Below are positions 1 through 64,000 of a stretch of DNA of 64,000 bases, piece by piece (the first letter of the stretch is position 1; each line of letters opens with the position of its first letter). The notes under the pieces were generated by a model. That model saw only the letters and a program-made list of their open reading frames with translations, searched no databases and was not told where the DNA came from. Origin of the DNA: Morinoia aosen (lineage: Eukaryota; Arthropoda; Malacostraca; Amphipoda; Talitridae); assembly GCA_030386875.1 (NCBI GenBank), contig CM059580.1:434001-498000 (forward strand). The letters run 5' to 3'. The position numbers were made by a program, and so were the translations under genes.

Positions 1-315
1 TTATAATTCAAGTAATCAGGTTATAGTTCAAGTAATCAGGTTATAGTTCAGGTAATCAGGTTATAGTTCAAGTAATCAGGTTATAGTTCAAGTAATCAGG
101 TTATAGTTCAAGTAATCAGGTTATAGTTCAAGTAATCAGGTTATAGTTCAAGTAATCAGGTTATAGTTCAAGTAATCAGGTTATAGTTCAAGTAATCAGG
201 TTATAGTTCAGGTAATCAGGTTATAGTTCAAGTAATCAGGTTATAGTTCAAGTAATCAGGTTATAGTTCAAGTAATCAGGTTATAGTTCAGGTAATCAAG
301 TTATAGTTAAGGTAT
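1..315. repeat. 20-bp minisatellite, about 15 units
   Basis: Direct tandem repeats of a 20-bp unit (TTATAGTTCAAGTAATCAGG) run from the first base of the window, so the left edge is open. Units differ mainly by A/G at one position and decay after about 300. There are no flanking spacers of unique sequence, so this is not a CRISPR array. Confidence 0.95.
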
Positions 316-954
316 TACAATGGAATGGCTTAACACTTGGGCAGCGACGTGCCCCACCGGTGGTACACGGAGGTAATTTTCACAACGCCGCAGACCGACC
401 ATAAGCCACAAACACAACTTCCATAAATACTTAATCAAAGCTAAATGAAGGCACGATCCAGTTCATGTTTGCTATTTTCAACATCGCGCGCTGCAGTTGA
501 CTTTGTGTTTGCAAGAGTTGAATGTTGAACTTCAGTATCCTCAGGGGACACAACTATTGTATCTATGGGAATTAGCGCTCCCAGGGGGACTATGTGAGGG
601 CCCGAGCTAAAGATTAGGTAGGCCTTTTATTGTTGAAATAGAATAGGTTTTTTTTTTGTTACGGACCATCTTTTTTCGGTTGACTGCTGTCCTGTTTTTC
701 AGCACCTATTGCTTTCTTCTTCTACTTTTGTCTTGTTTCATGAACTTCTTTCTTAGCTTACTGTTTCTGTGCACCTTGTGCGTAGATTCCGCGTTCCCTC
801 AACTCCATACTAAGTGATGCCTTCATCCTTCCTCTTTTGGAACGTCTTTGTCGTGGTAAAGGGAGGCTAAAACTTTCTTGTATAATAATAATAATGTTGA
901 CCTTCAGTGTACGTGCCGCAGTCATAGTGTAACAAATGACACGTATCTGTGATA
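316..954. other. unassigned sequence
   Basis: I find no convincing gene here. The stretch has pyrimidine-rich tracts around 640-730. On the minus strand at about 852-864 there is an exact CCCTTTACCACG core preceded by TTTTAG, resembling the 5' termini of the LINEs further right, but no coding sequence follows it. Confidence 0.4.
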
Positions 955-1060
955 CTAATGACCGTACCTGTGATACGAGTTTTACCAGTGCACAAGTACA
1001 AGAATATATTAATCACAGTATCAGGATGGATATATTTGTTTGTCATCCACATTTGTAAGA
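955..1060 (+). repeat. dispersed repeat, copy 1 of 3
   Basis: About 105 bp containing GATACGAGTTTTACCAGTGC and a GGATGGATATATTTGTTTG-like end. It recurs at 15373-15495 in the same orientation and at 13060-13182 inverted. The three copies diverge by substitutions and small gaps, as in an old interspersed repeat family. No coding capacity is visible. Confidence 0.75.
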
Positions 1061-1683
1061 ATAATTCAAGAAAAATGTTTAAAATCCGCATTTTAGACAA
1101 CCGAAGCGCAGAATATCAAAAAATCTTTATATGTACCAAACGTTTGATTCAAAATAAGTATACAAAAAACACCAATATTTCACGAAGAAAAAGAAAGTAG
1201 AAGCGCCACCACTATTGGTATCACACACTATATCAGGGACAAGAACCTCGCTCAATTAAAGGTGATACGGACATCAAGCAGGATCTCAAGAACTTTTTTC
1301 TTGATCCAAAGAACTTTTATCGTGATCCCAAGAATTTCGCGTCAAAATCCAGAATTTCGAGGGCTCCAGCATCCGGCAACACCGCGCCGGGCCCAGTCAG
1401 GCCAGTCTGCCTGGCGCAGTCGTGGTGACGTAACGCGTGACGCTCCGCAAAATTTCCCTGGAACGCCGAAATTTCAACACGCCAAATATGGCTCAGGTCT
1501 CACACAGGCGTGTAGATGTGAGACACAAAAGGAGGTGTGTAGGCGTGTAGAGGGGTGTGTGGACCCCGTGTGTACACGCAGGCCTACACAGGGGGAGTAT
1601 ACACCCCCCACCGTGGCAGCGCTGCTTTAGAGGCCTGCTGCTTGCTTCAATTTGTGTGTGTGTGCTCTTAATCTTCGAGGTGG
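1061..1683. other. unassigned sequence with GT-rich part
   Basis: I see no gene. Around 1270-1340 there are three imperfect copies of an AAGAACTTTT / GATCC-type motif, and 1495-1610 is rich in TGTGTAGG-like words. The open frames across it are low-complexity and lack family similarity that I recognise. Confidence 0.35.
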
Positions 1684-2510
1684 TCATCACGTGGGTCTCG
1701 TTAATCATCACGTGGGTCTCGTTAATCCTTACGTGAGTCTCTTTAATCATCACGTGGGTCTCGTTAATCCTTACGTGAGTCTCTTTAATCATCACGTGGG
1801 TTTCGTTAATCATTACGTGGGTCTCGTTTATCATTACGTGGGTCTCGTTAATCATTACGTGGGTCTCGTTAATCATTACGTGAGTCTCTTTAATCATTAC
1901 GTGGGTCTCGTTAATCCTTACGTGAGTCTCTTTAATCATCACGTGGGTTTCGTTAATCATTACGTGGGTCTCGTTAATCATCACGTGGGTCTCGGTAATC
2001 ATTACGTAAGTCTCTTTAATCATCACGTGGGTCTCGTTAATCATTACGTGGGTCTCGTTAATCATTACGTGGGTCTCTTTAATCATCACGTGGGTCTCGT
2101 TAATCATTACGTGGGTCTCGTTAATCATTACGTGGGTCTCGTTATTCATTGCGTGGGTCTCTTTAATCATCACGTTGGTCTCTTTAATCATTACGTGGGC
2201 CTCGTTAATCATCACGTGGGTCTCGGTAATCATTACGTAAGTCTCTTTAATCATCACGTGGGTCTCGTTAATCATTACGTGGGTCTCGTTAATCGTTACG
2301 TGAGTCTCGTTAATCATCACGTGGGTCTCGTTAATCATTACGTGGGTCTCGTTAATCATTACGTGGGTCTCGTTAATCATTACGTGGGTCTCGTTAATCA
2401 TTACGGGGGGTCTCGGTAATCATTACGTGGGTCTCGTTAATCATTACGTGGGTCTCGTTAATCATTACGGGGGGTCTCGGTAATCTTCAAATAGGCATCG
2501 TTAATCACGA
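1684..2510. repeat. 21-bp minisatellite rich in CACGTG
   Basis: About 38 direct copies of a 21-bp unit of the form TCAYKACGTGGGTCTCGTTAA with C/T and G/A variants. Because 21 is divisible by three, both strands stay open and translate to seven-residue repeats; this is a side effect of the period. Many units contain the palindrome CACGTG, the others TACGTG. Repeats decay after about 2480. Confidence 0.95.
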
Positions 2511-2611
2511 CGGGGAGGTGCATATGACTGTTAAAAACACTAATCACGTGATTATAAAATTATATTAATCACTAATTGATTATAAGCAGTTGCTCCAGCG
2601 TGTGATCATTC

Positions 2612-2960
2612 CTACGATATTCACAAAAACGGTAGCCTTACTACGGAGTCCTTCCTCCATTCACAAAAAGGTAGCCTTACTACGGAGTCCTACTCCATTC
2701 ACAAAAACGGTAGCCTTACTACATAGTCTTTCCTTCTTTCACAAAAACGATAGCTGTACTACCGTTTATGAACGCGCAATGAAACTTAACGTACGGGCAG
2801 CGTTGTAAGGCTACCGTTTTTGTAAATGAAGTAGTGACTCCATAGTAAGGCTACCTCATTTGTGAATGAAGTAGTGACTCCATAGTAAGGCTACCGCATT
2901 TGTGAATGGAGGAAGGACTCCGTTGTAAGGCTACCGTATTTGTAAATGTAACTTTATTTT
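2612..2960. repeat. inverted minisatellite
   Basis: Three to four copies of a unit with CACAAAAACGGTAGCCTTAC occupy about 2620-2765. About three copies of its reverse complement (GTAAGGCTACCG...TTTGT) occupy about 2807-2950. The centre, about 2766-2806, is unrelated. The whole could fold into a long imperfect hairpin or cruciform. No terminal duplication was found that would mark it as a transposon. Confidence 0.85.
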
Positions 2961-3465
2961 GGTGGTCAAAAAAAAAAACACAGATGAGGCGTTTTGAGGA
3001 TATCTTCAAATGTTAAGTACTGTTGCGACTGTTTTGGTGTTTTTCCGTTTTTCTCATTCTGACGTATAGCAACGAAAGAAAAATAAAAAGTCGGTTATCA
3101 CCGAAATTATTGTTGCTACGTGAAATACATAGCGACTAAATTGGAATGTATGTTAACATAGAACGAAAACATGCAATTAGAAAAAGTTCAATAAATTGAA
3201 AACATGTAGGCTACCTAAGTTTCTATTCGTGTATATATATATATGTTTAAAACGAACCCTATGATATGAGGGATCTTTTTTTATCAATGCATTAATTTCC
3301 TATTTGCTATATATATTATGCATCAGATAAACAAATAGGCCCAGAAAAAATATACTTAACCATCCAAGGATTTAAATATATAAATATTAGTAATTACCAA
3401 TAATTTTTAACACACTATGTAATATTTATAGATTGAAAATAATTTTTGTGTCAATATTTTTCTAG
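2961..3465. other. AT-rich unassigned sequence
   Basis: AT-rich sequence with a short (TA)n run near 3230-3242. No open frame of note, RNA gene or repeat family was recognised. Confidence 0.4.
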
Positions 3466-3715
3466 CCTCGCTAATAACCTTGTTCCATAGAATTTTCCAA
3501 TAACCTTGTCCCATACCTTTGCCCCATAATCTTGTCCCATGACCTTGCCCCATAACCTTTCTCCATACCCTTGCCCCATATTATTGCCCCAAAACCTTTC
3601 TCCATAACCTTGCTCCATAACCTTGCTCCATACCTTTGCCCCATATTATTGCCCCATATTATTGCCCCTTAACATTGCCCCTTGACATTGTCCCTTAACA
3701 TTGTCGCGTAATTAG
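3466..3715. repeat. degenerate CCTTGCCCCATA minisatellite
   Basis: About twenty imperfect copies of a 12-13-bp unit (ATAACCTTGCTCC, CATATTATTGCCC and variants). Unit length and sequence vary, so this is an old, unhomogenised array. Confidence 0.85.
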
Positions 3716-4009
3716 GAATTTAATTTAATTTGTTAAAATAGAAGTAATTATTTTATATAACAGTATAATATTAATATAATAATGTAATTAATATAATTAC
3801 AATTGATACAATGCTAATTAAGATAATATATTCAAGAAACCAACAGTATTATAAGTGTAATAATCATATCTAACAACGTTCTTTCTTATGGGATTATTTA
3901 ATCATTTCGTTTTTGAACAATCACAAAATTCTTAAAATTATTAACAATTACAATATTTTTAAAATTATTTACAATCACAATATTCTTAGAATTTAGAGAA
4001 TAAACAACC

Positions 4010-4970
4010 TGGTCTATTTCCTAAAATTAGAAGAGGAGTATGAAAACATTGAACATATTCTTAAAAGTTAGTTTGGGATGATGTAAGAATTAAATATATT
4101 CCCTAAAATTATGTAAGTATTACATAAACATTGAATACATTCCATGATATTAGCTTGAGATCATGTTAAGATTGAATACATTCCCCCAAATTTGTGAAGG
4201 ATTACGTAAGCTTTGAATTTATTACCTAAAATCAACTTGAAATTGAGTATATGTTGAATATATCCCCTGAAATAAGATAAATAATGGGTAAACATTGAAT
4301 ATATCCCCTGAAATAAGATAAATAATGGGTAAACATTGAATATATTCCCTGAAATAAGATAAATATTGGGTAAACATTAAATATATTCCCTGAAATAAGA
4401 TAAATATTGGGTACACATTCAATATATTCCCTGAAATAAGATAAATGATGGGTAAACATTGAATATATTCCCTGAAATAAGATAAATAATGGGTAAACAT
4501 TGAATATCTTCCCTGAAATAAGATAAATATTGGGTAAACATTAAATATATTCCCTGAAATAAGATAAATATTGGATACACATTGAATATATTCTCCAAAT
4601 AATATAAATATTGTATAAACATTAAATATACTCCCTAAAATGTGGGAAATATTGTATGAACAATAATTATATTCACTAAAATTGGTTAATGATTATATGA
4701 GCATTGAATAAGTTCCCTATAATTAATTTGGGGTTAGGTGAAAGTTGAATTTATTCCCTAAAATTTGTTCAGGGTTATTTGAGCGTTGAATGCATTCCCT
4801 AAAATTTACTTGACATTATGTAAACATTAAATATGTTCCTTAAAATTAGATGAAGATTATTTAAACATCGAATATATTATGTAAAAATAACCTAAAATTG
4901 TGCAAAATTCGGATATATTCCCTGAAATCAACTTAAGGACACGTAAACACAAAATATATTTCCTAAAAGT
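4010..4970. repeat. 41-bp minisatellite with degenerate flanks
   Basis: A core of about nine 41-bp units at 4245-4625 carries CCCTGAAATAAGATAAATA and GGGTAAACATTGAATATAT. On both sides (4010-4240, 4630-4970) increasingly diverged copies keep an ATTCCCTAAAATTA...ATTGAAT pattern with variable spacing. The homogenised centre and decayed edges fit unequal exchange acting mainly in the middle. Minus-strand open frames here are only the repeat. Confidence 0.85.
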
Positions 4971-5176
4971 AGCACGTGTTCCACACACATACTGTATATT
5001 CCAATTCTAAAATAAATGTTTTAATTTTAATGACTACATAAAAAAGTGTCAAACATGTTTTTTTCTAGTTTATGGTGCGACGATAAATAACGTTTCCTTA
5101 ATTAATGTTGTTTAACATGGATTCCAAATGAGGAATTGAATGTCTCTGCCATTTGTCTGCTGCGGATATTTTAATT

Positions 5177-5565
5177 GCTTTACTCTGGCGTTAATTATTT
5201 AATTAGGGGTAATTATCGTATTTTAATGCCATCAAAATTGTTTTACTCTGGCGTTAATTATTTAATTAGGGGTAATTATCGTATTTTAATGCCATCAAAA
5301 TTGTTTTACTCTGGCGTTAATTATTTAATTAGGGGTAATTATCGTATTTTAATGCCATCAAAATTGTTTTACTCTGGCGTTAATTATTTAATTAGGGGTA
5401 ATTATCGTATTTTAATGCCATCAAAATTGTTTTACTCTGGCGTTAATTATTTAATTAGGGGTAATTATCGTATTTTAATGCCGTCAAAATTGTTTTACTC
5501 TGGCGTTAATTATTTAATTAAGGGTAATTATCGTATTTTAATGCCATCAAAATTATTTACTTAAC
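5177..5565. repeat. 63-bp minisatellite, about six units
   Basis: Six almost identical 63-bp units (GGCGTTAATTATTTAATTAG plus a GTATTTTAATGCC part). Only single-base variants separate the units, so expansion is recent. The 129-codon open frame over it is a by-product of a period divisible by three. Confidence 0.95.
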
Positions 5566-5717
5566 AAATCAAGGTGAGATCGAGCTCTTAAAATTAATTA
5601 AATAATAAATGTATGAAATGAATATATAACTCATTCATTTCTCTGATTTAATTTAAATATAACTCGTCATTATAAGCTATTAATGAAATAATCACAGGTT
5701 GCTAAAGAATTGTACTC

Positions 5718-6405
5718 AGATTATTTGACCCAAGATTATTTGACCCACAATTATTTGGCCCACAATCATGATTATTTATCCCACGATTATTTGACCCAAG
5801 ATTATTTGACCCAAGATTATTTGACCCACGATTATTTGGCCCACGATTATGATTATTTAACCCACGATTATTTGACCCAAGATTATTTGACCCAAGATTA
5901 TTTCACCCACGATTATTTGGCCTACGATTATGATTATTTAGCCCACGATTATGAATATTTCACCCCAGATTATTTGACTCAAGATTATTTGACCCACAAT
6001 TATTTGGCCCACGATCATGATTATTTAACCCACGATTATTTGACCCAAGATTATTTGACCCAAGATTATTTGACCCACGATTGTTTGGCCCACGATCATG
6101 ATTATTTAACCCACGATTATTTGACCCAAGATCATTTGACCCAAGATTATTTCACCCACGATTATTTGGCCTACGATTATGATTATTTGGCCCACGATTA
6201 TGAATATTTGACCCCAGATTATTTGACCCAAGATTATTTGACCCACGATTATTTAGCCCACGATTATGATTATTTGACCCAAGATTATTTAACCCACGAT
6301 TATGATTATTTGACCCAAGAATATTGGACCCAGGATTATTGGACCCACGATTGTTTGGCTAACGATTAACGATCATTTGACCCACGATTACTTGACCCAC
6401 AACAT
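5718..6405. repeat. 15-bp minisatellite with higher-order pattern
   Basis: About 45 copies of a 15-bp unit (GATTATTTGACCCAA / GATTATTTGACCCAC) with rarer variants (GATCATG, GAATATTTCACCCC). The rare variants recur about 250 bp apart (5941-6000 and 6190-6250), showing higher-order duplication of multi-unit blocks. The 219-codon open frame is the repeat read in phase. Confidence 0.92.
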
Positions 6406-6448
6406 AATATACATATCCTGTGACTCAGGATTACTCTTATATAAATAA

Positions 6449-7165
6449 TTTATAAGCCTCAATATCGATAAAACAAATTATATTACGTTCTCATACAAGA
6501 AAAATATATCTCTACCATCCATTAAAATTGGCGAAGGTGAAATCAAAGAAACAAACTCATGTAAATTTCTGGGCATCATAATAGATAAACATCTGACCTT
6601 CAGAGAGCACATCGCTAATATTAGTTCTAAATTATCAAAATCTATCGGAATCCTAAATAAAGTTAAAAATTTTCTGCCTGAAACAGCTTTACGAATGCTC
6701 TACCGAACGCTCATTTCACCATACTTGCAGTACGGAATAGAAGCATGGCACGGAACTGATAAAAATAAAACCAATATAATTTTTACTCTGCAGAAAAGAG
6801 CTGTCAGAGCGGTAAAGAACCTAGAATATAATGCTCACACAAATGATTCATTCAAAAATTTACAAATACTTAAACTCTCGGATCTCTACAAAATCTCCAT
6901 CTGCAATTTCATTTACAAAACATTAACTAATGATGGCGACAATAGCCTTCAACAGTTATTAACTGCGCAAACTGGTCATCACGACCATTTAACACAAAAT
7001 AAAAGTGAATTCATACTTCCTTATTATTCAAAGGCCCGCTCGCAACATAGTATACTATTCGTTGGAACTAAAACCCGGAACTCAATACCTGCGGAGATCC
7101 GTGAAAGTAATTCTTACAAGGTATTTAAAAGAAATCTTGAGTCTCACTTCTTATCAGAATACTAG
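6449..7165 (+). pseudogene. 5'-truncated LINE reverse transcriptase, C-terminal part
   Basis: About 238 codons of the C-terminal part of a non-LTR retrotransposon ORF2. The frame is open from 6449, well before its first ATG. Early residues include an IDKTNYITFS stretch and KFLGIIIDKHLTFREHI, the region just after the catalytic YxDD of CR1/Jockey-group reverse transcriptases. RTLISPYLQYGIEAW follows, the usual end of the RT thumb region. Endonuclease, fingers and the catalytic aspartates are absent, as expected of a 5'-truncated copy. The 5' junction lies about 45 bp right of the 15-bp minisatellite. A 3' UTR and repeat tail follow to 7576. The frame itself is intact, so the copy may be fairly young. 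CR1-group membership is inferred from the short repeated tail. Confidence 0.85.
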
Positions 7166-7576
7166 TCGTGTAAGATAACCAAGTCAAATCCTGCCTCCTA
7201 CATGTCTGGTCCTAATAATGCAATTTGCCATGAGTAATATCGCCGATTTTCAGTCTGCTCCCAAATCGTTATCGAATATACTGTTAAATATTGTCCATAT
7301 GGCCTATATTGTAAAATTAAACATCAATATCGAGTTCATTATCCTGTTGATCAGTCTAATGCGAAACTAGGCTAAGTGAATTAGGTTAAACATTATCGTA
7401 CGCCCTAGAATAATATAATGGTAGGATGCCCTAGAAGTCGCTGAACTTATTCGGGCCCACAGGTAGCTATACTCAACTCTGACCATTGTATTAGACTTAA
7501 GAAACATTCTACCTCTGTATCTCCTGTGGTAAATAAATTGTTTAAATTGTTTAAATTGTTTAAATTGTTTAAATTT
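7166..7576 (+). mobile_element. 3' UTR and repeated tail of the truncated LINE
   Basis: After the RT stop codon comes about 365 bp of non-coding sequence. It ends in four to five copies of a 9-bp unit (AAATTGTTT) at about 7532-7576. Short tandem repeats in place of poly(A) are typical of CR1/L2-like elements, whose reverse transcription begins on such a tail. No clear target duplication was found. Confidence 0.7.
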
Positions 7577-8952
7577 GCCTTGGTTTCAGGTGCAACTAAG
7601 TTTTTTGTAGTTTATTTTTTTAAAGTAATGTTCTTTTCTTTGACTCAACTATGTCATTTGTTTAACTATGACATATGGCATTTAACTATGTCAAGCTCTT
7701 CTACACGACCTACACACAATACACACGAGTACTGGCCAGTCGAAGTGAGGGGACACCCTGTGTATATTTGGGGCACCCTGTTGTCGATTCCGTCGTGCGG
7801 GTCGACGCGTGGGTTCGAGGAAAGGGGCTGTCCTTTGCGCAGCTACCCTTCTTGAGGGTGTCCCCTAAACCGTAATTAGTCCGTTAGAGCAACAAAAAAG
7901 AAATCTCTGTTTGTGCTGGACTACGGCGGCACCGTTAGGAAGACGTACAACTGTCTACTCCGTATGATTTCGCTAGAGCTTTTCAGAGTAATTCTTGATT
8001 TGCCGGACTAAGACAATTGTCATCCATGCGTCAAAGCTATATAATGTAGTTTGTCCTCCTAAGGTGGTCCCTTTAGCCCCTTTCAAGGCGAGGTGTCTCT
8101 TAGGACTAAAGCCTGTGTAAACAGGAGAAAGGAAACTCTTTTGACTTTAGGATGTGAGGTGTTTCTTGGTGATTCTCATTACAGTGCTTCTTATATACGA
8201 GTACACAGATACATTTTAGCAAAGACAGTAATATATTTCTTTTTTGAAAGTAGCGCGTACACATATGAGCTACTGCATAATGCAGCAAATAGATGTCAAA
8301 TAATCGTGCTGTATTATCACATTAAATAGTTAGGTAATCAACCTGATGTTGAAATATTGGAGTAAAAAAATGAAACTTGAGGGCTAACTAAGGTGAATGT
8401 ACGCTCAAACCATTAGCATAGGCACATTGAGTCAGGGGGGTAATTAGTCTATTTTTCACTATGCTACCGGCCAAACACGAAAGAAAACATTGAACTATTA
8501 TGGGTCGCTATTGAATAATGTATTCGGCAACCACATGCGTTGCCTGACACCTGTGTATATATATGTTTATTTTGGAGGCACCCAGCATTTATATTTGTAC
8601 ATTTGGAATATTTTGGGCACCCTGTGTATAATAACAAAAAAATAATTCACCTAATTATAGTTTTCATATTGCTCCAAATTTACGAACAAAAGTTAGGTTC
8701 TAATTACCCTTTCAGTTCAAGCTCCAACGACCATTTTCCCCGAAGTAAATTAAAGAAAAAAACGTTTTTTTTTCCAGGGACGTAGGGACTAGAATATATA
8801 ATAATAACCTAGGCAATAAATTAAGAGGAGCTAAACAATCGGAAGATTGGAGGCACCAATCACAAGATTGCTGTGATGGAATACAAGATGGCGGACAGCG
8901 GAGGGTAGCGAGGCAACCACAAGATGTTCATGTGCTGCCGACCTGTGTTGAG
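7577..8952. other. unassigned sequence
   Basis: No gene recognised. The words CACCCTGTGTATA (about 7752 and 8622) and GGGCACCCTG (7770, 8618) recur. They resemble the terminal CAGGGTG of Tc1-like elements, but no matching inverted partner was found. Open frames are short and lack recognisable motifs. Confidence 0.4.
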
Positions 8953-9425
8953 CAGAGGTATGTGTTGTGTTGTTTTGTGTGTTGAGTTGTGTTGTGTGTT
9001 GTGTTGTGTGTTGTGTGTTGTGTTATGTTGTGTTGTTTGTTGTGTGTTGTGTTATGTTGTGTTGAGTGTTGTGTGTTGTGTGTTGTGTTATGTTGTGTTG
9101 AGTGTTGTGTGTTGTGTGTTGTGTTGTGTGTTGTGTTGTGTGCTGTGTTGCGTGCTGTGTGTTGTGTTGTGTGTTGTGTTATCTTGTGTGGTGTTGTGTG
9201 TTGTGTTATGTGTTGTGTGTGGTGTGGCTGGTAGTGTGTTGTGTGTTGTGTGTTGTGCTGTGTGTTGTGTTGTGTGTTGTGTGTTGTGTTGTGTGTTGTG
9301 TGTTGTGTTGTGTTGTGTGTTGTGTTGTGTGTTGTGTTGTGTTGTGTATTGTATTGTGTGTTGTGTTGTGTGTTGTGTTGTGTGTTGTGTTGTGTGTTGT
9401 GTTGTGTGTTGTGTGTTGTGTGTAC
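8953..9425. repeat. GTTGT/GTGTT low-complexity array
   Basis: Irregular repeats of TGTGTTGTGTTG with few interruptions. There are no stop codons on either strand over long distances, hence large Cys/Val or Thr/His frames; these are not genes. The strand asymmetry (G and T on one strand, A and C on the other) is almost complete. Confidence 0.95.
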
Positions 9426-9523
9426 CTGTATACTGTGTATAAAAGTATATTGTGAGTGCCAGGGCCCATATTGTATACGCACGTGTCTATTGCCTGCGTG
9501 CCTGTGTATTGTATTGTTTATGC

Positions 9524-9658
9524 ACAAATTGCGGAGACGTGGCACAAATTACGGAGACGTGGCACAAATTACGGAGACGTGGCACAAATTACGGAGACGT
9601 GGCACAAATTACGGAGACGTGGCACAAATTACGGAGGCGTGGCACAAATTACAGAGGC
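9524..9658. repeat. 20-bp minisatellite, about 6.5 units
   Basis: Direct units of ACAAATTACGGAGACGTGGC, nearly identical, with the last one or two degenerating. It directly follows the GT-rich array and precedes the CAA-rich array. Confidence 0.95.
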
Positions 9659-9679
9659 CACCGACTATCAATACCCACA

Positions 9680-10410
9680 TGAAATTAACAAAGCAATATT
9701 CAACAAACAATCAACAAATCAATATTCAACAAACAACAACAAACAAAGCAATATTCAACAAACAACAACAAACAAAGCAATATTCAACAAACAATAAACA
9801 AAGCAATATTCAACAGACAACAACAAACCAAGCAATATTCAACAAACAATAAACAAAGCAGTATTCAACAAACAACAACAAACAAAGCAATATTCAACAA
9901 GCAACAACAAACAAAGCAATATTCAACAAACAATAAACAAAGCAATATTCAACAAACAATAAACAAAGCAATATTCAACAAACAACAACAAACAAAGCAA
10001 TATTCAACAAACAATAAACAAAGCAATACTCAACAAACAACAACAAACAAAGCAATATTCAACAAACAATATACAAAGCAATATTCAACAAACAACAACA
10101 AACAAAGCAATATTCAACAAACAACAACAAACAAAGCAATATTCAACAAACAATAAACAAAGCAATATTCAACAAACAACAACAAACAAAGCAATATTCA
10201 ACAAACAAAGCAATATTCAACAAACAATAAACAAAGCAATATTCAACAAGCAACAACAAACAAAGCTATAATCAACAAACAACAACAAACAAAGCAATAT
10301 TCAACGAACAATAAACAAAGCTATATTCAACAAACAACAAACAAAGCAATATTCAACAAACAGCAACAAACAAAGCAATATTCAACAAACAACAACAAAC
10401 ACAACAATAT
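9680..10410. repeat. CAA-rich minisatellite with AATATTC core
   Basis: About 28 units alternate between roughly 22 and 28 bp. Each carries AAAGCAATATTCAAC followed by AAACAATAA or AAACAACAACAA. Two unit types mixed in irregular order suggest repeated unequal exchange. Confidence 0.95.
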
Positions 10411-10514
10411 GCCACCGGATCATTGCCGCAGAAGACGACGTAGCGCGTGGCACGTGCGAGCGAGCGTCCGACTCGGAGCTTTCTCTTTAAAGCATCGCCA
10501 CCGCCCTCTGGTGG

Positions 10515-10617
10515 CCGTGTGGCTTGTGGTGTGTGTGGTGTGTGGTGTGGCTGGTGGTGAGTGTGGTGTGGTGTGTTTGGTGTGGCTGGTGGTGAGTGTG
10601 GTGTGGTGTGTGTGGTG
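10515..10617. repeat. GTGTGGTGTGGCTGG array, left part
   Basis: The same repeat as the long array at 16624-17913. The two parts are separated by the hAT-like element 10618-16623, and both continue the same motif at the junctions. They were therefore probably one array before insertion. Confidence 0.9.
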
Positions 10618-10624
10618 CAGGGTT

Positions 10625-10860
10625 GCGGAGTCGGAGTCGGGAGTCGGAGTCGCCGGAGTCGGATGTTTTAGGGTGGAGTCGGAGTCGGAGTCGCTTCTCT
10701 GAAGTGTGGTGGAGTCGGAGTCGGAGTCGGAGTCGCTACTCTGAAGTGTGATGGAGTCGGAGTCGGAGTCGGAGTCGCTTTTCCGAATGTGGTGGAGTCG
10801 GAGTCGGAGTCGTTCATTCGGATGTGGTAGAGTCGTGGTTGGAGTCGCTCTTTTTTGGTG
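10625..10860. repeat. left subterminal GGAGTC array
   Basis: GGAGTC hexamers in blocks of two to four are separated by short spacers such as GCTTCTCTGAAGTGTGGT. They form the inner side of the left end of the hAT-like element. The hexamers read in the same direction as those at the right end, while the 17-bp termini are inverted. Confidence 0.9.
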
Positions 10861-12372
10861 TCTTCGATTCTAATTTTTGCTAAAAATTATTTATAATTCT
10901 TTAAAACTATAAGTAAACCAAAACAGAGTTAGAACGCTTTGCTGAAAAATCTAAAAAATACGCAATGTTTTTGTTGATTGTTTTGTTCTAAGTATGAAAC
11001 AGCGTATTTATTCCTATCACCTAATACCGTCATGTTATCTAGTTATTGAGGGTTTGCACAGATATATATGAGAAACCTACGAGTGCGAAATATAATTTTT
11101 GTACCCAGCATTGATGTATATTTTGTAGTTAAAAGCAGGAATTATTAATTGAAAGCATCGCAAATTCATTCTGTATATTTCTGTTTTGTTCATTTTTCCT
11201 TCAATTAATACATAAGAACTGGAAAATAGTAGTTAATGTGTTGCAAGTTACTTGTAGAACATTTCAGCTGATGCAATACATTGTACTCACATAAAGAGTG
11301 GTAACTCTGTATGCTCAAAATGATGCATTGATTGATAATGATCATAAACATTTCTAGGCTGTAGGTTATGATTCATTGCCAATGAGTAGTCTTTGCCGAA
11401 ACCTGAAGCTATGGTCTAGTGCACAAAGACTTCTAGTTTTCAAGTCATGTTATCAAAATTGATATGGATTCCGTGTTTTTAAGTCAAGTTAACATGTATT
11501 AATAATAAAAATTTCTGCTCATTTCTCAAGTTATTCCTTGAATGTAATTTGGTTCTTTCAGAGTTATATTGTATTTCACTATATCATCATCATGTTTAAT
11601 TTTTATCTCCGTATCACTCCCCAGTTTCTAAGCAAGTATACGCTGAAATGGAGAATTTTATAATTATCTTGATACATTTTTAAAAACTGAAATAGTATTC
11701 GTTTTGTAGCATTATATAATTAATTACTTCTTGTTAAGGAAGATTTGGAAATGTTGTAAGGTTATCTATATCGGCATTGAGACACTTGGAAAAAATTGAA
11801 ATACGATGTAAACGAGCTGCAATGAAAATAATTTCACACACTAGCAAAAACTTCACTTACAGTCACACACACATTGTAACTGAAAACAATGCACTATCTC
11901 AGCTGCAATGGTTTTTGCATTTATGCGATAGTACAAATTCTCTTACTGGAAACGTTTCCAATTGCTCCAAAAAACACGAAATGAGAAGAACCTGGGCGTT
12001 TATTAAAATTACAAAGTGTCCAATACAAAGTAAAAAGTTAGACGAAAATAAGAGATGGTATCATATTACACGCAAAGAAGTGACTTTTATTCGTAAAAAA
12101 CGCTCCGAAAACGTCAGAACCCTGCGGTGAAAGCAGAACAACTTTTGCTTATTATATATAGCCGAAATGTAACATAGAGTTGAGCAATAATATGACACCT
12201 TTTCTGCATTGTTACCCTGCATAGTGTAGGTACAGAGAAGAATTAACTATTAACTATTATAATTTCAATGAATTAGTGCTTACTTAGTAATAAAAAACTG
12301 TTGATGCATATCTATGCTTCTCAGTGTAGACAATGCCTACATTACCTACTCAGAAAACACTTGTCAGTAATA
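10861..12372. other. interior of hAT-like element, no gene recognised
   Basis: AT-rich sequence. The longest open frame (11777-12130, plus strand, about 117 codons with no ATG at its start) is Lys-, Thr- and His-rich and matches no family that I know. It could be a decayed coding remnant. No splice-framed gene was detected. Confidence 0.35.
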
Positions 12373-13002
12373 TACAGGGTGTTTCAGATTCAGAATAAGA
12401 GGCAAAAAATTGCACACCAACTAGAAGATATCCAAATAAAAACTTTTTCTTCTATAAAATTTTCCGAAGAAAGAGACATTGAGATATTAGCAGTTTATTG
12501 TTTTTAAGGGGGAAATTTAATGAATAAACTACTCGCAATATTGATTTTGAATTTACGTTGATCCGGCGAAATGTGCTAGTTGCAAGACCTCCTAGATCTC
12601 CTGACATGACTCCACTCGATTTCAATTTTTGGGACACGTGAAGAGCCTTGTCTATGCTACACCCATTGAGTCTGAGGAAGATCTTGTGGCCAGAATTGCA
12701 GTGGCTGCAGGTGAGATACCTTAATGCCAGACGTGTTTCCTAATATTCGGCAGCCGGTAAGGCTAACATTCGAAAAGTGCATAGATGTAGGTGGAACACA
12801 TTTTGAACAATTTTTGTAAAGTAAATTCAGAACCAATATTGCGAGTAATTGTGCCATTAAATTTCAACCTTAAAAACAATTAACACCTAATACCTCCCAA
12901 CCCCGATTTTTTGGGGGGAAATTTCATAGGACAAAAAGTGTTTATTTGGCCATTTTCTACTTGATGTGCAATTTTGTACCTCGTGTTCTGAAACACTCAG
13001 TA
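12373..13002 (+). mobile_element. Tc1/IS630-like transposon relic with TIRs
   Basis: The ends are imperfect inverted repeats of about 48 bp: TACAGGGTGTTTCAGATTC on the left, and GAAACACTCAGTA on the right read inward. Both are flanked by TA (12371-12372, 13003-13004). The interior, plus strand about 12575-12840, encodes in shifted frames the C-terminal part of a DDE transposase. RPPRSPDMTPLDFNFW is seen, then a THFEQFL-type end, the usual layout of insect transposases of this superfamily (catalytic acidic residue in the PLDF block). Stops and frameshifts break it, so it is inactive. It lies inside the hAT-like element and therefore arrived with or after it. Confidence 0.7.
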
Positions 13003-13059
13003 TACATAATTGTGTACACGACTCGTCATAAATGACGGGTTTCGATATTGTCTGTATAG

Positions 13060-13182
13060 AAATCTTTCAGATGTGGACCATAAAGAAATATTTCCATCCT
13101 AATAGCACCCGCGATTAAAATATTCTAATACTTGTGCACTTGTGAAACTCGCATCACAGATACAGTAGTTAAGCATCTTTAA
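13060..13182 (-). repeat. dispersed repeat, copy 2 of 3 (inverted)
   Basis: The reverse complement matches 15373-15495 and 955-1060: AAGATGCTTAA, then a TATCTGTGATGCGAGTTTC-like core and a GGATGGAAATATTT end. It is more diverged than the other two copies. Confidence 0.7.
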
Positions 13183-14245
13183 GAGCGTGAAAGGGAGACA
13201 GACCAAACAACAAAGACGAACAGTCAATTTTATTTGTTCAATGAAATTTCCTGTTGAATGTCTTCCGTATTTCTGATGGCGGCTTTGTGGAAGAAAAAGT
13301 TTTCTTCAGGTGGCCTCTCTTAGTTCACAGACAAGAATTTGAAACTGATGAAATGAGATCTTTTTGTTCGTTGTTTTTTGTTTTGCAGCTGCATCTTTTC
13401 TTTTCGATTTTTGTGTTTAAATTTAACTTTCTATAATTAAGCATGTTTGCGCTTCTAGCAGACCTGCATTAACCTTAAATAGCTTTAATTAAAATTACTT
13501 GTTACGCTTTGGCGTTCACTCATTAAATCATCTTTGAGCTTGCTCTGCTTAGGCAGCACGTCGTCCTTTTAATAAAAGCGGGTCTGGTACCTCTAACTTA
13601 TTTCTCTTGCGTAAAAAGTAGTCTCTTTCTGCGACTTGAACTCCTCGACCCGGCTTTTGCAGCCTCTTCAATAGGCACTTATTATTGAAGGTAATTAATT
13701 GTCAAATAATTGTTAAAATCTTAGTGCTATATGCAATCTTGCAATAAGATACGATATTCACCTAGTCGGCGACCAGACATCTTAAAACTCTGTATCTCTC
13801 TACTCAGAACGCATCTAAAATTCCCTACCGGAGTACCGTACTGATGACCGGCCGCGTCCATTGGGTGTCTTCTATTTTTAGCGAGTATCGTTTCAAAAAC
13901 TAACCTCACGTTAAAGAAGATCTTCGGTCTCTATTTTAAAGGAATTTAATAATAAAAATATTACAGAGGACGCTGCTGAGCGTACTGTTGGAATCCTCAA
14001 GATCTGCCTAACTTGGGTACGGTTTCTCTTTTTGCGCAGGAGAAAAGGGAAACGACTTGCTGTTGTTCCCTTGAAGTTCTTCTGTATTTGAAATAAATGT
14101 TCGAGCAGTTGCCCTTAAGTTTTAAATCCTAAAACTCCATTGTATTAACATAGGAGAGATTGCGCTCACGAAATAGCTAAACCTATTTATTAATTTGTTC
14201 AAAGGAGACACTTGATCATTTATTGTATAAGAACAATCAATACTA
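13183..14245. other. interior of hAT-like element, no gene recognised
   Basis: No family recognised. Short open frames occur on both strands without motifs. A CT-rich stretch lies near 13500-13680. Confidence 0.35.
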
Positions 14246-15023
14246 TACCGGGTGTCCCACAAAAATGTCCCGGACTTTTTAATTGATAATATCTCCGCTT
14301 TAAATTAACATATTTTAATTGTCTTTTATTTACAATTTAGTCAATTTTGTTTCCTTTTGAAGTAATTTAAGTTTTTGAAAATCAGTTAAATAAACTTTAA
14401 GACGATCGATTTACTGAAAGGGGTAGAAAAATTGTTCAAAGGGAAAGTTTTAAAAACGACACTGGTATTCTTCTTCATTCCTCAATACCCACTGTTAAGA
14501 ATAATTTCATAAAGATGTATCGTACATACAACTAAGTATTTAAACCCTCTGAGAGGTTTCAAGTTTCAAGTGTTCTCAATAATAGTGTTTCAAGGACTGA
14601 TAAAAAACGGTGGAATAATGGGTAAAACTCTTCGTTCAATGGTGGCTAGAAGTAATACTTGCCTTGAGAGAAATGGAGGGTATGTCGTTGGATACTAAAA
14701 TTACCTCATTTATTTAAACGTTATATAAGGTAATGATTTGTTACTCCTTAAAATTTTTGTGTGTTCAGTTTTCTTGAAACTACAAAATAAGGAAGAATAT
14801 CAATATCGTTTTAAAAACTTTTCCTCTGAAAAATTAATTTTTCTGCTCGTTTCAGTAAATTGAACATTGTACAGTGGTTATTCAACCGATTTTCAAAAAT
14901 TTAAATTATTCGAAAAGGAAACAAAATTTACTACATTGTGAAAAAAGGCAATTAAAATATGTTAATTTAAAGCTGAGATGTAATTAATTAAAAAGCGGGG
15001 ACATTTTTATAGGACACCCGGTA
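14246..15023. mobile_element. fold-back MITE with long inverted repeats
   Basis: The ends read TACCGGGTGTCC... and ...GGACACCCGGTA and are flanked by TA (14244-14245 and 15024-15025). Similarity between the arms continues inward for about 250 bp (14246-14500 against 14775-15023), with TTTAAATTAACATATTTTAA and TTTGTTTCCTTTT conserved in both. The centre is unique. There is no coding sequence. The TA duplication and CACCCGGTA ends suggest a Tc1/mariner-type transposase moved it. Confidence 0.8.
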
Positions 15024-16244
15024 TAATAAAAAGCCAGGTGTCCGTCAATGATAACTATAAGTTCTCGTGTGTAATTTCCCCCATCTCATTACAATGGGAA
15101 TCTGCTTGCTTGGATAGTATCATAAATACCATCGAAATATGAAAAATCAGGCATCTGCTTACTTATGTTTATAAGTAAAAAACATTGCGTGAAAATCGAA
15201 TCAACTGTCAAGAAAATGCGACTCATTGCATTTAAATTTCAAAGGCATTTAAATGCTTAAAAAGTATGGCAAATTTTTTAAAAACCTCTTGCGAACAATA
15301 AATTAAATTACAATTCAGGTAGGTATCATGTTATACAATTTGCTTGGTTGTTGTGTGCGTTTGTGACGTTTTTAAAGATGCTTAATGACCGTATCTGTGA
15401 TACGAGTTTTACCAGTGCACAAGTACGAGAATACTGTATTTTAATCGCAGGTACTATTACAATGGATATATTTGTTTGCCATTTTTATCTTGAGATTTTT
15501 TAAAACGATACCATTGGATCCCGTCATTTTTGAACAATCATGTACACTAGTATCTTGATTATTAACAATCTGTAGTCAATTTAAAAGTCGTTCGCTAATA
15601 AAGAATATAATGAACATATGCACAGGTTTCAACACCTGCAACCGTTTACTACTAAGAATAAGTGTCGTGTGTTTATTTATACGTTTTGTGTCACGCTGTT
15701 AAGAATAATTGATAGGAAAAAAATAGCACTGGCGGTCTTGGTTCCAGTTCACGGTCAATTGATACACTCATTTTCGTTGTGCAATAGCTCTGTAATAAGT
15801 CACTTTCATCACAATTAGAGCGATCCAGAGCCTTATATACTCAAGTTTGTATCGTGAATACCGAGTTCGGCGGGGTATTGCATATTGAAATATGCTGTAT
15901 TGTATATTACAATATACTGTATTGCAATGTACTGTATTGTATATTACAATATACATACACAAGTTCGCAGTTGCTTTCAGTAATGCTGAATTTCTGTATC
16001 TTGGATACGACACGAATGGCTATAACTACTTCTCTTGCGGCTCAAAAATGCTGTGTTCTGAGTGTTTATTACTCTTATAAGAAAATTAAGTTACCTTTGG
16101 AATAAGCTGAAAGCATGGAAACTCCACTCAAACGAAAATTTGTTGATGAAAGGTATTGAATTTTGTCATTTTTTACGGTCTGTGTACACTAGTTAAGAAA
16201 TAAAATATTCATCTTATAAATTATGAATAGGTGAAGTTGGAGTC
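15024..16244. other. interior of hAT-like element, includes dispersed repeat
   Basis: Contains the third dispersed repeat (15373-15495). A small palindromic cluster of TGTATTGTATATTACAATATA-like words lies at 15893-15956. No gene was recognised; open frames here are short and without motifs. Confidence 0.35.
15373..15495 (+). repeat. dispersed repeat, copy 3 of 3
   Basis: Matches 955-1060 closely (CTGTGATACGAGTTTTACCA, then GGATATATTTGTTTGCCA) and the inverted copy at 13060-13182, including the AAGATGCTTAA left part that copy 1 lacks. Confidence 0.75.
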
Positions 16245-16605
16245 ACAAAATTGTGAATAGGCGGAGTCGGTGTTGGAGTCGCCAAATTCTGGAGAAATGG
16301 AGTCGGAGTCGGAGTCGCCAAATTCTGAAAAGGTGGAGTCGGAGTCGGAGTTGCCAAATTCTGAAAAGGTGGAGTCGGAGTCGGAGTCGGAGTCGCCAAA
16401 TTCTGAAAAGGTGGAGTCGGAGTCGGAGTTGCCAAATTCTGAAAAGGTGGAGTCGGAGTCGGAGTCGGAGTCGCCAAATTCTGAAAAGGTGGAGTCGGAG
16501 TCGGAGTCGGAGTCGCCAAAATCTGAAAAGGTGGAGTCGGAGTCGGAGTCGGAGTCGCCAAATTCTGGAAAGGTGGAGTCGGAGTCGGAGTCGCTAATTT
16601 ATTCC
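16245..16605. repeat. right subterminal GGAGTC array
   Basis: Eight blocks of two to four GGAGTC hexamers are each separated by a spacer GCCAAATTCTGAAAAGGT or a close variant, giving a period of about 42-54 bp. The right terminal 17 bp of the hAT-like element follow at 16607-16623. Both strands stay open because the hexamer has no stop; the Ser/Arg/Glu frames are not genes. Confidence 0.92.
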
Positions 16606-16623
16606 ACCGACTCCGCAACCCTG

Positions 16624-17913
16624 GTGTGGTGTGGCTGGTGGTGTGTGTGGTGTGCGTGGTGTGGCTGGTGGTGTGTGTGGTGTGTGTGGTGTGGCTGGTG
16701 GTGAGTGTGGTGTGTGTGGTGTGGCTGGTGGTGTATGTGGTGTGTGTGGTGTGGCTGGTGGTGTGTGTGGTGTGTGTGGTGTGGCTGGTGGTGTGTGTGG
16801 TGTGTGTGGTGTGGCTGGTGGTGAGTGTGGTGTGGAGTGTGTGGTGTGGCTGGTGGTGTATGTGGTGTGTGTGGTGTGGCTGGTGGTGAGTGTGGTGTGT
16901 GTGGTGTGGCTGGTGGTGTGTGTGGTGTGGCTGGTGGTGAGTGTGGTGTGGTGTGTGTGGTGTGGTGTGTGTGGTGTGGCTGGTGGTGTATGTGGTGTGT
17001 GTGGTGTGGCTGGTGGTGTGTGTGGTGTGGCTGGTGTTGTGGGTGGTGGTGTGTTGTGTGCTGTGTGTGGTGTGTGGTGTGGCTGGTGGTGTGTGGTGTG
17101 GCTGGTGGTGTGTGTGGTGTGGCTGGTGGTGTGTGTGGTGTGGCTGGTGGTGTGTGTGGTGTGCTGTGTGCGTTGTGGCTGGTGGTGTGTGTGTGGTGTG
17201 CTGTGTGCGTTGTGGCTGGTGGTGGGTTGTGTGCTGTGTGTGTTGTGTGTGGTGGGGCTGGTGGTGTGTGTGGTGTGTGGTGTGTGGTGTGGCTGGTGGT
17301 GTGTGTGGTGTGGCTGGGGGTGTGTTGTGTGCTGTGTGTGTTGTGTGTGGTGGGGCTGGTGGTGTGTGTGGTGTGTGGTGTGTGTGGTGTGGCTGGTGGT
17401 GGGTTGTGTGCTGTGTGTGTTGTGTGTGGTGGGGCTGGTGGTGTGTGTGGTGTGTGGTGTGTGTGGTGTGGCTGGTGGTGTGTGTGGTGTGGCTGGTGGT
17501 GTGTTGTGTGCTGTGTGTGGTGTGTGGTGTGGCTGGTGGTGTGTGTGGTGTGTGGTGTGTGTGGTGTGGCTGGTGGTGTGTGTGGTGTGCTGTGTGTGGT
17601 GTGGCTAGTGGTGTGTTGTGTGCTGTGTGTGGTGTGTGGTGTGTGTGGTGTGCTGTGTGTGGTGTGTGGTGTGGCTGGTGGTGTGTGTTGTGCTGTGTGT
17701 GGTGTGTGTGGTGTGCTGCGTGTGGTGTGTGGTGTGTGTGTGGTGTGGCTGGTGGTGTGTGTGGTGTGTGTGGTGTGGCTGGTGGTGTGTTGTGTGCTGT
17801 GTGTGGTGTGTGGTGTGGCTGGTGCTGTGTGTGGTGTGTGGTGTGTGTGGTGTGATGTGTGTGGTGTGTGGTGTGCTGTGTGTGGTGTAGCTGGTGATGT
17901 GTGTGGTGTGCGT
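16624..17913. repeat. GTGTGGTGTGGCTGG array, right part, to the gap
   Basis: About 1.3 kb of irregular GTGTGGTGTGGCTGGTGG repeats, with GCTGTGTG and TTGTGTG variants becoming more common towards the right. It is cut by the N gap, so true length is unknown. The long frames over it lack stops only because the repeat lacks TAA, TAG and TGA in phase. Confidence 0.95.
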
Positions 17914-18413
17914 NNNNNNNNNNNNNNNNNNNNNNNNNNNNNNNNNNNNNNNNNNNNNNNNNNNNNNNNNNNNNNNNNNNNNNNNNNNNNNNNNNNNNNN
18001 NNNNNNNNNNNNNNNNNNNNNNNNNNNNNNNNNNNNNNNNNNNNNNNNNNNNNNNNNNNNNNNNNNNNNNNNNNNNNNNNNNNNNNNNNNNNNNNNNNNN
18101 NNNNNNNNNNNNNNNNNNNNNNNNNNNNNNNNNNNNNNNNNNNNNNNNNNNNNNNNNNNNNNNNNNNNNNNNNNNNNNNNNNNNNNNNNNNNNNNNNNNN
18201 NNNNNNNNNNNNNNNNNNNNNNNNNNNNNNNNNNNNNNNNNNNNNNNNNNNNNNNNNNNNNNNNNNNNNNNNNNNNNNNNNNNNNNNNNNNNNNNNNNNN
18301 NNNNNNNNNNNNNNNNNNNNNNNNNNNNNNNNNNNNNNNNNNNNNNNNNNNNNNNNNNNNNNNNNNNNNNNNNNNNNNNNNNNNNNNNNNNNNNNNNNNN
18401 NNNNNNNNNNNNN
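17914..18413. other. assembly gap, 500 N
   Basis: Exactly 500 undetermined bases. A round number indicates a placeholder of unknown true size. It separates a GT-rich minisatellite from a telomeric array. Confidence 0.99.
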
Positions 18414-18796
18414 AACCTAACCTAACCTAACCTAACCTAACCTAACCTAACCTAACCTAACCTAACCTAACCTAACCTAACCTAACCTAACCTAACCTAA
18501 CCTAACCTAACCTAACCTAACCTAACCTAACCTAACCTAACCTAACCTAACCTAACCTAACCTAACCTAACCTAACCTAACCTAACCTAACCTAACCTAA
18601 CCTAACCTAACCTAACCTAACCTAACCTAACCTAACCTAACCTAACCTAACCTAACCTAACCTAAACCTAACCTAACCTAACCTAACCTAACCTAACCTA
18701 ACCTAACCTAACCTAACCTAACCTAACCTAACCTAACCTAACCTAACCTAACCTAACCTAACCTAACCTACCTAACTAACCTAACCTAACCTAAAT
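18414..18796. repeat. telomeric (AACCT)n array
   Basis: About 75 copies of AACCT, the complement of the arthropod telomere repeat TTAGG. They are perfect except for one extra A near 18665 and degenerate units in the last 30 bp (ACCTACCTAACTAACC). The C-rich strand reads 5' to 3' into the right-hand sequence, which is how a left chromosome end looks. It could be a true end, a healed break or an interstitial array. Confidence 0.95.
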
Positions 18797-19753
18797 CGGG
18801 GGGTGACTCTGAATTAAATTCTAGAATTATCGCGCTTGTTTGTTCGTATCTTGTTTTTTATGAAGGTGGTGCCCGCTGATTTTATAGTTTTCCTTGAGCC
18901 CAGTTTCGAATTCGCTGAAGTTCTCCATGTTGTATTAGTTGATATAAATGAGTCCCTTGGATTTATTGAGTTTTGGGTGGGCGAAGACTTCACATGGCAC
19001 TCCGTTTATATTAGTGATGGTCAACAGTGTCTGGCCTTGCCTGTTATCTCTGGCCTCGAGTGTGAAGCTCTCCCTTCCACTGGTGGTGATGGATTTGGGC
19101 GGAGATCCGGTCGCTGTGCGAATTACGTTTTTCACCAAGTAGGAGTCTATCTTACGTTTTGTTTCGGGTGTAAACTTCATGGGAAAGAAGCGTGTGAAGC
19201 TCCGCTGTGGTGGCTGTTCGGTAAAATCGAGAGGGACAAATTTGTTCTTTCTCCTATGTCTCGCACTCTTGGTAACCTTCCCTTGTTCCTCCGGAGGTGA
19301 CAAATGGGCTGATAGAGCTCGGGTTACTTCCTCGACGGTGTTTTCCAGGTTTTTAATTATTTCCTCAATGCAGGTTGGGGGTATGTCAGAGTTACTGTCT
19401 TCGGTATTCAGTTTCGAGATGTCACGATCCGGTAACACCCTGCTTATCGATCTAACCAACTGGTTAAGGTTCCTCTCTATGTTGGTGATGCGGTTGGTGA
19501 TATTTTTTTGGTGCTCTCCATTATGAGCTGTATGGTTCGTTGCCATCAGTGAAGATCCACACGTAGTTGTACAGACACTTGCTGGCTCGCCTGTCATTGC
19601 GGCGATAGGTGTCCTGATAGATTTTACTTCATTTGGCTGGGTCGTCACTTTTGTTGGCTCCTTCGCTCGCTGCTTCTGGTCCTTCCCGGTGCGTCCCCGG
19701 TTAGGCCGCGGGCCTCCACCGCCCCTCCTCATATCGCCTGGTCCTCGGGGCAC
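18797..19753 (-). pseudogene. LINE ORF1 (gag-like), 3'-truncated at the telomere array
   Basis: The minus-strand frame opens at 19753, with the first ATG at 19732 (MRRGGGGPRPNRG). It runs about 265 codons to a TAA at 18935-18937. In-frame similarity to gag continues after that stop (MENFSEFETGLKENYKISG) until the telomere repeats near 18797. The N-terminal half is basic and Pro/Gly-rich. A middle segment (ITNIERNLNQLVRSISRVL) may form a coiled coil. The last 80 residues (FTLEARDNRQGQTLL...FAHPKLNKSKGLIYI) match the RNA-binding gag region of I/Jockey-group LINEs, upstream of the CCHC knuckles. The knuckles, ORF2 and tail are missing. Loss of a 3' half is not the usual LINE 5' truncation; it suggests a break with telomere repeats added. 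Group membership is by motif only. Confidence 0.7.
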
Positions 19754-20704
19754 GAGGCCACCAGAACCAGGGGTGTATGTTTCCTTTTTACTCGCGATTT
19801 GCGAGTTTTATTTAACACTCAAAACACAGGTTAGGAACTATCCTATTTCAATATGAAAAAAAAATATAATTTTTTTAAATGATTATTAATAGAAAATGTA
19901 ATATCAAAAATATTTAAAATAAAATATGAGATTTATTAATATTCATTATAGTTATATAATAAATAAAATTTTTGTTAAAAAAATTCTCGCATTCAATATC
20001 GTGTTGTGACCGATAAACTACGACTTCAGGATTCCCGGCCACTATAAATTGCCGACAGACGATAGACAATGGACTGTGATGTTTGTCCAATAAATTATTT
20101 CCAAGTCATTATTCTTTTCTTTCCTTTTCCACGGAAATTATTGCTTTTCCATGCAGTTGAAGCGAGGCCTATATTGAAAACAGTTCCGGTAATTGGTGAT
20201 AATTTATTAAAAACGTGGTTAAATTAACCGAAGGAATTGCACTTTATTAGATAGCATTTTTAATGCGATTAAAAGTTCACGTTTATTGCCAAACAGTTTT
20301 AAAATGGTTTACAAGGTGAAAACAGGCAAAATAAACACTTTAAATGGTTGACGACTTGAGACTTGAAAACGTTTCGATTCAAGTAGCTTGAACACACGAG
20401 CTTACAACAATGCACAGATACCGAGGCAGCCCGCAGGCGCTGACAACACTGTCAAAACCTGACAACCGCACGTGTTGCTCACAAATTACGGCGTACGAGC
20501 AGAGCATATAGGGGCAACAATCCACGCATTAGCCAGCGCGATACACACCATAAGATCTGCACCCTGCCTCGCTCTCTCACTCCCGACTGACCAACTCTCA
20601 GCCCAAACTTTGCTGCTGCTGCAGCCGGACTACTTCTTAGGCTCGTGTTTTCGGTAAGGTGGTCAACGTGAAAATGCCTCGGTCACAGTGTTACACGGAG
20701 ATGA
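19754..20704. other. unassigned sequence, includes probable 5' UTR of the gag fragment
   Basis: The first 100 bp (GAGGCCACCAGAACC...) may be the leader of the gag fragment. 19850-20000 is very AT-rich. 20380-20660 is GC-richer and holds a 61-codon open frame without recognisable motifs. I see no defined gene. Confidence 0.35.
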
Positions 20705-20900
20705 GGTGGTTCATTATATCAAATACATAAAAATGAATTAAAAGAATTGTTAGAAAATATATATGTTAACAAATTAATAGAAATTATTCATCTACATAAA
20801 AATGAAAATCTAATTTAAAAAGTGATAGAATATATTCAAGACTTGAAAATTTTTTTTAGAACCTCAAGCAAGATGAAATTATTTAAAAAGAGAATTAGTT
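20705..20900 (+). pseudogene. AT-rich coding relic, part 1 (unrecognised)
   Basis: The plus-strand frame is open from 20705 to a TAA at 20816. It then stays open past an in-frame ATG at 20873 up to the insertion point of LINE copy A. Across the insertion the frame would stop after four codons. Composition is rich in Lys, Asn, Ile and Glu (for example NELKELLENIYVNKLIEII), which looks like protein rather than random AT-rich DNA. I do not recognise the family. The neighbouring blocks at 27187-27708 and 39497-40241 share strand and composition, so all may derive from one AT-rich foreign segment. Confidence 0.35.
20888..20900. repeat. target-site duplication of LINE copy A, left
   Basis: AAGAGAATTAGTT, identical to 27025-27037 on the other side of copy A. 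A 13-bp duplication is a normal length for I-group LINEs and fixes both ends of the element. Confidence 0.9.
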
Positions 20901-21062
20901 ATTATTATTATTATTGTAATTGTTTAACCACCGTTACCACTAACAAGTGATCCGCACAGTGAGTCGCAGTAACATATTACATTTCAAGCACAATTCAAAC
21001 TAAAATTATAAATGGCATCACTATCAATTTGCCTGTCTTTATAATTTAGAACTCATGGGAAA

Positions 21063-24000
21063 TTAGATTACATAGAATAAGTCAGCTTCTTGGAGAAACC
21101 TATAGAGGCCTCCCCCCCAATTCAACCGGGCCCGAGTCTCCCAGCAACTCGCTCATCACCACCTCGCTCTGACCGAAGTAACGGCGTCTTAGTGCAGCAT
21201 ATCGTTGGCACTCGGTGAGAATGTGTTTTACACTCACAGTAACTTGACACTGGAGACATTGCGGCGGCGCAGTCCCGTTCATCAAATACTCATGCGTTAG
21301 AAGTGTATGTCCAATACGGAGGGCGACACAGCTTTATCTCCCACTCCCGGTTGGTCCAGCAGCTTGTTCGGAGGGGTTGCGTCGTGTCCTTAATTTCTCG
21401 GAGTTTGTTCTCAGTCACTTCACGCCAGTCATGATTCCAATTTTGATGGACGAGTCTTTTAAAGGCACATGCGAAGTCTCCGCGAGGCATTCCTTTGCGT
21501 ATCTGGCGCTCTCGTTGGGTGGCAGACTGTGCAGCCTCGTCAGCTCTCTCGTTTCCCGCCACACCCACATGGCTAGGCACCCAGCACAATGTATAATGTT
21601 TTCCGATCTCAGTCATCAGCGTTAGGATCTGCGTTATTATAGGATGGGTGTTGCAGGGTTTTATCATACTTTGTAGGGCGCTACGACAGTCTGAGACGAT
21701 TGTGATCATACTCGTATCCACCGCTCGAGATGCGCGCACCGCGGACAGTATTGCACACAACTCAGCTGTGAACACCGAAGCCACTGAAGGGAGTTTGACC
21801 GCTAGTATGTTTAACCCATGGACGGCTGCATATGCTGTGCCATGTTCAGTTTTAGATCCATCGGTAAAGAAGACAGCTGTTTCAGAGTGACGTACGAAGT
21901 GATCGAGGAATAGGGCTCTGGATGGGGCTGCACCAAGCAGTCGTTTATGCAGGTCAGCCAGTTCACTGCACACAGCTATCGGGGGAGAGACCCACGGCGC
22001 AATGGGGGAGACGCTTTCCGGAGCCACGCACTCCAGTGAGATGTCATAGTTTCTTAGTATCGTTTGCAGGCGAAGATAAAATGGTTTGGGGCTTCTTTCG
22101 TTTGCATGCAGGCGTCCCGAAGCACAGCGAATTTTTGAGAGAATTTGTTGAGCAGGATCAGAGAGCAGTCTAAGGTAATAGTTTACGATCTTTATTTCCA
22201 GGTAATACGCTAAAGGTTTTATTCCGGTTTCTGCATGGAGAGATAAGATAGGTGAACTTTTGAACGCACCAGTAGCTACCCGAAGGGCAGAATTCTGCAC
22301 AGTGTGCAATGATTTCATTAGGGTAGCACATGCAGAGCTATAAGCTTCTGAGCCATAGTCCAATTTTGGCTTTAGTAGACCCATATAAAGACGGAGCAAG
22401 GTTTGCCGATCTGCTCCATACTGGGTATGGGATATGACTTTCATTAAGTTTATGTGTTGTGAACATGATCGTTTGAGGGATTGGATGTGAGGCCGCCAGG
22501 TAAGGCTCGAGTCGAAGATTAATCCCAGATACTTGAATTGTTCAACATGTGGTAGCACTGCATTGTTTAGATGAAGTTCGGGGGAGGCTTTCAGACAGCC
22601 ACGAGTACGGCAGAAATGCATAGTCACTGTTTTGGATGGGGAGAATTGAAATCCAGTGGTTGCTGTCCATTGCGTGAGGTGGTTAATAGCGATCTGCAAT
22701 TGTCGTTTTAGGAACTCCGGTTTTTTGCCCGACACATAGATGACGAAGTCATCTACGTATAGAAGCCGATGGGACACTCTGCGGAATTTCATCAGCGATA
22801 TCATTTATGGCAACAAGGAAACACACGCAGCTGAGGATACTTCCCTGAGGGACTCCTCCTCGGAGGCTCTTGGTTGACGAGTGGACATTCTGGAGACGGA
22901 CTCTAATTTTTCTATTATTCATGAAATTGTGTAGGAAAGCAAGAAGGTGCCCATGTATACCATATTTCTGAAGTTTCAGTAGGATTCCGTATGTCCATGC
23001 GGTGTCATATGCTTTCTGTAGGTCAAAGAAGACGGCAACAAGGTGATTCTTTGAAGTAATACTCGAAGCGATGTGTGATGACAGCGTCACCAAATGGTCG
23101 GTGGTACTTCGGTTCTTCCGGAAGCCAGATTGGATATTTACTATTTTCCTAGTCGATTCCAAAAACCAGACTAGTCTCCTGTTAACAATTTTTTCAAGCA
23201 GTTTGCTTAAGCATGAGGTGAGAGCAATTGGACGGTAACTATTTGGAGATGTCGGATCTTTACCAGCTTTTAAAATTGCTATTATTATTGTTAGTGACCA
23301 AGTTGCTGGGAATTCCTGCTGGGACCATATTTTGTTGAAGAGAGAGAGTACTGCAGGGAGGAAGGTTTCGTGGGCTTTTTTAATCATGCTGTACGAGATG
23401 TCATCATGGCCGGGAGCGCTATCGCTGGCTGTGCGTAAGGCAGTTTTAAGTTCTGACATGGTTAAGGGGCTATTGTATGCTTCATTGTCTCCCCCCAACC
23501 GCAGAGGTCTTCCTTCCCACCTTTCCTTATATCGCGTGAAGGATGCGTCGACGGTTGCGTTATCACTCACTGATGAGAAGTGTTCCGCCAGCATCTCCGC
23601 AGCTTCCAGCAATGTTTCAGTCAGGTTGTTCGTACGGGGATCTCTCAACTTTGGGGTAGGAGTCAATTTAAATTTTCCGGACAGCTTTTGGACTTTTTTC
23701 CATACTAAGTTTAAGCTGGTTTTGATATTTATACTACTGATGAAAGCTTTCCAGGATGATTGTTTACTTGTCAGGAAGGTCTTCCGGCAGATTGCCTTTG
23801 CTCTATTGTATCGGATCCTGTTATACGCATTGTTACATCTTTCCAAGGCTCTTTCAGCTCGCGTACGCTCGCGCTTTGCCATTTCGCACTCAGAGTTCCA
23901 CCACGGTACCGGAGGTCGCGGTAGAGAGCCGCTCTTGCGAGGTATGGATGTATCAGCAGCTTGCTGTAAGATGTTGGTCAAAGTAGCTGTGTGATCCTCA

Positions 24001-24773
24001 ACATTCTTTCCATTCAGCTGGTCGATATCCTCACTTGACAACTGGGTCAGTCTGCTAAACAGAGTCCAATTTCCTTTGTTTAGGTCATACCGTTCATATC
24101 TGGCTTGCATATTTTGAGGATGGACAGGATCGAGATGGATAGGGTAGTGATCGCTGTCATAAAGGTTTGCATTAACATGGTATTTAAAATCCATATAGCA
24201 GTCAGGAGAGCATAGTGTTAAATCGATGACAGAGAGGGATCCCGTCTGCCTGTGAAAATGTGTAGGTTGTCCGTCGTTCATGATACAGATGTTATTTTCT
24301 CTTACTATTCTTTCCATGAGTTGTCCTTTATCATTTACCACGTTGTCATTCCATAGTTGGTTTCGAGCATTGAAGTCCCCCATTATAATATACGGGGTAG
24401 GCAGCTGGGAAATCAAATTTTCAACTTCTTGGTGTTGTATATTGATGTGCGGCAAGTAGACCGAGCATATGGTGTATGTCCGGTGCAGATTAATACGTAG
24501 TGCTACTGCTTGCAACGTGGTACGCAAGTCAATCCGGTGATGCGGTATTGTCCTGTGGATCAATATTGCAGCGCCCCGCTCGTGATCATCAGCGCGGGTC
24601 ACACCAGAGGTATAGAGAGAGTACTGAGTGGGTGGTGTCACCGTTCTGTCCCGGAGCATGGTCTCTTGAAGGCAGACACATGCAGGGTGGTATAGATTGA
24701 GGAATTGTTTAAGTTCACAGAATTTGGTTCGGTACGATTCTAAATTCCATTGAATAAATGAATCAAAATTCAT
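21063..24773 (-). pseudogene. I-like LINE ORF2 (EN-RT-RNase H), copy A, three +1 insertions
   Basis: The same protein as ORF2 of copy B, which is intact at 1235 codons. It starts at ATG 24773 (MNFDSFIQWNLES) and has only three amino-acid differences in the first 660 codons. Extra bases relative to copy B fall in three homopolymer runs: GGG at 22771-22773 (just before the catalytic YVDD, giving an early stop), GGG at 21321-21323, and C7 instead of C6 at 21112-21118. The first separates endonuclease and RT fingers/palm from the YVDD, thumb and RNase H. All three changes are insertions in homopolymers, so read errors are as likely as real mutations. If the insertions are real, the copy makes no active reverse transcriptase. 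Confidence 0.93.
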
Positions 24774-24803
24774 TTACAAATAGAGGTACTGGTTTGTTTT
24801 CCT

Positions 24804-26612
24804 TCAGGTTCCGATCACTTGAATTTTTTGGCTTTCTGCTGATCTCGATGCTCGGTCTCGGCTTCTTGATGGTGGCGATGTCGTCCGCTGTTTCTTGGTT
24901 GGTGCAGTAGGCTTCGGTTTGTAGGTCATTGAGTTTCTACTGGAGTTGCCATCGTCATCGTCGCTTCCATAGCCTTGGAGGTTTGTAAGGCTGGAAGTTG
25001 CCTCCCTCCGCTTGAAAGAGTACTTGGTGAGAGAAGCCGGCGTAGGTTTTTGGCCTTTCACTGTTTTAGGGGGTTCTCCGTTTGGCTCCAGTTGTTTTCG
25101 TTGTCGGTTGTAGACTGTAGGCACCTTGGGCTTAGAGAGTGTGGCGTTATTTATTTCTTTTTGCGTCGTCCTTTTCGGTGAAATGATGGGTTGGGAGACG
25201 GCAACTGTTGGAGTTCCTGAGCTTGTACTAATTGAATCGGTGGCCTTCGATTTTACATCAGCTGTAGCTGGAGCGGATTTAGCGTTGCGAGGAGTAGAAT
25301 CAGTGCACGCAGTGATTTGGTTAGGAGGTTGTTCATTGTTGTTTTTTGCCTGAACTGGCCTTATTTCTGGTTTTGCAGGTTCTTGTTCAGTGTGAGTCGG
25401 CTGTTGTGGCATATATTCCTGAGGAGCAGCAGAGTTGGGTTCTTCCGCAGGGGTACTTGTATCTCCCCTAACTACCGCGCTATACATCCGCTCATGCTCC
25501 GGATGTTTCTCCAAAACGAGGTCCATGGCTTCTGAGCGCGAGGTCTTCAATCTCTGTTGAGTGGCTAAAATTTCACTTTCAATTTGATATTTTGGGCATT
25601 GTTTATCATTTGAGTAATGAGGCTGCCCGCAATGGTAGCATCGGACGGCATTAGGACAGGAGCTTTTTTGGTGCCCTTCCTGCCCACATCGGGAGCACGT
25701 GTCTGCTTCTCTGCGGCAGTATTTTGCAACGTGGCTATAGCGTTGGCATTTAAAGCATTGTTGCGGTCTTTCTTTATATTCTTCTACAAGCTCACTGTGC
25801 CAAGATGACAATTTCACAGCTCTTGGCACCGTGTGCTTTTGGAATGTCAGGATGTATGTGTCGGTAACAACTTTCTCGCCATCTCTCCTCAGCTCTATTC
25901 GCCGCAGGTCAATCACTCCCTGGTCAGCTAGGTGGTCCTTCAGTTCTTCCATAGAACACTGTCCGAAAGTCTTGCTTCGGACTACACCACGAACAGTGTT
26001 GAGTGATCGGTGGGGCTCTATTACTACTCCCTTTCCGCCAATGCGGTCCAGTTTCATCAGCTTATCTGATTGGGTTGTACTATTTGTCTCAATGAGGAGA
26101 CTGTTATACCCAGATTTTACGATTTTCTTTGGAGTACCAATTGTCTTAGTAATGTCGCGTTCTGCCAGCAACACGTTCAAATCTCTGGAGATATTGACCC
26201 CAGGGAATCGTACAGTATAATATTTGATATAGTATGGTATGGAGTTCTCGAACATTCCTTCCAGTCTCAGCATCTGACGCGCTCGCCGGTCATCTCGTCG
26301 TCTCCTCTTCACCTGTCGTCGGTTCATTGTTTTCCAGATGCTCTGTTCATCTCCGGTCGCAGCTTCCTCATCATTGTTAGGCTCTCGGGTTGTCTCAGCT
26401 TCCACTGTTTTGGCCCTCGAAGCGTCTTCGCTACATAAGTTTCTCTCATTCGTCTGATCTTTTCCATTATTTAATTCAGTCTCGGCACTCGCTCCTTGTG
26501 TGGGGTCCACACTTAGAGGAGGCAAATCGTTAGTCTGCATTAGAGCAGAACTAGCAGTATCCATTTGAGTGTCCAGGTCGTCAGCGGCAGGTAGGGATTG
26601 ATGGGTTTCCAT
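24804..26612 (-). CDS. I-like LINE ORF1, gag-like CCHC protein, copy A
   Basis: The frame is open from 26666, but the first ATG is at 26612 (METHQSLPAADD), giving 602 codons; an in-frame TAG lies upstream. ORF1 proteins of this group bind the element RNA and form the ribonucleoprotein carried to the target. Visible parts are an acidic, low-complexity N-terminus and a gag fold region with NSLLIETNSTTQSDKLMKLD and RSLNTVRGVV. Then come three zinc knuckles at about residues 283-345: two CX2CX4HX4C (CFKCQRYSHVAKYC and CSRCGQEGHQKSSC) and a variant third (CYHCGQPHYSNDKQC). The Ser/Pro/Lys-rich C-terminus ends in an RS-like stretch. It is identical in protein to copy B. ORF2 starts 30 bp downstream. 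Confidence 0.92.
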   Translation of the reverse strand: METHQSLPAADDLDTQMDTASSALMQTNDLPPLSVDPTQGASAETELNNGKDQTNERNLCSEDASRAKTVEAETTREPNNDEEAATGDEQSIWKTMNRRQVKRRRRDDRRARQMLRLEGMFENSIPYYIKYYTVRFPGVNISRDLNVLLAERDITKTIGTPKKIVKSGYNSLLIETNSTTQSDKLMKLDRIGGKGVVIEPHRSLNTVRGVVRSKTFGQCSMEELKDHLADQGVIDLRRIELRRDGEKVVTDTYILTFQKHTVPRAVKLSSWHSELVEEYKERPQQCFKCQRYSHVAKYCRREADTCSRCGQEGHQKSSCPNAVRCYHCGQPHYSNDKQCPKYQIESEILATQQRLKTSRSEAMDLVLEKHPEHERMYSAVVRGDTSTPAEEPNSAAPQEYMPQQPTHTEQEPAKPEIRPVQAKNNNEQPPNQITACTDSTPRNAKSAPATADVKSKATDSISTSSGTPTVAVSQPIISPKRTTQKEINNATLSKPKVPTVYNRQRKQLEPNGEPPKTVKGQKPTPASLTKYSFKRREATSSLTNLQGYGSDDDDGNSSRNSMTYKPKPTAPTKKQRTTSPPSRSRDRASRSAESQKIQVIGT

Positions 26613-26984
26613 CGCGTACTGGGGAGACCCCGGTTGGCTCCCCCTAGCACAATCGCTAGGGGGCACCTTGTAACTGCTTACAAGCTCCTCACATGATATT
26701 GGTTTAATAATCTACATAAAAGAACAAAATAATACAAAACCCCGATGTAGGGGGGGCCGCCTGCGTTGGTTCTACCTACAACAAGCTATCAAGAATAATT
26801 AAATGAGGTCAGCCTGTTATTTTACATTAATTATCTAATGTATATCAAAGACAAGTAGGTATACTAATAGTACCACCACGTAAAGGTGCAGGTCGACTAG
26901 ATACACTCTAGTAAGAATGTACCTTCTATCAAATCCTTGTCAATATTCAGCAATGTTCCCTTCACACATATAAACAAATACACT

Positions 26985-27024
26985 TGGTACCAGTAAAATT
27001 GGTAAAGGGAACAGTGAAAATTCC
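26985..27024 (-). promoter_or_regulatory. 5'-terminal module of copy A
   Basis: On the minus strand the element begins GGAATTTTCACTGTTCCC and continues TTTACCAATTTTACTGG. The same layout (TTTT, TTCCCTTTACCA, TTTTACTGG) starts copies B, C and D. It lies at the transcription start expected for an internal pol II promoter. Its role as a promoter is inference. Confidence 0.6.
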
Positions 27025-27037
27025 AAGAGAATTAGTT
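27025..27037. repeat. target-site duplication of LINE copy A, right
   Basis: AAGAGAATTAGTT, identical to 20888-20900. It marks the exact 5' end of copy A. Confidence 0.9.
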
Positions 27038-27186
27038 TAAATATATGAAACAGTTGAAAATATAATATATGTAGGCTACTAATGATAACTATAATACATA
27101 TATGATTATTTAGTGAATATTAGATAAACAAATAGTATTTGTATTCATATTGAAGATTCTACAGACAGCAGTAATAATATTGATGA

Positions 27187-27327
27187 AAATATACTTATAT
27201 ATTAAAGGAGTTTAAAGAAAACAACATTAATAAAATTTTACACTGTGCTGCTATTATGAATAAACTTAAAATGATGTATGATAGATATCTAGTTTTAAAT
27301 GATATAGCCTATTTAATACAACAATAA
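27187..27327 (+). pseudogene. AT-rich coding relic, part 2 (unrecognised)
   Basis: A 46-codon plus-strand frame between stops, with protein-like composition (EFKENNINKILHCAAIMNKL). It ends at TAA 27325-27327, and a second block in another frame follows at once, as in a gene broken by frameshifts. No family recognised. Confidence 0.35.
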
Positions 27328-27340
27328 ATATAAAGATTGA

Positions 27341-27544
27341 AAGAGAAAAAGAATATGCAATAATCCTATAAAAATTGACGAATTTATAAGTACTGGAAGA
27401 ATATATAATGATAAAAGAGAGATTACTAAAACAAACAATGTTGAAGAATCTAAAGAGATGAATAATTATATAATCATAAAATTCGATCATGTAGCAGGAA
27501 TTATTGATACAAATAAGTATTTAAGTATGATCAATGCATTATAA
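27341..27544 (+). pseudogene. AT-rich coding relic, part 3 (unrecognised)
   Basis: A 67-codon plus-strand frame, rich in Ile, Asn, Lys and Glu (IKIDEFISTGRIYNDKREIT then NNYIIIKFDHVAGIIDTNKY). It is the longest of these blocks and the most protein-like. It overlaps the end of a short intermediate frame (27327-27371), so one or two indels may separate it from part 2. No ATG starts it. No family recognised; an AT-rich DNA virus or symbiont source is possible but unproven. Confidence 0.4.
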
Positions 27545-27582
27545 ATATATATGCATCAATTTATGATATTTCCCATAATTAA

Positions 27583-27708
27583 CGTAAAATAGTTTTCATA
27601 ACATATTCAGTTGTTGAAAGCTCTAGAATTGTAAGATTATTTTCATTTGGTGCTCGTATATTATCTTTAGATAGATCTCATGAAAGTTCTAAAAAAAATA
27701 AACGATAA
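27583..27708 (+). pseudogene. AT-rich coding relic, part 4 (unrecognised)
   Basis: A 41-codon plus-strand frame (VFITYSVVESSRIVRLFSFG) ending at TAA 27706-27708, just left of element C. It is on the same strand and in the same style as the preceding blocks. Confidence 0.3.
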
Positions 27709-27767
27709 TGTAATTGAAACTCCATAGAAACTCCATAGAATTTATTGTTACAAGGTCACGTTTAAAA

Positions 27768-28515
27768 TTACAATACAGGTAATCTAAAAAGGTGACAAGA
27801 GCCACGTCAAGCTCATTCGCTTATTGGGCCTAATAAAAACAAGGGGAAAATCGCACAACCAATTGCTAAAATAAAAACTACACTATTAAACATCCAAAAT
27901 AAGAGTTCCAGCGAGTCGAGCTAACAGAGAAAAGACACAGTAACAAGAGGAAAACACATTAGAGGGTAACATAGAAAAGGCAAATAAAATAGGAAAATAT
28001 CAAGTGACAAGGGAATAAGTAAGAGTAGACTTGTCATGAATAAAACACGGAGTTCCAGCTCCCCTCCCTCGCTAGCACACATGCGCCAACCCATGCTGGA
28101 ACTCCCTCCCAACAGGACGTTGAGAGTAGTAAACACATGGCGCACACAAGGAAGACAATAGAAATGCCTTATACATAGTCATAAGCAATCAGAATGACTA
28201 GAAGAGGTGCACGACTGACCAGAGTACTAAACAAAGCAAATCCTTAACAACAGGGGTCAAGATTAAAAAATTGCAACAATACAAGAAAGAGAGAAAACAC
28301 TATAAAACTGACATAATAAGATACCAGGGGATAATAAGAAGTTACAGCATCCCCCCATGCTAAAGTACGAGCGCCTAACCCTTGCTGGAACTAACTCAGA
28401 TTTATAGCTCAGTAAATCACAGCAGGCGCTCGTTAATACACAGAGAAAAGTAAAATTTAAAAGTATTAAAATGGGAAGCGTAACTAATAATTGCGCAAAC
28501 GCAGACTTCTTTACT
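27768..28515 (-). repeat. second copy of element C 3' UTR
   Basis: Matches 28520-29010 over most of its length (ACAATACAGG, AAAACACTATAAAACTGACA, TAAAATTTAAAAGTATTA). It has about 10-15 percent visible differences and an extra segment of roughly 270 bp in its middle. It is either a tandem duplication within the 3' UTR or a second 5'-truncated insertion. Confidence 0.75.
28368..28432. other. conserved 3' UTR stem-loop, copy 2
   Basis: CGAGCGCCT (28368-28376) pairs with AGGCGCTCG (28424-28432) around a loop of about 47 nt. The same stem exists in the other 3' UTR copy. Such structures can be recognised by the element's own reverse transcriptase; that role is inference. Confidence 0.6.
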
Positions 28516-28862
28516 ATTATACAATACAGGTATTCTTAAAAGGTGACAAGGGTCACTTCAAGGTCATTCGCATTCTTGGGCCTAATAGAACGAGGGATAA
28601 TCGCAGAAAATAATACAACCGCTAAAAGTACAATCGCAGTGACAAAAACAAATAAAAATGTTATAAACATGGTCACGAGCTATCATAATGACTAGAAGAG
28701 ATGCACGAGTGACTAGAGTACTGGACACAAAGCAAAACTTAATAACGAAGGTCCAGATTAAAATTGCAACAATACAAGAAAAAGAGAAAAACACTATAAA
28801 ACTGACATGATAAGACATAAGGGGATAATAAAAAGTTCCAGCAACCCTCACACGCTTAAGAA

Positions 28863-28927
28863 CGAGCGCCTAACCATTGCTGGAACTGACTCAGATTTAT
28901 AGCTAATTAAATCACAGTAGGCGCTCG
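28863..28927. other. conserved 3' UTR stem-loop, copy 1
   Basis: CGAGCGCCTA (28863-28872) pairs with TAGGCGCTCG (28918-28927), ten perfect pairs, with a loop containing GCTGGAACTGACTCAGATTT. The stem survives in the diverged second copy with nine pairs. Confidence 0.65.
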
Positions 28928-28978
28928 CTAACACGTAAAGAAAAGTAAAATTTAAAAGTATTAGAATAGGAAGCGAGA

Positions 28979-31900
28979 CTAATATTGCGCAATCGCTGAT
29001 TTCTTAAATGCATTTTTAAAGCGGTACCCAGGCAACGGCATCAGCCATTCAGAATCCAACGTATTTAACACTTGAACCATTTGGTAAATTGCTCCACATT
29101 TTTCCACGTCAAGTCGTACATAGGGTAGTCTGAATCTATAGTTCCTTAGCTCATAATTATTCGTTGGGACAAGCGGTAACAAATACTTATTAAAAGATAT
29201 GTCATCGTTAAAAAGGAACCTACGAGCTAGTTTTAATAAAAAAAAATCTGTAGATATTGTCAAATTGAAGCAATTCTAATGCTTTGTACATGCTGGTTGT
29301 GTGAACTTCAGGTACATGGTTATTATATTGTACTCTAAGCATTGCAAGCAGAATTTTATTCATCAGGATTGAGACTTTTGACCAGCACTGGGTGGCCCAC
29401 CGCCCACAGCTGAACACAGTAAATTACATGTGGGTAGACAAGCCTGTAGTAGATGCTCCTAAGGGAGCACAGTGGCAGTTTCCTAGAGAGGCAATGAAAC
29501 ATGCCAAGAGCACGGCTCAACTTACCACAGACATGCGATATGTGATGGCCAAAAGTTAACTTCGAATCGAGGAATACGCCAAGATATTTAAATTCAGTCA
29601 CCCACTCTAGTTTAACATTATTGAAAAAAATATCTGGAAGTATTGGGCTGTCTCTGGTTGTGATTAGCATGAGCTTTGTTTTTTTCTCATGGGGCACAAG
29701 TCTGTTCAGCTGAAGCCAGTTTGTCAATCGTATCAAAAAATCCTTAATTCTTTGAACTGCATTAGCAAAATTGTCGTCACTCACATAAAATACTGCATCG
29801 TCAGCAAATAGGGCACACTTAACATCAGGCAGTGAGGCTATATCATTAACGAAGACGTTAAAAAGAAATGGGCCAAGAGTAGATCCTTGCGGGACGCCAA
29901 GCAAAACAGGCTGATCAGACGAGGACGAGTTACCACATGCAACATATTGGGTGCGACCAGTCAGATATGACCTCATCAACTCGAGTGAACGCCCAGCAAC
30001 TCCATAAGCCTCGAGCTTTGTGATCAAGAGAATCGAGTCAATTGTGTCAAACGCCTTACGAAGGTCTAAAAACAGGCAGATAGTGAACATTCTTTTGTTG
30101 AGAGCTGCAAGACAATCCGAAACTACTGACAATATTGCGGTCGATGTTGACGAACCTTTTTTAAAACCAAACTGGAAGTGAGTTAAAATACCACACGAAT
30201 TAATATAGGAGCTGAGACGTTTGTAAATAACATTTTCAAACACCTTGTTAAAAACAGACAGAGTAGATATTGGCCTATAGTTCCCCGTTATACTACGGTC
30301 ACCACACTTAAAAACGGGTACAACTCTCGCTCGTTTTAAAATGCTTGGATGTACACCACTCTTAATACATCCGTTAATTATAGCAGCAAAAGTGTCCGAT
30401 ATAAAAGGCAACAATTCAAACAAGACCGAAGGGTCTAAGACGCCATGGTGGAACTTCTTATGTTTAGCATCAGCCACTATGGATTTTATTTCACTTGATG
30501 AGACCATATAAAAGTTACAGCCGACGCTCACTCCAGGTATGCCAGTCAAAACATTTTGGGTGCGAGGAGGCATGTTTCTGGTTAATTCCATAACGAATTG
30601 GGTTAAATAGTCATTAAACACGCGCGCCACATCACTCGGGCAACCAATTACAACACCCCGATCCCCAACCAAAGTAATGTTTGAGTCTTGTTTGAACGTC
30701 CCATGAGTTCATTCAGTATCCGCCAAGTCTTCCTTGGATCATTGCCATTCAATTTAATTTTCTTAATATAGTAAATTTCTTCAGCTAGTTTTATTACAGT
30801 CCTTAGAGTGTTCCGAAACCATTCATAATATGAGTGACTAATAATGCCTCTGCAGTACCTATTAAATAGGTTATTACGTTTACGAATGAGAGATTTTGGG
30901 TCCCGCGTGATCCATGGAGAGGGTTTCGACCGTTTATTAATTAATTTACTCACTGCCGGGCAACTAGTGTTATATTTCTGCATGATTGAGTGGATGAACT
31001 GAGACATGGCTACATCAGGGTTATCCCGCACACTCACCCCCAGGTCAAGCTCACTAACACGGCGTACGAATGCTAGCTTCCTTGCCTGACTGATCAGTCG
31101 GTAAGTTACAGGGATCCTGGGCTCTAGAGTCTCAGGTTTAAAAATTACGTAGGGCAACAGATGGTCAGCCAGCTCATAATCACAAACACCAGTCGCAATT
31201 GTACCGGTAAGACTAAAATTTACCCAGATGTGGTCAATGAGACTATATCTTGTAAGCCCGCGACATTTACTGATTCTCGTGGGCTTCGAGATGAGAGGGT
31301 GGAAGTTTAACGCAGCCATCATTTGAACAAAATTCTCAATAGTACTAAGATTAAATGGGTTGAATAAATTTATGTTAAGGTCACCGCAAACAAGAATGTT
31401 AGCCTCTGATGCAAATGTAGATGCAATGAAATCAGCAAAAAACTCATTGAAAACTGAGATGTCTAGACTCGGGGGCCTATACACACAGCACACGTCCACT
31501 GGAACTCCATTGATCTCAACCCTAAAGACAAGAATCTCACCAACTGCACAGAGCCGCGACACATCAGAATTGATTGTAATGGCAAGAAAATCACGGTAGA
31601 AAACACAGATCCCCCCTCCACTGCGATTACGGTTAAGACAGACCTTACGGTACCCCTCAATCATGAAGCAATCCTGCACATTGTCATCAAGCCTGGACTC
31701 AGTAATAACTATGATGGCAAAACGAAAGGAAAGAGTACTAATGAATGCCTGCAGGTGACAAAAGTTCCGCGGAAGACTCCAAATGTTAACACACAATATA
31801 GCAAATGCATTGCATCCCATTAATGCCCAGCGACTTTCAAGATCACCAATGTTTCCAAGAGAACAATTAACACTTACTATTTCATCAAATTGGTCAAAGA

Positions 31901-32069
31901 ACACAAAATCAGGAATATCCTCCTCAGTACTAACAGGACTAGACATCACAATCAGCATGTACTGGATGCACGACTGAATTAGCATTAACCGAGTCAGGAA
32001 CCGGGGCCGCAACTGGATCATCCGCAAGAACAACAGACGACGCAGGTGCCGCGCCGGCAGCAGATACAT
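28979..32069 (-). pseudogene. CR1-group LINE ORF2 (EN-RT), element C, at least three frameshifts
   Basis: The frame opens at 32069; a likely ATG is in MSSPVSTEED about 40 codons in. The endonuclease part has VNIWSLPRNF, ITESRL, CCVYRPP, CGDLNIN and LIDHIWVN, followed by ADHLLP where SDH is usual. A frameshift near 30665-30690 leads into the RT frame (30672-29356) with NYRPISTLSVFNKVFENVI, FGFKKGSSTS, FLDLRKAFDTID, GVPQGSTLGPFLFNVFVNDI and the catalytic FADD. A second shift near 29400 and a third near 29240, in a run of A/T, lead into the C-terminal part ending at 28979. There is no RNase H. The breaks agree with an older, inactive copy. Copy B later entered its ORF1. Confidence 0.88.
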
Positions 32070-32133
32070 TCAACGATACCACGCCGCTGGAAGAAGCAGC
32101 AGCACCTGAAAAGGAGGCAGCAGGACCAGGAGC

Positions 32134-32748
32134 TTAAGTAGACACGGCTTCCTTCAATTTCTCAAGATCCTTCACAGTGTTGACAACGTGGGGTTTCATA
32201 CGGCCCTCAACACGGCAATAGATCGAGCCAGATCTGGTATACACTCTCGATATAGAGGGTAGAGTCCGCTTGGCCACACGCACTTTGTAAAGTAGTTCTG
32301 AGCGTGCTCGTGTCAGATACTCATTAGCAAAAATACCACCAGGTCTCTTCAACTTGATTTCCCTCAAGACCCGCAGCATGGCGTATTTGTCACGGTACTC
32401 CACCCGCAGATGTTTGGACTCACGACCGACAACCACCGCCGAGATGACATCTAAGTCAGCGACCAATCGAGGAATAGCCCCGTTGATCATGGCAGACACA
32501 AGGTCAACCATCTGAGACCTCTCACCCGCACATGAGCGACGGGACTGGGCAATGGCTGCATCGACGAGAGATCCCCTCAGCATTAAAACATTAGACAGGC
32601 CATCCTGTTGAACTTGGTCGACATCAACCGAGAGCCGGTTGATCGACACTAGCGCTGAGGACGGCAGAGAAGAGGGAGCCGCAGATGGCAGAGGACCAGA
32701 ACCGGAAACCACGGCTGCCCTGTACGAGTCAGGAGAGCCCAAACCTTT
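32134..32748 (-). pseudogene. element C ORF1, 3' part (after copy B insertion)
   Basis: About 205 codons continue the frame of the upstream part at 39304-38889 once copy B and one target duplication are removed; the coding phase is kept exactly. It contains a region (AKRTLPSISRVYTRSGSIYC with RVEGRMKPHVV) resembling the RNA-binding C-terminal half of CR1-group ORF1 proteins that have a coiled coil followed by an FP-like domain. The domain naming is tentative. It ends 65 bp upstream of the ORF2 frame. Confidence 0.75.
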
Positions 32749-32761
32749 CACTGTTGCACTA
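32749..32761. repeat. target-site duplication of copy B, left
   Basis: CACTGTTGCACTA, identical to 38889-38901. The last A may belong to the tail. The duplicated sequence is coding sequence of element C ORF1, which dates B after C. Confidence 0.92.
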
Positions 32762-32927
32762 TTATTATTATATTATTATTGTAATTGTTTAACCACCGTT
32801 ACCACTAACAAGTGATCCGCACAGTGAGTCGCAGTAACATATTACATTTCAAGCACAATTCAAACTAAAATTATAAATGGCATCACTATCAATTTGCCTG
32901 TCTTTATAATTTAGAACTCATGGGAAA

Positions 32928-35900
32928 TTAGATTACATAGAATAAGTCAGCTTCTTGGAGAAACCTATAGAGGCCTCCCCCCAATTCAACCGGGCCCGAG
33001 TCTCCCAGCAACTCGCTCATCACCACCTCGCTCTGACCGAAGTAACGGCGTCTTAGTGCAGCATATCGTTGGCACTCGGTGAGAATGTGTTTTACACTCA
33101 CAGTAACTTGACACTGGAGACATTGCGGCGGCGCAGTCCCGTTCATCAAATACTCATGCGTTAGAAGTGTATGTCCAATACGGAGGCGACACAGCTTTAT
33201 CTCCCACTCCCGGTTGGTCCAGCAGCTTGTTCGGAGGGGTTGCGTCGTGTCCTTAATTTCTCGGAGTTTGTTCTCAGTCACTTCACGCCAGTCATGATTC
33301 CAATTTTGATGGACGAGTCTTTTAAAGGCACATGCGAAGTCTCCGCGAGGCATTCCTTTGCGTATCTGGCGCTCTCGTTGGGTGGCAGACTGTGCAGCCT
33401 CGTCAGCTCTCTCGTTTCCCGCCACACCCACATGGCTAGGCACCCAGCACAATGTATAATGTTTTCCGATCTCAGTCATCAGCGTTAGGATCTGCGTTAT
33501 TATAGGATGGGTGTTGCAGGGTTTTATCATACTTTGTAGGGCGCTACGACAGTCTGAGACGATTGTGATCATACTCGTATCCACCGCTCGAGATGCGCGC
33601 ACCGCGGACAGTATTGCACACAACTCAGCTGTGAACACCGAAGCCACTGAAGGGAGTTTGACCGCTAGTATGTTTAACCCATGGACGGCTGCATATGCTG
33701 TGCCATGTTCAGTTTTAGATCCATCGGTAAAGAAGACAGCTGTTTCAGAGTGACGTACGAAGTGATCGAGGAATAGGGCTCTGGATGGGGCTGCACCAAG
33801 CAGTCGTTTATGCAGGTCAGCCAGTTCACTGCACACAGCTATCGGGGGAGAGACCCACGGCGCAATGGGGGAGACGCTTTCCGGAGCCACGCACTCCAGT
33901 GAGATGTCATAGTTTCTTAGTATCGTTTGCAGGCGAAGATAAAATGGTTTGGGGCTTCTTTCGTTTGCATGCAGGCGTCCCGAAGCACAGCGAATTTTTG
34001 AGAGAATTTGTTGAGCAGGATCAGAGAGCAGTCTAAGGTAATAGTTTACGATCTTTATTTCCAGGTAATACGCTAAAGGTTTTATTCCGGTTTCTGCATG
34101 GAGAGATAAGATAGGTGAACTTTTGAACGCACCAGTAGCTACCCGAAGGGCAGAATTCTGCACAGTGTGCAATGATTTCATTAGGGTAGCACATGCAGAG
34201 CTATAAGCTTCTGAGCCATAGTCCAATTTTGGCTTTAGTAGACCCATATAAAGACGGAGCAAGGTTTGCCGATCTGCTCCATACTGGGTATGGGATATGA
34301 CTTTCATTAAGTTTATGTGTTGTGAACATGATCGTTTGAGGGATTGGATGTGAGGCCGCCAGGTAAGGCTCGAGTCGAAGATTAATCCCAGATACTTGAA
34401 TTGTTCAACATGTGGTAGCACTGCATTGTTTAGATGAAGTTCGGGGGAGGCTTTCAGACAGCCACGAGTACGGCAGAAATGCATAGTCACTGTTTTGGAT
34501 GGGGAGAATTGAAATCCAGTGGTTGCTGTCCATTGCGTGAGGTGGTTAATAGCGATCTGCAATTGTCGTTTTAGGAACTCCGGTTTTTTGCCCGACACAT
34601 AGATGACGAAGTCATCTACGTATAGAAGCCGATGGACACTCTGCGGAATTTCATCAGCGATATCATTTATGGCAACAAGGAAACACACGCAGCTGAGGAT
34701 ACTTCCCTGAGGGACTCCTCCTCGGAGGCTCTTGGTTGACGAGTGGACATTCTGGAGACGGACTCTAATTTTTCTATTATTCATGAAATTGTGTAGGAAA
34801 GCAAGAAGGTGCCCATGTATACCATATTTCTGAAGTTTCAGTAGGATTCCGTATGTCCATGCGGTGTCATATGCTTTCTGTAGGTCAAAGAAGACGGCAA
34901 CAAGGTGATTCTTTGAAGTAATACTCGAAGCGATGTGTGATGACAGCGTCACCAAATGGTCGGTGGTACTTCGGTTCTTCCGGAAGCCAGATTGGATATT
35001 TACTATTTTCCTAGTCGATTCCAAAAACCAGACTAGTCTCCTGTTAACAATTTTTTCAAGCAGTTTGCTTAAGCATGAGGTGAGAGCAATTGGACGGTAA
35101 CTATTTGGAGATGTCGGATCTTTACCAGCTTTTAAAATTGCTATTATTATTGTTAGTGACCAAGTTGCTGGGAATTCCTGCTGGGACCATATTTTGTTGA
35201 AGAGAGAGAGTACTGCAGGGAGGAAGGTTTCGTGGGCTTTTTTAATCATGCTGTATGAGATGTCATCATGGCCGGGAGCGCTATCGCTGGCTGTGCGTAA
35301 GGCAGTTTTAAGTTCTGACATGGTTAAGGGGCTATTGTATGCTTCATTGTTTCCCCCCAACCGCAGAGGTCTTCCTTCCCACCTTTCCTTATATCGCGTG
35401 AAGGATGCGTCGACGGTTGCGTTATCACTCACTGATGAGAAGTGTTCCGCCAGCATCTCCGCAGCTTCCAGCAATGTTTCAGTCAGGTTGTTCGTACGGG
35501 GATCTCTCAACTTTGGGGTAGGAGTCAATTTAAATTTTCCGGACAGCTTTTGGACTTTTTTCCATACTAAGTTTAAGCTGGTTTTGATATTTATACTACT
35601 GATGAAAGCTTTCCAGGATGATTGTTTACTTGTCAGGAAGGTCTTCCGGCAGATTGCCTTTGCTCTATTGTATCGGATCCTGTTATACGCATTGTGACAT
35701 CTTTCCAAGGCTCTTTCAGCTCGCGTACGCTCGCGCTTTGCCATTTCGCACTCAGAGTTCCACCACGGTACCGGAGGTCGCGGTAGAGAGCCGCTCTTGC
35801 GAGGTATGGATGTATCAGCAGCTTGCTGTAAGATGTTGGTCAAAGTAGCTGTGTGATCCTCAACATTCTTTCCATTCAGCTGGTCGATATCCTCACTTGA

Positions 35901-36635
35901 CAACTGGGTCAGTCTGCTAAACAGAGTCCAATTTCCTTTGTTTAGGTCATACCGTTCATATCTGGCTTGCATATTTTGAGGATGGACAGGATCGAGATGG
36001 ATAGGGTAGTGATCGCTGTCATAAAGGTTTGCATTAACATGGTATTTAAAATCCATATAGCAGTCAGGAGAGCATAGTGTTAAATCGATGACAGAGAGGG
36101 ATCCCGTCTGCCTGTGAAAATGTGTAGGTTGTCCGTCGTTCATGATACAGATGTTATTTTCTCTTACTATTCTTTCCATGAGTTGTCCTTTATCATTTAC
36201 CACGTTGTCATTCCATAGTTGGTTTCGAGCATTGAAGTCCCCCATTATAATATACGGGGTAGGCAGCTGGGAAATCAAATTTTCAACTTCTTGGTGTTGT
36301 ATATTGATGTGCGGCAAGTAGACCGAGCATATGGTGTATGTCCGGTGCAGATTAATACGTAGTGCTACTGCTTGCAACGTGGTACGCAAGTCAATCCGGT
36401 GATGCGGTATTGTCCTGTGGATCAATATTGCAGCGCCCCGCTCGTGATCATCAGCGCGGGTCACACCAGAGGTATAGAGAGAGTACTGAGTGGGTGGTGT
36501 CACCGTTCTGTCCCGGAGCATGGTCTCTTGAAGGCAGACACATGCAGGGTGGTATAGATTGAGGAGTTGTTTAAGTTCACAGAATTTGGTTCGGTACGAT
36601 TCTAAATTCCATTGAATAAATGAATCAAAATTCAT
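32928..36635 (-). CDS. I-like LINE ORF2: endonuclease, reverse transcriptase, RNase H (copy B)
   Basis: Intact, 1235 codons from ATG 36635. The APE-type endonuclease (about residues 1-212) nicks target DNA: WNLES, CLQETM, GDFNAR with Asp133, VIDLT and SDHYPI with Asp208. The reverse transcriptase (about 480-760) copies the RNA at the nick: SYRPIALTSCLSKLLEKIV, QSGFRKNRSTTDHL, FFDLQKAYDTAW, GVPQGSIL and YVDD at 672-675. RNase H (about 965-1095) degrades the RNA strand, with the acidic residues in TDGSK (Asp971), TAELCAI, SDCRSAL and NERADEAA. The C-terminus has a CX2CX8HX4C-like cluster (CLQCQVTVSVKHILTEC). RNase H and the TAA-type tail support the I clade over Jockey. ORF1 ends 30 bp upstream, so translation probably reinitiates. 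Confidence 0.96.
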   Translation of the reverse strand: MNFDSFIQWNLESYRTKFCELKQLLNLYHPACVCLQETMLRDRTVTPPTQYSLYTSGVTRADDHERGAAILIHRTIPHHRIDLRTTLQAVALRINLHRTYTICSVYLPHINIQHQEVENLISQLPTPYIIMGDFNARNQLWNDNVVNDKGQLMERIVRENNICIMNDGQPTHFHRQTGSLSVIDLTLCSPDCYMDFKYHVNANLYDSDHYPIHLDPVHPQNMQARYERYDLNKGNWTLFSRLTQLSSEDIDQLNGKNVEDHTATLTNILQQAADTSIPRKSGSLPRPPVPWWNSECEMAKRERTRAERALERCHNAYNRIRYNRAKAICRKTFLTSKQSSWKAFISSINIKTSLNLVWKKVQKLSGKFKLTPTPKLRDPRTNNLTETLLEAAEMLAEHFSSVSDNATVDASFTRYKERWEGRPLRLGGNNEAYNSPLTMSELKTALRTASDSAPGHDDISYSMIKKAHETFLPAVLSLFNKIWSQQEFPATWSLTIIIAILKAGKDPTSPNSYRPIALTSCLSKLLEKIVNRRLVWFLESTRKIVNIQSGFRKNRSTTDHLVTLSSHIASSITSKNHLVAVFFDLQKAYDTAWTYGILLKLQKYGIHGHLLAFLHNFMNNRKIRVRLQNVHSSTKSLRGGVPQGSILSCVCFLVAINDIADEIPQSVHRLLYVDDFVIYVSGKKPEFLKRQLQIAINHLTQWTATTGFQFSPSKTVTMHFCRTRGCLKASPELHLNNAVLPHVEQFKYLGLIFDSSLTWRPHIQSLKRSCSQHINLMKVISHTQYGADRQTLLRLYMGLLKPKLDYGSEAYSSACATLMKSLHTVQNSALRVATGAFKSSPILSLHAETGIKPLAYYLEIKIVNYYLRLLSDPAQQILSKIRCASGRLHANERSPKPFYLRLQTILRNYDISLECVAPESVSPIAPWVSPPIAVCSELADLHKRLLGAAPSRALFLDHFVRHSETAVFFTDGSKTEHGTAYAAVHGLNILAVKLPSVASVFTAELCAILSAVRASRAVDTSMITIVSDCRSALQSMIKPCNTHPIITQILTLMTEIGKHYTLCWVPSHVGVAGNERADEAAQSATQRERQIRKGMPRGDFACAFKRLVHQNWNHDWREVTENKLREIKDTTQPLRTSCWTNREWEIKLCRLRIGHTLLTHEYLMNGTAPPQCLQCQVTVSVKHILTECQRYAALRRRYFGQSEVVMSELLGDSGPVELGGGLYRFLQEADLFYVI

Positions 36636-36665
36636 TTACAAATAGAGGTACTGGTTGGTTTTCCT

Positions 36666-38474
36666 TCAGGTTCCGATCACTTGAATTTTTTGGCTTTCTG
36701 CTGATCTCGATGCTCGGTCTCGGCTTCTTGATGGTGGCGATGTCGTCCGCTGTTTCTTGGTTGGTGCAGTAGGCTTCGGTTTGTAGGTCATTGAGTTTCT
36801 ACTGGAGTTGCCATCGTCATCGTCGCTTCCATAGCCTTGGAGGTTTGTAAGGCTGGAAGTTGCCTCCCTCCGCTTGAAAGAGTATTTGGTGAGAGAAGCC
36901 GGCGTAGGTTTTTGGCCTTTCACTGTTTTAGGGGGTTCTCCGTTTGGCTCCAGTTGTTTTCGTTGTCGGTTGTAGACTGTAGGCACCTTGGGCTTAGAGA
37001 GTGTGGCGTTATTTATTTCTTTTTGCGTCGTCCTTTTCGGTGAAATGATGGGTTGGGAGACGGCAACTGTTGGAGTTCCTGAGCTTGTACTAATTGAATC
37101 GGTGGCCTTCGATTTTACATCAGCTGTAGCTGGAGCGGATTTAGCGTTGCGAGGAGTAGAATCAGTGCACGCAGTGATTTGGTTAGGAGGTTGTTCATTG
37201 TTGTTTTTTGCCTGAACTGGCCTTATTTCTGGTTTTGCAGGTTCTTGTTCAGTGTGAGTCGGCTGTTGTGGCATATATTCCTGAGGAGCAGCAGAGTTGG
37301 GTTCTTCCGCAGGGGTACTTGTATCTCCCCTAACTACCGCGCTATACATCCGCTCATGCTCCGGATGTTTCTCCAAAACGAGGTCCATGGCTTCTGAGCG
37401 CGAGGTCTTCAATCTCTGTTGAGTGGCTAAAATTTCACTTTCAATTTGATATTTTGGGCATTGTTTATCATTTGAGTAATGAGGCTGCCCGCAATGGTAG
37501 CATCGGACGGCATTAGGACAGGAGCTTTTTTGGTGCCCTTCCTGCCCACATCGGGAGCACGTGTCTGCTTCTCTGCGGCAGTATTTTGCAACGTGGCTAT
37601 AGCGTTGGCATTTAAAGCATTGTTGCGGTCTTTCTTTATATTCTTCTACAAGCTCACTGTGCCAAGATGACAATTTCACAGCTCTTGGCACCGTGTGCTT
37701 TTGGAATGTCAGGATGTATGTGTCGGTAACAACTTTCTCGCCATCTCTCCTCAGCTCTATTCGCCGCAGGTCAATCACTCCCTGGTCAGCTAGGTGGTCC
37801 TTCAGTTCTTCCATAGAACACTGTCCGAAAGTCTTGCTTCGGACTACACCACGAACAGTGTTGAGTGATCGGTGGGGCTCTATTACTACTCCCTTTCCGC
37901 CAATGCGGTCCAGTTTCATCAGCTTATCTGATTGGGTTGTACTATTTGTCTCAATGAGGAGACTGTTATACCCAGATTTTACGATTTTCTTTGGAGTACC
38001 AATTGTCTTAGTAATGTCGCGTTCTGCCAGCAACACGTTCAAATCTCTGGAGATATTGACCCCAGGGAATCGTACAGTATAATATTTGATATAGTATGGT
38101 ATGGAGTTCTCGAACATTCCTTCCAGTCTCAGCATCTGACGCGCTCGCCGGTCATCTCGTCGTCTCCTCTTCACCTGTCGTCGGTTCATTGTTTTCCAGA
38201 TGCTCTGTTCATCTCCGGTCGCAGCTTCCTCATCATTGTTAGGCTCTCGGGTTGTCTCAGCTTCCACTGTTTTGGCCCTCGAAGCGTCTTCGCTACATAA
38301 GTTTCTCTCATTCGTCTGATCTTTTCCATTATTTAATTCAGTCTCGGCACTCGCTCCTTGTGTGGGGTCCACACTTAGAGGAGGCAAATCGTTAGTCTGC
38401 ATTAGAGCAGAACTAGCAGTATCCATTTGAGTGTCCAGGTCGTCAGCGGCAGGTAGGGATTGATGGGTTTCCAT
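36666..38474 (-). CDS. I-like LINE ORF1, gag-like CCHC protein (copy B)
   Basis: 602 codons from the first ATG at 38474; the frame is open 18 codons further up without another ATG. The protein is identical to that of copy A, so selection or very recent duplication has kept it. Three zinc knuckles lie at about residues 283-345, and a basic, Ser-rich C-terminus follows (SPPSRSRDRASRSAES). Its job is to bind the element RNA and help nuclear delivery and reverse transcription, as known for I-factor-like ORF1 proteins. Confidence 0.94.
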   Translation of the reverse strand: METHQSLPAADDLDTQMDTASSALMQTNDLPPLSVDPTQGASAETELNNGKDQTNERNLCSEDASRAKTVEAETTREPNNDEEAATGDEQSIWKTMNRRQVKRRRRDDRRARQMLRLEGMFENSIPYYIKYYTVRFPGVNISRDLNVLLAERDITKTIGTPKKIVKSGYNSLLIETNSTTQSDKLMKLDRIGGKGVVIEPHRSLNTVRGVVRSKTFGQCSMEELKDHLADQGVIDLRRIELRRDGEKVVTDTYILTFQKHTVPRAVKLSSWHSELVEEYKERPQQCFKCQRYSHVAKYCRREADTCSRCGQEGHQKSSCPNAVRCYHCGQPHYSNDKQCPKYQIESEILATQQRLKTSRSEAMDLVLEKHPEHERMYSAVVRGDTSTPAEEPNSAAPQEYMPQQPTHTEQEPAKPEIRPVQAKNNNEQPPNQITACTDSTPRNAKSAPATADVKSKATDSISTSSGTPTVAVSQPIISPKRTTQKEINNATLSKPKVPTVYNRQRKQLEPNGEPPKTVKGQKPTPASLTKYSFKRREATSSLTNLQGYGSDDDDGNSSRNSMTYKPKPTAPTKKQRTTSPPSRSRDRASRSAESQKIQVIGT

Positions 38475-38849
38475 CGCGTACTGGGGAGACCCCGGTTGGC
38501 TCCCCCTAGCACAATCGCTAGGGGGCACCTTGTAACTGCTTACAAGCTCCTCAGATGATATTGGTTTAATAATCTACATAAAAGAACAAAATAATACAAA
38601 ACCCCGATGTAGGGGGGGCCGCCTGCGTTGGTTCTACCTACAACAAGCTATCAAGAATAATTAAATGAGGTCAGCCTGTTATTTTACATTAATTATCTAA
38701 TGTATATCAAAGACAAGTAGGTATACTAATAGTACCACCACGTAAAGGTGCAGGTCGACTAGATACACTCTAGTAAGAATGTACCTTCTATCAAATCCTT
38801 GTCAATATTCAGCAATGTTCCCTTCACACATATAAACAAATACACTTGG

Positions 38850-38888
38850 TACCAGTAAACGTGGTAAAGGGAACACGTAAAATTTTTC
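38850..38888 (-). promoter_or_regulatory. 5'-terminal module of copy B
   Basis: On the minus strand it reads GAAAAATTTTACGTG, then TTCCCTTTACCACGTTTACTGG. A 33-base stretch is identical to the 5' end of the unrelated element D (43746-43778). ACGTG and CACGT on either side of TTCCCTTTAC could pair as a five-base stem. Confidence 0.7.
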
Positions 38889-38901
38889 CACTGTTGCACT
38901 A
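38889..38901. repeat. target-site duplication of copy B, right
   Basis: CACTGTTGCACTA, identical to 32749-32761. Confidence 0.92.
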
Positions 38902-39304
38902 AGTTGATCAAACTGGGACTGAAGCTTTTTGATGGAATCAATAGTTTTTTTAAGCGTTGAAAATAAGGAACTCAACTGATGGGTGAAAATCTCGTCGAAC
39001 GAGCGCAGGTCATCCATAGTAGGAGATGAGGGGAGTTCATCATTCAACACACTGCACGGGCTAGCCCCACTCGCAGTAGCACTGCCGGTTTTTTGGTGCC
39101 TCTCTTTGGACGCCCACGAGATCGCTTCCCAGCAGTTGGTTGACCAGGGCGAGTCTTCCCCGGCTGAGAATTCCGGAGACGAGAAGTCAGCTGAGACATG
39201 AGGCTCTCCATCCGACACACGCCCTCATCGAGACCAAGGTCATTGTCACTCCAGTCAGAATTCAGGGAGTCTCGCTCGAGCCGATGCGCCGCGGAGTGCG
39301 CCAT
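38889..39304 (-). pseudogene. element C ORF1, 5' part (interrupted by copy B)
   Basis: Starts at ATG 39304 (MAHSAAHRLERDS). It includes a basic motif SRGRPKRGTKKPA, like an AT-hook, where the frame shifts near a run of T at 39089-39094. It then continues as SATASGASPCSVLNDELPSS and a likely coiled coil (FTHQLSSLFSTLKKTIDSIK, then LQSQFDQLSATV) up to the copy B insertion. The reading frame resumes at 32748. A coiled coil near the N-terminus is typical of CR1-group ORF1 proteins that multimerise on RNA. One frameshift plus the insertion make it non-functional. Confidence 0.75.
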
Positions 39305-39447
39305 TAAACTGGCACCACAGACGCCACCAAGGTCCCATCGGCAGTAATTACACTCATATTGGCAAATACGTTAGAGACGTGCAGGCTCGCAAACAAATTC
39401 CTGTAAAGCCTGGGCTAATCTGAAACACACTTTACCAGCCACGTCTC

Positions 39448-39484
39448 CCGCCAGTAAAACGTGGTAAAGGAAGTAGTGAAAATT
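39448..39484 (-). promoter_or_regulatory. 5'-terminal module of element C
   Basis: On the minus strand it reads TTTTCACTACTTCCTTTACC, then ACGTTTTACTGGCGG. It shares the order TTTTCACT, TTCCTTTACCACG, TTTTACTGG with the 5' ends of copies A, B and D. It marks the likely start of element C. Confidence 0.6.
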
Positions 39485-39496
39485 AAAAGATTATAA

Positions 39497-39688
39497 AAAA
39501 GGAATAGTAGAAGAACTTGTTTATTATCATCTCAAAGGCAAAAATTAATAAGGTATGCAAAGAAAGATTTGGATGATCATATTATGTTACTAAATAATAA
39601 AGCGTTAGGAATCGAGAAAAGTATTAAAAGATTACATCCAACGTATGATGTAATCTTTTTGTTGTATATTAAAATATGCATCGTATAA
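39497..39688 (+). pseudogene. AT-rich coding relic, part 5 (unrecognised)
   Basis: A 63-codon plus-strand frame between stops, with a protein-like end (KKDLDDHIMLLNNKALGIEK, then RLHPTYDVIFLLYIKICIV). It lies directly right of element C and may continue the blocks at 27187-27708 from before C inserted. It contains a perfect 13-bp hairpin (39626-39659). Family not recognised. Confidence 0.35.
39626..39659. other. perfect 13-bp hairpin
   Basis: AAAAGATTACATC (39626-39638), an 8-nt loop CAACGTAT, and GATGTAATCTTTT (39647-39659). It lies within the coding relic. Function unknown. Confidence 0.7.
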
Positions 39689-40019
39689 TGTGATACTGGT
39701 TTTATGAGTACGAGTTCCGGAGCGGAGGTTTGCGCGTCTTGCCGGATGCCTTATCGCGTTCAGGTCAGATGTCTTTATGGGACCTCCGCCGGAAGCTGTG
39801 CCTTGGGGGCGCATCGCATAGGTATGCACCGGAAGAGCATTGTTTAACTTCCGAGCGCTATAGCTTATAAGCAGAGTCGGTGTATCGACGAGTCAGTACA
39901 AGAATAGGAACCTAGCTAAGAGTTTCCTTTTCCTACTCCTGGAGTTAAGGCTTCAGATACGGTAGTTACAGCTACCGATACTTTAGTTTGCAGCTACAGT
40001 TACTAAACCTCGTATCGTG
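39689..40019 (+). promoter_or_regulatory. GC-richer segment with inverted repeats, TATA box and initiator
   Basis: TTCCGGAGCGGAGGT (39715-39729) faces ACCTCCGCCGGAA (39782-39794). CCGGAAG and CTTCCG near 39830-39853 form a second small inverted pair. TTATAA at 39865-39870 stands 29 bp before the A of TCAGT (39893-39897), the spacing of an arthropod TATA/initiator core promoter. It leads to the open frame at 40020. The composition contrasts with the AT-rich frames on both sides. Confidence 0.45.
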
Positions 40020-40241
40020 ATGAGCAACCCCGATATGGAAAACTCTTTCACTATGAAATTTACTATGAAATTAGAAAGTATTATAATTTCATATACAGAA
40101 TTAGTTAACCATAGTATGGATTGTAAAAAAAATATACTTAAAGATTCTAATACACAAGGAGACAAAGAATTAAACAGTATTTATATTCTTTTGATAAATA
40201 AAATAGAATTAAATTTTCAGATAATATTAGAACATATATAA
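40020..40241 (+). CDS. 73-aa AT-rich open frame, unrecognised
   Basis: Starts at ATG 40020 (MSNPDMENSFTMKFTMKLES) and ends at TAA 40239-40241, a few bases before the satellite. It is rich in Ser, Asn, Ile, Lys and Glu, with no signal peptide or membrane segment. A TATA box and TCAGT initiator lie 125-155 bp upstream. I do not recognise the family. The 3' end may have been cut by the satellite, so this could be a fragment of a larger gene. An endogenous viral or other AT-rich foreign origin is a guess. Confidence 0.4.
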   Translation: MSNPDMENSFTMKFTMKLESIIISYTELVNHSMDCKKNILKDSNTQGDKELNSIYILLINKIELNFQIILEHI

Positions 40242-40258
40242 ACATAAATTATCATTAT

Positions 40259-43200
40259 TCAATTCATAATTGGGGCATCTATCGCCTAATACAAGGCTCC
40301 CACCTATGAGCTCCTGCTTGTATCACTAACCACCACCCTGCGCACTCCCATGAAGGGTGGAGAGTTGTGATGCTTGAGCGCAGACGGGTATGGCAGCGAA
40401 AATTTTTTCTACACGACACTTGCGTCCTCCTGCACATCATATAAGTTGAAATTTCAATAGTGTGCTGCACAATTCATAATTGGTTCATCAATCGCCTAAT
40501 GCAAAGCTCCCACCTATGCACCCCTGCACAGCTTCCTAATCAACCCCTTACCCCTCCCCCTCCCCCCCCCCCCCCCCTGCGCACTCCCAAGAAGCCCACC
40601 CACGCGTAAATCGAAGATTTTCTACCAACACTTACCTTTCTCGAACACATGGACGAGCTGTTGCAGGGGATTCTGGGAGGATTCCAAAACTCGAAGTTCA
40701 TGATCTTGCCCTCCTCACGCCCGGCCCAGTCTCTGAGGGCATAGGTTCTGAATGAGCATGGGGTGCTGTTATCGGTACGACAGTTTGTCACGTGAGAGCA
40801 ATGAATTGAACATTGATTCGCACGGAATACAACTAGCCTGGTACAAAATTTGTTATATCTCATCCTGCCTACGTGGGATATAGATCTGATAAATTTTTAT
40901 GTCGCATACTTTTTGTGGAGAATGAAATTACTGTGTTAACTTGATGAGGGAAAATAGAAAACTCACGTAATTATCAGGTGTGTCTTCTGCTGAAGTGTGG
41001 AGAGTTGCGATGCTGGAGCGCAGACGGGTGTGACAGCGGAAATTTTTTCTGCACGGCACTTGCGTCCTTCTGCACAAAATATAAGTTAAAATTTCAATGG
41101 TTTGCTACACAATTCATAATGGGGCATAAATCGCCTAATACAAGGCTCCTACCTATGCACCCCCCCCCCCCCCCCTCATATATCCCTAACCAACCCAATT
41201 CTTCCCTGCGCACTCTCATGCAGCCCACTCAGGCGTAAATCGAAGATTTTCTACCAACACTCACATTTTTCGAAGACATGGACGAGCTGTTGCTGGGGAT
41301 TCGGGAAGATTTCCAAAACACGAAGTTCTCGATCTTGCCTTTCTCACGCCCGGCCACGTCTCTGAGGGCATAGTTTCTGAATGAGCATGGGGGTGCTGCT
41401 ATCGGTACTACAGTTTGTCACACAAGAGATGTCAATTTAATATTGATTCGTATGGAATACACCTTGCCAGGTACAAAAATTGTTATATCTCATCCTGCCT
41501 ACGTGGGACATAGATCTGATCAATTATTTTGCCGTGTACTTTTTGTAGGGAATAAAATTGCTGTGTTAACCTAAAGAGGGAAAATACAAAACTCACGTAA
41601 TTATCAGGTGTGTCTGCTGCTGAAGTGTGGAGAGTTGCGATGCTGGAGCGCAGATGGGTGTGGGAGCGCCATTTTTTTCTGCATAGAATATGCGTACACC
41701 TGCACAAAATGTAGGTTGAATTATCAATAGTGTGCTGCACAATTCATAATTGGGGCGTCTATCGCCTAATACAAGGCTTTCACCTATGAGCCCCTGCTTG
41801 TATCCCTAACCACCACTCTGCGCACTCCCATGAAGTGTGGAGAGTTGCGATGCTTGAGCGCAGTCGGGTGTGGCAGCGGAAATTTTTTCTACACGGCACT
41901 TGCGTCCTCCTGAACATAATATAAGTTGAAATTTCAATAGTGTGCTGCACAATTCGTAATTGGTTCATCAATCGCCTAATGCAAGGCTCCCACTTATGCA
42001 CCCCTGCACAACTTCCTAATCAACCCCTCCCCCAACCACCCTTCCCCCCCCTGCGCACTCCCAAGCAGCCCACCCACGCACAAATTGAAGATTTTCCACC
42101 AACACTTACCTTTCTCGAACACATGGACGAGCTGTTGCTGGGGATTCTGGGAGGATTCCAAAACTCGAAGTTCATGATCTTGCCCTCCTCACGCCCGGCC
42201 AAGTCTCTGAGGGCATAGGTTCTGAATGAGCATGGGGTGCTGTTATCGGTAAGACAGTTTGTGACGTGAGAGCAATGAATTGAACATTGATTCCCACGGA
42301 ATACAACAAGCCTGGTCCAAAATTTGTTATATCTCATCCTGCCTACGAGGGATATAGAGCTGATAAATTTTTTGTCGCATAATTTTTGTGGAGAATGAAA
42401 TTACTGTGTTAACTTGATGAGGGAAAATATAAAACTCACGTAATTATCGGGTGTGTCTTCTGCTGAAGTGTGGAGAGTTGCGATGCTGGAGCGCAGACGG
42501 GTGTGACAGCGGAAATTTTTTCTGCACGGCACTTGCGTCTTTCTTCACAAAATATAAGTTAAAATTTCAATGGTTTGCTACACAATTCATAATGAGGCAT
42601 AAATCGCCTAATACAAGGCTCCCACCTATGCAGCCCCCCCCCCCCCCCCTCATATATCCCTAACCAACCCAATTCTTTCCTGCGCACTCTCATGCAGCCC
42701 ACTCAGGCGTAAATCGAAGATTTTCTACCAAAACTCACATTTTTCGAGGACATGGACGAGCTGTTGCTGGGGATTCGGGAAGATTTCCAAAACACGAAGT
42801 TCTCGATCTTGCCTTTCTCACGCCCGGCCACGTCTCTGAGGGCATAGTTTCTGAATGAGCATGGGGGTGCTGCTACCGGTACTACAGTTTGTCACACAAG
42901 AGATGTCAATTTAATATTGATTCCTATGGAATACACCTTGCCAGGTACAAAAATTGTTAGATCTCATCCTGCCTACGTGGGACATAGATCTGATCAGTTA
43001 TTTTGCCGTGTACTTTTTGTAGGGAATAAAATTGCTGTGTTAACCTAAAGAGGGAAAATACAAAACTCACGTAATTATCAGGTGTGTCTGCTGCTGAAGT
43101 GTGGAGAGTTGCGATGCTGGAGCGCAGATGGGTGTGGGAGCGCGATTTTTTTCTGTATAGAATATGCGCACACCTGCACAAAATGTAGGTTGAATTATCA

Positions 43201-43744
43201 ATAGTGTGCTGCACAATTCATAATTGGGGCGTTTATCGCCTAGTACAATGCTTTCACCTATGAGCCCCTGCTTGTATCCCTAACCACCACTCTGCGCACT
43301 CCCATGAAGTGTGGAGAGTTGCGATGCTTGAGCGCAGACGGGTGTGGCAGCGGAAACTTTTTCTACACGGCACTTGCGTCCTCCTGCACATAATATAAGT
43401 TGAAATTTCAATAGTGTGCTGCACAATTCATAATTGGTTCATCAATCGCCTAATGCAAGGCTCCCACCTATGCACCCCTGCACAACTTCCTAATCAACCC
43501 CTCCCCCAACCACCCTTCCCCCCCTGCGCACTCCCAAGCAGCCCACCCACGCATCAATCGAAGATTCTCTCCAAAACACTTACCTTTCTCGAACACATGG
43601 ACGAGCTGTTGCAGGGGATTCTGGGAGGATTCCAAAACTCGAAGTTCATGATCTTGCCCTCCTCACGCCCGGCCAAGTCTCTGAGGGCATAGGTTCTGAA
43701 TGAGCATGGGGTGCTGTTATCGGTACGACAGTTTGTCACGTGAG
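40259..43744. repeat. 1.475-kb satellite array, left part
   Basis: About 2.4 tandem units with a period near 1475 bp. Each unit is built from three related subunits: a short one of about 215 bp and two of about 630 bp. All three share the ends TCGCCTAATRCAAGGCT and GTGTGCTGCACAATTCATAA. The short subunit looks like a longer one lacking about 415 bp between CTGCGCACTCCCA and GAAGTGTGGAGAG. Each unit also has two poly-C tracts of variable length. Open frames of 70-125 codons recur in every unit only because the units are alike; I do not call them genes. Interrupted at 43744 by element D. Confidence 0.95.
43740..43744. repeat. target-site duplication of element D, left
   Basis: GTGAG, repeated at 48095-48099. 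Intact satellite units read CACGTGAGAGCAATG here, so the five bases are duplicated around D. Confidence 0.7.
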
Positions 43745-43780
43745 GAAATTTTACGTGTTCCCTTTACCACGTTTACTGAT
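43745..43780 (+). promoter_or_regulatory. 5'-terminal module of element D
   Basis: Begins GAAATTTTACGTGTTCCC and continues TTTACCACGTTTACTG, identical over 33 bases to the 5' end of copy B. TCAGTG at 43780-43785 is an initiator-like word. It lies at the very start of the element. Confidence 0.7.
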
Positions 43781-43863
43781 CAGTGTTTTCGGAACAGTGT
43801 TTGCAGATCAGATCAGTGTTTTCAAACTCTATCCGTACGGAAGCACGGAATCATCTCTGGAAG

Positions 43864-44892
43864 ATGAATCGCCTTTGCCGAGCTGCGCCAAGTGGTACAT
43901 TGTGTGGAGTCTGCGATGGAGAGGTTGTGCAGTTCTCGCTTAAGTGCGAGAACTGCTCCTGTTACACCCACCTGAAATGTTCGGGACTGCCGTCGTCCCA
44001 CCTTGTTCGACTGGAGTTGACCAGAGCCTCGTATAGGTGCGAGTGCTGTGTAGCAAGGGAGAGTGGCGAGAGGTACCAGGAGGTTCTCGACTCGATTGAG
44101 GAGGAGCTCGGAAGTTCCGGAGACAAGGGTCTGGAGAGCCCTGAAAGAGAGCCAAAAACCCTTAATGCACCACCGCTGTCGGGTGGGGTCGCAGCGCATG
44201 GGAGGCAGTCGTTGAGCATGGACAGCTTGAATGACACGGCCGGGTGCCCAGAGGGTGCAAAAACGGGGGAAGCGAGTTTAGAAAAAGCTGAAAAAGCTGT
44301 GTGCCGACATTACCTGAGGGGACAGTGTAAACATGGTTTGAGAGGAAGCTCCTGTAAGTTTGCGCATCCTAAGCTTTGCCGTAAGTTTGCGAAGCTGGGA
44401 GGTAAGCGAGCGGGAGGTTGCAAAAAAGGCCGAGAATGCAAATTTCTCCATCCTGCTGTGTGTTGGAGGGTGGAACGGGGGGAGCAGTGCCCGTACAAAA
44501 ACTGCAAATTCTATCACCCCAGGGGACTGATATCGGCTGTGTCGGGGGAAAAACAGTCGAGCATTAGTGACCAGGAGCCGAGAATGCTCCTCAGGAGCAA
44601 ACACAGCGAACCGAGGGGCGCACCACCACAGAGAGGGCTGTCTTATGCTGATATGGTGAGCAAGCGTGCGCCGGTTGTAGCCCAGAAGGTCACGCAACCT
44701 GCTGGCTCGTATGGCCAGGATGCAGGCCTACTAGGGTCTTTTCCGGGACAGACTGAAAGTTTGTCTTTTTTAGAGCTGCGCAGACAGGTCCAGGAAATCC
44801 AGAACCTGCTGACCTTGCTCCTGAAGGAGAGGGACAACGAACGCCCCCCTATTCAAGGGCTACGTCCGTGCAGCTGCCGAAGCCATTTGTAG
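43864..44892 (+). CDS. CR1-like LINE ORF1 with PHD-like and CCCH zinc fingers
   Basis: 342 codons from the first ATG at 43864 (MNRLCRAAPSG); the frame is open further upstream but without ATG. Residues about 13-60 form a PHD-like finger (CGVCDGE...CENCSCYTHLKCSGL...CECC). A Ser/Glu/Pro-rich linker follows. Residues about 145-225 hold three CCCH units: CRHYLRGQCKHG...CKFAH, CRKF...CKKGRECKFLH and CWRVERGEQCPYKNCKFYH. CCCH fingers usually bind RNA and PHD fingers usually bind chromatin tails, so the protein may carry element RNA to chromatin; that is inference. A C-terminal LELRRQVQEIQNLLTLLLKE segment looks like a coiled coil for multimerisation. It overlaps the ORF2 frame by about 25 bp. Intact. 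Confidence 0.88.
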   Translation: MNRLCRAAPSGTLCGVCDGEVVQFSLKCENCSCYTHLKCSGLPSSHLVRLELTRASYRCECCVARESGERYQEVLDSIEEELGSSGDKGLESPEREPKTLNAPPLSGGVAAHGRQSLSMDSLNDTAGCPEGAKTGEASLEKAEKAVCRHYLRGQCKHGLRGSSCKFAHPKLCRKFAKLGGKRAGGCKKGRECKFLHPAVCWRVERGEQCPYKNCKFYHPRGLISAVSGEKQSSISDQEPRMLLRSKHSEPRGAPPQRGLSYADMVSKRAPVVAQKVTQPAGSYGQDAGLLGSFPGQTESLSFLELRRQVQEIQNLLTLLLKERDNERPPIQGLRPCSCRSHL

Positions 44893-47888
44893 AGAGTAAT
44901 GTTTGCCCCACAATTATTTCCTGCAACATCGAAGGCTTGTGCCCACGGGCTCAGAAACATAAGGTTAAAAGAAAGGTTATTAGGTTATTAGAAGAAAGAG
45001 CCTTGTTGAAGCATGCGGTTGTTGTGGCAGCGGTTGAGTCACACCTACGTGAGGAGATCCTTGATGCCGAGGTGAGCATGAGGGGCTACTGCTTGTACAG
45101 AGCTGACAGGGCTTCCGACAGAAAAAAAGGAGGCATTGCAGTGTTCGTCCGTGAGGATCTGGCTGCAGCCGCAGTGGTGCTCAAGAGTGGTTCAAATGGA
45201 TGGGTGGAGCACATCGTCCTGTGGTTTGAAACGATGAGACTTATTACTGTTGTTATGTACAGACCCCCCGCGTGTCCTTCTGAGATGTTTGTTCCGGTTC
45301 TCCTTGATATCGCAGAGGGGATTGAGGACCTGGGAACACCTCTGCCGACTTTGATTATACTTGGTGATTTTAACTTTCCCAGAATAAACTGGTCCTTAAA
45401 CAGTATCTACGGTGGCTCTCGAGAGGACCGATTACAGGCCAAATCTCTTCTCGAGTTCATGGACAAGTTCGCGCTTGAACAATCGGTGAACTGCCCAACT
45501 AGGCTGGATAGCTTATTAGACCTAGTCTGTACCAACCATGGTGAACTGGTGAGGGACTTGGTTGTGGAAGACACAACATTGTCGGACCACAGACTGATAA
45601 TAGTTAAAGCTGATATTGGATGGGCCAACCAACAGTCCAACGCTGAGCTGAACTATGGGAGTATCTTGGGTTCACTTAACTTCATGAGCTCTCGAACCGA
45701 CTGGTGCAGTATAAGGGAGGAGCTTGCAAGAATCGACTGGGCTTCGAGATGCGAGGACATGCTTCCCGTGAACATGTATGAAGATCTCTGTGGTGTCCTG
45801 ACAGAGGTCTGTTCAAAATACGCCCCGCCAAAGACAGCAGTTCGTCAGGCGTCAATTCCAAGAGATCGTAAGATCCTAATGCGGAAGAAAGCCCGTATAC
45901 GTAGGCAGCTGCTCGGGGCTGTCAGCTCGGCCATTAGAATGAAATTACTGAGCAGGGCAGAGCTGATCGAGCACCAGCTGATACAGTCGCATGAGCTTGA
46001 AACTGCGACTAGGGAGAGGCGGGCGATTGAAGCAATCCGCAACAACCTGAAGTATTTCTATGGGTACGCACGGAGTAAGTCAAAGACCAAGTCCCAAATT
46101 GGCCCTTTCCATGCTGGCGACGAGCTCGTTGGCGACTCTTTGGCCAAAGCTGAGGTGCTGAGGAAGCAGTACGAGTCAGTCTTCAGTAGGCCGAGAAACT
46201 CGGACACTCTAGGTCTCCTGCAAGGACTACTCGAAGAAGACAGGCCCTCCCTTCTGGACGATGTTCGGTTCGGCGAGAACGAGCTGGTGACATGCATAAG
46301 GGAGCTGCCGTCCACATCCGCAGCGGGTCCGGACGGGATTCCTTCGATCCTCTTGAAAAACTGTTGCGAGGAATTGAAGGCTCCTATACATGCACTGTGG
46401 AGATCATCAATGGATAAAGGATGTGTGCCTGCTCCTCTCAAATTGGGAGTAATTATTCGGGTTCACAAGGGGGGCGTGAAGCATTCCCCAGCTAATTACC
46501 GTCCTATCGCCCTAACATCCCATGTAATTAAAATTTTTGAGAAGATCGTAGTTAAACGACTAGTTGCGTATCTCGAGAGCAATGACCTACTGAACGACAA
46601 TCAGCACGGTTTCAGACGGGGTCGGTCGTGCCTCTCACAATTGTTGGAGCATCAGCGGCAGGTTACGGAGGCGCTTGGCTCTGGACTCGCTGTGGACGTG
46701 GTGTATCTGGACTTCGCTAAGGCCTTCGATAAAGTAGATTATGGCGTGCTGCTTAGGAAGCTCCGTCTTTTTGGAATCAGTGGTAGGCTCCTTGAATGGA
46801 TTTATAGCTTCCTAACAAACAGGAAACAAGTTGTCTCAGTGGACGGGAGCCGCTCGACGGAGTCGGTGGTGGTGAGTGGTGTGCCTCAGGGATCTGTTTT
46901 GGGTCCACTCCTTTTCCTGATCCACATTTCGGACATCGATGTCAATCTGTTGCACTCACGGGCCTCATCCTTCGCTGACGACACCAGAGTCTTGAAAACT
47001 ATTGCTACGGTGGAGGACTGTGAGGCTCTACAGAGTGACCTCCAGAAGATTTGCGAGTGGGCAACGCGAAACAACATGACCATCAATGAAAATAAATTTG
47101 AGTTGGTGCGGTACGGTTTGCACCCTGACCCCTCCTATGCGTACAGCCTCACTGGAGGTTCAGCGATCGACCGCAAGTCTTCGGTCAGGGATCTGGGGGT
47201 CGTAATCTCGGATGACGGTGGCTTCGGAGAGCACATTAACCAGGTGGTGCTTAGGTGCAGACGCCAGATCGGATGGATCCTGCGAACCTTTAAGACAAGG
47301 GAAGCCCCACTAATGCTGAAATTGTTCAAATCGTTAGTCCTCCCATTGGCAGAGTACTGTTGTCAGCTCTGGAGTCCGAGCACTGTTGGCGAAGTACAGA
47401 AGTTGGAGGGTGTACAGAGGACCTTCACTGCAAGGATCGACGGAATGCAGTCGTTTGACTACTAGAAACGGCTATCACACCTGTCCCTGTTTTCATTACA
47501 GCGTCGCCGTGAAAGGTACCTCATCATATATACCGGGAAGGTTCTGAATGGCTTGGCTCCGAACTTCAGGGACCAGGCGATGCGACTAACAGCCCAGCGG
47601 CACATTCGGCGAGGAAAAACTTGTAACATCCCAGCCTTTACCAGCAGGGCGCTGGCGAGCATCAGAACGAGGCATGAAAACTCGTTCTCTGTTATGGGTC
47701 CTCGCCTGTTCAACTGTCTTCCGACTAGTACCAGGGAGTTTGAGGGGACACTGGAGTCTTTCAAAGGGAGACTCGATGGATTTTTGAGGACGATCCCGGA
47801 CAAGCCTCCCTTGCCCCATTACTACCAGCCTGCTGAGGGTAATAGTTTCCTGCAGCAGCTGGCATATATGAGAGCGGCTGCCCCCTAA
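44868..47888 (+). pseudogene. CR1-like LINE ORF2 (EN-RT) with one in-frame TAG
   Basis: The ORF2 frame overlaps the end of ORF1 and has no clear ATG start, so translation may depend on reinitiation or frameshifting. The endonuclease part has SCNIEGLCPR, AAVESHL, MYRPPA, LGDFNFPRINW (Asp near residue 167), LLDLVCTN and LSDHRLI. The RT part has AAGPDGIPSILLKN, NYRPIALTSHVIKIFEKIV, HGFRRGRSCLSQLL, YLDFAKAFDKVD (Asp near 615), GVPQGSVLGPLLF and FADD at about 702-705. A TAG at 47463-47465 follows the codons for SFDY. The same frame then continues to 47888 with the usual C-terminal LIIYTGKVLNGLAPN. A single G-to-A change of a Trp codon would explain it. All catalytic blocks precede the stop, so only the last 140 codons are lost. 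Confidence 0.92.
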
Positions 47889-48070
47889 CCTTGCCCCGGC
47901 AAGGGAAGGAGGGCTGACGCCGCTCTTTCTGGAGGTGTCGTGGCCTGCCTCGGCTGTGGTGGAGCTGCTGGCTCCCTTTGCTGAGGACCTGGGGCTCCGT
48001 CGCTGCGGGGAGGTTGGCGGCGTCGTGAGGCGGCGACTCATCGTGGCCTGGAGCTGTGCTCAAAACTATT

Positions 48071-48094
48071 TCTCAGGAATCTCAGGAATCTCAG
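48071..48094 (+). repeat. 9-bp repeated tail of element D
   Basis: TCTCAGGAA occurs twice, followed by TCTCAG. It ends exactly at the GTGAG target duplication. CR1-like elements end in such short tandem repeats. Confidence 0.85.
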
Positions 48095-51000
48095 GTGAGA
48101 GCAATGAAATGAACATTGATTCGCACGGAATAAAACTAGCCTGGTACAAAAATTGTTATATCTCATCCTGCCTACGAGGGATATAGAGCTGATAAATTTT
48201 TTGTCGCATAATTTTTGTGGAGAATGAAATTACTGTGTTAACTTGATGAGGAAAAATATAAAACTCACGTAATTATCAGGTGTGTTTTCTGCTGAAGTGT
48301 GGAGAGTTGCGATGCTGGAGCGCCGACGGGTGTGACAGCGGAAATTTTTTCTGCACGGCACTTGCGTCCTTCTGCACAATATATAAGTTGAAATTTCAAT
48401 GGTGTGCTACACAATTCATAATTGGGGCATAAATCGCCTAATACAAGGCTCCCACCTATGCACCCCCCCCCCCCCCTCATATATCCCTATCCGACCCCAT
48501 TCTTCCCTGCGCACTCTCATGCAGCCCACCCACGCGTAAATCGAAGATTTTCTACCAACACTCACATTTTTCGAGGACATGGACGAGCTGTTGCTGGGGA
48601 TTAGGGAAGATTTCCATAACACGAAGTTCTCAATCTTGCCTTTCTCACGCCCGGCCACGTCTCTGAGGGCATAGTTTCTGAATGAGTATGGGGTGCTGCT
48701 ATCGGTACTACAGGTTGTCACACTAGAGATGTCAATTTAATATTGATTCGTATGGAATACACCTTGCCAGTTACAAAAATTGTTATATCTCATCCTGCCT
48801 ACGTGGGACATAGATCTGATCAATTATTTTGCCGTGTACTTTTTGTAGGGAATAAAATTGCTGTGTTAACCTAAAGAGGGAAAATATAAAACTCACGTAA
48901 TTATCAGGTGTGTCTGCTGCTGAAGTGTGGAGAGTTGCGATGCTGGAGCGCAGATGGGTGTGGGAGCGCCATTTTTTTCTGCATAGAATATGCGTACACC
49001 TGCACAAAATGTAGGTTGAATTATCAATAGTGTGCTGCACAATTCATAATTGGGGCGTCTATCGCCTAATACAAGGCTTTCACCTATGAGCCCCTGCTTG
49101 TATCCCTAACCACCACTCTGCGCACTCCCATGAAGTGTGGAGAGTTGCGATGCTTGGGCGCAGACGGGTGTGGCAGCGGAAATTTTTTCTACACGGCACT
49201 TGCGTCCTCCTGCACATAATATAAGTTGAAATTTCAATAGTGTGCTGCACAATTCATAACTGGTTCATCAATCGCCTAATGCAAGGCTCCCACCTATGCA
49301 CCCCTGCACAACTTCCTAATCAACCCCTCCCCCAACCACCCTTCCCCCCCCCTGCGCACTCCCAAGCAGCCCACCCACGCATAAATCGAAGATTTTCCAC
49401 CAACACTTACCTTTCTCGAACACATGGACGAGCTGTTGCAGGGGATTCTGGGAGGATTCCAAAACTCGAAGTTCATGATCTTGCCCTCCTCACGCCCGGC
49501 CAAGTCTCTGAGGGCATAGGTTCTGAATGAGCATGGGGTGCTGTTATCGGTACGACAGTTTGTCACGTGGGAGCAATGAATTGAACATTGATTCGCTCGG
49601 AATAAAACTAGCCTTGTACAAAATTTGTTATATCTCATCCTGCCTACGAGGGATATAGAGCTGATTAATTTTTTGTCGCATAATTTTTGTGGAGAATGAA
49701 ATTACTGTGTTAACTTGATGAGGGAAAATATAAAACTCACGTAATTATCAGGTGTGTTTTCTGCTGAAGTGTGGAGAGTTGCGATGCTGGAGCGCAGACG
49801 GGTGTGACAGCGGAAATTTTTTCTGCACGGCACTTGCGTCCTTCTGCACAATATATAAGTTGAAATTTCAATGGTGTGCTACACAATTCATAATTGGGGC
49901 ATAAATCGCCTAATAAGAGGCTCCCACCTATGCACCCCCCCCCCCCCCCCCTCATATATCCCTAACCAACCCCATTCTTCCCTGCGCACTCTCATGCAGC
50001 CCACCCACGCGTAAATCGAAGATTTTCCACCAACACTCACATTTTTCGAGGACATGGACGAGCTGTTGCTGGGGATTCGGGAAGATTTCCATAACACGAA
50101 GTTCTCGATCTTGCCTTTCTCACGCCCGGCCACGTCTCTGAGGGCATCGTTTCTGAATGAGCATGGGGGTGCTGCTATCGGTACTACAGTTTGTCACACA
50201 AGAGATGTCAATTTAATATTGATTCGTATGGAATACACCTTGCCAGGTACAAAAATTGTTATATCTCATCCTGCCTACGTGGGACATAGATCTGATCAAT
50301 TATTTTGCCGTGTACTTTTTGTAGGGAATAAAATTGCTGTGTTAACCTAAAGAGGGAAAATATAAAACTCAGGTAATTATCAGGTGTGTCTGCTGCTGAA
50401 GTGTGGAGAGTTGCGATGCTGGAGCGCAGATGGGTGTGGGAGCGGAATTTTTTTCTAAATAGAATATGCGTCCACCTGCACAAAATGTAGGTTGAATTAT
50501 CAATAGTGTGCTGCACAATTCATAATTGGGGCGTCTATCGCCTGATACAAGGCTTTCACTTATGAGCCCCTGCTTGTATCCCTAACCACCACTCTGCGCA
50601 CTCCCATGAAGTGTGGAGAGTTGCGATGCTTGAGCGCAGACAGGTGAGGCAGCGGAAATTTTTTCTACACGGCACTTGCGTCCTCCTGCACATAATATAA
50701 GTTGAAATTTCAATAGTGTGCTGCACAATTCATAATTGGTTCATCAATCGCCTAATGCAAGGCTCCCACCTATGCACCCTTGCACAACTTCCAAATCAAC
50801 CCCTCCCCCAACCACCCTTAGCCCCCCCCTGCGCACTCCCAAGCAGCCCACCCACGCATAAATCGAAGATTCTCTACCAACACTTACCTTTCTCGAACAC
50901 ATGGACGAGCTGTTGCAGGGGATTCTGGGAGGATTCCAAAACTCGAAGTTCATGATCTTGCCCTCCTCACGTCCGGCCAAGTCTCTGAGGGCATAGGTTC

Positions 51001-54000
51001 TGAATGAGCATGGAGTGCTGTTATCGGTACGACAGTTTGTCATGTGAGAGCAATGAATTGAACATTGATTCGCTCGGAATACAACTAGCCTGGTACAAAA
51101 TTTGTTATATCTCATCCTGCCTACGTGGGATATAGAGCTGATAAATTTTTTGTCGCGTAATTTTTGTGGAGAATGAAATTACTGTGTTAACTTGATGAGG
51201 GAAAATAGAAAACTCACGTAATTATCAGGTGTGTCTTCTGCTGAAGTGTGGAGAGTTGCGATGCGTGAGCGCAGACGGGTGTGACAGCGGAAATTTTTTC
51301 TGCACGGCACTTGCGTCCTTCTGCACAAAATATAAGTTAAAATTTCGATGGTTTGCTACACAATTCATAATGGGGCATAAATCGCCTAATACAAGGCTCC
51401 CACCTATGCACCCCCCCCCCCCCCCTCATATATCCCTAACCAACCCAATTCTTCCCTGCGCACTCTCATGCAGCCCACTCAGGCGTAAATCGAAGATTTT
51501 CTACCAACACTCACATTTTTCGAGGACATGGACGAGCTGTTGCTGGGGATTCGGGAAGATTTCCAAAACAAGAAGTTCTCGATCTTGCCTTTCTCACGCC
51601 CGGCCACGTCTCTGAGGGCATAGTTTCTGAATGAGCATGGGGGTGCTGCTATCGGTACTACAGTTTGTCACACAAGAGATGTCAATTTAATATTGATTCG
51701 TATGGAATACACCTTGCCAGGTACAAAAATTGTTATATCTCATCCTGCCTACGTGGGACATAGATCTGATCAATTATTTTGCCGTGTACTTTTTGTAGGG
51801 AATAAAATTGCTGTGTTAACCTAAAGAGGGAAAATATAAAACTCACGTAATTATCGGGTGTGTCTGCTGCTGAAGTGTGGAGAGTTGCGATGCTGGAGCG
51901 CAGACGGGTATGGGAGCGCCATTTTTTCTGCAGGGAATATGCGTCCACCTGCACAAAATGTAGGTTGAATAATTATCAATAGTGTGCTGCACAATTCATA
52001 ATTAGGGCATCTATCGCCTAATACAAGGCTCTCACCTATGAGCCCCTGCTTGTTTCCCTAACCACCACTCTGCGCACTCCCATGAAGTGTGGAGAGTTGC
52101 GATGCTTGAGCGCAGACGGGTGTGGCAGCGGAAATTTTTTCTACACGGCACTTGCGTCCTCCTGCACATAATATAAGTTTAAATTTCAATAGTGTGCTGC
52201 ACAATTCATAATTTTTTCATCAATCGCCTAATGCAAGGCTCCCACTTATGCACCCCTGCACAACTTCCTAATCAACCCCTCCCCCAACCACCCTTCCCCC
52301 CCCTGCGCACTCCCAAGCAGCCCACCCACGCATAAATTGAAGATTTTCCACCAACACTTACCTTTCTCGAACACATGGACGAGCTGTTGCAGGGGATTCT
52401 GGGAGGATTCCAAAACTCGAAGTTCATGATCTTGCCCTCCTCACGCCCGGCCAAGTCTCTGAGGGCATAGGTTCTGAATGAGCATGGGGTGCTGTTATCG
52501 GTAAGACAGCTTGTCACGTGAGAGCAATGAATTGAACATTGATTCGCACGGAATACAACTAGCCTGGTACAAAATTTGTTATATCTCATCCTGCCTACGA
52601 GGGATATAGAGCTGATAAATTTTTTGTCGCATAATTTTTGTGGAGAATGAAATTACTGTGTTAACTTGATGAGGGAAAATAGAAAACTCACGTAATTATC
52701 AGGTGTGTCTTCTGCTGAAGTGTGGAGAGTTGCGATGCGTGAGCGCAGACGGGTGTGACAGCGGAAATTTTTTCTGCACGGCACTTGCGTCCTTCTGCAC
52801 AAAATATAAGTTAAAATTTCAATGGTTTGCTACACAATTCATAATGGGGCATAAATCGCCTAATACAAGGCTCCCACCTATGCACCCCCCCCCCCCCCCC
52901 TCATATATCCCTAACCAACCCAATTCTTCCCTGCGCACTCTCATGCAGCCCACTCAGGCGTAAATCGAAGATTTTCTACCAACACTCACATTTTTCGAGG
53001 ACATGGACGAGCTGTTGCTGGGGATTCGGGAAGATTTCCAAAACACGAAGTTCTCGATCTTGCCTTTCTCACGCCCGGCCACGTCTCTGAGGGCATAGTT
53101 TCTGGATGAGCATGGGGGTGCTGCTATCGGTACTACAGTTTGTCACACAAGAGATGTCAATTTAATATTGATTCGTATGGAATACACCTTGCCAGGTACA
53201 AAAATTGTTATATCTCATCCTGCCTACGTGGGACATAGATCTGATCAATTATTTTGCCGTGTACTTTTTGTAGGGAATAAAATTGCTGTGTTAACCTAAA
53301 GAGGGAAAATATAAAACTCACGTAATTATCAGGTGTGTCTGCTGCTGAAGTGTGGAGAGTTGCGTTGCTGGAGCGCAGACGGGTATGGGAGCGCCATTTT
53401 TTCTGCAGGGAATATGCGTCCACCTGCACAAAATGTAGGTTGAATTATCAATAGTGTGCTGCACAATTCATAATTAGGGCATCTATCGCCTAATACAAGG
53501 CTCTCACCTATGAGCCCCTGCTTGTTTCCCTAACCACCACTCTGCGCACTCCCATGAAGTGTGGAGAGTTGCGATGCTTGAGCGCAGACGGGTGTGGCAG
53601 CGGAAATTTTTTCTACACGGCACTTGCGTCCTCCTGCACATAATATAAGTTTAAATTTCAATAGTGTGCTGCACAATTCATAATTTTTTCATCAATCGCC
53701 TAATGCAAGGCTCCCACTTATGCACCCCTGCACAACTTCCTAATCAACCCCTCCCCCAACCACCCTTCCCCCCCCCTGCGCACTCCCAAGCAGCCCACCC
53801 ACGCATAAATTGAAGATTTTCCACCAACACTTACCTTTCTCGAACACATGGACGAGCTGTTGCAGGGGATTCTGGGAGGATTCCAAAACTCGAAGTTCAT
53901 GATCTTGCCCTCCTCACGCCCGGCCAAGTCTCTGAGGGCATAGGTTCTGAATGAGCATGGGGTGCTGTTATCGGTAAGACAGCTTGTCACGTGAGAGCAA

Positions 54001-57000
54001 TGAATTGAACATTGATTCGCACGGAATACAACTAGCCTGGTACAAAATTTGTTATATCTCATCCTGCCTACGAGGGATATAGAGCTGATAAATTTTTTGT
54101 CGCATAATTTTTGTGGAGAATGAAATTACTGTGTTAACTTGATGAGGGAAAATAGAAAACTCACGTAATTATCAGGTGTGTCTTCTGCTGAAGTGTGGAG
54201 AGTTGCGATGCGTGAGCGCAGACGGGTGTGACAGCGGAAATTTTTTCTGCACGGCACTTGCGTCCTTCTGCACAATATATTAGTTGAAATTTCAATGGTG
54301 TGCTACACAATTCATAATGGGGCATAAATCGCCTAATACAAGGCTCCCACCTATGCACACCCCCCCCCCCCCTCATATATCCCTAACCAACCCAATTCTT
54401 CCCTGCGCACTCTCATGCAGCCCACTCAGGCGTAAATCGAAGATTTTCTACCAACACTCACATTTTTCGAGGACATGGACGAGCTGTTGCTGGGGATTCG
54501 GGAAGATTTCCAAAACACGAAGTTCTCGATCTTGCCTTTCTCACGCCCGGCCACGTCTCTGAGGGCATAGTTTCTGAATGAGCATGGGGGTGCTGCTATC
54601 GGTACTACAGTTTGTCACACAAGAGATGTCAATTTAATATTGATTCGTATGGAATACACCTTGCCAGGTACAAAAATTGTTATATCTCATCCTGCCTACG
54701 TAGGACATAGATCTGATCAATTATTTTGCCGTGTACTTTTTGTAGGGAATAAAATTGCTGTGTTAACCTAAAGAGGGAAAATACAAAACTCACGTAATTA
54801 TCAGGTGTGTCTGCTGCTGAAGTGTGGAGAGTTGCGATGCTGGAGCGCAGATGGGTGTGGAAGCGGAATTTTTTTCTAAATAGAATATGCGTCCACCTGC
54901 AAAAAGTGTAGGTTGAATTATCAATAGTGTGCTGCACAATTCATAATTGGGGTGTCTATCGCCTGATACAAGGCTTTCACTTATGAGCCCCTGCTTGTAT
55001 CCCTAACCACCACTCTGCGCACTCCCATGAAGTGTGGAGAGTTGCGATGCTTGAGCGCAGACAGGTGTGGCAGCGGAAATTTTTTCTACACGGCACTTGC
55101 GTCCTCCTGCACATAATATAAGTTGAAATTTCAATAGTGTGCTGCACAATTCATAATTGGTTCATCAATCGACTAATGCAAGGCTCCCACATATGCACCC
55201 TTGCACAACTTCCCAATCAACCCCTCCCCCAACCACCCTTCCCCCCCCCCCCCTGCGCACTCCCAAGCAGCCCACCCACGCATAAATCGAAGATTCTCTA
55301 CCAACACTTACCTTTCTCGAACACATGGACGAGCTGTTGCAGGGGATTCTGGGAGGATTCCAAAACTCGAAGTTCACGATCTTGCCCTCCTCACGTCCGG
55401 CCAAGTCTCTGAGGGCATAGGTTCTGAATGAGCATGGAGTGCTGTTATCGGTACGACAGTTTGTCACGTGAGAGCAATGAATTGAACATTGATTCGCTCG
55501 GAATACAACTAGCCTGGTACAAAACTTGTTATATCTCATCCTGCCTACGTGGGATATAGAGCTGATAAATTTTTTGTCGCGTAATTTTTGTGGAGAATTA
55601 AATTACTGTGTTAACTTGATGAGGGAAAATAGAAAACTCACGTAATTATCAGGTGTGTCTTCTGCTGAAGTGTGGAGAGTTGCGATGCGTGAGCGCAGAC
55701 GGGTGTGACAGCGGAAATTTTTTCTGCACGGCACTTGCGTCCTTCTGCACAAAATATACGTTAAAATTTCAATGGTTTGCTACACAATTAATAATGGGGC
55801 ATAAATCGCCTAATACAAGGCTCCCACCTATGCACCCCCCCCCCCCCCCCTCATATATCCCTAACCAACCCAATTCTTCCCTGCGCACTCTCATGCAGCC
55901 CACTCAGGCGTAAATCGAAGATTTTCTACCAACACTCACATTTTTCGAGGACATGGACGAGCTGTTGCTGGGGATTCGGGAAGATTTCCAAAACACGAAG
56001 TTCTCGATCTTGCCTTTCTCACGCCCGGCCACGTCTCTGAGGGCATAGTTTCTGAATGAGCATGGGGGTGCTGCTATCGGTACTACAGTTTGTCACACAA
56101 GAGATGTCAATTTAATATTGATTCGTATGGAATACACCTTGCCAGGTACAAAAATTGTTATATCTCATCCTGCCTACGTAGGACATAGATCTGATCAATT
56201 ATTTTGCCGTGTACTTTTTGTAGGGAATAAAATTGCTGTGTTAACCTAAAGAGGGAAAATACAAAACTCACGTAATTATCAGGTGTGTCTGCTGCTGAAG
56301 TGTGGAGAGTTGCGATGCTGGAGCGCAGATGGGTGTGGAAGCGGAATTTTTTTCTAAATAGAATATGCGTCCACCTGCAAAAAATGTAGGTTGAATTATC
56401 AATAGTGTGCTGCACAATTCATAATTGGGGCGTCTATCGCCTGATACAAGGCTTTCACTTATGAGCCCCTGCTTGTATCCCTAACCACCACTCTGCGCAC
56501 TCCCATGAAGTGTGGAGAGTTGCGATGCTTGAGCGCAGACAGGTGTGGCAGCGGAAATTTTTTCTACACGGCACTTGCGTCCTCCTGCACATAATATAAG
56601 TTGAAATTTCAATAGTGTGCTGCACAATTCATAATTGGTTCATCAATCGACTAATGCAAGGCTCCCACATATGCACCCTTGCACAACTTCCCAATCAACC
56701 CCTCCCCCAACCACCCTTCCCCCCCCCCCCTGCGCACTCCCAAGCAGCCCACCCACGCATAAATCGAAGATTTTCCACCAACACTTACCTTTCTCGAACA
56801 CATGGACGAGCTGTTGCAGGGGATTCTGGGAGGATTCCAAAACTCGAAGTTCATGATCTTGCCCTCCTCACGTCCGGCCAAGTCTCTGAGGGCATAGGTT
56901 CTGAATGAGCATGGAGTGCTGTTATCGGTACGACAGTTTGTCACGTGAGAGCAATGAATTGAACATTGATTCGCTCGGAATACAACTAGCCTGGTACAAA

Positions 57001-60000
57001 ACTTGTTATATCTCATCCTGCCTACGTGGGATATAGAGCTGATAAATTTTTTGTCGCGTAATTTTTGTGGAGAATTAAATTACTGTGTTAACTTGATGAG
57101 GGAAAATAGAAAACTCACGTAATTATCAGGTGTGTCTTCTGCTGAAGTGTGGAGAGTTGCGATGCGTGAGCGCAGACGGGTGTGACAGCGGAAATTTTTT
57201 CTGCACGGCACTTGCGTCCTTCTGCACAAAATATACGTTAAAATTTCAATGGTTTGCTACACAATTAATAATGGGGCATAAATCGCCTAATACAAGGCTC
57301 CCACCTATGCACCCCCCCCCCTCATATATCCCTAACCAACCCAATTCTTCCCTGCGCACTCTCATGCAGCCCACTCAGGCGTAAATCGAAGATTTTCTAC
57401 CAACACTCACATTTTTCGAGGACATGGACGAGCTGTTGCTGGGGATTCGGGAAGATTTCCAAAACACGAAGTTCTCGATCTTGCCTTTCTCACGCCCGGC
57501 CACGTCTCTGAGGGCATAGTTTCTGAATGAGCATGGGGGTGCTGCTATCGGTACTACAGTTTGTAACACAAGAGATGTCAATTTAATATTGATTCGTATG
57601 GAATACACCTTGCCAGGTACAAAAATTGTTATATCTCATCCTGCCTACGTGGGACATAGATCTGATCAATTATTTTGCCGTGTACTTTTTGTAGGGAATA
57701 AAATTGCTGTGTTAACCTAAAGAGGGAAAATATAAAACTCACGTAATTATCAGGTGTGTCTGCTGCTGAAGTGTGGAGAGTTGCGTTGCTGGAGCGCAGA
57801 CGGGTATGGGAGCGCCATTTTTCCTGCAGGGAATATGCGTCCACCTGCACAAAATGTAGGTTGAATAATTATCAATAGTGTGCTGCACAATTCATAATTA
57901 GGGCATCTATCGCCTAATACAAGGCTCTCACCTATGAGCCCCTGCTTGTTTCCCTAACCACCACTCTGCGCACTCCCATGAAGTGTGGAGAGTTGCGATG
58001 CTTGAGCGCAGACGGGTGTGGCAGCGGAAATTTTTTCTACACGGCACTTGCGTCCTCCTGCACATAATATAAGTTTAAATTTCAATAGTGTGCTGCACAA
58101 TTCATAATTTTTTCATCAATCGCCTAATGCAAGGCTCCCACTTATGCACCCCTGCACAACTTCCTAATCAACCCCTCCCCCAACCACCCTTCCCCCCCCT
58201 GCGCACTCCCAAGCAGCCCACCCACGCATAAATTGAAGATTTTCCACCAACACTTACCTTTCTCGAACACATGGACGAGCTGTTGCAGGGGATTCTGGGA
58301 GGATTCCAAAACTCGAAGTTCATGATCTTGCCCTCCTCACGCCCGGCCAAGTCTCTGAGGGCATAGGTTCTGAATGAGCATGGGGTGCTGTTATCGGTAA
58401 GACAGCTTGTCACGTGAGAGCAATGAATTGAACATTGATTCGCACGGAATACAACTAGCCTGGTACAAAATTTGTTATATCTCATCCTGCCTACGAGGGA
58501 TATAGAGCTGATAAATTTTTTGTCGCATAATTTTTGTGGAGAATGAAATTACTGTGTTAACTTGATGAGGGAAAATAGAAAACTCACGTAATTATCAGGT
58601 GTGTCTTCTGCTGAAGTGTGGAGAGTTGCGATGCGTGAGCGCAGACGGGTGTGACAGCGGAAATTTTTTCTGCACGGCACTTGCGTCCTTCTGCACAAAA
58701 TATAAGTTAAAAATTCAATGGTTTGCTACACAATTCATAATGGGGCATAAATCGCCTAATACAAGGCTCCCACCTATGCACCCCCCCCCCCCTCATATAT
58801 CCCTAACCAACCCAATTCTTCCCTGCGCACTCTCATGCAGCCCACTCAGGCGTAAATCGAAGATTTTCTACCAACACTCACATTTTTCGAGGACATGGAC
58901 GAGCTGTTGCTGGGGATTCGGGAAGATTTCCAAAACAAGAAGTTCTCGATCTTGCCTTTCTCACGCCCGGCCACGTCTCTGAGGGCATAGTTTCTGAATG
59001 AGCATGGGGGTGCTGCTATCGGTACTACAGTTTGTCACACAAGAGATGTCAATTTAATATTGATTCGTATGGAATACACCTTGCCAGGTACAAAAATTGT
59101 TATATCTCATCCTGCCTACGTGGGACATAGATCTGATCAATTATTTTGCCGTGTACTTTTTGTAGGGAATAAAATTGCTGTGTTAACCTAAAGAGGGAAA
59201 ATATAAAACTCACGTAATTATCGGGTGTGTCTGCTGCTGAAGTGTGGAGAGTTGCGATGCTGGAGCGCAGACGGGTATGGGAGCGCCATTTTTTCTGCAG
59301 GGAATATGCGTCCACCTGCACAAAATGTAGGTTGAATAATTATCAATAGTGTGCTGCACAATTCATAATTAGGGCATCTATCGCCTAATACAAGGCTCTC
59401 ACCTATGAGCCCCTGCTTGTTTCCCTAACCACCACTCTGCGCACTCCCATGAAGTGTGGAGAGTTGCGATGCTTGAGCGCAGACGGGTGTGGCAGCGGAA
59501 ATTTTTTCTACACGGCACTTGCGTCCTCCTGCACATAATATAAGTTTAAATTTCAATAGTGTGCTGCACAATTCATAATTTTTTCATCAATCGCCTAATG
59601 CAAGGCTCCCACTTATGCACCCCTGCACAACTTCCTAATCAACCCCTCCCCCAACCACCCTTCCCCCCCCTGCGCACTCCCAAGCAGCCCACCCACGCAT
59701 AAATTGAAGATTTTCCACCAACACTTACCTTTCTCGAACACATGGACGAGCTGTTGCAGGGGATTCTGGGAGGATTCCAAAACTCGAAGTTCATGATCTT
59801 GCCCTCCTCACGCCCGGCCAAGTCTCTGAGGGCATAGGTTCTGAATGAGCATGGGGTGCTGTTATCGGTAAGACAGCTTGTCACGTGAGAGCAATGAATT
59901 GAACATTGATTCGCACGGAATACAACTAGCCTGGTACAAAATTTGTTATATCTCATCCTGCCTACGAGGGATATAGAGCTGATAAATTTTTTGTCGCATA

Positions 60001-63000
60001 ATTTTTGTGGAGAATGAAATTACTGTGTTAACTTGATGAGGGAAAATAGAAAACTCACGTAATTATCAGGTGTGTCTTCTGCTGAAGTGTGGAGAGTTGC
60101 GATGCGTGAGCGCAGACGGGTGTGACAGCGGAAATTTTTTCTGCACGGCACTTGCGTCCTTCTGCACAAAATATAAGTTAAAATTTCAATGGTTTGCTAC
60201 ACAATTCATAATGGGGCATAAATCGCCTAATACAAGGCTCCCACCTATGCACCCCCCCCCCCCCCCCCCCCCCCTCATATATCCCTAACCAACCCAATTC
60301 TTCCCTGCGCACTCTCATGCAGCCCACTCAGGCGTAAATCGAAGATTTTCTACCAACACTCACATTTTTCGAGGACATGGACGAGCTGTTGCTGGGGATT
60401 CGGGAAGATTTCCAAAACACGAAGTTCTCGATCTTGCCTTTCTCACGCCCGGCCACGTCTCTGAGGGCATAGTTTCTGGATGAGCATGGGGGTGCTGCTA
60501 TCGGTACTACAGTTTGTCACACAAGAGATGTCAATTTAATATTGATTCGTATGGAATACACCTTGCCAGGTACAAAAATTGTTATATCTCATCCTGCCTA
60601 CGTGGGACATAGATCTGATCAATTATTTTGCCGTGTACTTTTTGTAGGGAATAAAATTGCTGTGTTAACCTAAAGAGGGAAAATATAAAACTCACGTAAT
60701 TATCAGGTGTGTCTGCTGCTGAAGTGTGGAGAGTTGCGTTGCTGGAGCGCAGACGGGTATGGGAGCGCCATTTTTTCTGCAGGGAATATGCGTCCACCTG
60801 CACAAAATGTAGGTTGAATTATCAATAGTGTGCTGCACAATTCATAATTAGGGCATCTATCGCCTAATACAAGGCTCTCACCTATGAGCCCCTGCTTGTT
60901 TCCCTAACCACCACTCTGCGCACTCCCATGAAGTGTGGAGAGTTGCGATGCTTGAGCGCAGACGGGTGTGGCAGCGGAAATTTTTTCTACACGGCACTTG
61001 CGTCCTCCTGCACATAATATAAGTTTAAATTTCAATAGTGTGCTGCACAATTCATAATTTTTTCATCAATCGCCTAATGCAAGGCTCCCACTTATGCACC
61101 CCTGCACAACTTCCTAATCAACCCCTCCCCCAACCACCCTTCCCCCCCCCTGCGCACTCCCAAGCAGCCCACCCACGCATAAATTGAAGATTTTCCACCA
61201 ACACTTACCTTTCTCGAACACATGGACGAGCTGTTGCAGGGGATTCTGGGAGGATTCCAAAACTCGAAGTTCATGATCTTGCCCTCCTCACGCCCGGCCA
61301 AGTCTCTGAGGGCATAGGTTCTGAATGAGCATGGGGTGCTGTTATCGGTAAGACAGCTTGTCACGTGAGAGCAATGAATTGAACATTGATTCGCACGGAA
61401 TACAACTAGCCTGGTACAAAATTTGTTATATCTCATCCTGCCTACGAGGGATATAGAGCTGATAAATTTTTTGTCGCATAATTTTTGTGGAGAATGAAAT
61501 TACTGTGTTAACTTGATGAGGGAAAATAGAAAACTCACGTAATTATCAGGTGTGTCTTCTGCTGAAGTGTGGAGAGTTGCGAAGCGTGAGCGCAGACGGG
61601 TGTGACAGCGGAAATTTTTTCTGCACGGCACTTGCGTCCTTCTGCACAATATATTAGTTGAAATTTCAATGGTGTGCTACACAATTCATAATGGGGCATA
61701 AATCGCCTAATACAAGGCTCCCACCTATGCACACCCCCCCCCCCCCCCTCATATATCCCTAACCAACCCAATTCTTCCCTGCGCACTCTCATGCAGCCCA
61801 CTCAGGCGTAAATCGAAGATTTTCTACCAACACTCACATTTTTCGAGGACATGGACGAGCTGTTGCTGGGGATTCGGGAAGATTTCCAAAACACGAAGTT
61901 CTCGATCTTGCCTTTCTCACGCCCGGCCACGTCTCTGAGGGCATAGTTTCTGAATGAGCATGGGGGTGCTGCTATCGGTACTACAGTTTGTCACACAAGA
62001 GATGTCAATTTAATATTGATTCGTATGGAATACACCTTGCCAGGTACAAAAATTGTTATATCTCATCCTGCCTACGTAGGACATAGATCTGATCAATTAT
62101 TTTGCCGTGTACTTTTTGTAGGGAATAAAATTGCTGTGTTAACCTAAAGAGGGAAAATACAAAACTCACGTAATTATCAGGTGTGTCTGCTGCTGAAGTG
62201 TGGAGAGTTGCGATGCTGGAGCGCAGATGGGTGTGGAAGCGGAATTTTTTTCTAAATAGAATATGCGTCCACCTGCAAAAAGTGTAGGTTGAATTATCAA
62301 TAGTGTGCTGCACAATTCATAATTGGGGCGTCTATCGCCTGATACAAGGCTTTCACTTATGAGCCCCTGCTTGTATCCCTAACCACCACTCTGCGCACTC
62401 CCATGAAGTGTGGAGAGTTGCGATGCTTGAGCGCAGACAGGTGTGGCAGCGGAAATTTTTTCTACACGGCACTTGCGTCCTCCTGCACATAATATAAGTT
62501 GAAATTTCAATAGTGTGCTGCACAATTCATAATTGGTTCATCAATCGACTAATGCAAGGCTCCCACATATGCACCCTTGCACAACTTCCCAATCAACCCC
62601 TCCCCCAACCACCCTTCCCCCCCCCCCCCCCCTGCGCACTCCCAAGCAGCCCACCCACGCATAAATCGAAGATTCTCTACCAACACTTACCTTTCTCGAA
62701 CACATGGACGAGCTGTTGCAGGGGATTCTGGGAGGATTCCAAAACTCGAAGTTCACGATCTTGCCCTCCTCACGTCCGGCCAAGTCTCTGAGGGCATAGG
62801 TTCTGAATGAGCATGGAGTGCTGTTATCGGTACGACAGTTTGTCACGTGAGAGCAATGAATTGAACATTGGTTCGCTCGGAATACAACTAGCCTGGTACA
62901 AAACTTGTTATATCTCATCCTGCCTACGTGGGATATAGAGCTGATAAATTTTTTGTCGCGTAATTTTTGTGGAGAATTAAATTACTGTGTTAACTTGATG

Positions 63001-64000
63001 AGGGAAAATAGAAAACTCACGTAATTATCAGGTGTGTCTTCTGCTGAAGTGTGGAGAGTTGCGATGCGTGAGCGCAGACGGGTGTGACAGCGGAAATTTT
63101 TTCTGCACGGCACTTGCGTCCTTCTGCACAAAATATACGTTAAAATTTCAATGGTTTGCTACACAATTAATAATGGGGCATAAATCGCCTAATACAAGGC
63201 TCCCACCTATGCACCCCCCCCCCCCCTCATATATCCCTAACCAACCCAATTCTTCCCTGCGCACTCTCATGCAGCCCACTCAGGCGTAAATCGAAGATTT
63301 TCTACCAACACTCACATTTTTCGAGGACATGGACGAGCTGTTGCTGGGGATTCGGGAAGATTTCCAAAACACGAAGTTCTCGATCTTGCCTTTCTCACGC
63401 CCGGCCACGTCTCTGAGGGCATAGTTTCTGAATGAGCATGGGGGTGCTGCTATCGGTACTACAGTTTGTAACACAAGAGATGTCAATTTAATATTGATTC
63501 GTATGGAATACACCTTGCCAGGTACAAAAATTGTTATATCTCATCCTGCCTACGTGGGACATAGATCTGATCAATTATTTTGCCGTGTACTTTTTGTAGG
63601 GAATAAAATTGCTGTGTTAACCTAAAGAGGGAAAATATAAAACTCACGTAATTATCAGGTGTGTCTGCTGCTGAAGTGTGGAGAGTTGCGTTGCTGGAGC
63701 GCAGACGGGTATGGGAGCGCCATTTTTTCTGCAGGGAATATGCGTCCACCTGCACAAAATGTAGGTTGAATTATCAATAGTGTGCTGCACAATTCATAAT
63801 TAGGGCATCTATCGCCTAATACAAGGCTCTCACCTATGAGCCCCTGCTTGTTTCCCTAACCACCACTCTGCGCACTCCCATGAAGTGTGGAGAGTTGCGA
63901 TGCTTGAGCGCAGACGGGTGTGGCAGCGGAAATTTTTTCTACACGGCACTTGCGGCCTCCTGCACATAACATAAGTTTAAATTTCAATAGTGTGCTGCAC
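48095..64000. repeat. 1.475-kb satellite array, right part
   Basis: About 10.8 further units of the satellite at 40259-43744, in the same orientation, reaching the end of the window. Units begin (TTGGGGC or TTAGGGC, then ATCTATCGCCTA) near 49050, 50527, 52006, 53480, 54950, 56425, 57900, 59370, 60848, 62323 and 63803. Private variants recur five units apart, for example CAAAACAAGAAG near 51565 and 58935, and GTTGCGTTGCTGG near 53358 and 60734. This shows a super-period of about 7.37 kb. The repeat has no protein-coding signature that I trust. Position, 22-46 kb from the telomeric array, suggests a subtelomeric satellite. Confidence 0.95.
60253..60274. repeat. longest poly-C tract of the satellite
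   Basis: About 22 C in a row. The homologous tract in other units is about 9 to 18 C (for example near 57312, 58782, 61735 and 63217). Length varies between otherwise near-identical units, as expected of replication slippage or read errors in homopolymers. Confidence 0.8.

Follow-up and report, generated by a model that had tools for sequence, protein, structure and literature searches.

The locus raises the question of how LINE copies that encode different proteins have come to begin with the same short sequence. The window, a stretch of 64,000 nucleotides from the amphipod Morinoia aosen (assembly GCA_030386875.1, contig CM059580.1, positions 434,001 to 498,000), contains four such copies, named A, B, C and D, and their features are as follows.

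26991..27024, minus strand: spliced-leader exon of A, GG + AATTTTCACTG...CCAATTTTACTG, equal to the exon of SL RNA gene L092 with one extra G and adjoining the target-site duplication (TSD) AACTAATTCTCTT
20901..27024, minus strand: LINE copy A, I-like, with an (AAT)n tail; ORF1 at 24804-26666, ORF2 split into 22749-24773 and 21290-22804
38853..38888, minus strand: spliced-leader exon of B, ACGTG type, differing from the C11 SL gene exon only by two additional A close to the 5' end
32761..38888, minus strand: LINE copy B, inserted in element C, TSD AGTGCAACAGTG; ORF1 at 36666-38528, ORF2 at 32928-36635
39452..39484, minus strand: diverged spliced-leader exon of C, core with 2 mismatches
38889..39484, minus strand: 5' part of element C, split by B and resuming from 32760 downwards
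32134-32751, 30648-32069 and 29356-30672, minus strand: ORF1 and EN/RT ORFs of element C beyond B (ORF list, domain search)
43744..43778, plus strand: spliced-leader exon of D, ACGTG type with a GG start, equal to the exon of C11 SL gene L096 with one extra G
43779..43830, plus strand: start of the D body, remnant of a ca. 33-bp internal repeat with AG acceptors; junction AG|ATCAGTG
43744..48095, plus strand: LINE element D, within a satellite, 3' end approximate; ORF1 at 43783-44892 (CCCH fingers), ORF2 at 44868-47465

The original prediction placed a common module at the 5' end of all four copies, and all four sites are indeed present. Pairwise comparison likewise bears out the identity of B and D over 33 nt. 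Both contain the exact 14-mer TTCCCTTTACCACG, at 38860-38873 on the minus strand in B and at 43758-43771 on the plus strand in D, and the same 14-mer occurs with 2 mismatches in A (26998-27011) and C (39460-39473). With at most 2 mismatches allowed, the window holds 6 matches versus 0.30 expected, a number reached in 0 of 100 shuffles; the two further matches lie at 852-865 (core only) and at 20120-20133 (2 mismatches). The proteins differ as had been claimed, since the RT regions of B, C and D share only 26.6-30.5% identity in pairwise comparisons. EN and RT domains were recognized in these three elements as well as in the loci L028, L017 and L019, the given ORF of L018 showing RT only and that of L011 EN only. 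The RNase H and CCHC gag assigned to B correspond to ORFs with EN, RT and RNase H and to a zinc knuckle in ORF1; as for the fingers assigned to D, the domain search recovered the CCCH type, and the PHD type had no match in Pfam.

The leader occupies the extreme 5' end of the inserted DNA and abuts the duplication in A, B, D and L018. In A and B, the adjoining TSDs AACTAATTCTCTT and AGTGCAACAGTG mark the 5' boundaries as true element ends. Duplications of 12-13 bp together with (AAT)n tails characterize A, B and L018, whereas D, compared with uninterrupted satellite units, shows a duplication of 3-4 bp with GGAAATTTT as the start of the leader; no target-site duplication was found for element C, and the other loci tried gave no clear one.

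Judged by its sequence, the shared module, 33-35 nt long, is the exon of the host spliced-leader (SL) RNA. Genes for this RNA are found in a cluster on C7 and in arrays on C9 and C11, and consist of the exon, a GTATCG donor and a putative Sm site, GATATTTTG, which, as judged by eye, is kept in all six genes fetched. The junction ACTG|GTATCG is also found in 6/6, all six having been retrieved by patterns that demand GT after ACTG. The search that led to these genes used the donor pattern GTRWY and gave 493 matches; 41 of the 100 listed fall in the C7 cluster and 11 in the C9 array. The gene pattern of C11 type, corresponding to the leader of B and D, matched 243 times versus 0 in the control, a partly selected piece of evidence, as the pattern was built from the leaders plus GTATCG; 99 of the 100 matches listed belong to the C11 array. 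A rare TTTAGCACG variant, which serves as leader in L035 and L042, appears twice among the C11 genes listed. An exon followed by a GTRAG donor had 0 matches in the genome. The consensus fold of four genes comprises three stems with one pair changed on both sides, and two of four single-gene folds are clearly better than shuffles. Neither L091-L095 (up to E 5) nor L096 (up to E 1) had a match in Rfam, and no 5S rRNA match occurred in 740 bp beside one C11 gene.

An independent reference is provided by Parhyale hawaiensis, presumably a relative of this species, in which SL trans-splicing is reported (PMC5111886, citing Douris et al. 2009). The Parhyale SL GAATTTTCACTGTTCCCTTTACCACGTTTTACTG given there agrees in 34/34 nt with the L094 exon and with the leader carried by two A/B copies (L044 and L048), and two of the three other SLs listed also contain CCCTTTACCA...TTTACTG. 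In the passage concerned, the SLs are treated as sequence to be trimmed off transcripts, with no mention of genomic LINE copies.

The whole genome contains 1,494 exact matches to the 14-mer, versus 27 for the reversed pattern. Many of them lie elsewhere than at LINE ends, and up to 243 fit the SL gene pattern of C11 type. The expectation that the module would lie at LINE 5' ends holds for a part of the sites, 7 of the 22 exact sites in a position-ordered sample heading recognizable LINEs. Other copies of the same families were seen to start with a different leader sequence; both observations are compatible with an SL origin.

The most informative comparison is that of copies within the A/B family, to which A and B, 99.74% identical over 6,130 bp, both belong. 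Among the 31 bodies compared, 11 are identical over 1,800 bp, and yet they carry four full leader types in addition to that of L045. Eighteen of the 31 leaders equal the exon of one of the six fetched SL genes, and 17 of these 18 are preceded by one extra 5' G at a position occupied by C or T in the six genes; this G is probably a copy of the cap. The remaining 13 leaders match no fetched gene, 9 of them being of the GGAAATTTCACTG type. The leader is not inherited together with the element, and the claim that the sharing does not result from common descent of the LINEs is upheld by the differing leaders on identical bodies.

The D family provides complementary information on the site of joining. 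Junctions occur at several places within the body and, as read from the repeat units of the family, 12 of the 13 SL-joined 5' ends follow an AG of the internal repeat, the exception being L069; 3 of the 16 5' ends are devoid of a full leader. The locus L074, considered as an unspliced D source, was dropped when a leader appeared in its upstream sequence.

Taken together, the leader turnover, the identity of leaders with SL gene exons, the extra 5' G of the leaders, the target-site duplications abutting them and the AG junctions of D make it very probable that the module is an SL exon added by trans-splicing to LINE RNAs which were then reverse-transcribed up to the cap. According to this scheme, SL trans-splicing would give the LINE transcripts the host leader exon, the LINE reverse transcriptase would copy the capped, SL-headed RNA to its very end, and insertion of the cDNA would yield a genomic copy beginning with whichever SL variant its RNA carried. 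Splicing rather than template switching would presumably do the joining in all the families.

The two mechanisms named in the original prediction have to be weighed against this scheme. If recombination had carried a promoter or initiator cassette from one LINE family to another, as with Pr77 of trypanosomatids, this would account for the same 5'-end position in many families. Such a cassette is nevertheless highly improbable, because identical bodies carry different leaders; in addition, the module is an SL exon that ends at its splice donor, and the leader of A, B and L018 is preceded by target-site flank instead of SL gene upstream sequence. Pr77 itself is an element-encoded promoter (PMC8190864), whereas the module of M. 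aosen is a host exon. The differing leaders are equally damaging to a single capture per family followed by DNA inheritance, a reading which agrees with the one joint used by all 30 fetched A/B copies compared but is scarcely tenable in view of at least four leaders on bodies without any difference over 1,800 bp.

Template switching deserves closer attention, although it seems unlikely. In this case the SL-headed LINE RNAs would retain their leader, and at the end of reverse transcription the enzyme would move to SL RNA or to an SL-bearing mRNA, so that the leader is swapped at a fixed joint. The idea that the 5' end of an abundant RNA had been captured was right as to the host RNA, namely the SL; as the mechanism, template switching fits less well than splicing, because leaders on unrelated bodies stop exactly at the SL donor and the D junctions, scattered over several body positions, follow AG in 12 of 13 cases. 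The 18 complete gene exons among the A/B leaders also speak against it, as does the observation by eye that 0/31 A/B leaders combine an ACGTG-type 5' half with a CCAATTTTACTG 3' half. The following points favour it: among the 207 A/B copies whose 26-nt body start is intact, none (0/207) has an AG at the junction, several I-like bodies start with GTATC or similar, a resemblance to the SL RNA intron that splicing does not require and that would offer local homology at the joint, and the GGAAATTTCACTG leader, for which no gene was fetched, could itself be a hybrid.

The A/B family also weighs against trans-splicing. When the genome was searched for copies having additional sequence between leader and body, there were 0 matches, so that, in the absence of any junction AG, an unspliced A/B source was not found; upstream of the body, none of the A/B copies retrieved has retained an outron, an acceptor or a visible promoter, and yet copies with fresh leaders arise. 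Further points against trans-splicing are the L069 junction, the D 5' ends devoid of a full leader, the A/B leaders that match no fetched gene, the negative Rfam result for the SL genes and their folds, clearly better than shuffles in two of four. One possibility, which we regard as rather doubtful, is that this young multi-copy family is present in the assembly as trans-spliced cDNA only and that the SL exon DNA is its start or exchange site, where it would act as a promoter, as a non-AG acceptor or in copy choice with SL RNA. If so, the A/B cycle would rely on the host SL machinery to rebuild the 5' end each time.

The phenomenon, held in the original prediction to be undescribed, is new only in part, since SL-bearing retrotransposons have already been suggested in flatworms. 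SL sequences were reported there at LTR and LINE loci, with 597 discarded loci and six SL-containing Schistosoma elements, and reverse-transcribed trans-spliced RNAs were put forward as their possible origin, assembly chimeras being admitted as well in the 2018 paper (PMC12582326, PMC5832876); the relevant parts of these accounts mention neither leader turnover from copy to copy nor acceptor mapping, and neither duplications nor an extra G. In dinoflagellates, retrogenes likewise keep a relic DinoSL fossilised at the 5' end of the retrocopy and renewed upon re-expression, but the retrocopies described derive from host genes and the relic is kept behind the new leader, 5% having two or more relics (PMC12014239, in the portion consulted). 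In M. aosen the leaders replace one another, and none of the A/B and D copies inspected by eye showed a tandem relic. Some 30% of the transposon Iso-Seq reads of Hydra carry an SL according to the section concerned (PMC12220107), which relates to RNA whereas the present data relate to genomic copies. Searches of an open-access library brought up no report of LINE leaders that change from copy to copy.

Insofar as each insertion would be the clone of one trans-spliced RNA, SL gene use, acceptor positions and the copying of the leader to its first base could be read from the genome alone, and the insertions would constitute a fossil record of RNA trans-splicing. The question that follows is how a LINE keeps its promoter if trans-splicing strips the 5' end of every copied RNA. 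The idea that some head-to-head repeats were Penelope-like with hammerhead ribozymes was abandoned, as 9 loci had no match at the Rfam thresholds; for L059 and L088, a permissive scan gave just sub-threshold matches to other families.

Some caution is also advisable in SL-using animals, where repeat annotation and SL searches may mistake LINE ends for SL genes. The exon followed by GTRWR (6 matches) or GTY (27 matches) was read at 16 of these 33 places, in 15 regions, and the GTATCG plus Sm-like layout was seen in none. By eye, the places read are mostly LINE or repeat copies; in L062 and L063, the exon is followed by GTATAATG.

The leader of some 33-35 nt that opens four LINE copies of the window, A and B from one I-like family and C and D from other LINEs, is almost certainly a spliced leader (SL) exon. 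A full-text literature search with CCCTTTACCACG led to the genome paper of Parhyale hawaiensis (PMC5111886), which reports, in the passage concerned, four SL sequences trimmed from the transcriptome; the first of them, GAATTTTCACTGTTCCCTTTACCACGTTTTACTG, coincides letter for letter with one leader variant of the present genome. Parhyale is an amphipod, and the agreement makes the genome of the window probably that of an amphipod or of a near crustacean relative. All four 5' sites, read from the window sequence, occur as originally described, and pairwise comparison confirmed the 33 identical bases claimed for two of them:

38853-38888, minus strand: leader of B, 33 bases identical with D
43744-43778, plus strand: leader of D, 33 bases identical with B

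The core of the leader, an exact 14-mer, is found with two mismatches in A and in C. At up to two mismatches it occurs 6 times in the window versus 0.30 expected, and the exact 14-mer occurs 1,494 times in the 1.99 Gb genome versus 27 for the reversed control. The listed places were taken by position, and the first 22 of them, fetched as 20 regions, had their leaders judged by eye; an extra row for L013 is a repeat view of the L012 site. A complete leader with the TTTACTG end was recognized in 14 of the 22, a near-form in five (L014, L015, L016, L024, L025), and the core without any further leader in three (L010, L012, L013). Seven of the 14 full leaders stand at the 5' end of LINEs, comprising a D-family LINE (L009, 97% to D by DNA), an A/B-family LINE (L021, 99% to A/B by DNA) and LINEs with EN and/or RT domains (L011, L017, L018, L019, L028); the remaining seven precede other sequences (two in L020, two in L022, one each in L023, L026 and L027).

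A different repeat, TTTTAGC[CT]TCCCTTTACCACGACAAAG, contains the core at 852-865 of the window (minus strand, one mismatch) and in L010, lacks TTTACTG and has no leader explanation. The core-only match GGGGAATAAACTTCCCTTTACCACGGTTCAATAAATTG of L012 and L013 (C1:2.81 Mb), two copies 5.4 kb apart, is no leader by the rule on the end. Head-to-head (inverted) leader pairs occur in L020, L022, L059 and L088, with inverted repeats outside the leaders in the first three; no hammerhead ribozyme was matched in Rfam for these four loci.

The exon followed by GTRWY matches the genome 493 times (control 0), and of the 100 matches listed, a cluster of contig C7 (69.776-69.891 Mb) accounts for 41 and a tandem array of C9, starting at 52.17 Mb, for 11. 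Four genes read from C7 and C9 (L091-L094) have in common the exon, the donor region GTATCGTATC, an Sm-like site GATATTTTG and a 3' stem-loop, the sequence downstream being poorly conserved; a fifth place, L095, is a LINE-like end and no gene itself, so that not all 493 matches are genes. For the ACGTG type, that of B and D, leader-derived sequence plus GTATCG gave 243 matches (control 0), and a single array (C11:1.79-2.02 Mb) holds 99 of the 100 listed, spaced mostly by ~1.59 and ~1.87 kb; two genes of this array were read in sequence. The predicted consensus fold of four SL genes comprises three stems, with the donor paired to the exon (UACCA/UGGUA) and one pair changed on both sides. This structure is only suggestive, because only two of the four single-gene folds are clearly better than shuffles and an Rfam search of the SL genes gave no match.

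A 339 bp query from A yielded 695 candidates, of which 40 were scored and 30 fetched. In all 30 the joint between leader and body lies at the same point, with a leader, and together with B they form 31 distinct copies (L029 being A). Over 1,800 bp, eleven match the majority sequence without a single difference, yet their identical bodies carry four full leader types, plus the leader of L045, differing at the 5' edge only; L033 diverges beyond ~690 bp. The leader does not pass from copy to copy along with the body. In 18 of the 31 copies, it is identical with an exon found among the six SL genes that were fetched, and 17 of these 18 leaders show, immediately 5' of the exon, an extra G at a position occupied by C or T in the six genes (binomial p ~8e-10 for a G by chance); this G is read as a copied cap. 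The 13 leaders without a match among the six genes are nine of the GGAAATTTCACTG type and those of L045, L050, L051 and B, the last with two extra A. L035 and L042 share a rare leader, TTTAGCACG, which also occurs, among the matches listed, in two genes of the C11 array. Copies A, B and L018 each have a target-site duplication that directly adjoins the leader.

The general mechanism is very probably trans-splicing, by which LINE RNA would acquire the SL, and then reverse transcription, by which the SL-headed RNA would be copied full length. In the D family, 14 of 60 candidates (40 scored) were fetched; D and L009 bring the number of ends read to 16. Two of these, L009 and L075, have a common flank and represent one duplicated insertion. 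A tandem repeat of ~33 bp at the body start reveals the unspliced sequence. A leader occurs in 13 of the 16 ends (that of L074 being visible in L090); no leader is present in L070 or L078, and just a fragment in L076. Eight junctions lie before TGTTTGCAG or close forms, three before ATCAGATCAG and one, in D, before ATCAGTG. As seen in the repeat units, AG precedes 12 of the 13 junction points, the exception being L069 (before TTTGCAG). The empty site for D is available from its satellite. TG-rich simple repeats are a frequent setting of D-family insertions (L068, L069, L072, L073, L076, L077), which may reflect a target preference.

In the A/B family, the joint TGGTACC plus 21 more body bases occurs 205 times in the genome. 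No genome occurrence has A, C or G preceding GG at the joint, and another base before G occurs twice, in the decayed leaders of L064 and L065. Inserts of 28-58 bases between leader ACCA and body anchor gave no match, so that, for copies with intact anchors, no outron (sequence upstream of the acceptor AG) was found in any A/B copy. Three explanations remain: the source loci are absent from the assembly, a non-AG acceptor lies within the leader itself, or leaders are swapped through copy choice with SL RNA. Variants common to bodies across leader types (L041 with L050; L032, L050 and L058) suggest more than one A/B source. The ORF2 of copy A (20901-27024) is broken, its two frames (22749-24773 and 21290-22804) overlapping, and that of B is open across 1,235 codons. 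The A/B copy L064 (C13:66.451 Mb) apparently lies inside a coding sequence, which on visual reading resembles an exon of a DIS3/RNB exonuclease.

The event is of a known kind. As far as the relevant passages go, SL-bearing retrotransposons of flatworms have been proposed to derive from trans-spliced RNAs, at 597 loci (PMC12582326) and in six elements for which assembly error was also allowed (PMC5832876); the SL occurs on ~30% of transposon Iso-Seq reads in Hydra (PMC12220107), and dinoflagellate retrogenes retain SL relics (PMC12014239). Pr77 is the closest common 5' module, yet its source describes a promoter (PMC8190864). Within the open-access literature searched, three things appear to be new: the crustacean case, the missing source, and leader turnover on identical bodies with the leaders matched to individual SL genes. 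The present form displays the mechanism with unusual clarity and raises a puzzle that can be tested.

A stretch of 9 nt complementary to the SL core (AAGGGAACA or TAAAGGGAA) begins 28-35 nt past the joint in the I-like bodies of L011, L018, L019, A and B, is absent from L021 and L028, and is matched by 8-14 of 1000 shuffles per copy; L009 shows a different 9-nt match. This complement may base-pair with SL RNA or fold into a 5' hairpin. I-like bodies begin with GT or GC (GTATC, GTACC, GTGCC, GCATC or GTTCC in L018, L095, A, B, L011, L017, L028 and L080), and the intron of the SL RNA begins with GTATC.
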